Origin: a bacterium
GTDB taxonomy: Bacteria > 4484-113 > JAGGVC01
DNA length: 48,318 nucleotides
NCBI GenBank assembly: GCA_021158185.1
Contig: JAGGVC010000062.1
Location: 1-48,318 of the forward strand
Reading direction: 5' to 3'
Part shown: piece by piece, positions 1 to 48,318 of the stretch
Position numbering within the stretch: the stretch's first letter is position 1
How the letters are laid out: each line of letters starts with the position of its first letter
Translations under genes and position numbers: made by a program
The notes under the pieces: model-generated
What the model was told of the DNA's origin: nothing
Databases searched by the model: none
Seen by the model: only the letters and a program-made list of their open reading frames with translations

Positions 1-2
1 AA

Positions 3-62
3 ACACGCGCAAATATGCTCAAGAACATCATCGACGACTTCGATCCGGAGTTCCTGGAGTAA
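3..62 (+). CDS. 3' end of an unidentified gene (partial)
   Basis: An open frame enters from the left edge and stops at TAA 60-62, encoding a short acidic C-terminus that ends in DDFDPEFLE. It is followed 40 bases later by a strong terminator, as expected for the end of a transcription unit. Nineteen residues are too few to assign a family. Confidence 0.5.
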   Translation, partial: TRANMLKNIIDDFDPEFLE

Positions 63-102
63 CAATTCAGCGGCGGCAACGCTGCTTTGTTGCGTGAGTT
101 TT

Positions 103-147
103 CTAAACGCGACCCGGAGTTTCGGCTCCGGGTCGCGTTTAGCTTTT
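103..147 (+). terminator. Rho-independent terminator
   Basis: A perfect 17-bp inverted repeat (103-119 paired with 126-142) encloses a 6-base loop and is followed by CTTTT. It closes the unit whose last gene ends at 62 and insulates the downstream metallo-beta-lactamase gene. Confidence 0.85.
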
Positions 148-189
148 GGGGGCTCGATGGCTAGCGTGTAGCGTCGCAGCGCGTTTCCA

Positions 190-220
190 TTGCCTGCATT
201 CATATTGCAGGTGATATAAT
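190..220 (+). promoter_or_regulatory. Promoter with -10 six bases before the start codon
   Basis: TATAAT lies at 215-220 and a TTGCCT -35-like box at 190-195 (19-base spacer). The ATG of the next gene begins at 227, exactly 6 bases after the -10 box, so transcription would start at or within a base or two of the A of ATG. No Shine-Dalgarno sequence fits between them. This predicts a leaderless mRNA. Confidence 0.6.
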
Positions 221-226
221 TCGACG

Positions 227-988
227 ATGCCCGGCAAATGCAGGTTTTTATCAATTGCGTCTTCAAGCAGCGGCAACGCGCATGTGGTTGATTCGGATGG
301 CCGCCTGCTCCTAGTGGACTGTGGAATCTCGCCGAGGAAGCTCACATCGGGACTCCAGATGCTGGGCAGGCGATTGGAAGACGTGGATTATGTTCTCATC
401 ACGCATACCCACACCGATCATGTTGCAGGACTCTGGGGGCTTTTGAAGCGAACGACACCGGTTGTGTTCGGCCCGCCATCGCTCGAAGAGGATGTGGCAC
501 GCTACGGCGGAGAATTCGTTCCGCTCAAGAAAGGTGCGTACTCTCTGAACGGTTTCAGTATAAACGCATTCGAGCTTTCGCACGATTCTTTGCCTACATT
601 CGGTTTCAGAATCGAGATCGCAGACAGAGTGTTCGGTATCGCAACGGATCTCGGACTGTGGGACGATGATGTGCTCGATGCAATTGAAGGTTGCGACGCG
701 CTCCTTTGGGAAGCGAACCACGATGAGCAGCTTCTGGCCTGCGGAAGCTATCCTGCCAATCTGAAAAAGAGGATATCAGGGACTCGTGGACATCTGTCAA
801 ACAACCAGTCGGTAAGCGGAATCGGAAGCCTGAACAGCTTGCCCGGCAAGCTTCTCCTCGGCCATCTCAGCCGAAAGAACAACACGGTAGATCATGTCGG
901 AGATGCTTACGCGTCCGCTCACCTGGACAAGCATATGGATATAACTGTTATAGACCCGCATAGCTCAGGGCCGGTAATCGAGCTATAG
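227..988 (+). CDS. MBL-fold metallohydrolase, WalJ/YycJ-like
   Basis: The 253-aa protein has the metallo-beta-lactamase fold signature HTHTDH at residues 60-65, which binds two metal ions. Further likely metal or fold residues are SHD 118-120, TDLG 140-143 and NHD 164-166, and a GHLSN motif lies in the C-terminal third. The opening (a short beta strand, then SSSSGN) and the NHD...YP...GHLSN pattern are those of the YycJ/WalJ family, proposed single-stranded or 5'-acting DNA exonucleases; that activity is family knowledge, not shown here. Length is normal and no signal peptide is seen, so it should be cytoplasmic. The ATG at 227 matches the usual family N-terminus but has no ribosome binding site, and a TATAAT ends at 220. 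A membrane protein gene follows after 6 bases, probably co-transcribed. Confidence 0.85.
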   Translation: MPGKCRFLSIASSSSGNAHVVDSDGRLLLVDCGISPRKLTSGLQMLGRRLEDVDYVLITHTHTDHVAGLWGLLKRTTPVVFGPPSLEEDVARYGGEFVPLKKGAYSLNGFSINAFELSHDSLPTFGFRIEIADRVFGIATDLGLWDDDVLDAIEGCDALLWEANHDEQLLACGSYPANLKKRISGTRGHLSNNQSVSGIGSLNSLPGKLLLGHLSRKNNTVDHVGDAYASAHLDKHMDITVIDPHSSGPVIEL

Positions 989-994
989 GCGAGA

Positions 995-1969
995 ATGGCG
1001 TGCAATTCAAGTAGTAGCTGCGACGATGAAAAAATGAGCGCCCGCGTGCGAATCTGGCCGATTATCGCAACAGTTTCACTCCTTATTATATTGTGGGTTG
1101 TTTTTTCTCTCACCGCATTGCTCCTTAGCAGGCTGATTCCGGAAAAATCTGCCTTTCAGCCGGTATTTGCATTCGCAAGCCTGTTTTTCTTCGTCGGATT
1201 CGGGTCTCTCGCCACGGGTATTTTTGTTTTCTACGCCGCTAAAACCCCGCTTGCCATTTCACGTATGCGTCCGTATCTTCTTGCACTGTGTGTTGTTGTC
1301 TTTGCAGGGCTATATCTTTTCACCAGGTTTTCCGGCGGAACCGATAGCATCGTTGTCATACTTGCCACGGCCAATCTTCTCGTGTTTGCAAACCTGCTTG
1401 GGACGTGGATAGTCGCACCGCTCAGACGTCCGGCGGAACTCGTGATGGTGTGCGTAGTGATGTCGCTTGCGGATATCTACAGCGTAGCAGGCGGGCCTAC
1501 AAAGAAAATAGCGGAAGGTGTTTCGAAGTACTACGAGGGCGGGATGCAGGGGCCAGCACCGCTCAGCGATTTCCTGCTGGTCAAAATACCCGTTCCCGGG
1601 CAGAGCATTCCAGTGCCGGTGTTTGGTGTTGCGGACTGGATAATCATTGCGTTTTTAGCGGCGGCGGTCGCTCGGTTCGGTATCGACGACAACATTGCGG
1701 GAAAGAGCCTCACGCAGATGATCGACGCAGGGAAACCTGCAATTTATCTTCCGATCGCAGCCGTCGGGTTGTGCGTGGGAGTGGTAATCGCTGGCATGCT
1801 CAATATGTCCCTACCCGCGCTGCCGATAATCGCTGCAATTTTCCTCGCATATGTTCTGATTAAGTATCCTGCAGCGAGGAAACTCAGAAACTCCGATTGG
1901 ATCGTGATGCTCCTCTTCGCGGCGGCAATTACCGCTCTTTTTGCGGCGCGATGGTTCGGTTTGATCTGA
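995..1969 (+). CDS. Polytopic membrane protein of unknown function
   Basis: This 324-aa protein is mostly hydrophobic, with about eight to nine predicted membrane segments. After a short polar N-terminus the first helix spans roughly residues 20-45, and the last helix lies close to the C-terminus. A longer soluble stretch around residues 155-205 includes GGPTKKIAEGVSKYYEGG and could face the periplasm or cytoplasm. I do not recognise the family; no transporter or enzyme motif is evident. It starts 6 bases after the metallo-beta-lactamase gene, so the two probably share a transcript. ATG 995 has only weak purine-rich sequence upstream, and an in-frame ATG at 1034 is an alternative start. The function is left open. 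Confidence 0.7.
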   Translation: MACNSSSSCDDEKMSARVRIWPIIATVSLLIILWVVFSLTALLLSRLIPEKSAFQPVFAFASLFFFVGFGSLATGIFVFYAAKTPLAISRMRPYLLALCVVVFAGLYLFTRFSGGTDSIVVILATANLLVFANLLGTWIVAPLRRPAELVMVCVVMSLADIYSVAGGPTKKIAEGVSKYYEGGMQGPAPLSDFLLVKIPVPGQSIPVPVFGVADWIIIAFLAAAVARFGIDDNIAGKSLTQMIDAGKPAIYLPIAAVGLCVGVVIAGMLNMSLPALPIIAAIFLAYVLIKYPAARKLRNSDWIVMLLFAAAITALFAARWFGLI

Positions 1970-2083
1970 CGAAATATTTCAGAATCCGAATTATGGACGT
2001 ATCAAGTATGACTGAGTGGGTATCATGTACTTCGTGGAACATAAGCAGCAGTTTAATCGTCCTATTTCGAGGCTGCCCAAGGT

Positions 2084-2173
2084 GGAATTCGGTTGCCGTT
2101 TTGAACGAATTCCGCTATAGTTTAAAGTCTGTTCGTATGTTCACGATTGTCTGATGGTAAATGCGGGTAGAAT
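2084..2173 (+). promoter_or_regulatory. Promoter region of the pseudopilin operon with an inverted repeat
   Basis: TTGCCG at 2093-2098 and TATAGT at 2116-2121 are separated by exactly 17 bases. A perfect 8-bp inverted repeat, GGAATTCG at 2084-2091 and CGAATTCC at 2106-2113, brackets the -35 box and occupies the spacer. This is the geometry of a repressor operator or activator site. A second possible -10, TAGAAT, lies at 2168-2173 nearer the gene. The rest of the 1970-2202 intergenic stretch shows no gene. Confidence 0.5.
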
Positions 2174-2208
2174 GTAGCGTTATGTAGGAACGATGCACGG
2201 GGGTGCAG

Positions 2209-3711
2209 ATGGAACCGCGCGGAAAAGGTTTTACGCTTGTGGAGCTTCTGGTGGTGCTTACGATCATCGGCCTGCTTCTCGGCATAGCTCTCAAGGGGCT
2301 TGTCGGCAACAGGACGCAGAGGGAGCTGACGGGAGCTGTTGATACATTCGCAAGTGATATCAGGTGGGCGCGCTCGCAAGCGGCGAAGACGGGGAATATG
2401 GTCTACATAGCTTACAAGTATATGTATGACCAGAACCAGATTGAGCCGCCTTTTGGAATGCTCGTTGGTGACCGTGTCTGGGATAGCGGAGTTGCAATTC
2501 CTCCGGATAACCCCGGAATTAACCGTGCTTGCAAGGGGTATATCATCGTTGAGGCCCGGCCGCGTTTCCATCAGGGAACTCCGGATCCAACAACGAGGAA
2601 CATCGGTGCTCTTTCCAGCGAGTACCTGTTTTCGGAATGGGGCGCATTGGGTGCTACTGGTGTTCAGTATGCGACCCCTGCGGGAGGTCCTTATACATAT
2701 CGCGATTACCTCGGAGATTTATGGATGGCGGATGTCGGTCATCCTGGACAATACAAGCGACCGCTCGAACCGATTTATCCGATTGATGATGCGGCAACCA
2801 ACGCGCTCCTTGAGGCAAACGTTGTCGGGCGCGATGACAGCAATATAAACAGAGACTCCATTCCAGAGATTTTCTATCCTTTTTTGCTGTACGGAAACGA
2901 CAGTTCCGCAACGACATACCAGACAACGAGCGGATATTACGGTGATGATTACCAAACAGCGCTAAGGAATAACGACCTTGCTTTTTTCCGTGGAGCGTCT
3001 ACGCAGGCCTGCAAGGTTTTCGACGCAAGTTCGAGGGATGAGATACTTACGTACAACGTTGACTACGCCTCGGAGTTTATCGTGAATCCGGATGGATTCC
3101 AGATAGAGATGCAGGTGCACGACGCCGGTATAGATCATCCAAGGATGGAGGATCAAATCATCGATCATGTTGTGATTCTCAGGCGGGAATTCCCCGAGCA
3201 CGTATTTCTGATGAATCCACATCAATGCAAGTTCCAGGTTGAGTGGAACAGCGTATCGGGTGATGAAGTGTGGGAGGATTTCCAGTTCACTCAGTTTATA
3301 ACCGCGATTGATCCCCAGGGGCGCATCACTCAGCGTGAATGGACGTTCAGGCCGGAGTATTTTCCGCCTGATTCTCCTCAGAACAACTCTGATCTGGTTC
3401 ACGGTGCGGTGTTGATGCGCTCGGCGATCCCGATAATGCGAACGGTATATATGGTTACGGATGATGCGATTGAGTTTGTTGGTTCAAGTGCCGTTATCAG
3501 TCAGAATGCAGCAGCGAACTCTGAGGGCAACGGACGCGCATATACATTCTGGCCTCTCGTCGGCAAGTATTACATCGATGCGTATCCGCCCAATGATCGT
3601 CAGTTCCGGATTCCAGACTACGATCCGCGGCTCGATACTAACGATGCTCTGAGCGGATACGGCAGGTACATCTCCAGCTACGGATACCAGAGGAATTACT
3701 TGGTGCCATAG
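2209..3711 (+). CDS. GspH/FimT-like minor pseudopilin, enlarged
   Basis: The N-terminus has a prepilin peptidase site, RGKG|FTLVE, with Glu at mature position 5 and a long hydrophobic helix. Next comes the GspH/FimT-type segment, an alpha helix carrying DIRWARSQAAKTGN followed by a beta strand, at about residues 45-70. At about 500 aa it is roughly three times the usual GspH size; the extra C-terminal part is Tyr/Asp/Asn-rich and probably beta-structured. It should be a minor subunit of the pseudopilus, processed at the inner membrane. ATG 2209 was chosen because GGGGG lies 5 bases upstream; GTG 2203 is in frame and also possible. It is the first gene of the pseudopilin unit, and the next gene follows within 40 bases. 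Confidence 0.8.
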   Translation: MEPRGKGFTLVELLVVLTIIGLLLGIALKGLVGNRTQRELTGAVDTFASDIRWARSQAAKTGNMVYIAYKYMYDQNQIEPPFGMLVGDRVWDSGVAIPPDNPGINRACKGYIIVEARPRFHQGTPDPTTRNIGALSSEYLFSEWGALGATGVQYATPAGGPYTYRDYLGDLWMADVGHPGQYKRPLEPIYPIDDAATNALLEANVVGRDDSNINRDSIPEIFYPFLLYGNDSSATTYQTTSGYYGDDYQTALRNNDLAFFRGASTQACKVFDASSRDEILTYNVDYASEFIVNPDGFQIEMQVHDAGIDHPRMEDQIIDHVVILRREFPEHVFLMNPHQCKFQVEWNSVSGDEVWEDFQFTQFITAIDPQGRITQREWTFRPEYFPPDSPQNNSDLVHGAVLMRSAIPIMRTVYMVTDDAIEFVGSSAVISQNAAANSEGNGRAYTFWPLVGKYYIDAYPPNDRQFRIPDYDPRLDTNDALSGYGRYISSYGYQRNYLVP

Positions 3712-3749
3712 TCGACTGGATAAATATCCCTGCATTGAAAGGTTTTGCT

Positions 3750-4742
3750 ATGCAGAGTGGTTTCAAAAAATCAGGCGGTTTCTCGTTACTAGAGCTTCTG
3801 GTGGCGCTCACGATCCTCGTCATCGCTCTCTTGCCAATTGCATACTTTTACGGAAGGATGCTCGCAAATGTCGAGCAGGCAAGCATCAGGACGAGGGCGG
3901 TCGGGCTTGCCAACGAGCGCATCGCGGAGCTTGAGCAGATGCCGGTGGAGATGCTGAGGGCGAATAACTCGCCCCAGAAAGGCGATATCATCAATCCTTC
4001 CCTCAATATCACCGGCGCAGTGTGGGGCGAGACCGCGCCGCTCGATATGGAGGCGGATAACTTCTATTTCGATCCCGGACCGCCCTATAGAACCTACCAG
4101 TATTACTATGCACTTCCGGTCGAGTTCAACCCTTACAACCCGTTTACGCAGGGATGGAATAACACGCCAGGCGTCGATCATTACGATCCCGATTTGCCTG
4201 AATTCGAATACGAGCCGATAGGTTTTATGGCAAGGCTTGCTCGATCGACCGATATCGCCGAGACCGATCCCCGGTTGAATCCAGCGGTGGGCACGGCTCA
4301 GGCTGGATCGGGCGGGTATATACACAGAACGAGTGGGATAATGCACTTTCAGCGTACCGGCAGCGAGAGCCGCGAGGAGCTTTACGACATTTACGGCAGG
4401 CGGACCGTGATAATGGAAGTTGTGCCTGAGCCTGCCGACGACGACGGCGATTCGCTTCTCCCTGACGATCCGCTCGACGGCGGTGCGACGACCTACGATC
4501 CCTATCCTCTGCTGAGAGGCCCTGCGAACAAGTTTCAGGTTAGAAGCAAGGACGGCGCATACGGCTTCCAGGGCTGGGTGACGGTGTTCTGGCTGCCCGC
4601 GGATGCGCCTGAAAGATATGTCCCGCTTGAAGGGTTGAGCTATATCCAGGTGCCGTTTTTCATTTCGGCAACGAATGCTGATAGCACCCTTGCAGTTGGA
4701 GACAGCAAGGTTATCGTGACGAACAAGTTTGTAATCAGTTAG
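3750..4742 (+). CDS. GspI/PilV-like minor pseudopilin
   Basis: A type IV prepilin leader ends SGG|FSLLE (cleavage after residue 10, Glu5 present) and is followed by a hydrophobic helix. The continuation, with ANERIAELEQMP near residues 55-65, is characteristic of the PilV/GspI group. At about 330 aa it is larger than the usual 120-180 aa, the extra length being a globular C-terminal region rich in Pro, Tyr and Asp. ATG 3750 has GAAAGG 7 bases upstream and gives a normal short leader; TTG 3735 is in frame but less likely. It should join the GspH-, GspJ- and GspK-like proteins of this operon in the pseudopilus tip complex. Confidence 0.8.
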   Translation: MQSGFKKSGGFSLLELLVALTILVIALLPIAYFYGRMLANVEQASIRTRAVGLANERIAELEQMPVEMLRANNSPQKGDIINPSLNITGAVWGETAPLDMEADNFYFDPGPPYRTYQYYYALPVEFNPYNPFTQGWNNTPGVDHYDPDLPEFEYEPIGFMARLARSTDIAETDPRLNPAVGTAQAGSGGYIHRTSGIMHFQRTGSESREELYDIYGRRTVIMEVVPEPADDDGDSLLPDDPLDGGATTYDPYPLLRGPANKFQVRSKDGAYGFQGWVTVFWLPADAPERYVPLEGLSYIQVPFFISATNADSTLAVGDSKVIVTNKFVIS

Positions 4743-4770
4743 CCGGTCGGCCATGAAGGTGGTGGCGAGT

Positions 4771-5745
4771 ATGAAAAAGTTTGGCTTCACTCTTGTGGAG
4801 CTTCTGGTTGTGATGGTGATAATCCTAATCCTCGCCGGAATAGGACTCAAGCACCTTTCCGGGGCGAAAGAAAAAGCGAAAAACCTTCAGGTTTCAGCCG
4901 GGGTGCATGAAATCCACGTTGCGCTCGAGGCTTATGCGATTGACCACAACGGTTTCTATCCTGGAGTGAACTGGGAAGTGGACTCCACAGGCGTAATCCT
5001 CGATAACGCGCCGGGCGTTCTCGGCGGTGTTGAATCGGGTTCCGGCGAAAAGGATTTTCAGAACTGGGTGGGTAATCCGGTCGCATATCACGGTGATCAG
5101 ACTCCGCGTGTCCGATATATCGATGTTCTTCTTGCGAAAGGTTACCTTACGCAGTATCCGGCGAATCCGTTCATTACGGCGACAAGTTCAACGAAAAGCC
5201 AGATGACGAACCTGTTCTGGTATTCGGTGAACTACGACACAGGGCTGTTTTCCTTTAACGACGAGCTCTCGGTTGATTGGGACAGGCTTACAGATCGTGC
5301 GAGCGGCGAAACGATGAAGATCAACTGGGAGGACAAGGCACGCGGTCATTTCACCTATATTCCCCTTGGCCCCGTCAATAATCAGGGCTGGGATTTCGGT
5401 AACAACTGGGCGGGGCTTAATGATGCTGCCCGTTCGCATTACTACAAGTATTGCAGGAATTACATTTTGGTAGGTTGGGGCGCGAGCCGCAGGGACACAA
5501 GTCAGAGCGCCGCATTTTCATCGGAGTATTTCAACTCGAACCTAAATGGATTCGATATCGACAAGGATCTGACGATTGATATTTTTGAGAACAACCTTGT
5601 GAGCACCTGCAGGCCGGAGCAGGCGGACAGTGCGGGCGTTATTCCGACCAACTTCGGTGCAACAGTCGGAACTGCCCCGCAGCAGTTCGTTGATATAAAC
5701 GACGCCTTCGCCGGTGCGACTATTATGGTCCTTGGTAAGGAGTGA
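4771..5745 (+). CDS. GspG/PilA-like pseudopilin, paralogue 1
   Basis: The leader is very short, MKKFG|FTLVE, with Glu5 and a hydrophobic helix. The helical extension KEKAKNLQ...ALEAYAIDHNGFYPG carries the hallmark of GspG, where helix alpha1 leads to an N-G-x-Y-P turn. The mature protein has Lys rather than Pro at position 22, unlike the two following paralogues. About 324 aa is double the usual GspG length. ATG 4771 has GGTGG about 7 bases upstream; ATG 4753 is in frame but would add an unusual leader. It shares DHNGFYP and a later YPxNPF motif with the next two genes, so the three look like a tandem amplification. Confidence 0.8.
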   Translation: MKKFGFTLVELLVVMVIILILAGIGLKHLSGAKEKAKNLQVSAGVHEIHVALEAYAIDHNGFYPGVNWEVDSTGVILDNAPGVLGGVESGSGEKDFQNWVGNPVAYHGDQTPRVRYIDVLLAKGYLTQYPANPFITATSSTKSQMTNLFWYSVNYDTGLFSFNDELSVDWDRLTDRASGETMKINWEDKARGHFTYIPLGPVNNQGWDFGNNWAGLNDAARSHYYKYCRNYILVGWGASRRDTSQSAAFSSEYFNSNLNGFDIDKDLTIDIFENNLVSTCRPEQADSAGVIPTNFGATVGTAPQQFVDINDAFAGATIMVLGKE

Positions 5746-5762
5746 TTGGAGTTGATGATGGT

Positions 5763-6692
5763 ATGAAACTGAATAGAGGATTTACTTTGATCGAGCTGCT
5801 CGTGGTTATCGTGATCATTGGTATGCTTGTGGCAATTGCAATTCCCCAGTTTTCAAAGGTGAAGATTAAGGCAAAGGAACAGCAGGCGCTTTCCAGTTTT
5901 CTATCCGTCAACCAGGCGGTCGAACGGTTCGGTGTCGACCACAACGGCTTTTATCCTTACAGAATGCTCTTTTTCCGTAACCAGAACGAAATAGACCCAT
6001 ATGAAGTTTGCGAAGTGGCCGGATGGATGCCGATGGGATTTGTGGGCGGAGTCGATGTGATTACAACATCGGGCGAAATTAACCAGGATGCGTTCAAAAC
6101 GGTACAGCCGAGAATCGGCGGTGATCTTCCATTGCACTTCAATTCCTACTCCGACCCCCTCATCGCACTTGGCTATCTGTCGGGCGGTAAGTATCCGAGT
6201 AACCCATTCCTCAAAAGGCCGACGGGTATGATCAACTGGGCTTGGTCAAGCGAGATAGGAGTTCCCGCTACGAATGTTGCGGTTTCACCGGGCGACATCG
6301 TCTATACGTATTTCCCAGTATTAAGCGGTGATGAGTATCTGGAGCCGGAAGGGATAATCCGCGACAAGGTAGAGAGGTATCCGGTTGAAACTCCGAGCGG
6401 GCTGTTTATCGGGTGGTTTGGACTCGATCTTGTGGACAGCTATCAGATGTGGGTATACGGCAACCTTCCCGTTACCGCTGGGTGGTATACAGCATACGAC
6501 AACAGCGATTATCCGGGCCCGCCCAGGCGAGCGGTTGAGATTAAACGGGACTGGAACGGCAACGGCAGGACGGACCTTTTCGAAGCGGGCATTCTTGATT
6601 ATGCTTCGGGCGGGACGTCCGCCGATGCAAGGACTAAGAAAGAGAACTCCGGCGATCCGAACATCAATATCGGTGGCGCTGTAGAGTTCTAG
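5763..6692 (+). CDS. GspG/PilA-like pseudopilin, paralogue 2
   Basis: The leader MKLNRG|FTLIE has Glu5, and Pro22 (IAIPQF) breaks the helix as in classical pilins. The helix continues through KIKAKEQQALSSF to DHNGFYP. The rest, including YPSNPF around residue 150, is a large globular domain; total length is about 309 aa. Of the three tandem paralogues this has the most canonical N-terminal helix, so it is the best guess for the major shaft subunit (inference). ATG 5763 gives a standard leader with GGAG 11 bases upstream. GTG 5742, overlapping the previous stop, is in frame but lacks a properly spaced ribosome binding site. Confidence 0.8.
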   Translation: MKLNRGFTLIELLVVIVIIGMLVAIAIPQFSKVKIKAKEQQALSSFLSVNQAVERFGVDHNGFYPYRMLFFRNQNEIDPYEVCEVAGWMPMGFVGGVDVITTSGEINQDAFKTVQPRIGGDLPLHFNSYSDPLIALGYLSGGKYPSNPFLKRPTGMINWAWSSEIGVPATNVAVSPGDIVYTYFPVLSGDEYLEPEGIIRDKVERYPVETPSGLFIGWFGLDLVDSYQMWVYGNLPVTAGWYTAYDNSDYPGPPRRAVEIKRDWNGNGRTDLFEAGILDYASGGTSADARTKKENSGDPNINIGGAVEF

Positions 6693-6743
6693 AGAATTGG
6701 AGTGTGAAAAGCTTTGAAGCTTTCAATGACAGAGGGTGATCTC

Positions 6744-7766
6744 ATGACGAGAAAGTCAGGATTTACATTGGTAGAAATGCTTGTTGTGATTGGAATCATT
6801 GGGATTCTAATCGCTGTTATGGTCCCGCAGGTGGACCGGGTGAGAATCAAGGCGAAGGAATCGGCGACGATATCCCAAGCACAAGGGATCGAGCTTGCGA
6901 TCCAAAATTTCGCGGCCAACCATAACGGACTTTACCCCGGATCGGCGATCGACATTATGGCCCCGATACCGGAGCACGGCCTTGGCGATCCGGCCTTTGT
7001 TGCGGGCGGGAACAACTTGGTCGCTCCACCGAACTTACCTCAGCAGGGCGCGCCGGGCGTGCCCAGGTTTTCATCAGGTGTGCTCGGCGGTACGATCAAT
7101 CTTGGCGCGGTGAAAACCGTGCGCGATATAGGCAGTGCAGTCGGCCCGGACAATACACCGCGATGGTTCGACAGGCTCGTTCTCGATAATTCTCTCAGCT
7201 CATATCCGACGAATCAATTCAAGAAAGGTGCCGGCGCTGAAGTGCCCATGTACAACATCTTCCGTTACGAAGGTGAGTCAATCGATCCGCAGAGCTATTC
7301 AGTTTCCCTTACGAACTTCCGTCCGTATTTTCTCGTTTCGAATAACAATGCAGGAGTATTAACTCCCGGAAACGATCCCGGACGCGTCAGGTATTACGGA
7401 CGGGGCGGTGGAACTTTCACCGGTGCCGAATACAGTGATTTTGGACCGAATATTCTGGGGACCGATGATAATTACTTCGCGGAAGGCGATTTCGCATACG
7501 TGCCGATTATCAACAAGACCCCGTTCTCGCTCGGCGATGATCCGAATACTCCCGGGAACGATCGCTACAGGTGGAGTACGCTAGTTGACGGCTACATCTT
7601 CTTCGCGTACGGATCGAGCGAGAGGAAAGAAAGCCCTTATGCGGAGGAGCAGCAGAAGTTTTTTAGCGAAGGACTGCCCGGATTTGGCAACGCGGGTGTG
7701 GATACTCGTTACGAGGATGCAATCTACAACCTCTTTAACGGCGCGATCTATTACAGCCGCAAGTAA
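6744..7766 (+). CDS. GspG/PilA-like pseudopilin, paralogue 3
   Basis: The leader MTRKSG|FTLVE has Glu5, and Pro22 is present (VMVPQV). It is followed by RIKAKESATISQAQ and NHNGLYPG, the same pattern as the two preceding genes. The C-terminal region (to about 340 aa) is Gly/Asn/Tyr-rich and includes YPTNQF in place of YPxNPF. ATG 6744 has AGAGGG 7 bases upstream. ATG 6726 and TTG 6714 are in frame but give less typical leaders. It probably contributes to the pseudopilus shaft or gives it subunit variety. Confidence 0.8.
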   Translation: MTRKSGFTLVEMLVVIGIIGILIAVMVPQVDRVRIKAKESATISQAQGIELAIQNFAANHNGLYPGSAIDIMAPIPEHGLGDPAFVAGGNNLVAPPNLPQQGAPGVPRFSSGVLGGTINLGAVKTVRDIGSAVGPDNTPRWFDRLVLDNSLSSYPTNQFKKGAGAEVPMYNIFRYEGESIDPQSYSVSLTNFRPYFLVSNNNAGVLTPGNDPGRVRYYGRGGGTFTGAEYSDFGPNILGTDDNYFAEGDFAYVPIINKTPFSLGDDPNTPGNDRYRWSTLVDGYIFFAYGSSERKESPYAEEQQKFFSEGLPGFGNAGVDTRYEDAIYNLFNGAIYYSRK

Positions 7767-7783
7767 TGCGGAGAGTGATTCCA

Positions 7784-9451
7784 ATGAATAGAATGCATTT
7801 TGGCAAGGTAGGCGGTTTCACGATTATCGAAATGCTGATCGTGCTTTTGATTTCTGCGATCGTAATCGCGGTGCTAGGCACGGTGCTCGCATCAAGTTTC
7901 AGGATGCTGCGCTCAGGCGAAACGAGGGCGCAGCTTCAAAACACGGCCAGATCAACTCTCGATTACATCGCGTCGAACGTTGCGACCGCGAATGTAATTC
8001 CGCGCGCCTTGGATCGCGACTACGATTTCGTAGACGATGCCGACCTGAACGAATTTGGAATCGATGCCGAGTACGTCGTGGGCTGGGAGGATGCAGCAGA
8101 TCCGGATATTCACTGGTTTCCTGCCGGTACTTACATAAGCGAGGCATGGAGCGATCGAATAGTTACGAGGCATCAGGACGAGATGACGCTCGACCTTTTC
8201 GGAAGCATAAGAAACGTTCGCATGGTCCAGCCGAATCTTCTGGAATTCAATGGGCAGCGCGTATCCTCCGTGACGAGCATTTTCCGACTTGCGCTTCCAG
8301 CGCGGGATAGTACGATCTATTATCTCTCGGATAACCTGCATAACGGTCAGTACACTTCGGCTAATGTGAATTTTCCACACTCTTTTTCGGCCAAGAACAG
8401 GAGCGAGGAGTGCGTATTGTTTCACAGTATGCGGCTGGAGCTTAAACCATACACACAGGATAATGCTGCGAATCCTAATGTTGGCGTTTCGGGGGATCCG
8501 ACCGTCAAGTATTCCGACTTTGAATTCCCTGTGGCGGCGAACGTAACAAGACTTCAATTCGAGTATTTCCACAAGGTTCCTCTTTGGCTGCCAGATCCCG
8601 ACGATCCCACAACTGCATATCTCGAGGACACGAACGACAGCGGCGATTTGGATTCGCCGGTTCTGACCGGCTGGATGCTCGTTCCGATCGATGTTTCTGA
8701 CAACGAAAGATCGTTCTGGGACTATAACGACATATATCGAGACGAGAGTGTCCCCGCCGCAACGCGCGTCGCGGATTTCAACAACTGGAATGTGGAAGTG
8801 TTCTATAACGAACCTTCCCCCGACAATCCCGAGAATGCACCTTACGACTGGTTCGGATGGCTTTCGGACGGCACTTACACGAGCTTCGAGTTCGACGTGG
8901 AGGACATCATCGGGATTGATAACGGTGAGGCGCTTGCGCCGGATTACACCGAGGATTTCGGCAACTGCGACGGAATTCCCGATGGTGACGGTGTCCCAGA
9001 CAATCCCGTTCCCGCCTGGTGGCTTCCGTACCTCGAAGCTGTGCGCATCACCGTTATTACTACGCCGACGAGCATTATCGAAGAGCGCAAGCATGCGAGC
9101 GGCGTTAGGCAAGATGTAAACGGAAATCCTGTTTACTACAACCTTGACAATCCTGTTCCCTTTGCGGATTTCGCGCGCACAATTCCCCTGACCAGTGCTC
9201 ACGATCTGTTCATAGGCGAGGGCAAAGATATCGTTGTTTCGAGGATGGTTTACCCGGAATTGAGCTACCACATGACTCCCGTCATCTACCCTGACGACTA
9301 CCGGCTGTACGGAATGCGGCGAGGGGATTACAACTACGATATGGGTCGTCGGGCATCGTTTGCTGACACCGTTTCACCGGTTGATGAAGGCGGGCCTGTT
9401 GAGCCCAGGGACAGGTATTACGAGCTTGAAGCGTACGAAGATCGAAACTAG
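7784..9451 (+). CDS. GspJ/PilW-like minor pseudopilin
   Basis: The leader ends KVGG|FTIIE (Glu5), followed by a hydrophobic helix and RSGETRAQLQNTARSTLDYI, the alpha1 extension typical of PilW/GspJ. The C-terminal region is long (about 555 aa in total, against roughly 200-350 for known members) and Asp/Pro/Tyr-rich. Stretches such as DTNDSGDLDSP and DGIPDGDGVPDNP look like calcium-binding acidic loops. ATG 7784 has GGAG 10 bases upstream; ATG 7766 overlaps the previous stop and is a weaker choice. GspJ proteins sit in the tip complex with GspI and GspK, and the giant GspK-like gene is next. Confidence 0.8.
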   Translation: MNRMHFGKVGGFTIIEMLIVLLISAIVIAVLGTVLASSFRMLRSGETRAQLQNTARSTLDYIASNVATANVIPRALDRDYDFVDDADLNEFGIDAEYVVGWEDAADPDIHWFPAGTYISEAWSDRIVTRHQDEMTLDLFGSIRNVRMVQPNLLEFNGQRVSSVTSIFRLALPARDSTIYYLSDNLHNGQYTSANVNFPHSFSAKNRSEECVLFHSMRLELKPYTQDNAANPNVGVSGDPTVKYSDFEFPVAANVTRLQFEYFHKVPLWLPDPDDPTTAYLEDTNDSGDLDSPVLTGWMLVPIDVSDNERSFWDYNDIYRDESVPAATRVADFNNWNVEVFYNEPSPDNPENAPYDWFGWLSDGTYTSFEFDVEDIIGIDNGEALAPDYTEDFGNCDGIPDGDGVPDNPVPAWWLPYLEAVRITVITTPTSIIEERKHASGVRQDVNGNPVYYNLDNPVPFADFARTIPLTSAHDLFIGEGKDIVVSRMVYPELSYHMTPVIYPDDYRLYGMRRGDYNYDMGRRASFADTVSPVDEGGPVEPRDRYYELEAYEDRN

Positions 9452-9465
9452 CTGATTTTGGGCAT

Positions 9466-9495
9466 GAAACGGGGCGGATATTTCTGCCCCGTTTC
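9466..9495 (+). terminator. Intercistronic hairpin, possible partial terminator
   Basis: A perfect 10-bp stem (GAAACGGGGC at 9466-9475, GCCCCGTTTC at 9486-9495) lies 14 bases after the GspJ-like gene. It is followed by TGCATTTCC, not a real U tract, so it more likely stabilises RNA or attenuates than fully terminates. It precedes the giant gene and could set its expression below that of the pilins. Confidence 0.45.
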
Positions 9496-9582
9496 TGCAT
9501 TTCCGGTAGATTCCACGGGGGATTGGGTATAACAGAATCAGCTTTACCATTTGCGTTGCGCGCTTTGCTTTGAGGTTGTTTT

Positions 9583-12500
9583 ATGAAAGAGCATAGAGAA
9601 ATCCGAACCGGAAGATGGGAAGGTATTTTTGCCCCGCCCAGGGATGAAGGGCGACAGGGATACATTCTCCTTGCAGTCATTGTTTTTATTGCCCTGCTAT
9701 TGCCGATCGTTACGCTCGTTCTTTCTACGGTCGGGCAGGAAACGATCGCGGCCAACAACCTCATTGTTGAAACGAAAACCAGGATGGCTGCGGATGCTGC
9801 CGTAAACAGCGCAATCAGCGTATTGGTCGAGCGTGAACAGATGCCGGATTATTTCGTATCGAACCTGCCGGAGCACATTAGACGCGCGATAATCGTGGAC
9901 GATAACGGTGTGCTTCGGTGGAATATCGATAACGATGGTGCAGGTCTTGATGGAATTTACGGGACTGGCGACGACTGGTACATAGGCCCTCATGGTGACC
10001 GAAAGATGATGGGGCCTTCGGTCGCTTATCCGGAATACGACCCTGATGAGCCCAGGAATTATAAAATTGATTTTCGGTACGTTAATTGGCACAAGCCGAC
10101 GTACCTTGCGGAAAACTGGGCCTGGTCGCCAACCAACCCGTTTGCATTCAACAGGGCAAGCGGACGCCCTGTCTATCTGTACAACCAATTCGCTGCGATT
10201 TACGACGACGGAACCGGAAGCGGCTTGATGTATGCCGAAGACTGGGAAGGCTATCACCCGGACGATTTCGCAATTTTCCCTCCGGACAGATGGGTGATGC
10301 CGGGATATTATCCAGGTGCTTCGCCTCCTCCCAGTACAGATATCTCAGGCACCGTTGGCGATATCGACGGTGCGGGGGACAAGGGCAGGCTTGCCAGAAG
10401 TAACATCGCTCTCTATCAGCCCAAAGTCAGCAATTTCGGTACAACGGACGATTTGAAAAACGAAGTAGCCGTCACGGACGAAGCCGGAAGGCTGAACTTG
10501 AATATTTTCTGCAAGAAGATGCCGGTTTGGGCGAGTGAGAACTCGGCAATCGATTTTGATCTTGACGGTGAATTTACGCTGGACTTCAATTACAACGAAG
10601 TCGAAGGCGAACTGATCTGGAAATGGATAGACAATCCACTGTTCCCTGACCGCGATTCCGTGATAGCGATAGGCGACGGTACCGGTAACGGTACGGATTT
10701 CAACGGCAACGAGCAGAACGAGCCCTGGCTTGGCGAGGATCTGCAGCACTATTACGCACCCGACTGGGTGGATTATGCGGATCGTAGTATCGCAATGCTC
10801 ACCGCCCTCCCAGGGATAGACGTTGAACTTGCAAAGAACATACTTCGGGCTCTCAATCCGGACCTTTCAACCCTGCCCAGCGGCTATAACCCCGATCCAT
10901 CGGGCGTTACACCGAATCCACCGGTAGATCGGCGTGCGGATGTCCCGAATCTCAGCCCGAACTTCTATGCATACTACATAGATTTCAATGCCTTCGGGCA
11001 AATAACAGGCGTTCGTTTGCTTTATGAAAACGATGCCGCGGATCCGAGTTACTCGGATTACGATCTTGACTGGGACGATATTCCACTCCCAAGGCCGCGC
11101 CCATTTACTGACATCAAGCAGCTTCTCGATATAAACGGAATGACAAAGCAGAAGTACGGAAGGCTTCAGGATTACGTGACCGTTTTCAGCTACGATACAA
11201 ACGTCATCAGTACCGAGATATGGGATTCAGAGCCTTCGAGCGGGGATGATAACGATATAAACGATGTTCGATACAACATCAACAACGTTGTAAGTCCGGC
11301 CACGCTCGCGTCGTATCGGAGTGAAGCAGACAGAATGTGGGGCTGGCTTCAGAACCACATGACCGAGACGCGTTTTAAGAAATTCACGCTTCCCATTCTT
11401 GACAGAATGGGCAATACTAGAAGCGATGTGAATCCTGGCGATCCGGATACCAACTTTCAGGATCCGGATCACACACCCTATCATCTGAATCCCGAATTTG
11501 GCTACGAAAGCCTGCTTTCGATAATCCTCTACAGAAACGGTTATCAGGCAGAAGATGCATACAGCTATGACCCGATCGACCAGTCAGGAACCGATATCAG
11601 AAGTGTGGAGCCGGGAATTCCATTCGCAAGATTCTTCGGAATATTCTTCGGCGGATTCTCCAACAGCTTCATCCCGATCCCAGAATTCCAGCCTAGCTAT
11701 GTTGCCGATCCGAGTGCAGGGCGCAATATCAATGCGCAGATTCCGCCTCACAACTTCACATCTGTTGCAGATCTCCTTGAAGTACCTCTTTACAAATTCG
11801 ACAATCTGGCCATTAGCGCCATGACCGATACGCCCAGCGCAGCGGTGTGCAACAACGGCGACGAGATTGCTGTTCAGTATCTCGTAAGTTTCAGCGACGT
11901 TATCACGAACGATGAGTACGATTCGGTGTCCGGAGAGATTCTACCGACATACACGCTGATTTTCGACTGGGACAGTGACGGCTTTATTGAAGCGGATGAT
12001 TATGAACTGACGATCGATATGACGGACGGTGTCCCCGACAACGACCTTCTGAGTTTGCGCACGCCTCCGCCAACGCCCTCACGCCCGTCGATTATCGGCA
12101 CTTTCGATCAGCCTCTCTACAATCAGCTTCAACTCGATTATCCGGGTGAACCGTGGAACTGGCGCGCGAACAACTTTATCGCGTTCAATCATACATTTAG
12201 GTACAACGCAGGTCTTGGAAATATTCCCGATCCCGATCCTGCGCGCGCAGGACAGTCGGTTGACTTCGACGGTGACGGGCGGTCCGATTTTGCGTTCGAC
12301 GCTTTCGGTGATCCGTTCATCACGGCGCGAGTTTCGGTAATCAAGAATATGACTCCTCCGGGTGGGCCGGACGACTACAGTGCGCTTCGGGCCGATACAA
12401 CAATCAAGGTTTACCTCCAACACAACTGCGAGGCGATAATCCCGCTCAAGACGAACATCCTTGCGATTCGCACTGGAAACAATACATACCAGGTGCTCAG

Positions 12501-15500
12501 TCGTTCCGCTGGTGGAAACGTTGCAAGCGGGCCTGTATATCTCTATAACTGGAATTACTCCGGTTTCCCGCATGACGACATCGTGGATGGAATCGTTACG
12601 AATCCCGCGGACTGGAGCAACCAGACAATTGCACCATCCATCACGCTTGAACCGTCTCCGGGCGGTTCTACGTCAATCGGCCTTGAGGTTTACGACATAT
12701 GGGGAGCAGATCCCGCAGCAGTATCGTTCTGGGCGGGAGCGGGTGGATTCCCATATGACTTAATCGACAGCTTCCTGACATCTGGTGACCCTGCATATGG
12801 TAATGCCGGTTCACTTGCTCCGATTAACGGCGAGAACGTTGATCTATATTTCGGTCCGCCGCCCGAACCTCCCGCGATGTGGGACAGGCTTCTTCCAAGC
12901 CAGAACTACGATCGCGATGTGGCTGAGGTATATCCGCTTTCGTTCAGCGGTGATCTCTACATCGAGCTGGCGGCGGAGCAGCCCTCGCTCTATCAGGGAC
13001 AGTACTCTGTTCTTCATGCTGCGGCATATGGCGGAAGCGGCCCCTACAGATTCGTGATTACGATCAACGGGCCGGGCGGGTATTTCGATTCGTTCGATTC
13101 AGGATTCATCGGCTCGAATACCTACAACATCGAGACCGAGGAACTCACCGGCGGCGGTGTGTACAACGTGCAGCTTACGGTGACCGATTCGAGCACGCCT
13201 GCTCCGCTTGTCAAGTCGCTGCCTGCTCCCGAAACTATCCAAGTAGGATCCAGTTCCATCGATACAGAGCTTTACATAAACGTACCTAATCTTACGGTGA
13301 GCGCAAAGGTGATGCCGTACGAGAGTGACAATCCGGCCAACACGCGCTCTTTCCTTGGCGTGGCGAGTGTAAGCGGTGGGCGCTCGAATTACCTCATAAG
13401 GTGGGATGTTCGTCGCGAAGACGGGAGCATTGTCAACCAGAATTACGGTGATCCTCCCGGTATCAATCCAACAGGCCAGATGATGACGTACACGCACCAG
13501 GGAGAGGCTGCTGTATTCACATTCGATCCCACAAACACATCGGACGGATTGTACTTTGTGTATTGCAATGTTATTGACTCGGCTGGGATCAACCCGAATC
13601 TTGCCGATAGTACGCTTGCAACGGATATTGTGCCGATACTTCTGTCGAGCTCATCTGCGCTTGATCCTGAACCGCGAGTTCTCCCCTCGATCTATGCAAG
13701 TCCTCCGGGTAATGATTATTCGGGAACAAGGCGTGCAAGTGTGCCGGGTTCTGCAACGCTTGGCGGTCCGCCGCAAATCGGCACGTTCAGTTTTGCGACG
13801 CCGCATAACTCAATCGAGCCGAGGATTGCGCCTCCTGGCAGCATTATCGAAATCCGCGGAGTCAATTTCAATACAATTCCTTCGAACAACCGCGTAGCCT
13901 TTGAACCGGGAATGAGTACATCTCCGTTCAGCGTTCAGACCGAGATTGTTGGAGGCCCCGGAAGCCCGGATCTCCAAGTGATGAGGGTGGTCGTTCCTGA
14001 AGGCGCGAGAAGCGGTTTCGTAGTGATCACGGACATCACAACAGGTGGCGCAAGTCAGGCCGCGAACCGCGACAGCTTCTTCAATACGAACTGGGAAGTG
14101 AGCTTCGATCTCTACGCCATTCATAAGGATACGTACAGCGAGGGAATCGAGCAGACTTATAGGTACGACGTTGACTTCCAGGGCGATGGGGTTTTCGACT
14201 GGTCGATCCAAACGAGCAATCTAGAGATTCTTGCCGAGAACCACGCAGGCCTTACACACGATTATTCCAGGGATGGCGTGGGTAATTACCAGGCCACGGT
14301 TATGGTGACGAACGTTATCTCACAAAAGGTCGGTGTAAGCCACCAGCTCGTTCAGATGCGCGACCTTGTTGATTATGCGCTTACCGAAGAAAGCCAGGTC
14401 GAAGCAACAGGTCTCAGCGTCAACATCCTGCCCGATTTCAGGCGCAGACAGCCGCTTCCGAATGAAGCCCTGACGATTAAGAGTTTTGCCGACGGCGTTA
14501 CGAATTCTCTCGGCCTCGGCTACAAGTGGAATCTGGACAGCAACTCGCGTGTCAGCGCTTTTATGGCGAGGGATATCGTCCAGACGCTTCCGTTCTTTAC
14601 TTCCACGCCGACGTTCATCACGAGTGACGTGATCGTGGAGAGCTTTATCGATGCGAAATGGGCCACTACGGACACGCCTGTTGACGTTGTAATCAAAGTG
14701 AAGTACCCGTTCAGCCTCAACGAACCGGCGGAGCCTGGGCTCTTTTTCGATGTTGGAAGCGAGTGCAGCACGTTCATAGTAAATATGGCCGATGGCGGCG
14801 CGCCGATCACTGTAAGAGGAGTTGTTGTTGAAACCGGTCCGAATTACAGTATTGAAGAGGCTCGCTTCACATATAGCTTCACAAATACCGACGGCGCCGG
14901 CGAATCGCATAGACCAACGTTCACGGCGCTCACAGGCTGGGGCGAGATTATGCCGGGGCCAATTACTGGAAGCGTATTTCCGATGCCGCGCATCAGGATC
15001 AGCAACTATCTAACGAACCTTACCCTTGATCCGACGACTATGCATCAGGGATTTATATATACTATCACTGATGTTATGAAGCAGATTCCGAACGATCCTC
15101 CGTATATGCAGGATCCGACATTCTGCATCTCGGGTAATCATGTAAACGAATTTCCGCCTGGCAGAGAGTTCTATGTGATCGAAGCCGCTGGCGGAAACGA
15201 CGGCACATATCATGTGCTGTCATCAAGCTACAACGCTGGTACCGGTAATACCGAGATAATTATTGTGGAGAAGATCCAATCTGCGGTCGTCAGTGGCAAG
15301 ATTATCTACTACATCACCGATGAAATCGTCGCGAACATCTACGATGGCAGGCAGCACTATCTTGGCTTGTCGGTTGTTTATGAGAGACTTATCAGCGGCG
15401 AAACGAGCTGGGTCGAGGCGACGGACTCGATTATTCTTCCGATTGTGCAGCGGAGCTCGAACAACGTTCACAGCTATCTCGCCTTTGACGAATCGTATTC

Positions 15501-18500
15501 GCTTAGCCACGGAACAGGGGCTGTCGAATTCAACATGCTCGGCATTCTTGGTGTAAGCTCAACGCTCGACTATAAGAGCGACATCAACTCCGACGGCAGA
15601 GTGGATATCGGCGGCGCGGTTTATCCGAACCCGCACACACTTTCGATACCGCTTCGAAATACGCTTAACCCACTGACAACCTGGCCGACATCGCAGCCAA
15701 TGTACGGATGGCACGATCAGATTCCAGGTGTACCTCAGTATATGATCGGGCAAGTGCCCGTGCCCTATGTTGCGGATCGCGGCATTTACAATTCCTGGGC
15801 ACTGGTCACTGAGACGCTCGGTGGAACGATTACGCCGAGAACAAGAAACATAGCCGTTGATACCCAGGAAATAATGGTGGGCGGCAGGCGAAGTTCTACT
15901 GGAATCGTGACGCAGCCTCCGTTCGCAGTGGATGCATTCGTCGATCCGCTGCTCGGCACGGCAAGCCAGACCTACATTTTACAGAGCTTCGTGTCCGGCG
16001 GTGACGAGCCGTATACGTATCTTTGGGAAGTGTTCTATAACAATGGGGGAACCTGGGAGCAGATTTTCCTGAACGAGGGCCAGGAGAATATGGCACAGAG
16101 CTACTTCACGCCAGATTTCGATGCCATGGATGAGTTTACAGGCGGCACGATACCTCAGATCGAAGGTGAATACAGAATTGACCTGACGGTGGCCGATTCG
16201 AGCGGCGTCAATATACCGATCACTGACACGCAGTACATTCGAATCCTCGACCTTGAGCTTTACGCACAGCTCTTTGTGAATCCGCCTGCCGGAACGTTCG
16301 ATCAAAGCCTCGATTTCTGGGTGTACGTGGACGGCGGAAGGCCGCCATATACCTTAATGATCGATTTCGGCGACGGTACGCCTATCCTGACCCGTACCGA
16401 CGTTACTGATCAGCTCGCGTTCTTCACTCATTCCTATTCAGGTCCCATAGCGGGTACATACAACGCCAAGATCGAGGTCATAGATGATAGCGGCGCATAC
16501 GTGGGAGGCGTGTCCACCGGGCATGGTGCGGTAGCTGACGGCACGAATAACTACGACGAGGAAGTCGCAGTCGGCGACAGGATTCCTCTCAATATAAGCT
16601 TGATGGCTACACCTGTGAGCGGTGTCGACGCCTTCCCTGTTCAGGTTCATTACGCGGTTGGGGGCGGCGTGAAGGGCGCAGGATTCTTCGGCGATGCAGC
16701 CGGCGGGTATGTGGTCGGTTTGGTTCTGTTGAATGACGACGGTGTTCTTGTCGATTCGTGGAACGGCACCGGCGCCAACACCTTCGGTGCGGATGGATTA
16801 CCCGACACGAGCACGATTGCGAGCAGGCCTCCTATCATCCATCCTCCGGGATTATCAGGCGACCCGTTGACTTCTTTTGCAAACGCCGACAGGCCGATTA
16901 CCTTGTTTGTGCCCGGCTCGGGTAAGTACTACCTGCAGGCTGTCGTGCTAGACGGTGACTTCGAGCTGGCCTTCAATCAGGTCGTGATTTACTCGGAGGG
17001 ATACGTCGCACCTGCTGTATACGACGGGCTTGGTACGCCAAGGGTGAGATACACGCTTGAGCCTGAAGATCCGACAGACGGAGGCAGCGATCTTGTTGAA
17101 AAGCCGCTTCATGCGGTCAGGCTCTGGGTGGATCCGCTTTACGACCCGTATGCGGGTACTTACCCGGACAGTCACAGCAACGATGTTCGCCTGCTGGAGA
17201 CCGACCTCCAGATTCTCGGCGAGCTCTTCACGGTTGATCCGAATTCGAATATCTTCTTCTCCAGCGACTTCAGTCCGGTGGAAGATCCGCTTGAAGCGCA
17301 TAAATACGATATCTCCCTTGTCTCAGATCCCAGTTCTTACCAGGACGAGGACTTACAGGATTTCTACGACACTTACACCTTCGGCAGAATAAACATCAAT
17401 ACTGCTCCTGAGGAAGTTCTTGCCGCGGTGTTTATGAATATCGTTGTCGAGCGGGCGTACTACTACACGGACAATCCTGCTGATTCTGACTATTGGAAGA
17501 ACGGACAACGCAACTACGCGGCCGATGTGATGATTTCCTATAGCGAAGCCCGTTCGCTCGCAAGAGCGGTTGTCGACTACCGCAACAGCTACTACGATGC
17601 TCAGATGCCTGCGGTGCCTGGTTATGGCAACTTCGACCTCGGCACGGATAACATACGCGTGAGTCACTTGCCTGTGATAGGTCCTTGGGACGGTGCAAAC
17701 CCGCACGAGTATGAGAACGACGACCGCGATGCCGACTTACCAACATTCGATGACGGCGATGTTGATAACATGTACGACAACTATTCCGGCAACTACTACA
17801 ACCTTGATGACGGCGCGTACAAGTTCTATGCGCCAAGTGACATTGCATATGTCAGAGAGCAGTTTACCGGCGAAACCGATGAGGACTATGCCAAGTATCT
17901 TAACTATGTAATGGATAACTCAGGTTCGGATACTGATCTCGGCTTTGATGCACGCTACTACTTTACCTACAACGAAAATACCGAAACGATCGAGGGTGCC
18001 CGCAATCGCATGGCGGTGATCAGAAATTCAGACAGTGAAGGCAACGAGCATGTGGCGTTCAGCTTCATACCCAACCCTCCGTTCCAGAGCGCATACGACC
18101 TCTGGAAAGTCGTTGGTTCTGCGGAGGACTTCGTTCTGCTCGATCCTGATCCGCAGGACTTCTCGATCGATCCGAATACCGGGCGTCCGGACTATGATGA
18201 ATCATCCATGGATACGATAGGCGACGACGACATCGGAAACGTGAGGACGTTCAGCGGTCCCTCGGTGTTCCGCTATGTCGAGCGCTGGGTACCGGGCGAC
18301 GGCACCGAACATTCAGTCAAGGGTCGCTACGAAGTTGTGATGAACTACCTTGCGGATATCGAACCTTACATTACGACGAGAAGCTACGTCTTCAGAATTG
18401 AGGGCAAGGGCGTCATTCCCACATCCGGTTCTGGAGCAGGAAACGCCTTCCAGACTGGAAGGACAAGCCGTGACAGGAACGTTCTGGCTATTGTGGATGT

Positions 18501-18624
18501 AGGTCCGCTTGGTACCAGCCCCGAGCCCGGCATGTTAGACTTCTTCGGAATGGATGTTTCGAGACGCCTCACTCACAAGGTTATTTACAGGCAGGATGTA
18601 AGAATGGATGAGGGAGGCTTCTAG
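9583..18624 (+). CDS. Giant GspK-like minor pseudopilin with PKD/Ig-like repeats
   Basis: At 3013 aa this is about nine times a normal GspK. After a 26-residue leader ending RQG|YILLA comes a hydrophobic helix lacking Glu5; absence of Glu5 is a known feature of GspK, the tip pseudopilin. GspK-type segments follow: DEAGRLNLN (about residues 299-307), ALPGIDVELAKNIL (about 408-421) and a helix-hairpin-helix-like PFTDIKQLLDINGMT (about 506-520). Some 2000 residues of beta-rich sequence come next: an IPT/TIG-like segment near 1415-1445 and PKD-like modules near 1526 and 2255 (FGDGT...GTYNAKIEVIDDSG). Asp-rich loops such as DINSDGRVDIGG (near 2000) look calcium-binding. GspK-like features return with GRININTAPEEVL near 2602 and a C-terminus ending VIYRQDV. 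GAGG lies 7 bases before ATG 9583. It may be an extracellular or periplasmic tip adhesin or cargo receptor (inference). Confidence 0.8.
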   Translation: MKEHREIRTGRWEGIFAPPRDEGRQGYILLAVIVFIALLLPIVTLVLSTVGQETIAANNLIVETKTRMAADAAVNSAISVLVEREQMPDYFVSNLPEHIRRAIIVDDNGVLRWNIDNDGAGLDGIYGTGDDWYIGPHGDRKMMGPSVAYPEYDPDEPRNYKIDFRYVNWHKPTYLAENWAWSPTNPFAFNRASGRPVYLYNQFAAIYDDGTGSGLMYAEDWEGYHPDDFAIFPPDRWVMPGYYPGASPPPSTDISGTVGDIDGAGDKGRLARSNIALYQPKVSNFGTTDDLKNEVAVTDEAGRLNLNIFCKKMPVWASENSAIDFDLDGEFTLDFNYNEVEGELIWKWIDNPLFPDRDSVIAIGDGTGNGTDFNGNEQNEPWLGEDLQHYYAPDWVDYADRSIAMLTALPGIDVELAKNILRALNPDLSTLPSGYNPDPSGVTPNPPVDRRADVPNLSPNFYAYYIDFNAFGQITGVRLLYENDAADPSYSDYDLDWDDIPLPRPRPFTDIKQLLDINGMTKQKYGRLQDYVTVFSYDTNVISTEIWDSEPSSGDDNDINDVRYNINNVVSPATLASYRSEADRMWGWLQNHMTETRFKKFTLPILDRMGNTRSDVNPGDPDTNFQDPDHTPYHLNPEFGYESLLSIILYRNGYQAEDAYSYDPIDQSGTDIRSVEPGIPFARFFGIFFGGFSNSFIPIPEFQPSYVADPSAGRNINAQIPPHNFTSVADLLEVPLYKFDNLAISAMTDTPSAAVCNNGDEIAVQYLVSFSDVITNDEYDSVSGEILPTYTLIFDWDSDGFIEADDYELTIDMTDGVPDNDLLSLRTPPPTPSRPSIIGTFDQPLYNQLQLDYPGEPWNWRANNFIAFNHTFRYNAGLGNIPDPDPARAGQSVDFDGDGRSDFAFDAFGDPFITARVSVIKNMTPPGGPDDYSALRADTTIKVYLQHNCEAIIPLKTNILAIRTGNNTYQVLSRSAGGNVASGPVYLYNWNYSGFPHDDIVDGIVTNPADWSNQTIAPSITLEPSPGGSTSIGLEVYDIWGADPAAVSFWAGAGGFPYDLIDSFLTSGDPAYGNAGSLAPINGENVDLYFGPPPEPPAMWDRLLPSQNYDRDVAEVYPLSFSGDLYIELAAEQPSLYQGQYSVLHAAAYGGSGPYRFVITINGPGGYFDSFDSGFIGSNTYNIETEELTGGGVYNVQLTVTDSSTPAPLVKSLPAPETIQVGSSSIDTELYINVPNLTVSAKVMPYESDNPANTRSFLGVASVSGGRSNYLIRWDVRREDGSIVNQNYGDPPGINPTGQMMTYTHQGEAAVFTFDPTNTSDGLYFVYCNVIDSAGINPNLADSTLATDIVPILLSSSSALDPEPRVLPSIYASPPGNDYSGTRRASVPGSATLGGPPQIGTFSFATPHNSIEPRIAPPGSIIEIRGVNFNTIPSNNRVAFEPGMSTSPFSVQTEIVGGPGSPDLQVMRVVVPEGARSGFVVITDITTGGASQAANRDSFFNTNWEVSFDLYAIHKDTYSEGIEQTYRYDVDFQGDGVFDWSIQTSNLEILAENHAGLTHDYSRDGVGNYQATVMVTNVISQKVGVSHQLVQMRDLVDYALTEESQVEATGLSVNILPDFRRRQPLPNEALTIKSFADGVTNSLGLGYKWNLDSNSRVSAFMARDIVQTLPFFTSTPTFITSDVIVESFIDAKWATTDTPVDVVIKVKYPFSLNEPAEPGLFFDVGSECSTFIVNMADGGAPITVRGVVVETGPNYSIEEARFTYSFTNTDGAGESHRPTFTALTGWGEIMPGPITGSVFPMPRIRISNYLTNLTLDPTTMHQGFIYTITDVMKQIPNDPPYMQDPTFCISGNHVNEFPPGREFYVIEAAGGNDGTYHVLSSSYNAGTGNTEIIIVEKIQSAVVSGKIIYYITDEIVANIYDGRQHYLGLSVVYERLISGETSWVEATDSIILPIVQRSSNNVHSYLAFDESYSLSHGTGAVEFNMLGILGVSSTLDYKSDINSDGRVDIGGAVYPNPHTLSIPLRNTLNPLTTWPTSQPMYGWHDQIPGVPQYMIGQVPVPYVADRGIYNSWALVTETLGGTITPRTRNIAVDTQEIMVGGRRSSTGIVTQPPFAVDAFVDPLLGTASQTYILQSFVSGGDEPYTYLWEVFYNNGGTWEQIFLNEGQENMAQSYFTPDFDAMDEFTGGTIPQIEGEYRIDLTVADSSGVNIPITDTQYIRILDLELYAQLFVNPPAGTFDQSLDFWVYVDGGRPPYTLMIDFGDGTPILTRTDVTDQLAFFTHSYSGPIAGTYNAKIEVIDDSGAYVGGVSTGHGAVADGTNNYDEEVAVGDRIPLNISLMATPVSGVDAFPVQVHYAVGGGVKGAGFFGDAAGGYVVGLVLLNDDGVLVDSWNGTGANTFGADGLPDTSTIASRPPIIHPPGLSGDPLTSFANADRPITLFVPGSGKYYLQAVVLDGDFELAFNQVVIYSEGYVAPAVYDGLGTPRVRYTLEPEDPTDGGSDLVEKPLHAVRLWVDPLYDPYAGTYPDSHSNDVRLLETDLQILGELFTVDPNSNIFFSSDFSPVEDPLEAHKYDISLVSDPSSYQDEDLQDFYDTYTFGRININTAPEEVLAAVFMNIVVERAYYYTDNPADSDYWKNGQRNYAADVMISYSEARSLARAVVDYRNSYYDAQMPAVPGYGNFDLGTDNIRVSHLPVIGPWDGANPHEYENDDRDADLPTFDDGDVDNMYDNYSGNYYNLDDGAYKFYAPSDIAYVREQFTGETDEDYAKYLNYVMDNSGSDTDLGFDARYYFTYNENTETIEGARNRMAVIRNSDSEGNEHVAFSFIPNPPFQSAYDLWKVVGSAEDFVLLDPDPQDFSIDPNTGRPDYDESSMDTIGDDDIGNVRTFSGPSVFRYVERWVPGDGTEHSVKGRYEVVMNYLADIEPYITTRSYVFRIEGKGVIPTSGSGAGNAFQTGRTSRDRNVLAIVDVGPLGTSPEPGMLDFFGMDVSRRLTHKVIYRQDVRMDEGGF

Positions 18625-18664
18625 AAAGTCTCCCGCGAAGTGATTTTTTAACGAAAACTAAGGA

Positions 18665-18695
18665 AACGGGGAATCTTTGGATTCTCCGTTTTTTT
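18665..18695 (+). terminator. Rho-independent terminator after the giant pseudopilin gene
   Basis: An 11-bp stem with one G-U pair (left arm ending GGGGAATC, right arm GATTCTCCG) and a TTTG loop is followed by an uninterrupted T tract at 18689-18695. It ends the pseudopilin unit and separates it from the secretin unit. Confidence 0.85.
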
Positions 18696-18726
18696 GTCCC
18701 TAAATTACATTTCTATCCGAGCGGTC

Positions 18727-18755
18727 TTGACATGAAAGCTCGATATACTTACAAT
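18727..18755 (+). promoter_or_regulatory. Strong sigma70-type promoter of the secretin operon
   Basis: A perfect TTGACA at 18727-18732 and TACAAT at 18750-18755 are separated by 17 bases. Transcription should begin near 18762, giving a leader of about 100 bases before the GTG start at 18864. Confidence 0.85.
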
Positions 18756-18791
18756 AACTCCGTTTATTTCGAGGAGTGTTGTTTTCTGGTC

Positions 18792-18819
18792 TTATGGCAT
18801 GTTTATGTGCCATAAACAT
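18792..18819 (+). promoter_or_regulatory. Two overlapping, mutually exclusive leader hairpins
   Basis: In the secretin leader, TTATGGCA (18792-18799) can pair with TGCCATAA (18808-18815). Alternatively ATGTTTATG (18799-18807) can pair with CATAAACAT (18811-18819), a 9-bp stem with a TGC loop. The right arms overlap, so only one can form at a time. This is the layout of an RNA switch or a dyad-symmetric protein site; no known riboswitch class is recognised. Confidence 0.4.
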
Positions 18820-18863
18820 TATTTAGGGATAGCGTAACAACTGGGCATTAGGAGGAATTTGCC

Positions 18864-21800
18864 GTGAATCGTAAAAGATTTGCGCGGCACATCGGTCGTG
18901 TGCTGACGAGTGTATCGTTTGTAAGCATGCTGCTGGTAGTGTTCGCTTTTTCGGCATTTGCTGGCCAAATAGCGGATGTTTCCGTTAAGGGTCTTCCCGA
19001 CCGCGACCTGGTCATTTTCAGGGCGGACAAGGATATGACACAGCCTGATATGGTGGTTCAAAAGCTTCTGCCTACGAGGTTGGAAGCCGTATTTATGAAC
19101 TACTCGACGGCTGACATTGACACATCGGCTTTGAAATCCGGTCTAGTCAACAATGTACAGCTTATTCCCCAGGATGATCGGGTTGTTGTGATTATTCAAC
19201 TTGATCACCAGGGAAAAGCGAATCCGGAGATGTTCCGTTGGAGCACCCCTCGCACAGGGATTTGCGTTCTTGAAGTCTTCCATCCGACTTCGGATCGTTC
19301 TACTCTTTCAGACTCCGTTTTTCCATCCACATCCGCTCCGGCTGCATCTGCTCCGGCGGAAGTGGAAGCACCAAGCTCTGAAGATACAGAGATTGCCGCG
19401 GTTCCGAGGATTCCCGAACCGGTATCGAGAATCAATTCCATTACATTCGACAAGGATACCAACACGATCATCGCGAGCTTGAGCGCGGGTGTTGAGCCTG
19501 TTGTGAAACAGGGAAAATTCCCGCCTTCGCTGACGGTTCAGTTCCCCGGCGCAGCCCTTGCTAGCGGTGTCCCGACCTTTGTCGCGAAGTACCACGAACG
19601 GATACTGCATATCACAACTCGTGAAGTTACTCGAGCAAGCGGGATCGTGGAGATGAGCGAGATTTTGATCGTTTTCACAAAAGGTCCCGATGCTAAATAC
19701 ACCCTCGATTTATTGGACGGCGGTACGCGTGTTGAGATCGCACTTACCAACATCGAGAAGCCGAAGCTTGTGGAAGAATCTCCTGTACCCGACGAGGCGG
19801 TCTCTGAAGTTCCGGAAGTTGCAGTTGAGCCTGAGACGACCATCGAGACACCTGTCGAAGTGATCGCTGAAGTGCCAACTGTGGAAACCGAGACTCCGGG
19901 ATTCGAGGAATCGGTCGTAGTGACGCCTGTTTCGGGAAGGGTGCTCAGCGCAGTGTACAATCCTGATGCGCAGACTCTCGATATCATTACAGACAAGCCC
20001 TCCACCGTCACAGCGAAGCGCGAGAACTTCCCTCCGGGTTACACGATCCTTGTGGATCTCGCTCCTTCCGATGATCTTCCGACCACGATTGCGAAATTCA
20101 AGCCTGGAATGCAGTGGATTTCTGCAAGCGGGTACACTGTTGACGGAAGCGAACATACAAGATTCGTAGTGCAGTTCGCTAACAGCGTCAACTGGACGCT
20201 CGGTTCATTGAGCGACTCAGACGATGGGTGCGGGCACACGATTCACTTCAACGATGCTATGGAATCTCCGTCCTCCGAGATTTCAGTATCAGCTCCTGAA
20301 GAAGCTGCTGTTGAAGAGGCCGAAGCACCTTCGGTTGAAGATCTTTTTGTTATCCCGGACGAATCTGCTCCGACCGATGAATATCTGGCTGCGGGAGACA
20401 GTTCGTCTCTGAGCGCTCCTACCATGGACGAGATTGCTGGTGGCGACACTCGCGGGTCCGATAACGAAACCAACAAAGAAGAGGAATACGACGAGTTTCC
20501 CCAGTACGACATCGAGGAGTTCTCAGAAAGAGGAGGAACATATGTTCTTCCTGAAATGGAAGGTATGAAAGACCAGCTTTCCGATGTTCTTGTTACGCTT
20601 CCGCGCGGGATCTCCCTGTATTCCGCACTTGATATTATGAGCCAGGTTTCGGGAATAAGCATTATTCTCGATCCTTACTGGAATCAGCCTCCAACAGGCG
20701 CAGGCCCGAATAATCGCGCTCCACTCGACACTCTCGGTCCGGGGCAAGGCTTCGGCGGAGGAGCTGGTTTCCGTGAGGCGGGTGCATTTAACCCGATTAC
20801 ATACGAGCAGGGCCTTGCTGTCCAGGGCAACTTTGTTGATGTTCCTTTCGATGTTGCTCTTAAGCTCCTTCTCGATAGCAACAATCTCAGGAAGAAGATC
20901 TATCGAGACGAGAGTGACCCATATTCAAAGCCCATCGTTTTCGTCACGAGCCGTGAGAGAATCGAGCACGAGCTCAAGGGAGCGAATGAGGTGGAGCTGT
21001 ACCAGCTTCATTACGCAGACCCAAATCAGATCGTACAGATTCTTCTGAACCTTGACATCCTCCCCAGCGTTAATGTTGGATATTACACGTACCAGGGCCG
21101 TGGCTCCGGAGGCTATGGCGGTGGCAGTTCCGGAGGCTATGGCGGCAGCGGCGGCTACGGTAGCGGTGGTAGTGGTTCTGGCGGCAGTGGCGGTGGAAGC
21201 TACAGGTCGTTCAATGTTCCCGGTGGCGATATCGCTCAGTCCTACTTCGCTGGCGGGCCCACGCAGGGCGGCGGCGGCAGTGTCGGCCAGGGCGGCAGCG
21301 GCGGTGGACGCAGTGGCGCTGGTGGCGGTGCCGGTGGTGGTGGCACCGGTGGTGTTGGAGGTGCCGGTGGTGCAGGCGGTGCAATCCCGCTCGCTACTGC
21401 GAAGAGCGGATTAATTATTATGCGCGGCACGCGTGAAACGCTTGAGCTTGCAAAAGACATCATCCGCAAGGTTGACAAACCTCCGAAACAGGCGAGTCTC
21501 AAAGTCACAATCTATACAGTCACCGAAAGCCCGCAGGTTGTTTACGGGCTCGTTAGCGGCTCGGCCAACAAGGATCGTACCTTCTGGGATTATGCAGGCG
21601 GTTCGCTCAGCCTGATTGTCCCGCCCAAGGGAGGCATTATTCCTGCGGACAACTATACCGTTGCCTTTGAAGCCCTTCAGACCGAACGCAAGGCAAAGGT
21701 GATCAACCAGACCGAAATCGCGGTCATTGATGGATTACCTGCAAATATCGAATTTTCAAGAACCCGCGGTAATTTCCGTACCCAGGTTACATTCGACGCG

Positions 21801-22202
21801 AACGGAAATGCTTTCCGCACAGGTACGTTTGACGAGATTACAGCGGATACGAGCCTTGACTTCCTGCCGCAGATCGACGACTTTGGGCGTATCACGCTCC
21901 AGTTCTCCCCTGATGTGACCGTATTCGACGGTCCGCCTCAGGTTGCTGATGACGGACAAGGCGGAGATGTAACATTCCAGCCGACAACGACAACAACTCT
22001 TGACACGGTACTTCGCCTGCAGGATGGCGAGACGGCGCTCATCGGCGGTCTTATGATTGAGACTGCGAGTGATGACGTCGAGAAGGTACCGATTCTGGGT
22101 GATCTTCCCTTTATCGGCGCCATCTTCTCGCATCACCAGAAGAGCCGCGAGACGAGCTACATCTTCGTGACAATCACGGCTACGATCATCGATGATAAGT
22201 AG
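18864..22202 (+). CDS. Secretin of the PilQ/GspD family with glycine-rich insertion
   Basis: A signal peptide (residues 1-34, ending AFAG) is followed by AMIN-like beta modules at about 37-150, 190-295 and 355-470. These are linked by Pro/Glu-rich acidic spacers, and AMIN domains anchor PilQ-type secretins to peptidoglycan. From about 574, LPRGISLYSALDIMSQVSG and LDVPF-like segments form the N0/N1 region, with QLHYADPNQIVQILLNL near 715. A Gly/Ser-rich insertion covers roughly 747-840. The conserved beta-barrel follows, with VLRLQDGETALIGGLM near 1048 and VPILGDLPFIGAIF near 1075, the secretin signature. At 1112 aa it is long. It would form the outer-membrane pore for the pseudopilus or pilus. 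The GTG start has AGGAGGA 8 bases upstream. It heads an operon with the PilM-N, PilO and PilP genes. Confidence 0.9.
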   Translation: MNRKRFARHIGRVLTSVSFVSMLLVVFAFSAFAGQIADVSVKGLPDRDLVIFRADKDMTQPDMVVQKLLPTRLEAVFMNYSTADIDTSALKSGLVNNVQLIPQDDRVVVIIQLDHQGKANPEMFRWSTPRTGICVLEVFHPTSDRSTLSDSVFPSTSAPAASAPAEVEAPSSEDTEIAAVPRIPEPVSRINSITFDKDTNTIIASLSAGVEPVVKQGKFPPSLTVQFPGAALASGVPTFVAKYHERILHITTREVTRASGIVEMSEILIVFTKGPDAKYTLDLLDGGTRVEIALTNIEKPKLVEESPVPDEAVSEVPEVAVEPETTIETPVEVIAEVPTVETETPGFEESVVVTPVSGRVLSAVYNPDAQTLDIITDKPSTVTAKRENFPPGYTILVDLAPSDDLPTTIAKFKPGMQWISASGYTVDGSEHTRFVVQFANSVNWTLGSLSDSDDGCGHTIHFNDAMESPSSEISVSAPEEAAVEEAEAPSVEDLFVIPDESAPTDEYLAAGDSSSLSAPTMDEIAGGDTRGSDNETNKEEEYDEFPQYDIEEFSERGGTYVLPEMEGMKDQLSDVLVTLPRGISLYSALDIMSQVSGISIILDPYWNQPPTGAGPNNRAPLDTLGPGQGFGGGAGFREAGAFNPITYEQGLAVQGNFVDVPFDVALKLLLDSNNLRKKIYRDESDPYSKPIVFVTSRERIEHELKGANEVELYQLHYADPNQIVQILLNLDILPSVNVGYYTYQGRGSGGYGGGSSGGYGGSGGYGSGGSGSGGSGGGSYRSFNVPGGDIAQSYFAGGPTQGGGGSVGQGGSGGGRSGAGGGAGGGGTGGVGGAGGAGGAIPLATAKSGLIIMRGTRETLELAKDIIRKVDKPPKQASLKVTIYTVTESPQVVYGLVSGSANKDRTFWDYAGGSLSLIVPPKGGIIPADNYTVAFEALQTERKAKVINQTEIAVIDGLPANIEFSRTRGNFRTQVTFDANGNAFRTGTFDEITADTSLDFLPQIDDFGRITLQFSPDVTVFDGPPQVADDGQGGDVTFQPTTTTTLDTVLRLQDGETALIGGLMIETASDDVEKVPILGDLPFIGAIFSHHQKSRETSYIFVTITATIIDDK
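21103..21380 (+). repeat. Glycine-rich coding repeat within the secretin gene
   Basis: Degenerate GGC/GGT/AGC triplets dominate, with a near-exact duplication of a unit encoding SGGYGG at 21106-21150. Further GGxG and GGA runs extend to 21380. It encodes a flexible low-complexity segment of about 90 residues inserted in the N-domain region of the secretin. Such tracts are prone to length change. Confidence 0.6.
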
Positions 22203-22298
22203 TCCGGCTCGTTGGCCGACCCTTGCATTTGTTTGGAACAAGTTAGTCGGTTAAGGGTCAGACTGGATGAGCAGGTAACTGCATAGGAGGTAGCGGGT

Positions 22299-24242
22299 TT
22301 GGCGATTCGCAAGAAAGCGTTAAAGGTGATGGATATCGGGCTTGACCTGACGAGCGACGAGTTGCGCGTGATCGGGTTGTCCCGACACGGCAAGGAATAC
22401 GTGCTGGAGAAGTTCGCTATTGGCCCAATCCCAAGCTCCGTTTTTGCAGCAGGAAAAGTAGCTGAGCCAAGGGAGCTTGCAGCGAAAATCGGAGAAATCT
22501 GTACTGCCAATGGCATTAGGCCGAAGCGTGCGATGGTGTCGCTTTCAGGTAAGGCGGCAATAACTCGAATTGTCGAGCTCCCCAAGATGGGGTTTGCTCA
22601 GACACGTCAGGCAATAGATCTTCAGATCAACCAGTACGTGCCGTTCCCGCCGGGCGATACCGTATACCAATTCAAGACCCTTCCTCCCTCGGCAGGCTCG
22701 AATCCTGCGATGCAGGAAGTGCTTCTTGTGGCAACGCGCAGGAGTACGGTGGACAGCCTGATTCAAACTCTGCGGTTTCTCAAAGTGGAGCCGGGCGGCA
22801 TCAAGATTACGAGTCTTGCCGCAAGCAGGCTGATTCTCCCAAGACTTGAAGGATATACGCAGACAGCGTGTTTCATTGATATTCGCGATTCGGTAACCGA
22901 CCTGTCCTTCTTCTTGAACGGTAACTTCCGGCTGTCACGGCCTATCGAGCTTGGATACAACAGCATCATCGCAAAAGTATCACAAGCTCTCAGCGTCAGT
23001 AATGCTGAAGCCGAGGAGCACCTGAGGAACGAGCCGGTTGACTTGGCCTTGCCGGAGGAAGAAGTTGATGAAACCGAAGACAACCGGATGCGGGAAGCAC
23101 TGCTTCCAATCTTCAGCAATTTCATCAGCGAGCTGATTAGAAGTGTACGGTATTACGAATCTCAGGCGCAGAGGAGCGACAGAGTAGGCAAGCTGTTTGT
23201 CTACGGCAATGTTCAGATTTTCAAGAACCTTGACCGCTACATCGAGCAGCAGACCGGCCTTGAGGTGAGCATCCTTTCTGTTACAAGCCTGGTGACAACG
23301 TTGCAGGGCGTCTATTCTCTTGAGCTTCTGCGCGAGCATGCCGAGAAGCTTGTCGTGAGCGCTGGGCTCGCTGCAGACCTTGTCGGCAAAGGCAAGCCGG
23401 AACTCAACCTGATGCCACAGAGCTATTACCTCAAGCAGCGCGCTTGGGGTGTTGTTGCCGGAGGCGTTGTCATGCTCTTGATAATGCTCATGGTATTCTG
23501 GTATCAGCTCGGTAGGCTCGATGCAAGAATCGGCGATCAGGAGAAGCAGTTAACGAAGCTACAGCAGGAAGAAATGAAATGGAAGGGCGATGCTGAAAGA
23601 TACGAGCAGGTCAAGCAGGAAATTTCCGAGAACATTCCGAAGATAAACCAGGTTTTCAACCTTGTAAAAGAGCAACCCATCTGGCCGCCTCTTCTTGCTG
23701 AGCTCGGTGCGGTTACGCCTGACACTGTGTACCTTGATGAAGTTACATTCAATGCCAGCGATTACTTGATTTCCGTTCATGGCTACGCTGTATCGAGATG
23801 GGACATCATGCTTTACTGCCTGTCCATCGACCATTCAAACCTATTTGTTATGGGCGAAATTACAGAGTCCGAGATGGGTGAGGGTGGAGAAGGCGGTGGT
23901 GGCGGCGGCAGCGGCAGAGCAAGTCAGGCAACAATGGGAGGCGGCGATGTTGGCGTCGGAGCAAAGATTCCCGGCGCTGGTGGCGTCAATTCCACTGGCC
24001 TGCAAAGCATAGTTGATTCTGCAAGCCGTATGCCTATGGATGAATTCCGTCCGCCCAGATGGACGGGAAGGCCGGGACATAACATAGATGATTTCTTTGG
24101 CCCTCCGCCCTGGGAGCGGCGACCATCGAAATGGGAGTTTGATATCACGATTAATGTCCAAAAAGAAGGCAAGCAGCAGCCAGAAGCCGTAGCACCGCTT
24201 GATAGGTGGCAGGAGGTGGTGGATGATGTCATCAACACGTAG
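22299..24242 (+). CDS. PilM-PilN fusion protein (GspL-like architecture)
   Basis: Residues 1 to about 360 form a PilM-type actin-like domain: MDIGLDLTSDELRVIGL near 10-26, a second IDIRDSVTDLSFF segment near 191, and PFPPGDTVYQF in between. A single membrane helix (about 383-403, GGVVMLLIMLMVFW) follows, then a coiled coil (about 407-440) and a PilN-like periplasmic domain. Gly-rich (about 527-563) and Pro-rich stretches interrupt that domain before it ends with a beta strand. PilM is normally a separate cytoplasmic protein binding the N-terminal tail of PilN; the fusion resembles GspL of type II secretion. It would couple the motor to the periplasmic alignment complex. The TTG start has AGGAGG 8 bases upstream. 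The end overlaps the PilO-like gene. Confidence 0.85.
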   Translation: MAIRKKALKVMDIGLDLTSDELRVIGLSRHGKEYVLEKFAIGPIPSSVFAAGKVAEPRELAAKIGEICTANGIRPKRAMVSLSGKAAITRIVELPKMGFAQTRQAIDLQINQYVPFPPGDTVYQFKTLPPSAGSNPAMQEVLLVATRRSTVDSLIQTLRFLKVEPGGIKITSLAASRLILPRLEGYTQTACFIDIRDSVTDLSFFLNGNFRLSRPIELGYNSIIAKVSQALSVSNAEAEEHLRNEPVDLALPEEEVDETEDNRMREALLPIFSNFISELIRSVRYYESQAQRSDRVGKLFVYGNVQIFKNLDRYIEQQTGLEVSILSVTSLVTTLQGVYSLELLREHAEKLVVSAGLAADLVGKGKPELNLMPQSYYLKQRAWGVVAGGVVMLLIMLMVFWYQLGRLDARIGDQEKQLTKLQQEEMKWKGDAERYEQVKQEISENIPKINQVFNLVKEQPIWPPLLAELGAVTPDTVYLDEVTFNASDYLISVHGYAVSRWDIMLYCLSIDHSNLFVMGEITESEMGEGGEGGGGGGSGRASQATMGGGDVGVGAKIPGAGGVNSTGLQSIVDSASRMPMDEFRPPRWTGRPGHNIDDFFGPPPWERRPSKWEFDITINVQKEGKQQPEAVAPLDRWQEVVDDVINT

Positions 24243-25065
24243 GCAACAACCGCCGGCCAAGGGGGGCAAACAGCCTGAAACGGGGCCGCGCGTACCCGTC
24301 TTTACACCTCAGATTATGGGAATCGTGTTTCTTGTTCTCATCATCGTCGCAGGTGTGGTTTTTTACAAGGGTTTCTATGAGAAGAAGGTTCAGGAGATTG
24401 CAAGCCTTGAAGACCAGATCGGCAAGCAGAAACAGAACAACGATACTTACAAGCGCAAGGCGGAAATGCTGCCGAACGCGCAAACCGTCAGAGCCATAAT
24501 GGACGAGAAGCTTGAGGAAGTTCAGCCGATGTTCATTATGGACCAGGACGAGATGAGGGAGTTTCTGTTCTACACATTTCCAGATGTTCTTGTTCGGTCG
24601 AACATCAACCCGTATGGAATAATCATCGATTTCGAATGGAATTATACTCTGCCTTGGTGGTACGATACTCCGTTCGAGACGATACCCGACTGGTCGCCTC
24701 CGGATGAAGGGCCGTCGCTTTTCACCTGGACGTATAAGAGCCGTAATGAAGACGAGAAAGAACCTGACCCTGAGTCAATTGAGCCCTTCGGACAACCGGA
24801 CACCTTCATTCAAGCTTTGACGATTCATCTTGAAGAGGTTCCGCTGACGTACGAGCAATTGAAGCGCTTTATTTCGAACCTTCAGAAGCTTTTTGGCGGC
24901 AAACTCTATACGGTGCACTGTTTCAGGAATGATTCGGGAGAGATCAGCGGTTTCCTTCGAGTTATTACTTTGTACGAGATGGACATTTCAATCTATATGA
25001 TGAACCCGACAGCAGGCGCTAGCGGGGATATGCCCGAAGGCATGCCCGGCAGCGAGACCTGCTGA
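24223..25065 (+). CDS. PilO/GspM-like pilus alignment protein
   Basis: The 280-aa protein has a short positively charged, Pro/Gln-rich cytoplasmic tail and one membrane helix (about residues 30-52, GIVFLVLIIVAGVVFYKG). A coiled coil (about 55-85, IASLEDQIGKQKQNND) and a periplasmic alpha/beta domain follow. This is the architecture of PilO, the partner of PilN. It contains an unusual Trp/Pro-rich loop near 145-170 (WNYTLPWWYDT). ATG 24223 or 24226 was chosen because AGGAGG lies 6-9 bases upstream; the gene overlaps the end of the PilM-N gene by about 20 bases, suggesting coupled translation. It should form inner-membrane heterodimers with the PilN part of the preceding protein. Confidence 0.8.
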   Translation: MMSSTRRQQPPAKGGKQPETGPRVPVFTPQIMGIVFLVLIIVAGVVFYKGFYEKKVQEIASLEDQIGKQKQNNDTYKRKAEMLPNAQTVRAIMDEKLEEVQPMFIMDQDEMREFLFYTFPDVLVRSNINPYGIIIDFEWNYTLPWWYDTPFETIPDWSPPDEGPSLFTWTYKSRNEDEKEPDPESIEPFGQPDTFIQALTIHLEEVPLTYEQLKRFISNLQKLFGGKLYTVHCFRNDSGEISGFLRVITLYEMDISIYMMNPTAGASGDMPEGMPGSETC

Positions 25066-25083
25066 TAATGGAGGTGCTTTGAT

Positions 25084-25926
25084 ATGCAGGGAATAATGCA
25101 GAATAGGTGGGTAGTAGGCCTTCTGATATTTGCCATAATCGCTCTGATTTACACATTCACGAGCGGCGGCTTCAGCGGCGGTGGATCGCCTGACATTATG
25201 AGTGTGGCGGATATCGAGGCTTACAAACAAGAAGCGGGAATAACAGGCGGAACGACTTCCAGGACTCCCGAAGAAACACCTAGCGAAGACACGCAAGCTG
25301 CGCCTGCAATGTCCGGTACTGGCGGGGAAGTCAGCGTTGTTACTGCTGCGGGAATGGGCGAGGTTTCCACAAAGCCCGTCAAGCCAGAGGCTGGTGCAGA
25401 TGGCAAGGATCAGGTTAAGAAGCCTCCGACAACTACTGATGGCGGCGGGATTAACCAGAGCCTGCTTGCATTTCGCGAGCTTGATGCAAAGGAAATAATC
25501 AGGAACAAATACGACGAGCTTGAGGGTCATGTTACCGAACCCGAGAACTTTGCTGAAGATATCGGGCGAGTCGATCCGATGACATTCGTCAGCGACTTCT
25601 TCCCGGAGGAACTTCGTCCTCCTCGTTCAGGTGAAACCAACGACGAGGAGATGTGGAAGTTCATTGAAGAAGCGGTTGGCTACGATGTTCTCAACGGGAT
25701 TCGAATTTCCGTTCACGAAGTTATAAACATGGGAAACAGCAGCATGGTGATCGCGATTATTGAAGGTAGACCAATATCGATGGTGGAAGGCCAGTCGGTA
25801 GGTTCCCAAGGGGTCTTGATAACGGCTTCATCGATAGAAAGAACGAAGGTAGTGTTTACACTATCCTTCCGGGGCCAGTATGCCCAGGTTTCGACAACTC
25901 GTACTTTCATTTCTCGCGATTATTAG
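25084..25926 (+). CDS. PilP/GspC-like periplasmic alignment protein
   Basis: The 280-aa protein starts with a membrane anchor (about residues 8-26) and a Gly-rich turn. A long disordered Thr/Glu/Pro/Gly-rich linker runs to about residue 120. The C-terminal domain (about 205-280) has the beta-strand pattern of PilP and the GspC HR domain, including IIEGRPISMVEGQSVGSQG. PilP links the PilN/O complex to the N0 domain of the secretin; classical PilP is a lipoprotein, but no lipobox is visible, so the membrane helix makes it more GspC-like. GGAGG lies 9 bases before ATG 25084. It is the last gene of the unit, followed by a terminator. Confidence 0.75.
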   Translation: MQGIMQNRWVVGLLIFAIIALIYTFTSGGFSGGGSPDIMSVADIEAYKQEAGITGGTTSRTPEETPSEDTQAAPAMSGTGGEVSVVTAAGMGEVSTKPVKPEAGADGKDQVKKPPTTTDGGGINQSLLAFRELDAKEIIRNKYDELEGHVTEPENFAEDIGRVDPMTFVSDFFPEELRPPRSGETNDEEMWKFIEEAVGYDVLNGIRISVHEVINMGNSSMVIAIIEGRPISMVEGQSVGSQGVLITASSIERTKVVFTLSFRGQYAQVSTTRTFISRDY

Positions 25927-25950
25927 GTTGATGAATAGCTGATTGATTAT

Positions 25951-25980
25951 CCGCCCGGGGTGACCCGGGCGGGTTTTTTT
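25951..25980 (+). terminator. Rho-independent terminator of the secretin operon
   Basis: A perfect 9-bp GC-rich stem (CCGCCCGGG at 25951-25959, CCCGGGCGG at 25964-25972) with a GTGA tetraloop is followed by G and seven T. The ribosome binding site of nuoN begins at the very next base. Confidence 0.9.
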
Positions 25981-25993
25981 GAGGGAAGAAGCA

Positions 25994-27616
25994 TTGGGGC
26001 TAAGCGAACTTGCATTTAATTTTCTGACGACGGTTTGGGGCAGGTTGCAGATTCTCTGGTCGGAGCCTGCACGACAGCTTACACACTGGGGCTGGGAGCA
26101 TCAGGCTTACTATCTTCTTTTCCCCGAAATATCGCTTCTCGTCGGTGTTGCCGTCATTTTGCTCGTTGACGTATTTCTCGGCAGGAAGGCGTTTAACATT
26201 ATCATCTGGATTGCGATTGTAGCGCTTTTCTCGAACTTCCTGATGACCCTTCACCTGATGTATATGACCAGCCGTTTTTTCAGCTACGGCCTGGGGCTTT
26301 GGTGGGGACAACTGGAAACGATTGATCCTTATGCACTCTTTTTCAAGCAGCTTATGGACTGGGGGGACATTCTCCTCCTGCTCGTTTTGTTCAGATACCC
26401 GCTGATCAAGCGCTTCCGAAGCGAGTTCATAATCCTGATTCTATCGGCGACCATCGCTTTCGATCTGATGGTAGGCTCAAGCGATCTTCTTGCCATCTAT
26501 GTCATGACCGAGTTTGGCAGCATAATGCTGTATCTGCTTGCTGCATTCCATAAAGATAAGCTCAAGAGTCTGGAGGGCGGTCTTAAGTACTTTATTACAG
26601 GGGCCGCATCATCGGCTGCGATGCTGTTCGGAATAAGCTACATTTACGGCATTGTGGGTTCTACGAATATTTACGAGATCAAGATTAGGATGATGTCGAT
26701 TTACCCGGATCATCCGCTGGTATTATTCGCGATGGTTTTGATCATTGTCGGAGTGGGGTACAAGATCGGCGTTGCTCCGTTCCACCTCTGGGCACCGGAT
26801 GCTTACGAGGGCGCGCCTACTCCGGCCACGGCGTTCATAAGTGTTTTCCCGAAGATGGCTGGATTCGCCGTGCTTATGCGGATATACCTCGTGGCTTTTG
26901 CGCCCGTGGCACAGGTGTGGCTGCCGCTATTCGTTATAATGGCGATTTTGACTATGTTTGTCGGGAACATAATGGCCCTAACTCAGACCAGCTTCAAGCG
27001 TCTGATGGCATATAGCGGGATCGCGCAGATGGGGTATGTATTGATCGGGGTGATATGCGCCGGGCTGGCCGGCCCGAACGAAGCCGCGACGAGCAACGGC
27101 TTCTGGGCGGCGATGTATTACCTGCTGATATATATGTTTATGAACCTCGGCGCTTTCATCATCGGAATGATGAACGAAGTGTCGGGTGGGAGCGATCATC
27201 TCGATACTTTTAATGGCTTCCACCAGCGATCACCGTTCCTGTCGTTCTTTATGACGATTTGTCTCCTTGCCTTGACCGGAATTCCGCCGACTGCAGGATT
27301 CATCGCGAAATTCGTCATTTTCGTAAGTGCGGTAGATTATATAACTAGATATCCAGCCATGTTCCTGCTCGTACTAATGGCAATAATCAACACCGTTATT
27401 GCGGTCTATTATTACGTCGGCATTATCAAGCGCATATATCTTCTCAAACCACTGCGCACGGAGCTCGCGCGCCCGTTCACACCGATTTTCTTCCAGCGGG
27501 TGGCGGTGCTCGTGCCTGCGCTCGCAAGCCTTGTACTCGGCATCTTTTACATAGATGCGCCGATGAATTATGTAAAAGGCGCCTGGTTTATGACGTACTA
27601 CACAACGATCGCCTAG
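25994..27616 (+). CDS. nuoN: NADH-quinone oxidoreductase subunit N
   Basis: The 540-aa polytopic protein belongs to the Mrp antiporter-like proton-translocating subunits of complex I. The signature FHLWAPDAYEGAPTPATAF near residues 265-283 and the TGIPPTAGFIAKF segment near 430 are typical of NuoN. Around 14 membrane helices are expected. TTG 25994 is preferred: GAGGG lies 8 bases upstream and the protein then begins MGLSEL. A TTG at 25979 falls inside the terminator T tract and is unlikely. No other nuo gene is in the window, although nuoN usually ends a nuoA-N operon; the rest of complex I must be elsewhere. The promoter is not clear, because a strong terminator lies directly upstream. Confidence 0.92.
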   Translation: MGLSELAFNFLTTVWGRLQILWSEPARQLTHWGWEHQAYYLLFPEISLLVGVAVILLVDVFLGRKAFNIIIWIAIVALFSNFLMTLHLMYMTSRFFSYGLGLWWGQLETIDPYALFFKQLMDWGDILLLLVLFRYPLIKRFRSEFIILILSATIAFDLMVGSSDLLAIYVMTEFGSIMLYLLAAFHKDKLKSLEGGLKYFITGAASSAAMLFGISYIYGIVGSTNIYEIKIRMMSIYPDHPLVLFAMVLIIVGVGYKIGVAPFHLWAPDAYEGAPTPATAFISVFPKMAGFAVLMRIYLVAFAPVAQVWLPLFVIMAILTMFVGNIMALTQTSFKRLMAYSGIAQMGYVLIGVICAGLAGPNEAATSNGFWAAMYYLLIYMFMNLGAFIIGMMNEVSGGSDHLDTFNGFHQRSPFLSFFMTICLLALTGIPPTAGFIAKFVIFVSAVDYITRYPAMFLLVLMAIINTVIAVYYYVGIIKRIYLLKPLRTELARPFTPIFFQRVAVLVPALASLVLGIFYIDAPMNYVKGAWFMTYYTTIA

Positions 27617-27624
27617 CTTGGTGC

Positions 27625-27630
27625 TAAAAT
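27625..27630 (+). promoter_or_regulatory. -10 box immediately before a likely leaderless start
   Basis: TAAAAT ends exactly 6 bases before the GTG start at 27637, with no Shine-Dalgarno sequence between. I cannot find a convincing -35 box. The geometry is identical to that at 215-227 and 37842-37854. Confidence 0.45.
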
Positions 27631-27636
27631 CCGTTC

Positions 27637-29598
27637 GTGGCACAGGGGAAACAGGCGGGCAAAGCGAAACCAGGCAGAGATGCTGCTAGTGCAGGCAGTA
27701 TCTTGAATCCGACTTTCATTCTAAGCTTGATCTACGCGGCAATTTTCATTATCGCACCGCTCTTTCTTGGCACGGTTGCAGGATCGGCAAGGATAGATTA
27801 TCTTTCATTCATCATACTTCCCCTGCTTGCGTCCTTCCTGATATTCCGTAATTTGACGATTGTAAGGGGTGCTTCCGCGGCAGTCCTGGGGCTTTGGCTC
27901 GTCTACTACATTCTGGGTGGCATTTTTGGAGAGTATCCATTTTTGTCCACAGTCGAGTTCCTAAAATTCTCGTGCTGGGTCTCGGTATTTGCATTGACGC
28001 TCATCGCCCTCGAATACATAAAGGCGAGCGTTCTCGTGCGGATTGCGGCGCTTGCAGGCGTTTTGCCCTCTCTTTGGGGGTTCTTTCTATTTATCGGACA
28101 TGATCCCTCATCCGGAGAGTATATCGGGCTTTCGGGCACCTTCGGCCTTCACAATCCGTTCGCTGGATTCCTGCTTCTTACGATTCCGCTTGCTGCATAT
28201 TGCGTCTGGGAAAGCAGGTCGCGCCAGTGGGAAAGGTTGGTATGGCCGGTGGTGCTTATTATCGAGGTTGCTGCATTTATCCTCACGAAAAGCAGGGCGG
28301 GATGGATTGTTGCATTCATAGTACTCCTCGCATTCGGGTTCATGAGTCTTTCCAAGACGAGATTTGCGTCATTCCCAAGGATCGCCGGCTGGATTGTGTC
28401 CGTTTTCGTTGTCATCTCAATCTCTGCGTTCGTTCTTAAACCCGCAGGGCTTGTTGAGCATTTCGGGAGCATTTTCAACAGCCTTGATTACTCCGTCCAG
28501 GGCAGGTTAACATACTGGGAAGGAGGGCTTGCAATTTTCCGCGACAATCCTGTGTTCGGTACCGGACCCGGCACATTCGCTAATGCATATACGCGCTACC
28601 AGCCCGATTTCATCTATTACTCAACCGATCCGCACAGCTATGTAATTCGCGTGTTGAGCGGACAGGGAATTGTCGGCGCGGTATTTCTCGCAACATTGCT
28701 CATCCTTTTTGCAGGGCTTTTTTCGCGCTGGCGCGCAAATGATTCGACGGGGCTTGCAACGGTGTGCGCGTTGTCGGCAGCAGGATGTGCGCTCCATTCC
28801 GGGCTCGATTTCGATCTCACTTATGCGCCAAACGCGTGGATTCTGATGGCGATTCTTGCGCTTGCCGCGCATTTCGGCAGAGCGAGCGAGGAAGCATTTC
28901 CAGCTTTGCCGGCGAGGGTCTATCCCTCGCTCAGGATTTTTTCTGCGAACGTTATAGTGGCAGGCAGCCTTGTTTTCGCCTGGGGAGTGGGTGTTTTGTA
29001 TGCAAACGCGCCGTTTCTCAGCTTTGAGGCGCGCGCGGGCAGCGATTCAGTTTCAAAGGCGGCCCTGGATGCGCCATTCAAGTACTCGCCCCTTCTCAGC
29101 CGAAGGTTCGAGGAGATTATGTACAGCCAAACCGATCAGGCATCTCGCAGTGCCCTGCTCTCCGAACTTGCTACGCGCGTGAAGCTCTTCAATGAAGCAT
29201 CGCCTAAGGTTGCATCAGCGCATTATCTTGCCGCGCTAATCGCCGGAATAATTCCTTCGAGCGGTATCGATTTGGAAAAGGAATTACGTGCAGCGGTCGA
29301 GCTTGATCCGAGCAACTATCTTGAATATCACGCATCGCTTGCTAAGTACCTTGATGACGCGGGGCGCGAAAAGGAAGCGTACGGTGTCCTCAAAGAATGC
29401 TTGACCGTTTATATTCACGTTGACGAGCCCATTCATCCCAGACACTACCGTCCCGACTGGCAGTCGCGCAACCCGCTCTTGCTTATGATGTGGAGGAAGC
29501 TTTCACACTATGAACAAGTATTCGGGGACCCTGAAATAGCGGCTGATTATGCGGAAATTGCCCAGAGAATCGAGGAATATATTGCTGCACGTGAATAA
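27637..29598 (+). CDS. Wzy_C-family O-antigen ligase/polymerase or protein O-oligosaccharyltransferase
   Basis: The 653-aa protein has about ten to twelve membrane helices. The Wzy_C region includes TKSRAGWIVAFIVLLAF near residues 211-227, and a large periplasmic loop carries YWEGGLAIFRDNPVFGTGPG near 290-309. A conserved DPHSYVIRVLSGQGIVG segment lies near 330. After the last helix, roughly 200 residues form an alpha-helical, TPR-like soluble domain. The family transfers lipid-linked glycans, either to lipid A core (WaaL), as a polymerase (Wzy), or to pilin (PglL/TfpO). Sequence alone does not separate these. Position downstream of the pilus block makes pilin glycosylation possible (inference). 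The GTG start has no ribosome binding site; TAAAAT lies 6 bases before it. Confidence 0.75.
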   Translation: MAQGKQAGKAKPGRDAASAGSILNPTFILSLIYAAIFIIAPLFLGTVAGSARIDYLSFIILPLLASFLIFRNLTIVRGASAAVLGLWLVYYILGGIFGEYPFLSTVEFLKFSCWVSVFALTLIALEYIKASVLVRIAALAGVLPSLWGFFLFIGHDPSSGEYIGLSGTFGLHNPFAGFLLLTIPLAAYCVWESRSRQWERLVWPVVLIIEVAAFILTKSRAGWIVAFIVLLAFGFMSLSKTRFASFPRIAGWIVSVFVVISISAFVLKPAGLVEHFGSIFNSLDYSVQGRLTYWEGGLAIFRDNPVFGTGPGTFANAYTRYQPDFIYYSTDPHSYVIRVLSGQGIVGAVFLATLLILFAGLFSRWRANDSTGLATVCALSAAGCALHSGLDFDLTYAPNAWILMAILALAAHFGRASEEAFPALPARVYPSLRIFSANVIVAGSLVFAWGVGVLYANAPFLSFEARAGSDSVSKAALDAPFKYSPLLSRRFEEIMYSQTDQASRSALLSELATRVKLFNEASPKVASAHYLAALIAGIIPSSGIDLEKELRAAVELDPSNYLEYHASLAKYLDDAGREKEAYGVLKECLTVYIHVDEPIHPRHYRPDWQSRNPLLLMMWRKLSHYEQVFGDPEIAADYAEIAQRIEEYIAARE

Positions 29599-29636
29599 TG
29601 CCTCGAAGCATTTTAGGATTTTGATTAACCATTCAT

Positions 29637-29662
29637 CTTGAACCGGAATAACGCAGTTCAAG
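29637..29662. other. Inverted repeat between convergent genes
   Basis: CTTGAAC at 29637-29643 and GTTCAAG at 29656-29662 form a 7-bp stem between the ligase gene and carB, which converge here. Neither side has a T tract, so a terminator role is only possible, not shown. Confidence 0.3.
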
Positions 29663-29680
29663 GACTGTTCGCAGACTTCT

Positions 29681-32600
29681 CTATCGAGCGAATGACATTT
29701 CCTGCCAGCGAACCGGAACATCGTTGATGGCGGTTATCGTCGTACCGGGCTTTCTCGATCTTCTGCCTTCGAGAACGCTCAAAAGAGCCCGCGCAGTGTC
29801 GAGCGATGTAATGACTGGGATGTTATGTTCCACAGCGGAGCGTCTGATCTTAAGCCCGTCCACCTCTGCGGCTTTGTTGTCGCTTATCGTGTTGACTACA
29901 AGCTTGAACGCACCGCTTTCCACGTGATCTGCGATGTGCGGTCTGCCTTCATGTAACTTCTTTACCGCTTCGGCTGGAATTCCTGCCTCGTTAAGAATCC
30001 GCGCCGTACCTTCAGTTGCATAGACCTTCGTGCCAAGGAATGCAAGCCGCCTTGCTACGGACAACCCGTCGTCTTTATCCGTATCTGCGAGCGTGATAAG
30101 TACGCCGAGCCCTTCCACATTTTCAGGGATAGGAATTCCTGCTGCCGCCATCGCTTTTGCGAGTGCGGTTGGGTAGTCGCGCGCGATGCCCATTACTTCG
30201 CCTGTGCTCTTCATTTCCGGCCCCAGCCCGACATCGACCTCCTGCATCTTTGAGAAGCTGAACACAGGAGCCTTGACAGCTACGAGGTCCTGCGGAGGAT
30301 AAAGCCCCGCCTCGATTCCCGGAAGCTCCGCGAGTCTTCCGCCCATCACGGCGTGCATAGCCATAGGGATGAGGGGAAGACCGGTTACCTTCGAGATAAA
30401 CGGCACGGTTCGGCTTGCACGCGGATTAACTTCAAGCACATATAGCTTTCCGGCGCTCAGTACGAACTGGATGTTGATCATCCCGCGGGCGTTGATGCGG
30501 CGCGCGATCGCGGTGCTCATCTCGACGATGCGATCGATAAAGCTCTGGCTCACGCTCTGAGGCGGGTACACGGCCATTGAATCGCCGCTGTGCACACCTG
30601 CGCGCTCGATGTGCTCCATAACTCCGGGAATGATGACCGTTTCGCCGTCGCTTACGAGATCGATTTCAAGTTCGATGCCGGGATGGTACTGGTCGATCAG
30701 GAGAGGGTGGTTGCGGAATGCGTAGCGGTTGCGAAGAATGTAATTGCGCATTCCCTCGCTTGAGTAAATAATCTCCATCGCGCGGCCGCCGAGGACGAAA
30801 CTCGGGCGTACGAGCACGGGGTATTTCAACTCGTTGCCAAGTTCAGGCGCTGCATCGTAATCGGTCGTGGTGATCCCGATTGGACGCAGGATTCCGAGTT
30901 CCCCCATCAGTGCGTCGAAGAGCTTGCGGTCCTCCGTAACCTCTATGCTGCCCGCAGTGGTTCCGAGTATATTCACGCCATGTTGCCACAGAGGAATCGC
31001 TAGGTTGATGGAAGTCTGTCCGCCAAACTGGGCGACGACACCGAGAGGTTTTATCTGGGCAATGATGTCCAAAACACTTTCAGTAGTCAATGGCTCGAAG
31101 AACAGCGCGTCCGACAGATCGAAGTCTGTGGATACGGTCTCAGGATTGTTGTTGACGATGACAGCTTCGTATCCCATTTTTGTGAGCGCCATAAGAGCGT
31201 GTGTAATGCAGTAATCGAATTCGATTCCCTGACCTATTCTAATCGCACCCCCGCCCAGAACCAACACTCGTCGATTCAGTCCGTTGGCAGATTCTATGGC
31301 CTTCAGATCGCCGGTTTTTTCGAAAGTCGCGTAATAATACGGGCTGCTGGCTTCGAATTCTGCCGCGCAAGTATCAACTTCCTTGTAGACGGCTTGAATC
31401 GGCACATCCTGATTCATCCTCAGATTATTGACCTCATCCTCGGACTTCGAGATCATTCCGCCTATCATGCAATCTGTCAGGCCAAGCCGTTTCCAGTGAT
31501 TCAAGTGTGCACGCGTGAGTTCGGGTTCTTGTTCTTCTTCGGATTCAGTTGATACTTTGTTGTTGAAAAGACTCATCTGAGCTTCGTCATCGCGGTCGGC
31601 ATAAATGCTCCGAGCAAGTATTTCCTCACCGATAAGCTCATTGAAGTGGTTTATAAAGAACGGGTCGATGTAGGTGAGCTTAGAAAGGTCGTACGGATCC
31701 CAGCCACGGTAAAGCGCCTCGAAAATTGCGAATATCCTGCCGTCGGTCGGCACAGAAAGGAAGCTACGCAGATCTTCGTCCAAGAAATGTGCGAAATGTT
31801 GCGTTCTGAAGCTGACGAGTTTCACTTCGAGTGCGGAAAGTGCCTTCAGAAAAGCACCCTTGAATGTGCGGTCGATGCTCATCACTTCGCCGGTTGCTTT
31901 CATCTGGGTGCCGAGCGTTTTGTTTGCGTCGTGGAACTTGTCGAAAGGCCACCGCGGTATTTTGACCACAACATAATCGAGTGCAGGCTCGAAACTTGCT
32001 TTCGTTTTTCCCGTTACTGCGTTTGTGATTTCATCGAGGTTGAGCCCGAGCGCGATCTTCGCGGCCGCGCGCGCGATCGGATAGCCTGTCGCTTTGCTTG
32101 CGAGAGCGCTCGATCTGCTGACGCGCGGATTCACCTCGATCACGTAATAACGCAGATCCTTTGGCGAGAGAGCAAACTGCACGTTGCACCCGCCGCATAT
32201 CTTCAGCTTTCGGATGATGGCTAATGAAGCCGAGCGCAGCATCTGATACTCGCGGTCGGTGAGCGTAAGGCTCGGCGCGACGACCATAGAATCGCCCGTA
32301 TGAACGCCCATCGCATCGAGGTTTTCCATGTTGCAAACGGTTATGCAGTTGTCCGCAGCGTCTCGCATAACCTCGTATTCCACTTCCTTCCAGCCCACTA
32401 CGCATTCCTCGATCAGGATCTGCGACGTCCTGCTGGCGATGATGCCCGTTGAGACGATGTGTCTGAATTCACCGAAGTTGTAGGCAATACCACCGCCCGA
32501 TCCGCCCAGTGTGTACGCAGGGCGGATGATGAGAGGGAAGCCCAATTTGTCTGCGAACTCAAGCGACTCTTCCATCGAGGTCGCAATTGTGCTCGCAGGA

Positions 32601-33028
32601 ATCGGCATATCTATCGCCTGCATCGTTTTCTTGAAAAGCTCTCGGTCCTCAGCCTGCTTGATGCTTTCGAATGTTGTTCCGAGAAGGTTAATACCGTACT
32701 TTTGCGGGATGCCCGCTTCCCAGATTTCAACCGCAAGGTTCAGCCCAGTCTGACCGCCGAGAGTGGGGAGGATTCCATCGGGCTTCTCGCGCGCGATAAT
32801 CGCCTCGATGTGCGCGGCGTCCATCGGCTCGATGTAGACGCGGTCGGCGGTATCGACATCTGTCATGATCGTCGCGGGATTGCTGTTGATGAGGACGACC
32901 TCGACGCCTTCTTCTCTCAGTGCGCGGCAGGCCTGGCTTCCGGCATAGTCGAACTCTGCGGCCTGGCCTATTACGATAGGCCCGCTGCCGATTACCATCA
33001 CCTTCTTGATGTTGGCATTACGCGGCAT
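29681..33028 (-). CDS. carB: Carbamoyl-phosphate synthase large subunit
   Basis: The 1115-aa protein contains both homologous halves of CarB. The first ATP-grasp half opens with VMVIGSGPIVIGQAAEFDY and contains CNVQFALSP...VIEVNPR. The second half (from about residue 580) has VLVLGGGAIRIGQGIEFDY and INIQFVLS...VLEVNPRASR. A C-terminal MGS-like regulatory domain follows. It makes carbamoyl phosphate from glutamine-derived ammonia, bicarbonate and two ATP for pyrimidine and arginine synthesis, in the cytoplasm with CarA. It exceeds the E. coli length of 1073, partly through an acidic linker near residues 465-495 (with TESEEEQEPELT) in the oligomerisation region. carA is not adjacent. The ATG has GGAAG about 9 bases upstream. 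Confidence 0.97.
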   Translation of the reverse strand: MPRNANIKKVMVIGSGPIVIGQAAEFDYAGSQACRALREEGVEVVLINSNPATIMTDVDTADRVYIEPMDAAHIEAIIAREKPDGILPTLGGQTGLNLAVEIWEAGIPQKYGINLLGTTFESIKQAEDRELFKKTMQAIDMPIPASTIATSMEESLEFADKLGFPLIIRPAYTLGGSGGGIAYNFGEFRHIVSTGIIASRTSQILIEECVVGWKEVEYEVMRDAADNCITVCNMENLDAMGVHTGDSMVVAPSLTLTDREYQMLRSASLAIIRKLKICGGCNVQFALSPKDLRYYVIEVNPRVSRSSALASKATGYPIARAAAKIALGLNLDEITNAVTGKTKASFEPALDYVVVKIPRWPFDKFHDANKTLGTQMKATGEVMSIDRTFKGAFLKALSALEVKLVSFRTQHFAHFLDEDLRSFLSVPTDGRIFAIFEALYRGWDPYDLSKLTYIDPFFINHFNELIGEEILARSIYADRDDEAQMSLFNNKVSTESEEEQEPELTRAHLNHWKRLGLTDCMIGGMISKSEDEVNNLRMNQDVPIQAVYKEVDTCAAEFEASSPYYYATFEKTGDLKAIESANGLNRRVLVLGGGAIRIGQGIEFDYCITHALMALTKMGYEAVIVNNNPETVSTDFDLSDALFFEPLTTESVLDIIAQIKPLGVVAQFGGQTSINLAIPLWQHGVNILGTTAGSIEVTEDRKLFDALMGELGILRPIGITTTDYDAAPELGNELKYPVLVRPSFVLGGRAMEIIYSSEGMRNYILRNRYAFRNHPLLIDQYHPGIELEIDLVSDGETVIIPGVMEHIERAGVHSGDSMAVYPPQSVSQSFIDRIVEMSTAIARRINARGMINIQFVLSAGKLYVLEVNPRASRTVPFISKVTGLPLIPMAMHAVMGGRLAELPGIEAGLYPPQDLVAVKAPVFSFSKMQEVDVGLGPEMKSTGEVMGIARDYPTALAKAMAAAGIPIPENVEGLGVLITLADTDKDDGLSVARRLAFLGTKVYATEGTARILNEAGIPAEAVKKLHEGRPHIADHVESGAFKLVVNTISDNKAAEVDGLKIRRSAVEHNIPVITSLDTARALLSVLEGRRSRKPGTTITAINDVPVRWQEMSFAR

Positions 33029-33063
33029 AAGGCGGCTTCCAGATTAACTCCATATCATACCGG

Positions 33064-33069
33064 ATTATA
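33064..33069 (-). promoter_or_regulatory. -10 box of the carB promoter
   Basis: On the minus strand a perfect TATAAT lies about 35 bases before the carB start. The best -35 match, TTTAGC, has a 19-base spacer. This leaves a normal short leader with a ribosome binding site. Confidence 0.5.
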
Positions 33070-33137
33070 ACACTCACGTCACTGCACGGCTAAACCAAAG
33101 GCTTTGCGAGTTAATTATCGGATAATTTCCGCCTGTC

Positions 33138-34577
33138 TCACTCAGGTTTTGCACGGTCGCCGACCTGCACGACGCCTTCACCGGTCTGCACCGCTCCATT
33201 AACGAGCCTGCACAGCACATAGTCGTCTGTTATTTCGACTACTTCCAGGCGCGCCACGGCCGTTTCTTTCACAGCCAGCACCTCGCCCGTAAGCTCGTTT
33301 ATGATATTTTTCGCCTTCATCACGACGAGAATCTGTCCGGGCGAGAGCGCAAGGGCCTTATTCGGCGCAACATATATGTCGTCATCGTCAATTGCAACGA
33401 TCTGCAGGGAACAAACAGGTGTTATAGAGCCGTACTTCCGGTCGAAGTTACGCTCGGCAAAGTTGCGAAGGAGTCTGATATGCCGTTTCTGACCTTCATC
33501 GATGTACTGGGCGTACGTTTCTTCGAGGAAACCGATGCGCTCTTCCATTTCTTCAAGCCTGCCCATCGCCGCGAGAACGATCATTTCGTTCCAGATAATC
33601 ACTTGCTCGCGTGCGTCCTTTAGTTCATCGGGGCGATAGGCTTCATTGAACTTTACAAGCGCCTGCTCGAATTTCCCGCGCTGTGCAAGCTCCCATCCTT
33701 CCTGGTATGTCGGATTTATGAAATCTCCGGCGTAGCAAATAATAACAGTCGTGATGGTTTCACGCCAGGGGGTGAGAAGCCGTTTGAGTTCCTCGATCGC
33801 ATCGCTGATCACCCAGGCTTCCATCGCCGAATCGAGATAGGTCGTGCCCTCGTTGTCGAAGTTCCTGTTGGAGTAATCGCCCGATCCCGTGCCGGCATAG
33901 AGCACACCGCCAGTTTCTATGTCCACGAGCTTTACTTCTAGGCTCGCGTGACTCCATTGCTCGACCACCCATACTTGTTTATAAACCGGCACACGCTCGG
34001 TGTAGTATTTCGTCTCGTAGGCGCCTTTTTCCTTGTTCCAGACCTTCTTTTCCTTCTGTATTTGCCTGTAGTAATCAACGACCCTTTCCTGGTAGCGCTC
34101 GCTGTCGCTTGAAATCGAGCTTGCACTTCCAACAACGATTGCATCCACGCCGAGTAGCATGCCCACTTCCTTGGCTGTAGCGGGATCGGCGAACCCGCTT
34201 GTCTGAAACCGCTGCTCGCTTAGTACATGCTCCATTTCGGTTCGGCTTACGACCTCGATATAGCCTTCTTGCGCGATCGCGGCAAGGAGCTGGTTCATAA
34301 GCGATTCAGAAAGCGCCTTGTCATCGCCATTGACTGTAAACGGCATCACAGCGATCCGGTGAACCGAGGCGTTGTAGTACGCGGGTACGCTCACTTGGGT
34401 GACCGGCCACGGCTTAGCCCATTTTTCTGTGGTGATGTCGGCTCGTGCAGTGCCTCCGTTCGCTATAACCGCAAGCACTGATGCTGCGAATATCGCAAAG
34501 AAGAATCTTGCGTTTGGCTTCAGTAATCTCGATGCAGCGTACAAAAAATGCGCATCTACCTGACGACGTGCGGGCAT
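33138..34577 (-). CDS. Exported CsgG/FlgT-like protein
   Basis: The 479-aa protein has a signal peptide with a hydrophobic core at about residues 25-40 and a likely cleavage after TARA (about 46). Residues 65-160 resemble the CsgG fold: IAVMPFTVNGDDKALSESL, then EVVSRTEMEHVLSEQ and GMLLGVDAIVVGSAS. A helical TPR-like stretch covers about 285-370. The last 90 residues form a beta domain ending GEGVVQVGDRAKPE, reminiscent of the C-terminal domain of FlgT. No lipobox is present, unlike the curli exporter CsgG, and no curli genes are nearby. It may be a periplasmic or outer-membrane assembly factor, possibly for the flagellum or pilus (inference). GGAGG lies 9 bases before the ATG. Confidence 0.7.
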   Translation of the reverse strand: MPARRQVDAHFLYAASRLLKPNARFFFAIFAASVLAVIANGGTARADITTEKWAKPWPVTQVSVPAYYNASVHRIAVMPFTVNGDDKALSESLMNQLLAAIAQEGYIEVVSRTEMEHVLSEQRFQTSGFADPATAKEVGMLLGVDAIVVGSASSISSDSERYQERVVDYYRQIQKEKKVWNKEKGAYETKYYTERVPVYKQVWVVEQWSHASLEVKLVDIETGGVLYAGTGSGDYSNRNFDNEGTTYLDSAMEAWVISDAIEELKRLLTPWRETITTVIICYAGDFINPTYQEGWELAQRGKFEQALVKFNEAYRPDELKDAREQVIIWNEMIVLAAMGRLEEMEERIGFLEETYAQYIDEGQKRHIRLLRNFAERNFDRKYGSITPVCSLQIVAIDDDDIYVAPNKALALSPGQILVVMKAKNIINELTGEVLAVKETAVARLEVVEITDDYVLCRLVNGAVQTGEGVVQVGDRAKPE

Positions 34578-34596
34578 GGCATTACCTCCAACAGTA

Positions 34597-34602
34597 ATTA
34601 TA
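34597..34602 (-). promoter_or_regulatory. -10 box before the CsgG/FlgT-like gene
   Basis: TATAAT on the minus strand ends about 19 bases before the ATG at 34577, preceded directly by TTTTGACG. No correctly spaced -35 is evident. Confidence 0.4.
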
Positions 34603-34733
34603 CGTCAAAACCCGCAATCCCGCCTTCCGGGCTGCAAACGGCGTTGTGATTCCAGGATTCCGAAGGATGTCGCGTTGTTCTTAAATCACCGTATCAGACT
34701 TTGCTGACAAAGGGATTGTTCTGCTATCGCCAT

Positions 34734-34830
34734 TCGGGTGGCCTAGTAATAACATGTCCATCTTTCTTGACAATCCTGTCTGGCAGCAGGCTTTTCTTAA
34801 GGTGGCGCCCTGTAATATGCAGGCAAGGCT
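34734..34830 (-). pseudogene. Out-of-frame C-terminal tail of the NYN gene
   Basis: In the +1 frame relative to the NYN gene, the sequence encodes CLHITGRHLKKSLLPDRI followed by VKKDGHVITRPPEWR, then TAG at 34734-34736. The S-L-L-P-D and R-P-P-E-W pattern is what I expect at the C-terminus of NYN-domain proteins. The frame break falls at or near a short GCA/GCC repeat (about 34822-34840). This could be a real mutation, a programmed frameshift or a base-call error. Confidence 0.65.
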
Positions 34831-35354
34831 GCTGCTGCATCTTTAAGTTGTTCTGAATGACGATTTGGGGGAAATACAGTAATTACCTTCTTGTTTGGGA
34901 ATAGAACAGGGATTCTCTTTACGCAGTTCGATAGATCGCTGTCTGCCGAAACCAGCATTGCTGTATCGTATTTGTCTTCAAACGCATCAGCCAGCATTTC
35001 CACCGCGATATTCACATCGGTCATTTTCTCTCGTGGGACGTTATCCTCTTTTCCGCATCGGTAGCATGTCCTCGATTCGAACTGGTATTTGCCTTCTATA
35101 ACCATCAAATTCGGCAATGTTTGAAGAGCCTCGATGAATGTGTTTTGCCTTACCACCTTATCGTGCGGAGCCTTTATTCTGGCTGTGAAATACTTTGTCG
35201 ATGCTAGCTTCTGGTGTTTCAGAAGCATTTGCTTTGCGAGTTGCGGAATATCTAGCCAGTAGTAGCACTTCCAGTTCTTGCTTTTCAGCCCAAAGTAAAG
35301 ATTGAAGCCATCGATATACGCTATGATACGTTCCCGGATTCCGTGTGTTGACAT
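34797..35354 (-). CDS. NYN-domain (PIN-like) putative RNase, probably frameshifted near its end
   Basis: The protein has the NYN/LabA-type nuclease pattern: IAYIDGFNLYFGL (Asp15), TDVNIAVEML (Asp113), VSADSDLS (Asp138 and Asp140) and ITVFPPNRHSEQLKDAA. The acidic residues would bind a metal ion for RNA cleavage; this is family knowledge. CYRCG at 97-101 provides a single Cys pair. The frame stops early after LPAYYRAPP. The +1 frame continues from the same place with a tail that looks like the natural family end (separate entry). I prefer ATG 35354, since AGGA lies 8 bases upstream and the protein then starts close to the first beta strand; ATG 35381 is the longer option. The gene stands alone on the minus strand. 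Confidence 0.75.
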   Translation of the reverse strand: MSTHGIRERIIAYIDGFNLYFGLKSKNWKCYYWLDIPQLAKQMLLKHQKLASTKYFTARIKAPHDKVVRQNTFIEALQTLPNLMVIEGKYQFESRTCYRCGKEDNVPREKMTDVNIAVEMLADAFEDKYDTAMLVSADSDLSNCVKRIPVLFPNKKVITVFPPNRHSEQLKDAAAALPAYYRAPP

Positions 35355-35405
35355 TTTACCAATCCTAAGGTAGAATTCCATTGCTACACCGCCTAGGTTA
35401 GTAGC

Positions 35406-35588
35406 CTAGGCCCTACGTCCCGGGGTTTTCCCTGGGACGTTCCACTTTATTATGCCATAACTTGCTTCGGCAATGACCGCTTCCTGGATCTCAATGCCAT
35501 AGTCCAAAAGATGCGCGCCTAATCCCTCGTGTTTGAGTATGTCCAATTCCATCTGCCAGGCGAAAGGAAATTCATCCCCGATTTGCAC
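35406..35588 (-). CDS. Possible small protein of 60 aa, doubtful
   Basis: A GTG-initiated frame encodes a 60-aa acidic protein that ends 25 bases before the longest NYN reading frame. There is no clear ribosome binding site, the start overlaps the rnpB promoter on the other strand, and the 3' end contains an inverted repeat (35416-35441). The composition (LGAHLLDYGIEIQEAV) is protein-like, so it is listed, but it may be a chance frame or gene remnant. I recognise no family. Confidence 0.2.
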   Translation of the reverse strand: MQIGDEFPFAWQMELDILKHEGLGAHLLDYGIEIQEAVIAEASYGIIKWNVPGKTPGRRA

Positions 35589-35611
35589 TTGAGCTACATT
35601 GCGGGTATCAT
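35583..35611 (+). promoter_or_regulatory. Promoter of the RNase P RNA gene
   Basis: TTGCAC at 35583-35588 and TATCAT at 35606-35611 are separated by 17 bases. The predicted start lies 7-8 bases downstream, matching the first base of the P1 helix at 35619. Confidence 0.75.
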
Positions 35612-35618
35612 GATTATT

Positions 35619-36001
35619 GCGAGGGGGGCAGGCGGTCGCGGTGGGCTTGTCCCCGCTGAGGAAAGTCCGGACACCGCAGGGCAGGAAGCCTGGTAACGCC
35701 AGGGCGGAGTGATCCGACGGAATGCGCCACAGAAAATAACAGCCCGCCCTTTGTGCGGGGCGGCAACGCCGAGCCGTGCAAAATTTAGGTTGATACCGCG
35801 GGCAACGGTGAAACAGTGCGGTAAGAGCGCACTAGCCGGTCGGGTAACCGGTCGGCTTGGGCAACCCCTTCCGGTGCAAGGCAAAAAGGGAACGCTATCA
35901 GGTGGCCCGCCGAGTTCCCGAGTGGCTGCTTGAGGCGCGGGGAGACCCGCGTCCCAGATAGATGGCCGTCTATAACAGAATCCGGCTTATGCCCCCCTCG
36001 C
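35619..36001 (+). ncRNA. rnpB: RNase P RNA, bacterial type A
   Basis: This is the catalytic RNA that trims the 5' leader of tRNA precursors. The 5' and 3' ends pair as a 12-bp P1 helix (GCGAGGGGGGCA at 35619-35630 with TGCCCCCCTCGC at 35990-36001). The conserved GAGGAAAGTCCGGAC lies at 35658-35672. GGTGAAACAGTGCGGTAAGA is present around 35808-35827, and ACAGAATCCGGCTTAT at 35975-35990 is the universal 3' element. GGTAACGCC and GTAACCGGTC stretches fit the specificity domain. Length is about 383 bases, normal for type A. It lies between the minus-strand NYN gene and tRNA-Arg. Confidence 0.95.
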
Positions 36002-36012
36002 ACTGTTTTTTT
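35990..36012 (+). terminator. rnpB terminator
   Basis: The 3' arm of the P1 helix is followed by ACTG and seven T (36006-36012). P1 therefore probably doubles as the terminator stem. Confidence 0.55.
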
Positions 36013-36155
36013 GTCAGCTTCCATAGCCTGATTCAGTTCATGATTCATGCCGCGATTAATGCGCGCAGTAAACGCGCTTCACCCCCCGCGATGTGTGCGC
36101 GCGCGGAACGAGCGTTATGCCGCGCTTTTGGGCGCGATCGCGTGTAAATGAAAAG

Positions 36156-36228
36156 CGCGCCTGGCTGGATTCGAACCAGCGGCCTACAGCTCCGGAGGCT
36201 GTCGCTCTATCCACTGAGCTACAGGCGC
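36156..36228 (-). tRNA. tRNA-Arg (anticodon CCG)
   Basis: Read on the minus strand, a full cloverleaf is visible. The acceptor stem is GCGCCTG/CAGGCGC, the D arm GCTC...GAGC, the anticodon loop CTCCGGA with CCG in position, and the T arm GCTGG-TTCGAAT-CCAGC. Length is 73 bases; CCA is not encoded. It reads CGG arginine codons. Confidence 0.95.
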
Positions 36229-36329
36229 ACGCGAGTAAATCTTATCACACAACTTCAGGTTCACTGATGCCAAGTTAGCTCTGCATTATTGGGATGCGCA
36301 TCAGTCGTGCAAGACGGTGTTTTAAGCTG

Positions 36330-37055
36330 CTAACCGCCGACGATCAGGACATCGCCTTCATCCGATTTGAAGTCGAACTTCCCGCTTGAAATAAGTTCGA
36401 GGACCGCAAGGAAAGTGACTACGAGGTCGAGAAGGCTCGGCTGCTCGCTCAGAATGTCGGACAGGCGGCGTCCGCTCGTTGCGATCATTCGATCCGCGAG
36501 AAGATCCTCGATCGCTTCCTCTATCGGGCGCGCCGCATTTGTGATCTCGATCGCGTCGTCCTTCCGCTCGGTCAGCACCTTTTCAAATGTCTGCATCAGG
36601 TCGAAAAGCGACACTTCCTTCAAGCTCAATACGAGCTGATCCTCGAAGTCGCGCTTGACGCCGCCAGGCAGGTACTTGCTCATTTCGCCCAGCTTCGCTT
36701 CGAATTCCTGCGCGATATTCTGGAAACTCGCATACACCGTAAGCCTGTCCACGAGATCGCGCGTCATTTCGTCGAGCGATTCCTCTTCGGCGGCTTCATC
36801 TGCTTCATCGCCCTCGGCTGACGCCGGAAGGAGCATCCTGCTCTTAATTTCCAGAAGCGTGCTCGCAAGCACGAGGAAGCTGTAACCCTCGTCAAGCTCC
36901 GACAGTTTGTGTTTCTCGACGTACGCTATGAACTGGTCGCATATCACCCTTACATCTATCTTAGCAAGGTCCATCTCGTTTCTTCTTACGAGCTTCAGAA
37001 GCAGGTCGAGGGGGCCTGTGAATTCGATATTCTCAAGATGTATTTCGAGTGTCAT
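36330..37055 (-). CDS. scpA: Segregation and condensation protein A
   Basis: The 241-aa kleisin subunit of the SMC condensin begins with the family signature FTGPLDLLLKLVRRNEMDL (about residues 12-30). The helix YSFLVLASTLLEIKSRMLLP follows at about 58-77, then an acidic linker. The C-terminal winged-helix part lies at about 185-235 (SLLDLVVTFLAVLELI). It bridges SMC heads and binds ScpB during chromosome compaction. Its ATG overlaps the stop of the upstream site-2 protease gene by 4 bases (ATGA), so translation is coupled. scpB, normally next, is absent here; an intergenic stretch and tRNA-Arg follow. Confidence 0.93.
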   Translation of the reverse strand: MTLEIHLENIEFTGPLDLLLKLVRRNEMDLAKIDVRVICDQFIAYVEKHKLSELDEGYSFLVLASTLLEIKSRMLLPASAEGDEADEAAEEESLDEMTRDLVDRLTVYASFQNIAQEFEAKLGEMSKYLPGGVKRDFEDQLVLSLKEVSLFDLMQTFEKVLTERKDDAIEITNAARPIEEAIEDLLADRMIATSGRRLSDILSEQPSLLDLVVTFLAVLELISSGKFDFKSDEGDVLIVGG

Positions 37056-37714
37056 ACTGCAACCCAGTTTATAAATTCATTAAACCAGACTGCCTGGACT
37101 TGGTAGAGCGCCTGAAGCGCGATCCTCAGTGGCGGCCCGCCGAGCGGCGGGAACGGAATAATGAGCATAAGGATGATGATCCCGATTCCGTATGGTTCGA
37201 TGCTGTTGTATGCCCGCATCGCCTTGAAAGAGAGAAAGCTAGATACAACACGGCTTCCGTCTAGCGGGGGGACCGGAACGAGGTTGAAAGTGGCGAGGAG
37301 CAAATTGAGAAAGAACATTGCCTGGATCATCGTTTCTATGCCGGGAAAAGCGATCCAGCCTCTTTCGTTAAGCGCAGTGAGCATCAGGCTGAGTATTACG
37401 AGAAGGATATTCGTGGCAGGGCCTGCCAATGCGACCCAGAACAGTCCTTTTCGCAGGTTCCTGAACTTGCGCGGGTTGATCGGTACGGGCTTTGCCCATC
37501 CGATTCCGTAACCGGTCGTGAGAACGATGATCAGAAATATTGTGCCGACGACGTCCATATGCGGCAGCGGATTGAGCGTGAGCCGTCCGGCCTTTTTTGC
37601 AGTATCGTCGCCGAAAAGGTACGCGACATAGCCGTGCGCCACTTCGTGGAGAATGATGGCGGCGAGGAAAACGAACGCCAGAATAATGCAATCCCAAAAA
37701 TCCCAAATCTGCAT
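37052..37714 (-). CDS. Site-2 protease family membrane metalloprotease (M50)
   Basis: The 220-aa integral membrane protein has the zinc motif HEVAH at residues 23-27, AGPATN at 97-102 and the second metal motif NLVPVPPLDG at 144-153, in which Asp is the third ligand. It has no PDZ domain, so it resembles the small YwhC/Rv-type M50 group rather than RseP. It should cleave membrane-embedded substrates, but targets are unknown. Pairing with scpA is a common bacterial gene order. The upstream minus strand contains TACAAT but no good -35. Confidence 0.9.
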   Translation of the reverse strand: MQIWDFWDCIILAFVFLAAIILHEVAHGYVAYLFGDDTAKKAGRLTLNPLPHMDVVGTIFLIIVLTTGYGIGWAKPVPINPRKFRNLRKGLFWVALAGPATNILLVILSLMLTALNERGWIAFPGIETMIQAMFFLNLLLATFNLVPVPPLDGSRVVSSFLSFKAMRAYNSIEPYGIGIIILMLIIPFPPLGGPPLRIALQALYQVQAVWFNEFINWVAV

Positions 37715-37816
37715 AACTTAACTTTGCCCTGCGGACGCACGATTGTATCACCTGAAGCACCGAAATCCTGTTCGCATATTACCTTCAAGGCTTGTTTTGC
37801 GAGCGCACTAAAACGG

Positions 37817-37847
37817 TTGCCGCTCGTCTGCAAGCTGATGTTAGAAT
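37817..37847 (+). promoter_or_regulatory. Promoter with -10 six bases before a GTG start
   Basis: TTGCCG at 37817-37822 and TAGAAT at 37842-37847 (19-base spacer) precede the GTG at 37854 by exactly 6 bases. This is the same arrangement, including the 19-base spacer, as at 190-227, and predicts a leaderless mRNA. Confidence 0.5.
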
Positions 37848-37853
37848 AGGTGC

Positions 37854-38474
37854 GTGGAGTCTATAGCGATCAGGTTTGCTTCGCTGTTTCTTCTGGTTAT
37901 CACGGCGGCTGGATGGTTTTTTGTAACGAAATGGATCGTTGGTGCAATACTAGGTATTGCCGATGAGGTTCGCTTGTCCAAAGACGATGCAGCCGCGCGC
38001 GAACTCGAAGATTGCCTGCAAGAAACCAGTGATGATGCGGATAAACCGGTTATTTTTGGCGAAGCAGATGAAGATACTGATAATGATCGCGCGTACAAGG
38101 AAAAACCCCGCGACGATGAGATAGGCGGTGGAATCCCTGACGCTCCGAGTGATGATACTCTCAGGCGCAGGATCTACACACTTGCCAGGTTTTATTCCTT
38201 GGCGTGGTTCGGTATTTTCATTACATTCGCTGCGGCGCTTCTTGCGGTATTGAATGTTTTAATCGCAATTCCGCTCGTATTGATAGGGATTCTTGCGGTG
38301 ATGGCGCAGATATCTTGCGGCGCGTTCTCAATATTCTCGTCGTGGTATCCGTCCGGGCATCCTGTCAATCGGCTGCTGCGTAGAGCATTCATCGTGGCTC
38401 TCGTTCTCGGTATCGCTTATCCCGTACTGGTCCTTGTAATCGCACGAGTCGTGATAAGCCTTCACAATGGATAA
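37854..38474 (+). CDS. Small membrane protein of unknown function
   Basis: The 206-aa protein has an N-terminal membrane segment (about residues 6-33) and a very acidic, charged cytoplasmic-type loop (about 38-105, with EADEDTDNDRAYKEK). Three further hydrophobic segments lie at about 115-135, 138-158 and 175-200. I recognise no family. It starts with GTG and has no ribosome binding site; a TAGAAT ends 6 bases before it. It is divergent from the site-2 protease gene. Confidence 0.65.
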   Translation: MESIAIRFASLFLLVITAAGWFFVTKWIVGAILGIADEVRLSKDDAAARELEDCLQETSDDADKPVIFGEADEDTDNDRAYKEKPRDDEIGGGIPDAPSDDTLRRRIYTLARFYSLAWFGIFITFAAALLAVLNVLIAIPLVLIGILAVMAQISCGAFSIFSSWYPSGHPVNRLLRRAFIVALVLGIAYPVLVLVIARVVISLHNG

Positions 38475-38569
38475 TGCGATGGTGGTTGAATGAAAAACCG
38501 ATTGCTGATGTAATGATTCTCTCCGCTCTGAAAATGCCGGACGCATGCTTCGAATGGCGATTTCCGCGA

Positions 38570-38890
38570 TGAGCAATCAAGGAAGGCATTTTCGATCTCA
38601 TCACGTTCAACGACAGCCTGGAGCATAAGTTCAAACCCGCCGAGCAGATCAAAATCGCCCACAAACAGCTAGACCGGGGGGGGATTGTGAGCGTCAACGT
38701 GCCGAATTGCGATTCACAGCTTTCTCGCTTCAATCCCGATTTCTGGTACGATCCGCCGTATCGCCTGTGGGGATTCGGGCGCACCACGCTGAAAAAGCTA
38801 CTTGAGAATGCAGGATTCGAAGTTGTGAGGATTGAAAGCGGACATTTTTATATCGGGCAGCTATGGTGTTTTGCCCGAAAGCCCGGATAG
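38570..38890 (+). pseudogene. C-terminal remnant of a class I SAM-dependent methyltransferase
   Basis: From 38573 an open frame encodes AIKEGIFDLITFNDSLEH, then GGIVSVNVPNCDSQL, WGFGRTTLKKLLENAGFEV and a normal-looking end. This is the second half of a Methyltransf_23-type fold: the motif with FD...LEH, the PGG-like strand and the final LLENAGF helix. The frame is blocked upstream by TGA 38570-38572, and the SAM-binding GxGxG half is missing. The bases before it (from about 38521) still read protein-like in the same frame apart from the stop, suggesting decay. An ATG-less start or GTG 38687 would give only a fragment without the cofactor site. Confidence 0.7.
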
Positions 38891-39044
38891 CCTCTTTGCC
38901 AAGGACTGGATTTCTGCATCGAGCAGTGCTTCCAGAAAAAATATCAGGGGTGAGGGGATTTCCGATTTTCCAGTGATAATCAAAGGATTCCGATGGGTTC
39001 CTGGTTTTTTCTGTTGAATCCCGGAAGATTTTTTCACGGACGAC

Positions 39045-39098
39045 TTGACAAATCGCAATCTTCCCGGTAAATTATAAAGTGATCGGTCAAGCCGATCA
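39045..39098 (+). promoter_or_regulatory. Flagellin promoter region with overlapping elements and a dyad
   Basis: TTGACA at 39045-39050 and TAAATT at 39068-39073 (17-base spacer) look like a sigma70 promoter. Overlapping it, TATAAAGT at 39073-39080 and GCCGATCA at 39091-39098 resemble a sigma28 promoter with a spacer about one base short. The dyad TGATCGG (39080-39086) / CCGATCA (39092-39098) covers the same bases and could be an operator or a hairpin at the mRNA 5' end. The bases from 38891 to 39044 show nothing further. Confidence 0.5.
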
Positions 39099-39120
39099 GT
39101 CTAAAAACAGGTGACTTTTT

Positions 39121-39189
39121 ATGATTTGCATCACAGGGAGGTGGTGTGTCGGCGATTCCCAGGTATCCTGCGGGGTAGTTTGTCGTTAA
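39121..39189 (+). CDS. Possible 22-codon Cys-rich leader peptide upstream of flagellin
   Basis: In the flagellin leader an ATG at 39121 has AGGTGA six bases upstream, a good ribosome binding site. It opens a 22-codon frame ending at TAA 39187. The peptide begins MICITGRWC and has four Cys and one Trp. It ends 63 bases before the flagellin start, as a regulatory upstream frame might. It is short enough to be a chance frame. Confidence 0.35.
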   Translation: MICITGRWCVGDSQVSCGVVCR

Positions 39190-39252
39190 CGTTGTGTACG
39201 TTTACAAGTGTTTAGTATTGTAATTTACTTTGATTATCAAGGAGGATAATCG

Positions 39253-42200
39253 ATGTCTATTCTGAGAATTAATCAGAACATTATTGCTCTTAACGCGAAC
39301 AGAGCGTTGCGCGTTATTTCGAGCGACATTGCGAAATCCCTCGAGCGATTGTCAAGCGGCTTGCGAATTAACCGAGCTGCTGACGACGCCGCGGGGCTGT
39401 CGATCAGTGAAAACTTGAGGGCGCAGATTCGCGGCCTCAACCGTGCAAGTCAGAATGCACTTGACGGCATTTCGTTGATCCAGACCGCTGAAGGAGCTCT
39501 GAGCGAGACAAGCTCAATCCTTCAGCGTATACGCGAGCTGGCGGTTCAGGCTGCAAACGGCTCGCTTACCTCGAACGACCGTATCAGCATTCAGTCTGAG
39601 GTTGATCAGATGATCAACGAGATCGACAGAATTGCCGAGACAACCGAGTTCAACACGAGAAAACTTCTCGACGGTACTCTCGGCGCGCTGATATCTTCCG
39701 ACGATCCCACGCAGGTTCGTGCGGCGGTAATCGGTAATGTTGGCAAGGGTGGAAACTTTACGCTTCAGCTCAACACCATCGACGCCGGACAGCTTCAGGT
39801 TCAAAAATCGGATGTTTTTGCGACCATTCAGAGTGAAGACGCTGTAGGAATGGTCAACTACCTCGATACGATTACACTCGATGCGACCTTTGCTCCGGCT
39901 TCGAGCCAGGGATACGGAAACACCGGCATCATCCAGATCAGCCCGACACCCGACACGGGCGGTGAGACGGCTGTGGCGAACGGTCCTGCAACGCTGCAGA
40001 TCGTCAGCCTTGTCGATGCTGGAACCAGTGCTGTTTCGGTCAACAATCTCATCCAGGCCTACGAGATCACCGAGGGCGTCGATTCTGTAACCTTCAGTTT
40101 CGTTGACCAAGCGGGCACAGCTCATGCAGTCACGACCATGATTACGACCGGCCAGACGCTTGCAGGGCTTATGACCTCGATTGCTCTCGCGGCTACTGCT
40201 GCCTCGCCCGGCACGGTAACCTTCACAGCGAGGGCCGATGGTTCGTTCTCGATTTCGGGAGGCGGCATCAACATCGGTTCGCCTACGAAACTGGAATTCA
40301 ACGATGTTGACGGAAGTGGAAGCAAGCTCCTTTTGAGTATTCATGGTGGATTGACCAACATGTTCCACAGTCTCGCTGTCGGTACGATCCAGAACCTTGG
40401 AGGTACGGTTGCGTTCTCCATCAACGGTGGAAGTGTGCAACAGATCGGTAATGCTGCCACAACCGGCACCTTTGATGTACGTTTTGACTACATCGGCACA
40501 CGCGATGTTGTGAGCGTGGCCTTTACGCCGCCCGCAGGATCATCGCTGGGAGGCACGGGCCTTGTGAACGATGTGATCGCGTTTGCAAACGCTGCTGGTT
40601 CGATTGCTTCCGACAACTCTCCGCTCAGGTTCGAGCTGACGGACATGGTGTCGGTAGTTGGTGGAAACGTTGTAGGGACCACGATCAATGCCAATGGTGT
40701 CACGAGCCAGGATTCCCTGACGATTTCGCTGACGGCAACAGGTGCCGCGAGCGCTCACACGATCACGATCCTCATGGATCCGACTGAGACGATGTCGGCA
40801 TTAGCGGGCCGCATCTCCGTTGCAATGCAGAACGACTCGGTACTGCTTTCGGTCAACGGTGGAGCGTTCATTGCAGGAGATTTCGTGGTTTCGATAACCT
40901 CTGCCGGCACTCTGTACATCGAGGACACCGCCGGTGTTGACGTCGTCAGCCAGTTCCACGCTATTCGCTTCAGCGATGCGGACAACAGCGGAAGTGAATT
41001 CCATGTTTCAGCCGCAGTCGCTACCGGTGTCTCGCTTGCAACGAACGTTTTCTACTCCGCTGCAGCGTACACCGTAACGAACGCCGCAGGAACAACCTAC
41101 GCCGGCGCTGTCCAGGGCGGTGGACGTCTCTACTCGATCGGCGACGCCAACGCGGGAGGTTTCTTCGGCAGGCTGGATGTCACGACGACATCGCTTGCCG
41201 GCTCGTCCAATGTCGGAACGGTCGATAACATAATCTTCAACCGTCTGAGCGTACGCGCGCAGACCGACGCGATCGCCGTTGCGTACAACACCGACGGCAA
41301 CCAGTTCCAGGAATTCCAGAACGTACGTCAGGTTTCGAATCCCAATTCCAATGGGACAATCTACCTTTCCGCGATAACAAACAGAACCTACGCTCTTTTC
41401 ACGTTCAACAACCAGGCGTACACGAGTATTTCATCCGCCGGCGGAACTCGTCAGGCCGCGATCACAGCGGCAATCACGGGCGGCAGAATCGCTGATGGTT
41501 CCGGCAACAATGTCTTCAGCGTCGGTGCCACGGTGAACTACAGCGGTAGTCTCATACCCGCTTTGCAGGGAATCGAAATCAGCTTTGACGGTTTCCTTAC
41601 GAGCGGTGAAACTGCGACCTTCAACACAAGCACCAACAACGTTCTGACTGCCGACCAGCAAAATACTCTTGCGAGCATTAACCGTTTCCAGGATTTCGGC
41701 GTGTTCCAAGGCAGGTCGAACCTTCAGTTCACGGTGTACGTTAAGGGCTACGGAAGTGCGACGGTGAACATCACGTCGAATGACACTCTCGAGGATCTCG
41801 CTGGTAAGGTCAGCCTTGCGATCTTTGATGCTGACAGATCTTCCGATCTGAACATCGAAACTTCGATCGACTTCTTCCAGCCGCCTGACATCGTTCACGT
41901 CAACACTGTGGGTCTCGCCAAGGGCACACTTTCAATCACTACGCCTATTCCGGGACTTAATTTGGTGTTCAGCGGAGACGAGAGCTTCCTCAACGCGATG
42001 AGCCTGATCGAGGTTCAGCTCTCGGAAGCACCGATTTATTCGGTCGCGGCCTACAACGTTGAGACCGGCAATCTGATCGCCACACAGAAGATCAACGCTG
42101 GAAGGGTTCAGGGGTTGCTTGGGGGTCTCGAGATTTATCTCGACACGTCCGGCGGTATGAAGCTCGATCCGGATCCTCCTGTCAACAACACAAACTCGAC

Positions 42201-42684
42201 TACGAGCAACAGCCCGTACATGCTTGCAAACGAGCGTCCGGAACTCTCGCTTGCTGCAACTGCAAAGAGGCTCTTCCTGCACGTTGCACCGCGCGACTTC
42301 GTGCTTCAGATCGGCGCGAACCAGGGCCAGACGATCAGCAGCTACATCTCCGACTTAAGGTCAGAGGCGTTGGGTGTCAAGGGGCTTCTCGTTGTTGATA
42401 GTGAGTATGCTGAGGAATCCATCACGATTGTTGATCAGGCGATCAGACGAGTGAGTTCGGAGCGAGGCCGTCTCGGATCAATCCAGAACCGTCTCGAGAT
42501 CACCATTCGCAATCTCGATGTTGCGGCGGAGAACCTGGTATCCAGTGAGAGCCGCATCCGCGATGTCGATGTTGCAGCGGAGACGCTCAACAGCACCAGG
42601 AATCAGATCAAGCTGCAGGCTGCTATTGCCGCTCTTGCTCAGGCCAACCAGCTGCCTCAGGCGGTGCTTCAGCTTCTGAGATAA
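39253..42684 (+). CDS. fliC: Flagellin with very large central region
   Basis: The N-terminus (residues 1 to about 145) is a textbook flagellin D0/D1: INQNIIALNANRAL, LSSGLRINRAADDAAGLSIS and ETTEFNTRKLLDG. The C-terminal D1/D0 (about 1025-1143) ends QANQLPQAVLQLLR. Between them lie nearly 900 residues of Thr/Ser/Gly/Ala-rich beta structure that would project from the filament surface. Most flagellins have 270-600 aa, so 1143 is giant. AAGGAGG lies 7 bases before the ATG. It is secreted by the flagellar type III apparatus and heads the cluster flagellin-flaG-fliD. No fliS or hook-associated genes are seen. Confidence 0.95.
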   Translation: MSILRINQNIIALNANRALRVISSDIAKSLERLSSGLRINRAADDAAGLSISENLRAQIRGLNRASQNALDGISLIQTAEGALSETSSILQRIRELAVQAANGSLTSNDRISIQSEVDQMINEIDRIAETTEFNTRKLLDGTLGALISSDDPTQVRAAVIGNVGKGGNFTLQLNTIDAGQLQVQKSDVFATIQSEDAVGMVNYLDTITLDATFAPASSQGYGNTGIIQISPTPDTGGETAVANGPATLQIVSLVDAGTSAVSVNNLIQAYEITEGVDSVTFSFVDQAGTAHAVTTMITTGQTLAGLMTSIALAATAASPGTVTFTARADGSFSISGGGINIGSPTKLEFNDVDGSGSKLLLSIHGGLTNMFHSLAVGTIQNLGGTVAFSINGGSVQQIGNAATTGTFDVRFDYIGTRDVVSVAFTPPAGSSLGGTGLVNDVIAFANAAGSIASDNSPLRFELTDMVSVVGGNVVGTTINANGVTSQDSLTISLTATGAASAHTITILMDPTETMSALAGRISVAMQNDSVLLSVNGGAFIAGDFVVSITSAGTLYIEDTAGVDVVSQFHAIRFSDADNSGSEFHVSAAVATGVSLATNVFYSAAAYTVTNAAGTTYAGAVQGGGRLYSIGDANAGGFFGRLDVTTTSLAGSSNVGTVDNIIFNRLSVRAQTDAIAVAYNTDGNQFQEFQNVRQVSNPNSNGTIYLSAITNRTYALFTFNNQAYTSISSAGGTRQAAITAAITGGRIADGSGNNVFSVGATVNYSGSLIPALQGIEISFDGFLTSGETATFNTSTNNVLTADQQNTLASINRFQDFGVFQGRSNLQFTVYVKGYGSATVNITSNDTLEDLAGKVSLAIFDADRSSDLNIETSIDFFQPPDIVHVNTVGLAKGTLSITTPIPGLNLVFSGDESFLNAMSLIEVQLSEAPIYSVAAYNVETGNLIATQKINAGRVQGLLGGLEIYLDTSGGMKLDPDPPVNNTNSTTSNSPYMLANERPELSLAATAKRLFLHVAPRDFVLQIGANQGQTISSYISDLRSEALGVKGLLVVDSEYAEESITIVDQAIRRVSSERGRLGSIQNRLEITIRNLDVAAENLVSSESRIRDVDVAAETLNSTRNQIKLQAAIAALAQANQLPQAVLQLLR

Positions 42685-42693
42685 TTTCGAGAA

Positions 42694-42727
42694 AAGCCTT
42701 TCCGCTTGGCGGATTATCTCAAGGCTT
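42694..42727 (+). other. Intercistronic hairpin between flagellin and flaG
   Basis: AAGCCTT (42694-42700) can pair with AAGGCTT (42721-42727), and inside them TCCG pairs with CGGA. No T tract follows. It may stabilise the 3' end of the flagellin message or reduce readthrough into flaG. Confidence 0.4.
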
Positions 42728-42758
42728 ATGTACTGCTTAGGTGGAGGTTGATTACTAA

Positions 42759-43205
42759 ATGGTTGGGAATAGTGGAATAAGTGCTGTAACGGTTCCGGCC
42801 GCCGGGTTAAACTCCGGCGGCCAGAGCCGTCCACTTCCCCCCTTGAAAGCTACATCTCCCGAAAGGCAGCAGTCTCCGCAACCTGTGCCTGCACCGGTGA
42901 AGCTGGGCAAGAAAAGCGAAGCGCGACCGAAGATGGAGAAGCTCGAGACATTTAAGCTCGAGGAATTCATCGAGCGTATTTCGCAGGAAGATATGTCCAG
43001 TTTTCTGAGCAAGATCAATATGTCTACCAACCTGTTCGCCATAGATCGGGACATCCGGTACGATGAACAGATCAGGTGGTACAGAATTGTGATACGCAAT
43101 ACGGAAACCGGCAGGATTATCCGAAAAATTCCCCCGTGGGATTTGAGTGGAATTGTGGAGCACATTAGCTCCCAGGTGGGGAAGCAATTTAACTTTGTAG
43201 TTTGA
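42759..43205 (+). CDS. flaG: FlaG-family flagellar protein
   Basis: The 148-aa protein has a disordered Pro/Gly/Lys-rich N-terminal half. The C-terminal FlaG domain (about residues 85-148) has the pattern RWYRIVIRNTETGRIIRKIP followed by a final helix. FlaG affects filament length in several bacteria, but its mechanism is unclear. GGAGG lies 11 bases before the ATG. Position between flagellin and fliD supports the call, and a terminator follows. Confidence 0.85.
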   Translation: MVGNSGISAVTVPAAGLNSGGQSRPLPPLKATSPERQQSPQPVPAPVKLGKKSEARPKMEKLETFKLEEFIERISQEDMSSFLSKINMSTNLFAIDRDIRYDEQIRWYRIVIRNTETGRIIRKIPPWDLSGIVEHISSQVGKQFNFVV

Positions 43206-43237
43206 ATTGGCAAACTGCAATATTGCAAATGCTTATA

Positions 43238-43273
43238 CAGGCCCGTCGCTTACCGGCGGGCCTGTTGCTTTCT
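43238..43273 (+). terminator. Terminator after flaG
   Basis: An 11-bp stem with one G-U pair (CAGGCCCGTCG at 43238-43248, CGGCGGGCCTG at 43254-43264) and a 5-base loop is followed by TTGCTTTCT. The tract is only moderately T-rich. It separates the flagellin-flaG unit from fliD, which has its own promoter. Confidence 0.65.
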
Positions 43274-43294
43274 ATTGTTGTGAACAGGATTGAC

Positions 43295-43321
43295 TCAAAT
43301 CGAAGCGTCTTTTGCCGATAA
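43295..43321 (+). promoter_or_regulatory. Sigma28 (FliA) promoter of fliD
   Basis: TCAA at 43295-43298, a 15-base spacer and a perfect GCCGATAA at 43314-43321 match the sigma28 consensus TAAA-N15-GCCGATAA in 11 of 12 positions. It lies 31 bases before fliD. This implies a FliA-type late flagellar sigma factor in the organism. Confidence 0.8.
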
Positions 43322-43352
43322 TACTGGGGAGTAGTAAAGGTGGTGTTCGCCT

Positions 43353-46300
43353 ATGGGCTCCATGCCCGGCATTTATTTTGCCGGCCTGAACAGCGGCATT
43401 CAATGGGACACTTTGATCGACGAGCTCGTATCGATTGAGCACAGAAAAGTTGATTTTCTGGTAGATCGCCGAGATCAGCTCGTCTTTGAACGCTCAACTT
43501 CGCTTGAGGTAAACCAGAGGCTTGCATATCTTGACGGTGCACTGGCAAAGCTCAAGCTCGAAAGTACGTTTCTTTCCAAAACCGTATTATCGAGTGATCC
43601 GACCAGGCTGAGTGCTGCTGCCAGCACGGATGCAACGGAAGGCTCCTACCAGATTTCGATCGAACAACTCGCCCGCGCAAGCACCGCCCAGAGCGGCTTA
43701 AACGGCCAGATTATTTCGGTCGGCGCTTATCTTGGAGCCGGCAACACCGCAGGCGTGACGGATCTGACCCCCGGAGTTGGGTACGAACAGGTAAGGGCGC
43801 TGCCTGAGACGCTGATGAACGATCTCGTTCAGGCGTCGAACATAACGGCAGGCGATACGATTACGGTTACAGGTACAGACGGCGATGGCAATCCGGTTAA
43901 CGAAACATACACGTTCAACGGTGATGAGACGGACACGATGGAGAGGTTCGCACAGTTCCTCATCCAGGCGTTCAGTGGGACCGCGACCGTAACTATCGGC
44001 TTCTCAGGCGAAATCATTGTTGCGCAATCATCCGGCGCAGGTACGCTTTCCTTCGATTCCAGCACCAACCTTGTATTCAACGACAACGATTTCTCTGGCT
44101 CAACCTTGAATTTCGGAACAGGCGTGAGCTACACAGATGGAACCGGAAACGGTTACGGTTCAACCGGGCCTTTCTATGTTATGGGGACAGGGGTACATGA
44201 GCTTTCATTCACGGAAGGCCTGCCGGGATATGTCATATCATCCTCGAACCTGAGTCAGGTCGATACGCTCGAAAACCTTGGCGTGACCGATTTCACTTTG
44301 TCGATCGATCCGGATTCAAGCGGCAGCCAGTCTGCGGTCAATGTCACATCGATTGACGGAAAAACTACAATCCGCGGGCTTGTCGATATCATCAACGTTA
44401 CCGTACCAGATGTCACTGCCTATCTAGATGCAGCGGGCAAGCTCGTCATTCAGACGAACGAGGGCGGGAGTGATATGGGCGTCACTACGGCATTGGGTGG
44501 AATAACGGACATACTCTTTGGCGCGAACATCTCGCTCGATACGGAAACGCCCGATTCCGTGAACAGTTTTGGCTCTACAACGAACACAAACGAACATACC
44601 GTTGTCGACCGCTACGCAAGCGAGCAGGGCGTCTCAATGACGCAGAAGGCGATATTCGGTACCGAGGGCTCGTCCATTACGAATCTGATCGGCGGGTTTG
44701 CGATTGAAGGCGGCGCCGGCGATATTTTCACCGAGGGCGTGGCAGTCGTCAAAACCGGCATTTCAAGCGAGCTCAATACCGATCCTGCAATATACACACG
44801 GCTTTTCGGCGCAAGAGGTATATCGAGCGCAACGAGCACAACATCGCCACCGCTCGATGTTTCAGCCAATCTCGATTCCGCAGGATTCGACACTGCCGTG
44901 ACCGCCGGTACGTTTACAATCAACGGAGTTACTTTCAATATCGGCGCAACGGACAACATTAAAGTTCAGGATCTGATGGCGCAGGTCAATTCGTCGAGTG
45001 CGGGCGTCGTTATGGAGTATGACGGAGCTAATGATCGTTTCGTAATTCGCAATGTGGATTACGGCCCCGATTCCATCACAATAGGCGGCGGCGGCGACAC
45101 GAGCAACTTCCTTTTCTCCGCCGGGCTTCGCACAGAAGTCGGGTCGGCGTTGCTTTCAGGCAGGAACAAGGGCGCGGTGACATCAGACTCACCGCTCTCG
45201 ACTGCCGGATTCGATACGACCCCGACCACGGGCACGTTCACGATCAACGGCGTGAGCATATACATTGACAGCTCGACGGATTCGCTGAAGGATGTGATTG
45301 ACAAGATCAACCGCAGCGGGGCGCGGGTGACTGCAAGCTACTCATCGGCCACTGACACATTCTCGCTTGTCCAGAAGCTCGACGAGAACACGACCGATAA
45401 TTACATTCGCGTCGGGGGCGCCCTGGACACATCGAACTTGCTGTCTGCGGTCAGATTGACTTCAACACCAACCGTTGAAACCGAGATAGGGAGCAAGCGA
45501 CTGGATGCGCAATTCACTATTGATGGCGTGTCATACGCGCGTCCGACAAACAGTCCCAGCGATATTATCGGAGGTGTGGATTTCAAGCTTCTCGGTGTCA
45601 CAACGGGCAACATAACTCTGACGATAGAGAGCGACAAGGAAACGGCGGAAGATGCTCTCGTGGGTTTCATCGTAGAATGGAATAAGACGATGGAATTCCT
45701 TAATCCCAGTCCGCTCACCGTGGATGATAAGCGCAGGATGATAGAGCTTACAACCGATGAGATGAACCAGATGTCGTTTTCCGAGGTAGATCAATATAAC
45801 GAAGAGCGCCAAGCGCTGCTCAAGCGCGATTTCATAGCTAATGATCGCACAATCAGACGCACGGTCGACAGGATGCGGGGGCTTTTGACGGGGATTGTAA
45901 GCAACAGCGGGCGCTACAACTCGCTTGCATCCATGGGAATTGAAACTTCAGGGGGCGGCGATGCAGCCACTGCGATTGAAAGCAGGGGACGCCTCATAGA
46001 AAATACAACGGACGAAGATATTATCAGGACCCTCTTGAGGAGCAACCAGGATCTCCAGGATGCGTTCGATGATCACATGGGGGATATTCACACGCTATTT
46101 GCAAATGCACTCACGAGCACTGCGAAAATAGAGGGCAATAAGAACCTCAATGCCGGCGTGACGCTTCTGAATACTCTTAGGTTTGATATAGGTGACGGCA
46201 CGAATTTGGCGCGGATCGAAATTGATGCCGGATATCATACGATGAGCGCGGTCGGACTTGCAATCAGCGAGCAGCTCTCTGACGGTGGTATCAGCAATAT

Positions 46301-46736
46301 CTCGGTCACGTTTGGAAACAGCTACAACCTGATTCTGACCAACGCGCTCGATGATGGCGCGCGCGCACAGATACTCCTGCAAGATTACAGTGAGGGTACG
46401 CAGTCAGTCTCAAGCGAGCTCGGGCTTCTCTCCGGAAGCTACTACGGAGATGACCCGATTGTTGCGGGCGGCGTGAGTGTAAGGACTCGCAACTACATCG
46501 ATGAAACCACGACGGTGGGCGGAATCCTGTTTGAACGAACGCGAAGCGGAGGAGCGTTTGACAGGCGAATCAGCGATTTAAACGATGCAATCGAGCGCGG
46601 CGAGGAATCGGTGGAACGCTACGAAGATAGATTGCGTCGCGAGTATGCCGCGCTTGAGACAATGCTGACACAGTACCAATCGCAGGGGCAATTCCTGCAG
46701 CAATATCTGGCTGAACAGCAGAACGAGTCGGAGTAG
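43353..46736 (+). CDS. fliD: Flagellar hook-associated protein 2 (filament cap), enlarged
   Basis: The N-terminus (about residues 5-115) is the FliD_N domain: GLNSGIQWDTLIDELVSIE and later ASTDATEGSYQISIEQLA. The C-terminus has FTIDGVSYARPTNSPSDII near 715-733, EDALVGFIVEWNKTMEFLN near 765-783 and a closing coiled coil. FliD forms the cap under which flagellin polymerises. At 1127 aa it is about twice the usual length. The central region contains at least two flagellin-IN-type repeats beginning AGFDT..T.GTFTINGV, near residues 511 and 615. AAAGGTGG lies 9 bases before the ATG. It has its own sigma28 promoter; fliS is not adjacent. Confidence 0.93.
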   Translation: MGSMPGIYFAGLNSGIQWDTLIDELVSIEHRKVDFLVDRRDQLVFERSTSLEVNQRLAYLDGALAKLKLESTFLSKTVLSSDPTRLSAAASTDATEGSYQISIEQLARASTAQSGLNGQIISVGAYLGAGNTAGVTDLTPGVGYEQVRALPETLMNDLVQASNITAGDTITVTGTDGDGNPVNETYTFNGDETDTMERFAQFLIQAFSGTATVTIGFSGEIIVAQSSGAGTLSFDSSTNLVFNDNDFSGSTLNFGTGVSYTDGTGNGYGSTGPFYVMGTGVHELSFTEGLPGYVISSSNLSQVDTLENLGVTDFTLSIDPDSSGSQSAVNVTSIDGKTTIRGLVDIINVTVPDVTAYLDAAGKLVIQTNEGGSDMGVTTALGGITDILFGANISLDTETPDSVNSFGSTTNTNEHTVVDRYASEQGVSMTQKAIFGTEGSSITNLIGGFAIEGGAGDIFTEGVAVVKTGISSELNTDPAIYTRLFGARGISSATSTTSPPLDVSANLDSAGFDTAVTAGTFTINGVTFNIGATDNIKVQDLMAQVNSSSAGVVMEYDGANDRFVIRNVDYGPDSITIGGGGDTSNFLFSAGLRTEVGSALLSGRNKGAVTSDSPLSTAGFDTTPTTGTFTINGVSIYIDSSTDSLKDVIDKINRSGARVTASYSSATDTFSLVQKLDENTTDNYIRVGGALDTSNLLSAVRLTSTPTVETEIGSKRLDAQFTIDGVSYARPTNSPSDIIGGVDFKLLGVTTGNITLTIESDKETAEDALVGFIVEWNKTMEFLNPSPLTVDDKRRMIELTTDEMNQMSFSEVDQYNEERQALLKRDFIANDRTIRRTVDRMRGLLTGIVSNSGRYNSLASMGIETSGGGDAATAIESRGRLIENTTDEDIIRTLLRSNQDLQDAFDDHMGDIHTLFANALTSTAKIEGNKNLNAGVTLLNTLRFDIGDGTNLARIEIDAGYHTMSAVGLAISEQLSDGGISNISVTFGNSYNLILTNALDDGARAQILLQDYSEGTQSVSSELGLLSGSYYGDDPIVAGGVSVRTRNYIDETTTVGGILFERTRSGGAFDRRISDLNDAIERGEESVERYEDRLRREYAALETMLTQYQSQGQFLQQYLAEQQNESE

Positions 46737-46795
46737 TTCGAGCACAGGCTAGTAATCGCGGTCATCAAACCACGGTATCTATTCAGTTCATTTCG

Positions 46796-46824
46796 TTGCG
46801 CGGAAGCCTCATTGCTGTTAGAAT
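46796..46824 (+). promoter_or_regulatory. Promoter of tRNA-Leu
   Basis: TTGCGC at 46796-46801 and TAGAAT at 46819-46824 are separated by 17 bases. The tRNA begins 13 bases after the -10 box. Confidence 0.7.
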
Positions 46825-46837
46825 ATTATTCCTGAAA

Positions 46838-46920
46838 GCCGAAGTGGCGGAATGGCAGACGCGTCAGGTTCAGGACCTGGTGAGGGCAACCTCGTGGGGG
46901 TTCGAATCCCCCCTTCGGCA
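46838..46920 (+). tRNA. tRNA-Leu (anticodon CAG)
   Basis: A class II tRNA of 83 bases. The acceptor stem is GCCGAAG/CTTCGGC, the anticodon loop TTCAGGA with CAG, and the long variable arm GAGG-GCAA-CCTC. The T arm is GGGGG-TTCGAAT-CCCCC. CCA is not encoded. It reads CTG leucine codons. Confidence 0.95.
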
Positions 46921-47185
46921 TTCTGAGCATTCGTGCGCGCGCGTTAACCCCGCTCTTCATGTTTAATTCGAGCCTGCCGTGCGCGCGATGTTGCAGGAAA
47001 ATGTTCAAATAATGCTCTGGGATGAAACATTGCGCGCCAAATTTCCATCTCAATGAGGGGCAGCATACCGAACTGGTAGAATGATACATCCTTTGAGGAT
47101 TCCATTTGCGGAACCTGTCGCGCATACACTTTTTCTGGCTGGTGGTGTGGTGGAGGATATTGGGAGAAGAGAGTCAGGTTTGAAT

Positions 47186-48318
47186 ATGAAGCATTATTCG
47201 TTCATTTTCGTTCTTATGCTGTGCATTCTGCTTGTCGTCGGCTGCAACCCGAAGGGGGAGCAAATCGAGCCTGAGGAATATACGGTCGCGCTCGGCAGCA
47301 TCCGCGAGGCGGTGATATGTGACGGGACAATTGAACCGTTGACCTCGGTCGAGATCAAAAGCAAGGCTTCGGGTATTCTCGAATTCCGCGGGTTCGTAGA
47401 GGGAGACGTCGTTCACGCGGGCGACTTGATGTACCGGCTCGATAAAAGCCTGATACAGCAGAGCGTTACCCGGGCGAGGGCATCGCTAAAGATTGCCAGG
47501 GCACAGCTTGAGCTCGCGAAACGCGATCAGACAAGGGACGAGCGCGCCCAGCTAGAAAACACTATAGAGCAGGTCAGGATAGATGTCGCGGACGCAGAGG
47601 ATCGCTATGAGCGAATAAAGGAACTCTACAGTCGTGAATACGCGACCCAGCAGGAACTCGACGATGCCGAGGCGGCGCTTGAACGGGCGAAGCTCAGGCT
47701 CGATCTTGCATTGAAGCGGCTTGAGGAGTCCGACGCTGGGGGTGAAAAAGAAAATATTGATGTCGCACAGGCGCGGGTTACACTTGCGGATGCAGATCTC
47801 AAGAACGCGCTCGAGGAGCTTTCCGAAACGGAGATCATCGCCCCGTTTACGGGCGTCCTGATTTCACAGGATGTGGAGGTCGGCGATACGATCACAAGTG
47901 CGACGCGCGGCGCGGCGTCCGGATCGGTACTCGGCGTGCTTGCAGATCTTTCGCACGTTTACCTTCGCGGCTACGTGGACGAGAGCGACATCGGGCGTGT
48001 TTCGGTAGGTATGCAGGCGGAAGTAAACGTGAATTCCTATCCCGGAATAAGCATTCCCGGTAATCTCGCCAGGATTTTCCCAAAAGCCGAGGATATGCAG
48101 GGAGTAACGACATTCAAAGTGGATATTGAGCTGTCGGGCGGAGGATTCGTCACAAAGCAGATGGCTGCAATCGGCATTGGTGATGGAAAGGCTGATGGCG
48201 ATAATGATAACGTAAGTGCGGGCGTTGACGGGAAGGATGAAGATGAAGCGGAAGCCGCAGATGAAAGCGATGCATCTGTAGAGGAGGATGCATCTGAAGA
48301 TGCGGAAAACTCGGCTTC
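47186..48318 (+). CDS. HlyD/MFP-family periplasmic adaptor lipoprotein (5' part)
   Basis: The frame runs off the window after about 377 residues. A lipoprotein signal ends LLVVGC with Cys20 as the lipidation site. A lipoyl-like half (SGILEFRGFVEGDVVHAGD, about residues 65-83) and a long alpha-helical hairpin (about 90-200) follow. The second lipoyl half (APFTGVLISQDVEVGD) lies near 216-231, then a beta-barrel region. From about 332 a Gly/Asp/Glu/Ala-rich acidic stretch interrupts the fold. Such adaptors link inner-membrane ABC (MacB-like) or RND pumps to an outer-membrane channel. ATG 47186 is used; TTG 47180 lies nearer the GAGAG at 47169-47173. The intergenic stretch 46921-47185 holds a TAGAAT at 47077 but no other gene. 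Confidence 0.85.
   Translation, partial: MKHYSFIFVLMLCILLVVGCNPKGEQIEPEEYTVALGSIREAVICDGTIEPLTSVEIKSKASGILEFRGFVEGDVVHAGDLMYRLDKSLIQQSVTRARASLKIARAQLELAKRDQTRDERAQLENTIEQVRIDVADAEDRYERIKELYSREYATQQELDDAEAALERAKLRLDLALKRLEESDAGGEKENIDVAQARVTLADADLKNALEELSETEIIAPFTGVLISQDVEVGDTITSATRGAASGSVLGVLADLSHVYLRGYVDESDIGRVSVGMQAEVNVNSYPGISIPGNLARIFPKAEDMQGVTTFKVDIELSGGGFVTKQMAAIGIGDGKADGDNDNVSAGVDGKDEDEAEAADESDASVEEDASEDAENSA

Follow-up and report, generated by a model that had tools for sequence, protein, structure and literature searches.

Why would a GspK-type pseudopilin, a protein that normally has about 330 residues, be nine times longer in a bacterium of a little-known candidate phylum? The gene that raises this question (9583-18624, + strand) lies in a 48,318-nucleotide stretch of contig JAGGVC010000062.1, here called the window, and encodes in a single unbroken frame a K protein of 3013 residues, referred to below as P0001 or giant K. 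The initial annotation had read this protein as a tip pseudopilin whose halves are separated by an inserted adhesin or cargo-binding array. In line with that reading, the profile comparisons presented here give good support, at the level of sequence, to an array inserted in a tip pseudopilin of GspK type, and the excess over the usual length is explained by a long string of Ig-like domains with a variable middle sitting inside the tip protein.

Both ends of giant K match GspK in the same order

We compared P0001 with GspK using hhalign, taking as reference a profile of 34 GspK-like frames drawn from PF03934 matches in unrelated genomes and as query an alignment of full and partial orthologs. 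The protein opens with a prepilin leader (residues 1-26; 9583..9660, +), for which cleavage is expected at G26|Y27, G26 being invariant in the aligned orthologs. This is followed by the N-terminal pilin helix (residues 27-80; 9661..9822, +), which matches GspK with P 1.7e-8 over residues 21-100 (0.18 when reversed). The helix lacks Glu5, as first annotated; residue +5 is Ala in seven of the eight readable orthologs, P0001 included, and Val in the eighth. The presumed first pilin beta strands (residues 81-284; 9823..10434, +) are conserved in orthologs, with a mean pairwise identity of 40% across the block 21-284, and give no detectable match to the GspK profile (P 0.54). The SAM/HHH segment corresponding to the first half of the GspK alpha-domain (residues 285-545; 10435..11217, +), with DEAGRLNLN at residue 299 and GMTKQKYGRLQDYVTVFSYDTNV, matches GspK columns 119-235 (P 4e-9; reversed control 0.45).

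At the other end of the protein, the second half of the alpha-domain (residues 2591-2760, GRININTAPEEVL; 17353..17862, +), in which INTAPEEVL is found at residue 2605, is matched by PF03934 and by the GspK profile (P 1.3e-8 over residues 2575-2760). The C-terminal pseudopilin strands (residues 2761-3013, YITTRSYVFRIEGKG...DRNVLAIVDVG; 17863..18621, +) match GspK with P 1.2e-4, the GspK proteins that carry a lamin tail domain (LTD) with P 1e-5, and three relatives of 1,526-1,617 residues with P 1e-10. The template columns matched by the four pieces (helix 5-67, first half 119-235, INTAP 240-260, C-end 293-341) ascend in order, so the matches are colinear. On the 353-residue template the first-domain match stops at column 235 and the INTAP match begins at 240, leaving about 5 residues between them in a normal GspK, versus about 2,060 in P0001.

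The comparison of both ends with GspK that had been proposed from the sequence alone thus gave a match at each (P 1.2e-4 or better), and the description of the frame as one with GspK-like ends holds (P 4e-9 to 1e-4, with negative reversed controls). Reversed sequences of the P0001 pieces gave P 0.18-0.6, and the H, G and J pseudopilins encoded nearby matched the same profile far more weakly (P 0.002-0.006). By these profile measures the GspK resemblance of P0001 is not due to chance. Family models by themselves are too weak to decide the matter: in Pfam, HHH-like and T2SSK_1st matches at 501-535 and a T2SSK match at 2603-2625 all fall below the gathering cut-off (T2SSK_1st alone, 15.0 bits against 26.2), and PF03934 scores 19 bits in a plain scan and 25.8 in a genome-level search that includes the neighbours in frame, with a cut-off of 24.2. 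The NCBIfam T2SS_GspK model matches residues 501-540 (E 3e-9) below its equivalog cut-off. Because the equivalog NF037980 reaches 36.8 bits on P0001 and requires 130, the protein is called GspK-type here and not a GspK equivalog. Searching the Protein Data Bank by sequence with each of the ends returned nothing relevant, and AlphaFold2, run separately on residues 1-800 and 2480-3013 with alignments of 8 and 7 rows, yielded poor models (pLDDT 33 and 36).

An acidic array of PKD/Ig-like domains lies within the alpha-domain

The first alpha-domain half is followed by a block (residues 546-760; 11218..11862, +) with a mean pairwise identity of 41%, as in the core. This block, which ends in FTSVADLLEVPLYKF, gives no significant match to GspK-type profiles (P 0.07-0.13), and we tentatively regard it as probably one more SAM-like domain belonging to the core. 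Since its conservation equals that of the core, the insert is placed at about 761-2580 (11863..17322, +; about 1,820 residues). The initial annotation was right about the presence of a foreign array and placed its start, at residue 560, too early; that the array is inserted between two GspK-type halves is upheld by the colinear matches, their controls and relatives that have another guest, or none, at this junction. Neither half of the insert matches the GspK profile (residues 770-1700, P 0.65; 1700-2570, P 0.33). The insert is strongly acidic (pI 4.2; 140 Asp and 80 Glu versus 83 Lys and Arg) and contains 4 Cys.

Iterated HMM searches identified six PKD/Ig-like domains in the insert, which bears out the PKD-like segments described earlier; the TIG-like part of that description is reduced to one weak match. 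Domains 1 (residues 1124-1206; 12952..13200, +; E 1e-15) and 2 (1253-1335; 13339..13587, +; E 2e-16) are followed by the TIG/IPT-like domain (1409-1475; 13807..14007, +; Pfam TIG below cut-off) and by domain 3 (1517-1576; 14131..14310, +; E 5e-11). Beyond a variable centre (1581-2110; 14323..15912, +), which has no Pfam match in P0001, come domains 4 (2111-2208; 15913..16206, +; E 4e-23), 5 (2224-2305; 16252..16497, +; E 1e-21, also matched by Pfam PKD_4) and 6 (2333-2458; 16579..16956, +; E 1e-14). DxDxDG-like loops occur in P0001 at residues 324, 795, 894 and 2000 (DFDLDG, DWDSDG, DFDGDG and DINSDG) and, judging by the motif, could bind calcium.

Giant K recurs in nearly all sampled genomes of its class

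A search of 60 relatives with the C-terminal part gave matches in eight genomes besides this one, every one from the same class, and an N-terminal profile run on 385 genomes recovered the same eight. Orthologous frames of 2,839-3,761 residues are unbroken in six of them (G001, G002 and G004-G007), which rules out an assembly or frame artefact. In G003 the ortholog reaches the contig end at 3,621 residues, and in G008 it lies in pieces on two contigs; none was found in G009, a genome that is 77% complete. With one exception, then, every genome sampled from the class has giant K, and the architecture is not peculiar to the window.

In the readable orthologs the six PKD-like domains occupy equivalent positions. 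Conservation is lowest in the centre (mean identity 28%, compared with 32-40% for the flanking PKD blocks and 50% for the INTAP half), which ranges from 423 to 1224 residues across orthologs. It contains a PD40 match in the G003 ortholog, and in G004 it includes about 260 residues that are absent from its congener G006. This pattern of conserved flanks around a variable middle suggests a stalk topped by an apex that binds.

The cluster combines a GspH/I/J/K-like pseudopilin set with a PilM-type platform

Directly upstream of K lie six other pseudopilins in the order H-I-G-G-G-J (2203..9451, +), with N_methyl, GspH, GspI, GspG and N-terminal family matches; I was assigned by TIGR01707 below its cut-off, and J by position and leader. 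Glu5 is present in five of the six, and the five checked carry GF[TS]xxE. Downstream of K follow a secretin of 1112 residues (18864..22202, +; PF00263, E 5e-31), a PilM-PilN fusion of 647 residues (22299..24242, +; PF11104 and PF05137, with TIGR01175 above cut-off) and two small membrane proteins (24199..25926, +), which occupy the PilO and PilP positions of the conserved cluster and have no family match above cut-off. The H-I-G-G-G-J order is preserved in relatives, as is the order pseudopilin-secretin-PilMN wherever the contig allows, so that the GspHIJ-like neighbourhood anticipated for the gene is both present and recurrent. A protein similar in size to the PilM-PilN fusion comes after the secretin in relatives.

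The secretin falls below the cut-offs of the NCBIfam GspD, MshL and PilQ models (GspD, 85.9 against 351). About 700 residues precede its Secretin_N match and contain no known domain. A type II secretion system would have a GspD secretin and a GspL/GspM/GspC platform; the cluster has instead this secretin and a platform protein that is a PilM above cut-off. A prepilin peptidase (A24) is encoded elsewhere in the genome (L049:4108-5097), and GspE, PilT and GspF are encoded together at another locus. Because a second, PilBTCAMNOPQ-like pilus locus in the class has a set of its own, the GspE-PilT-GspF locus by elimination probably serves the K cluster. Pfam detected no match to PF05567 (PilY1/PilC tip adhesin) in P0001; a PF05567 search of ten genomes was likewise empty, but its positive control also matched nowhere.

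A hairpin of 13 pairs lies between J and K (9465-9498, +; -29.8 kcal/mol, z -5.1), a long terminator-like hairpin with a U run lies 3' of K (about 18659-18694, +), and a near-consensus sigma-70 site (TTGACA-17-TACAAT) lies upstream of the secretin (18727-18755). Given these hairpins before and after the gene and the promoter-like site before the secretin, K may form its own transcription unit; sigma-70-type sites in the region overall show no excess over shuffles.

Right after the cluster, at 25979-29598 (+), are genes for a Proton_antipo_M protein and a Wzy_C protein of the O-antigen ligase type, and genes of similar size come next in G004 and G007; that this pair glycosylates the filament would be a guess. 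The window also encodes a second outsized surface-filament protein, a flagellin of 1143 residues (39253-42684, +) in which about 900 residues separate Flagellin_N (6-142) from Flagellin_C (1057-1142).

Other lineages carry different guests at the same junction

A PF03934 search of 385 genomes gave, among the matches listed, GspK-like frames outside the class of up to about 650 residues. Two longer frames matching PF03934 outside the class were rejected on reading, one of 1036 residues being a TPR/HHH protein and one of 1472 residues a DNA polymerase. Six more GspK-like proteins, 636-1,026 residues long, were examined, and five of them (L087, L089, L102, L103 and L105, the last with a match below the Pfam cut-off) carry an LTD ahead of the INTAP half. 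Against the GspK profile this LTD-type set gives one continuous alignment (E 7e-41). Like P0001, these proteins hold a beta-sandwich guest ahead of the INTAP half; here the guest is a lamin tail domain and the lineages are different ones.

The N-terminal profile search of the 385 genomes also recovered three K proteins that belong to other families and are 1,526-1,617 residues long (L107:859-5709, L108:2759-7336 and L109:6877-11664). As far as their contigs show, the genes stand in the same J-K-secretin-PilM order, and the proteins share with giant K the helix (P 4e-9), the INTAP half (P 1.4e-7) and the C-end (P 1e-10). Their interrupting segment is smaller, at about 490 residues; PD40 matches it in L107 alone, and in L108 and L109 it looks propeller-like by eye. 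Some relatives carry nothing at the GspK junction. LTD, PD40 or propeller-like and PKD segments are all found there, and the same GspK region has therefore received different guests, which suggests, from sequence comparison, that the tip protein is a holder of an interchangeable binding device. Three other GspK-like proteins of 920-1,308 residues (L039:3938-7855 and L040:8879-12802, both from Planctomycetota, and L106:3572-6331) have a long C-terminal extension past the pilin part and no internal guest.

Comparison with known tip pilins

The leader and the helix without Glu5 are common to P0001 and GspK, as is the order of the DExxGKxNLN-containing SAM/HHH half, the INTAPEEVL half and the C-terminal strands. 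In both, the gene directly follows that of a J-like pseudopilin. Giant K differs from GspK in having nearby a PilM-PilN platform and a secretin below family cut-offs.

The initial annotation knew of no characterised GspK of this kind, and the papers we searched for outsized GspK, for GspK in Planctomycetes and for pilins with LTD or PKD domains likewise contained no such description; precedents nevertheless make the protein less isolated than that statement implied. ComZ of Thermus thermophilus is a GspK-like tip pilin that has a large beta-rich internal insertion and binds DNA (PMC6561018). Like P0001 it holds a large beta-rich domain inside its fold, and it has been proposed to be a tip receptor, but its insert is a beta-solenoid of about 380 residues between the last two strands (PMC6561018), unlike the roughly 1,820 residues of PKD/Ig-like domains within the alpha-domain of P0001. 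Modular pilins are widespread, the largest case named in a survey having 860 residues (PMC8179133), and P0001, a pilin module with an extra non-pilin module, is one of them. PilB and PilC of Streptococcus sanguinis similarly bear binding modules on a minor pilin for tip display; their binding module is placed after the pilin module (PMC8179133), unlike the internal insert of P0001.

A proposed tip-display mechanism and its alternatives

We propose, with a probability of roughly 0.6, that P0001 is a tip pseudopilin in a type IV filament machine and that its alpha-domain acts as the socket into which a binding module fits. The machine would comprise H-I-G-G-G-J-K, the secretin, PilMN, the PilO/P-like proteins and probably GspE-PilT-GspF. 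The prepilin peptidase would cleave K, which would then cap the filament together with I and J. It is established for GspK that a pseudopilin without Glu5 can only start or cap a filament, and by analogy the absence of Glu5 would restrict the K of this cluster to those roles. The alpha-domain would project from the tip and hold the guest at one junction; the insert leaves and re-enters the same small domain, so the array would have to be a closed loop or a folded-back stalk. With K, the array would enter or traverse the secretin, and the variable centre would bind a ligand, whether a surface, a polysaccharide or secreted cargo. The sequences show the architecture, how it is conserved, the junction and the gene context; that K sits at the tip and that the array is exported and binds a ligand is inferred.

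The pseudopilus of a T2SS is believed to remain periplasmic, and a role as a surface adhesin would then be unlikely unless the filament here extends. The array might instead recruit cargo in the periplasm or gate a T2SS-like machine without ever reaching the surface, collecting exoproteins or contacting the long N-domain of the secretin. A GspH/I/J/K-like set adjoining a secretin would suit such a device, as would the unassigned stretch preceding Secretin_N; a PilT-type ATPase beside GspE/GspF and a PilM-PilN-like platform are instead more typical of pili that extend and retract, and 1,820 residues, perhaps 15-20 domain-sized units, would be long for the periplasm. We consider this reading unlikely, and surface display seems the likelier role on account of PilT and the length of the array.

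The ComZ precedent (PMC6561018) raises the question of whether P0001 is likewise a receptor for DNA uptake, and ComEC in nine of the ten genomes searched, together with a ComEA-like protein in the host genome, would accord with this. The acidity of the insert speaks against it, as do the separate PilBTCAMNOPQ-like locus in the class and the variation of the centre from genus to genus, something not needed for binding DNA; we judge such a function highly improbable. HHH motifs are common and the Pfam scores of the giant are weak, but that an unrelated giant surface protein gained these motifs and a pilin leader independently is scarcely credible when four distinct segments each match GspK and follow its order, three other families share the J-K-secretin-PilM order and LTD-type GspK, which aligns to the GspK profile as a whole, is interrupted likewise.

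Returning to the tip-display mechanism, a wider version of it can be put forward, which is possible but rather doubtful: the GspK alpha-domain junction would be a general socket for exchangeable guests (lamin-tail, propeller-like or PKD/TIG loop) on the tip pseudopilin of secretin-PilMN machines in several bacterial lineages, making GspK a covalent equivalent of PilY1, and in the present case a closed loop of about 1,820 residues with conserved flanks and a variable middle would be exposed on the cell exterior by a filament able to retract. The series seen at one junction, from no guest through LTD and propeller-like segments to the giant PKD array, suggests a mounting point for tip functions. 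If this is true, pseudopilins can bear arrays far beyond the 860 residues of the largest pilin in the published survey (PMC8179133), a point that matters for deciding whether these machines serve secretion, adhesion or both.
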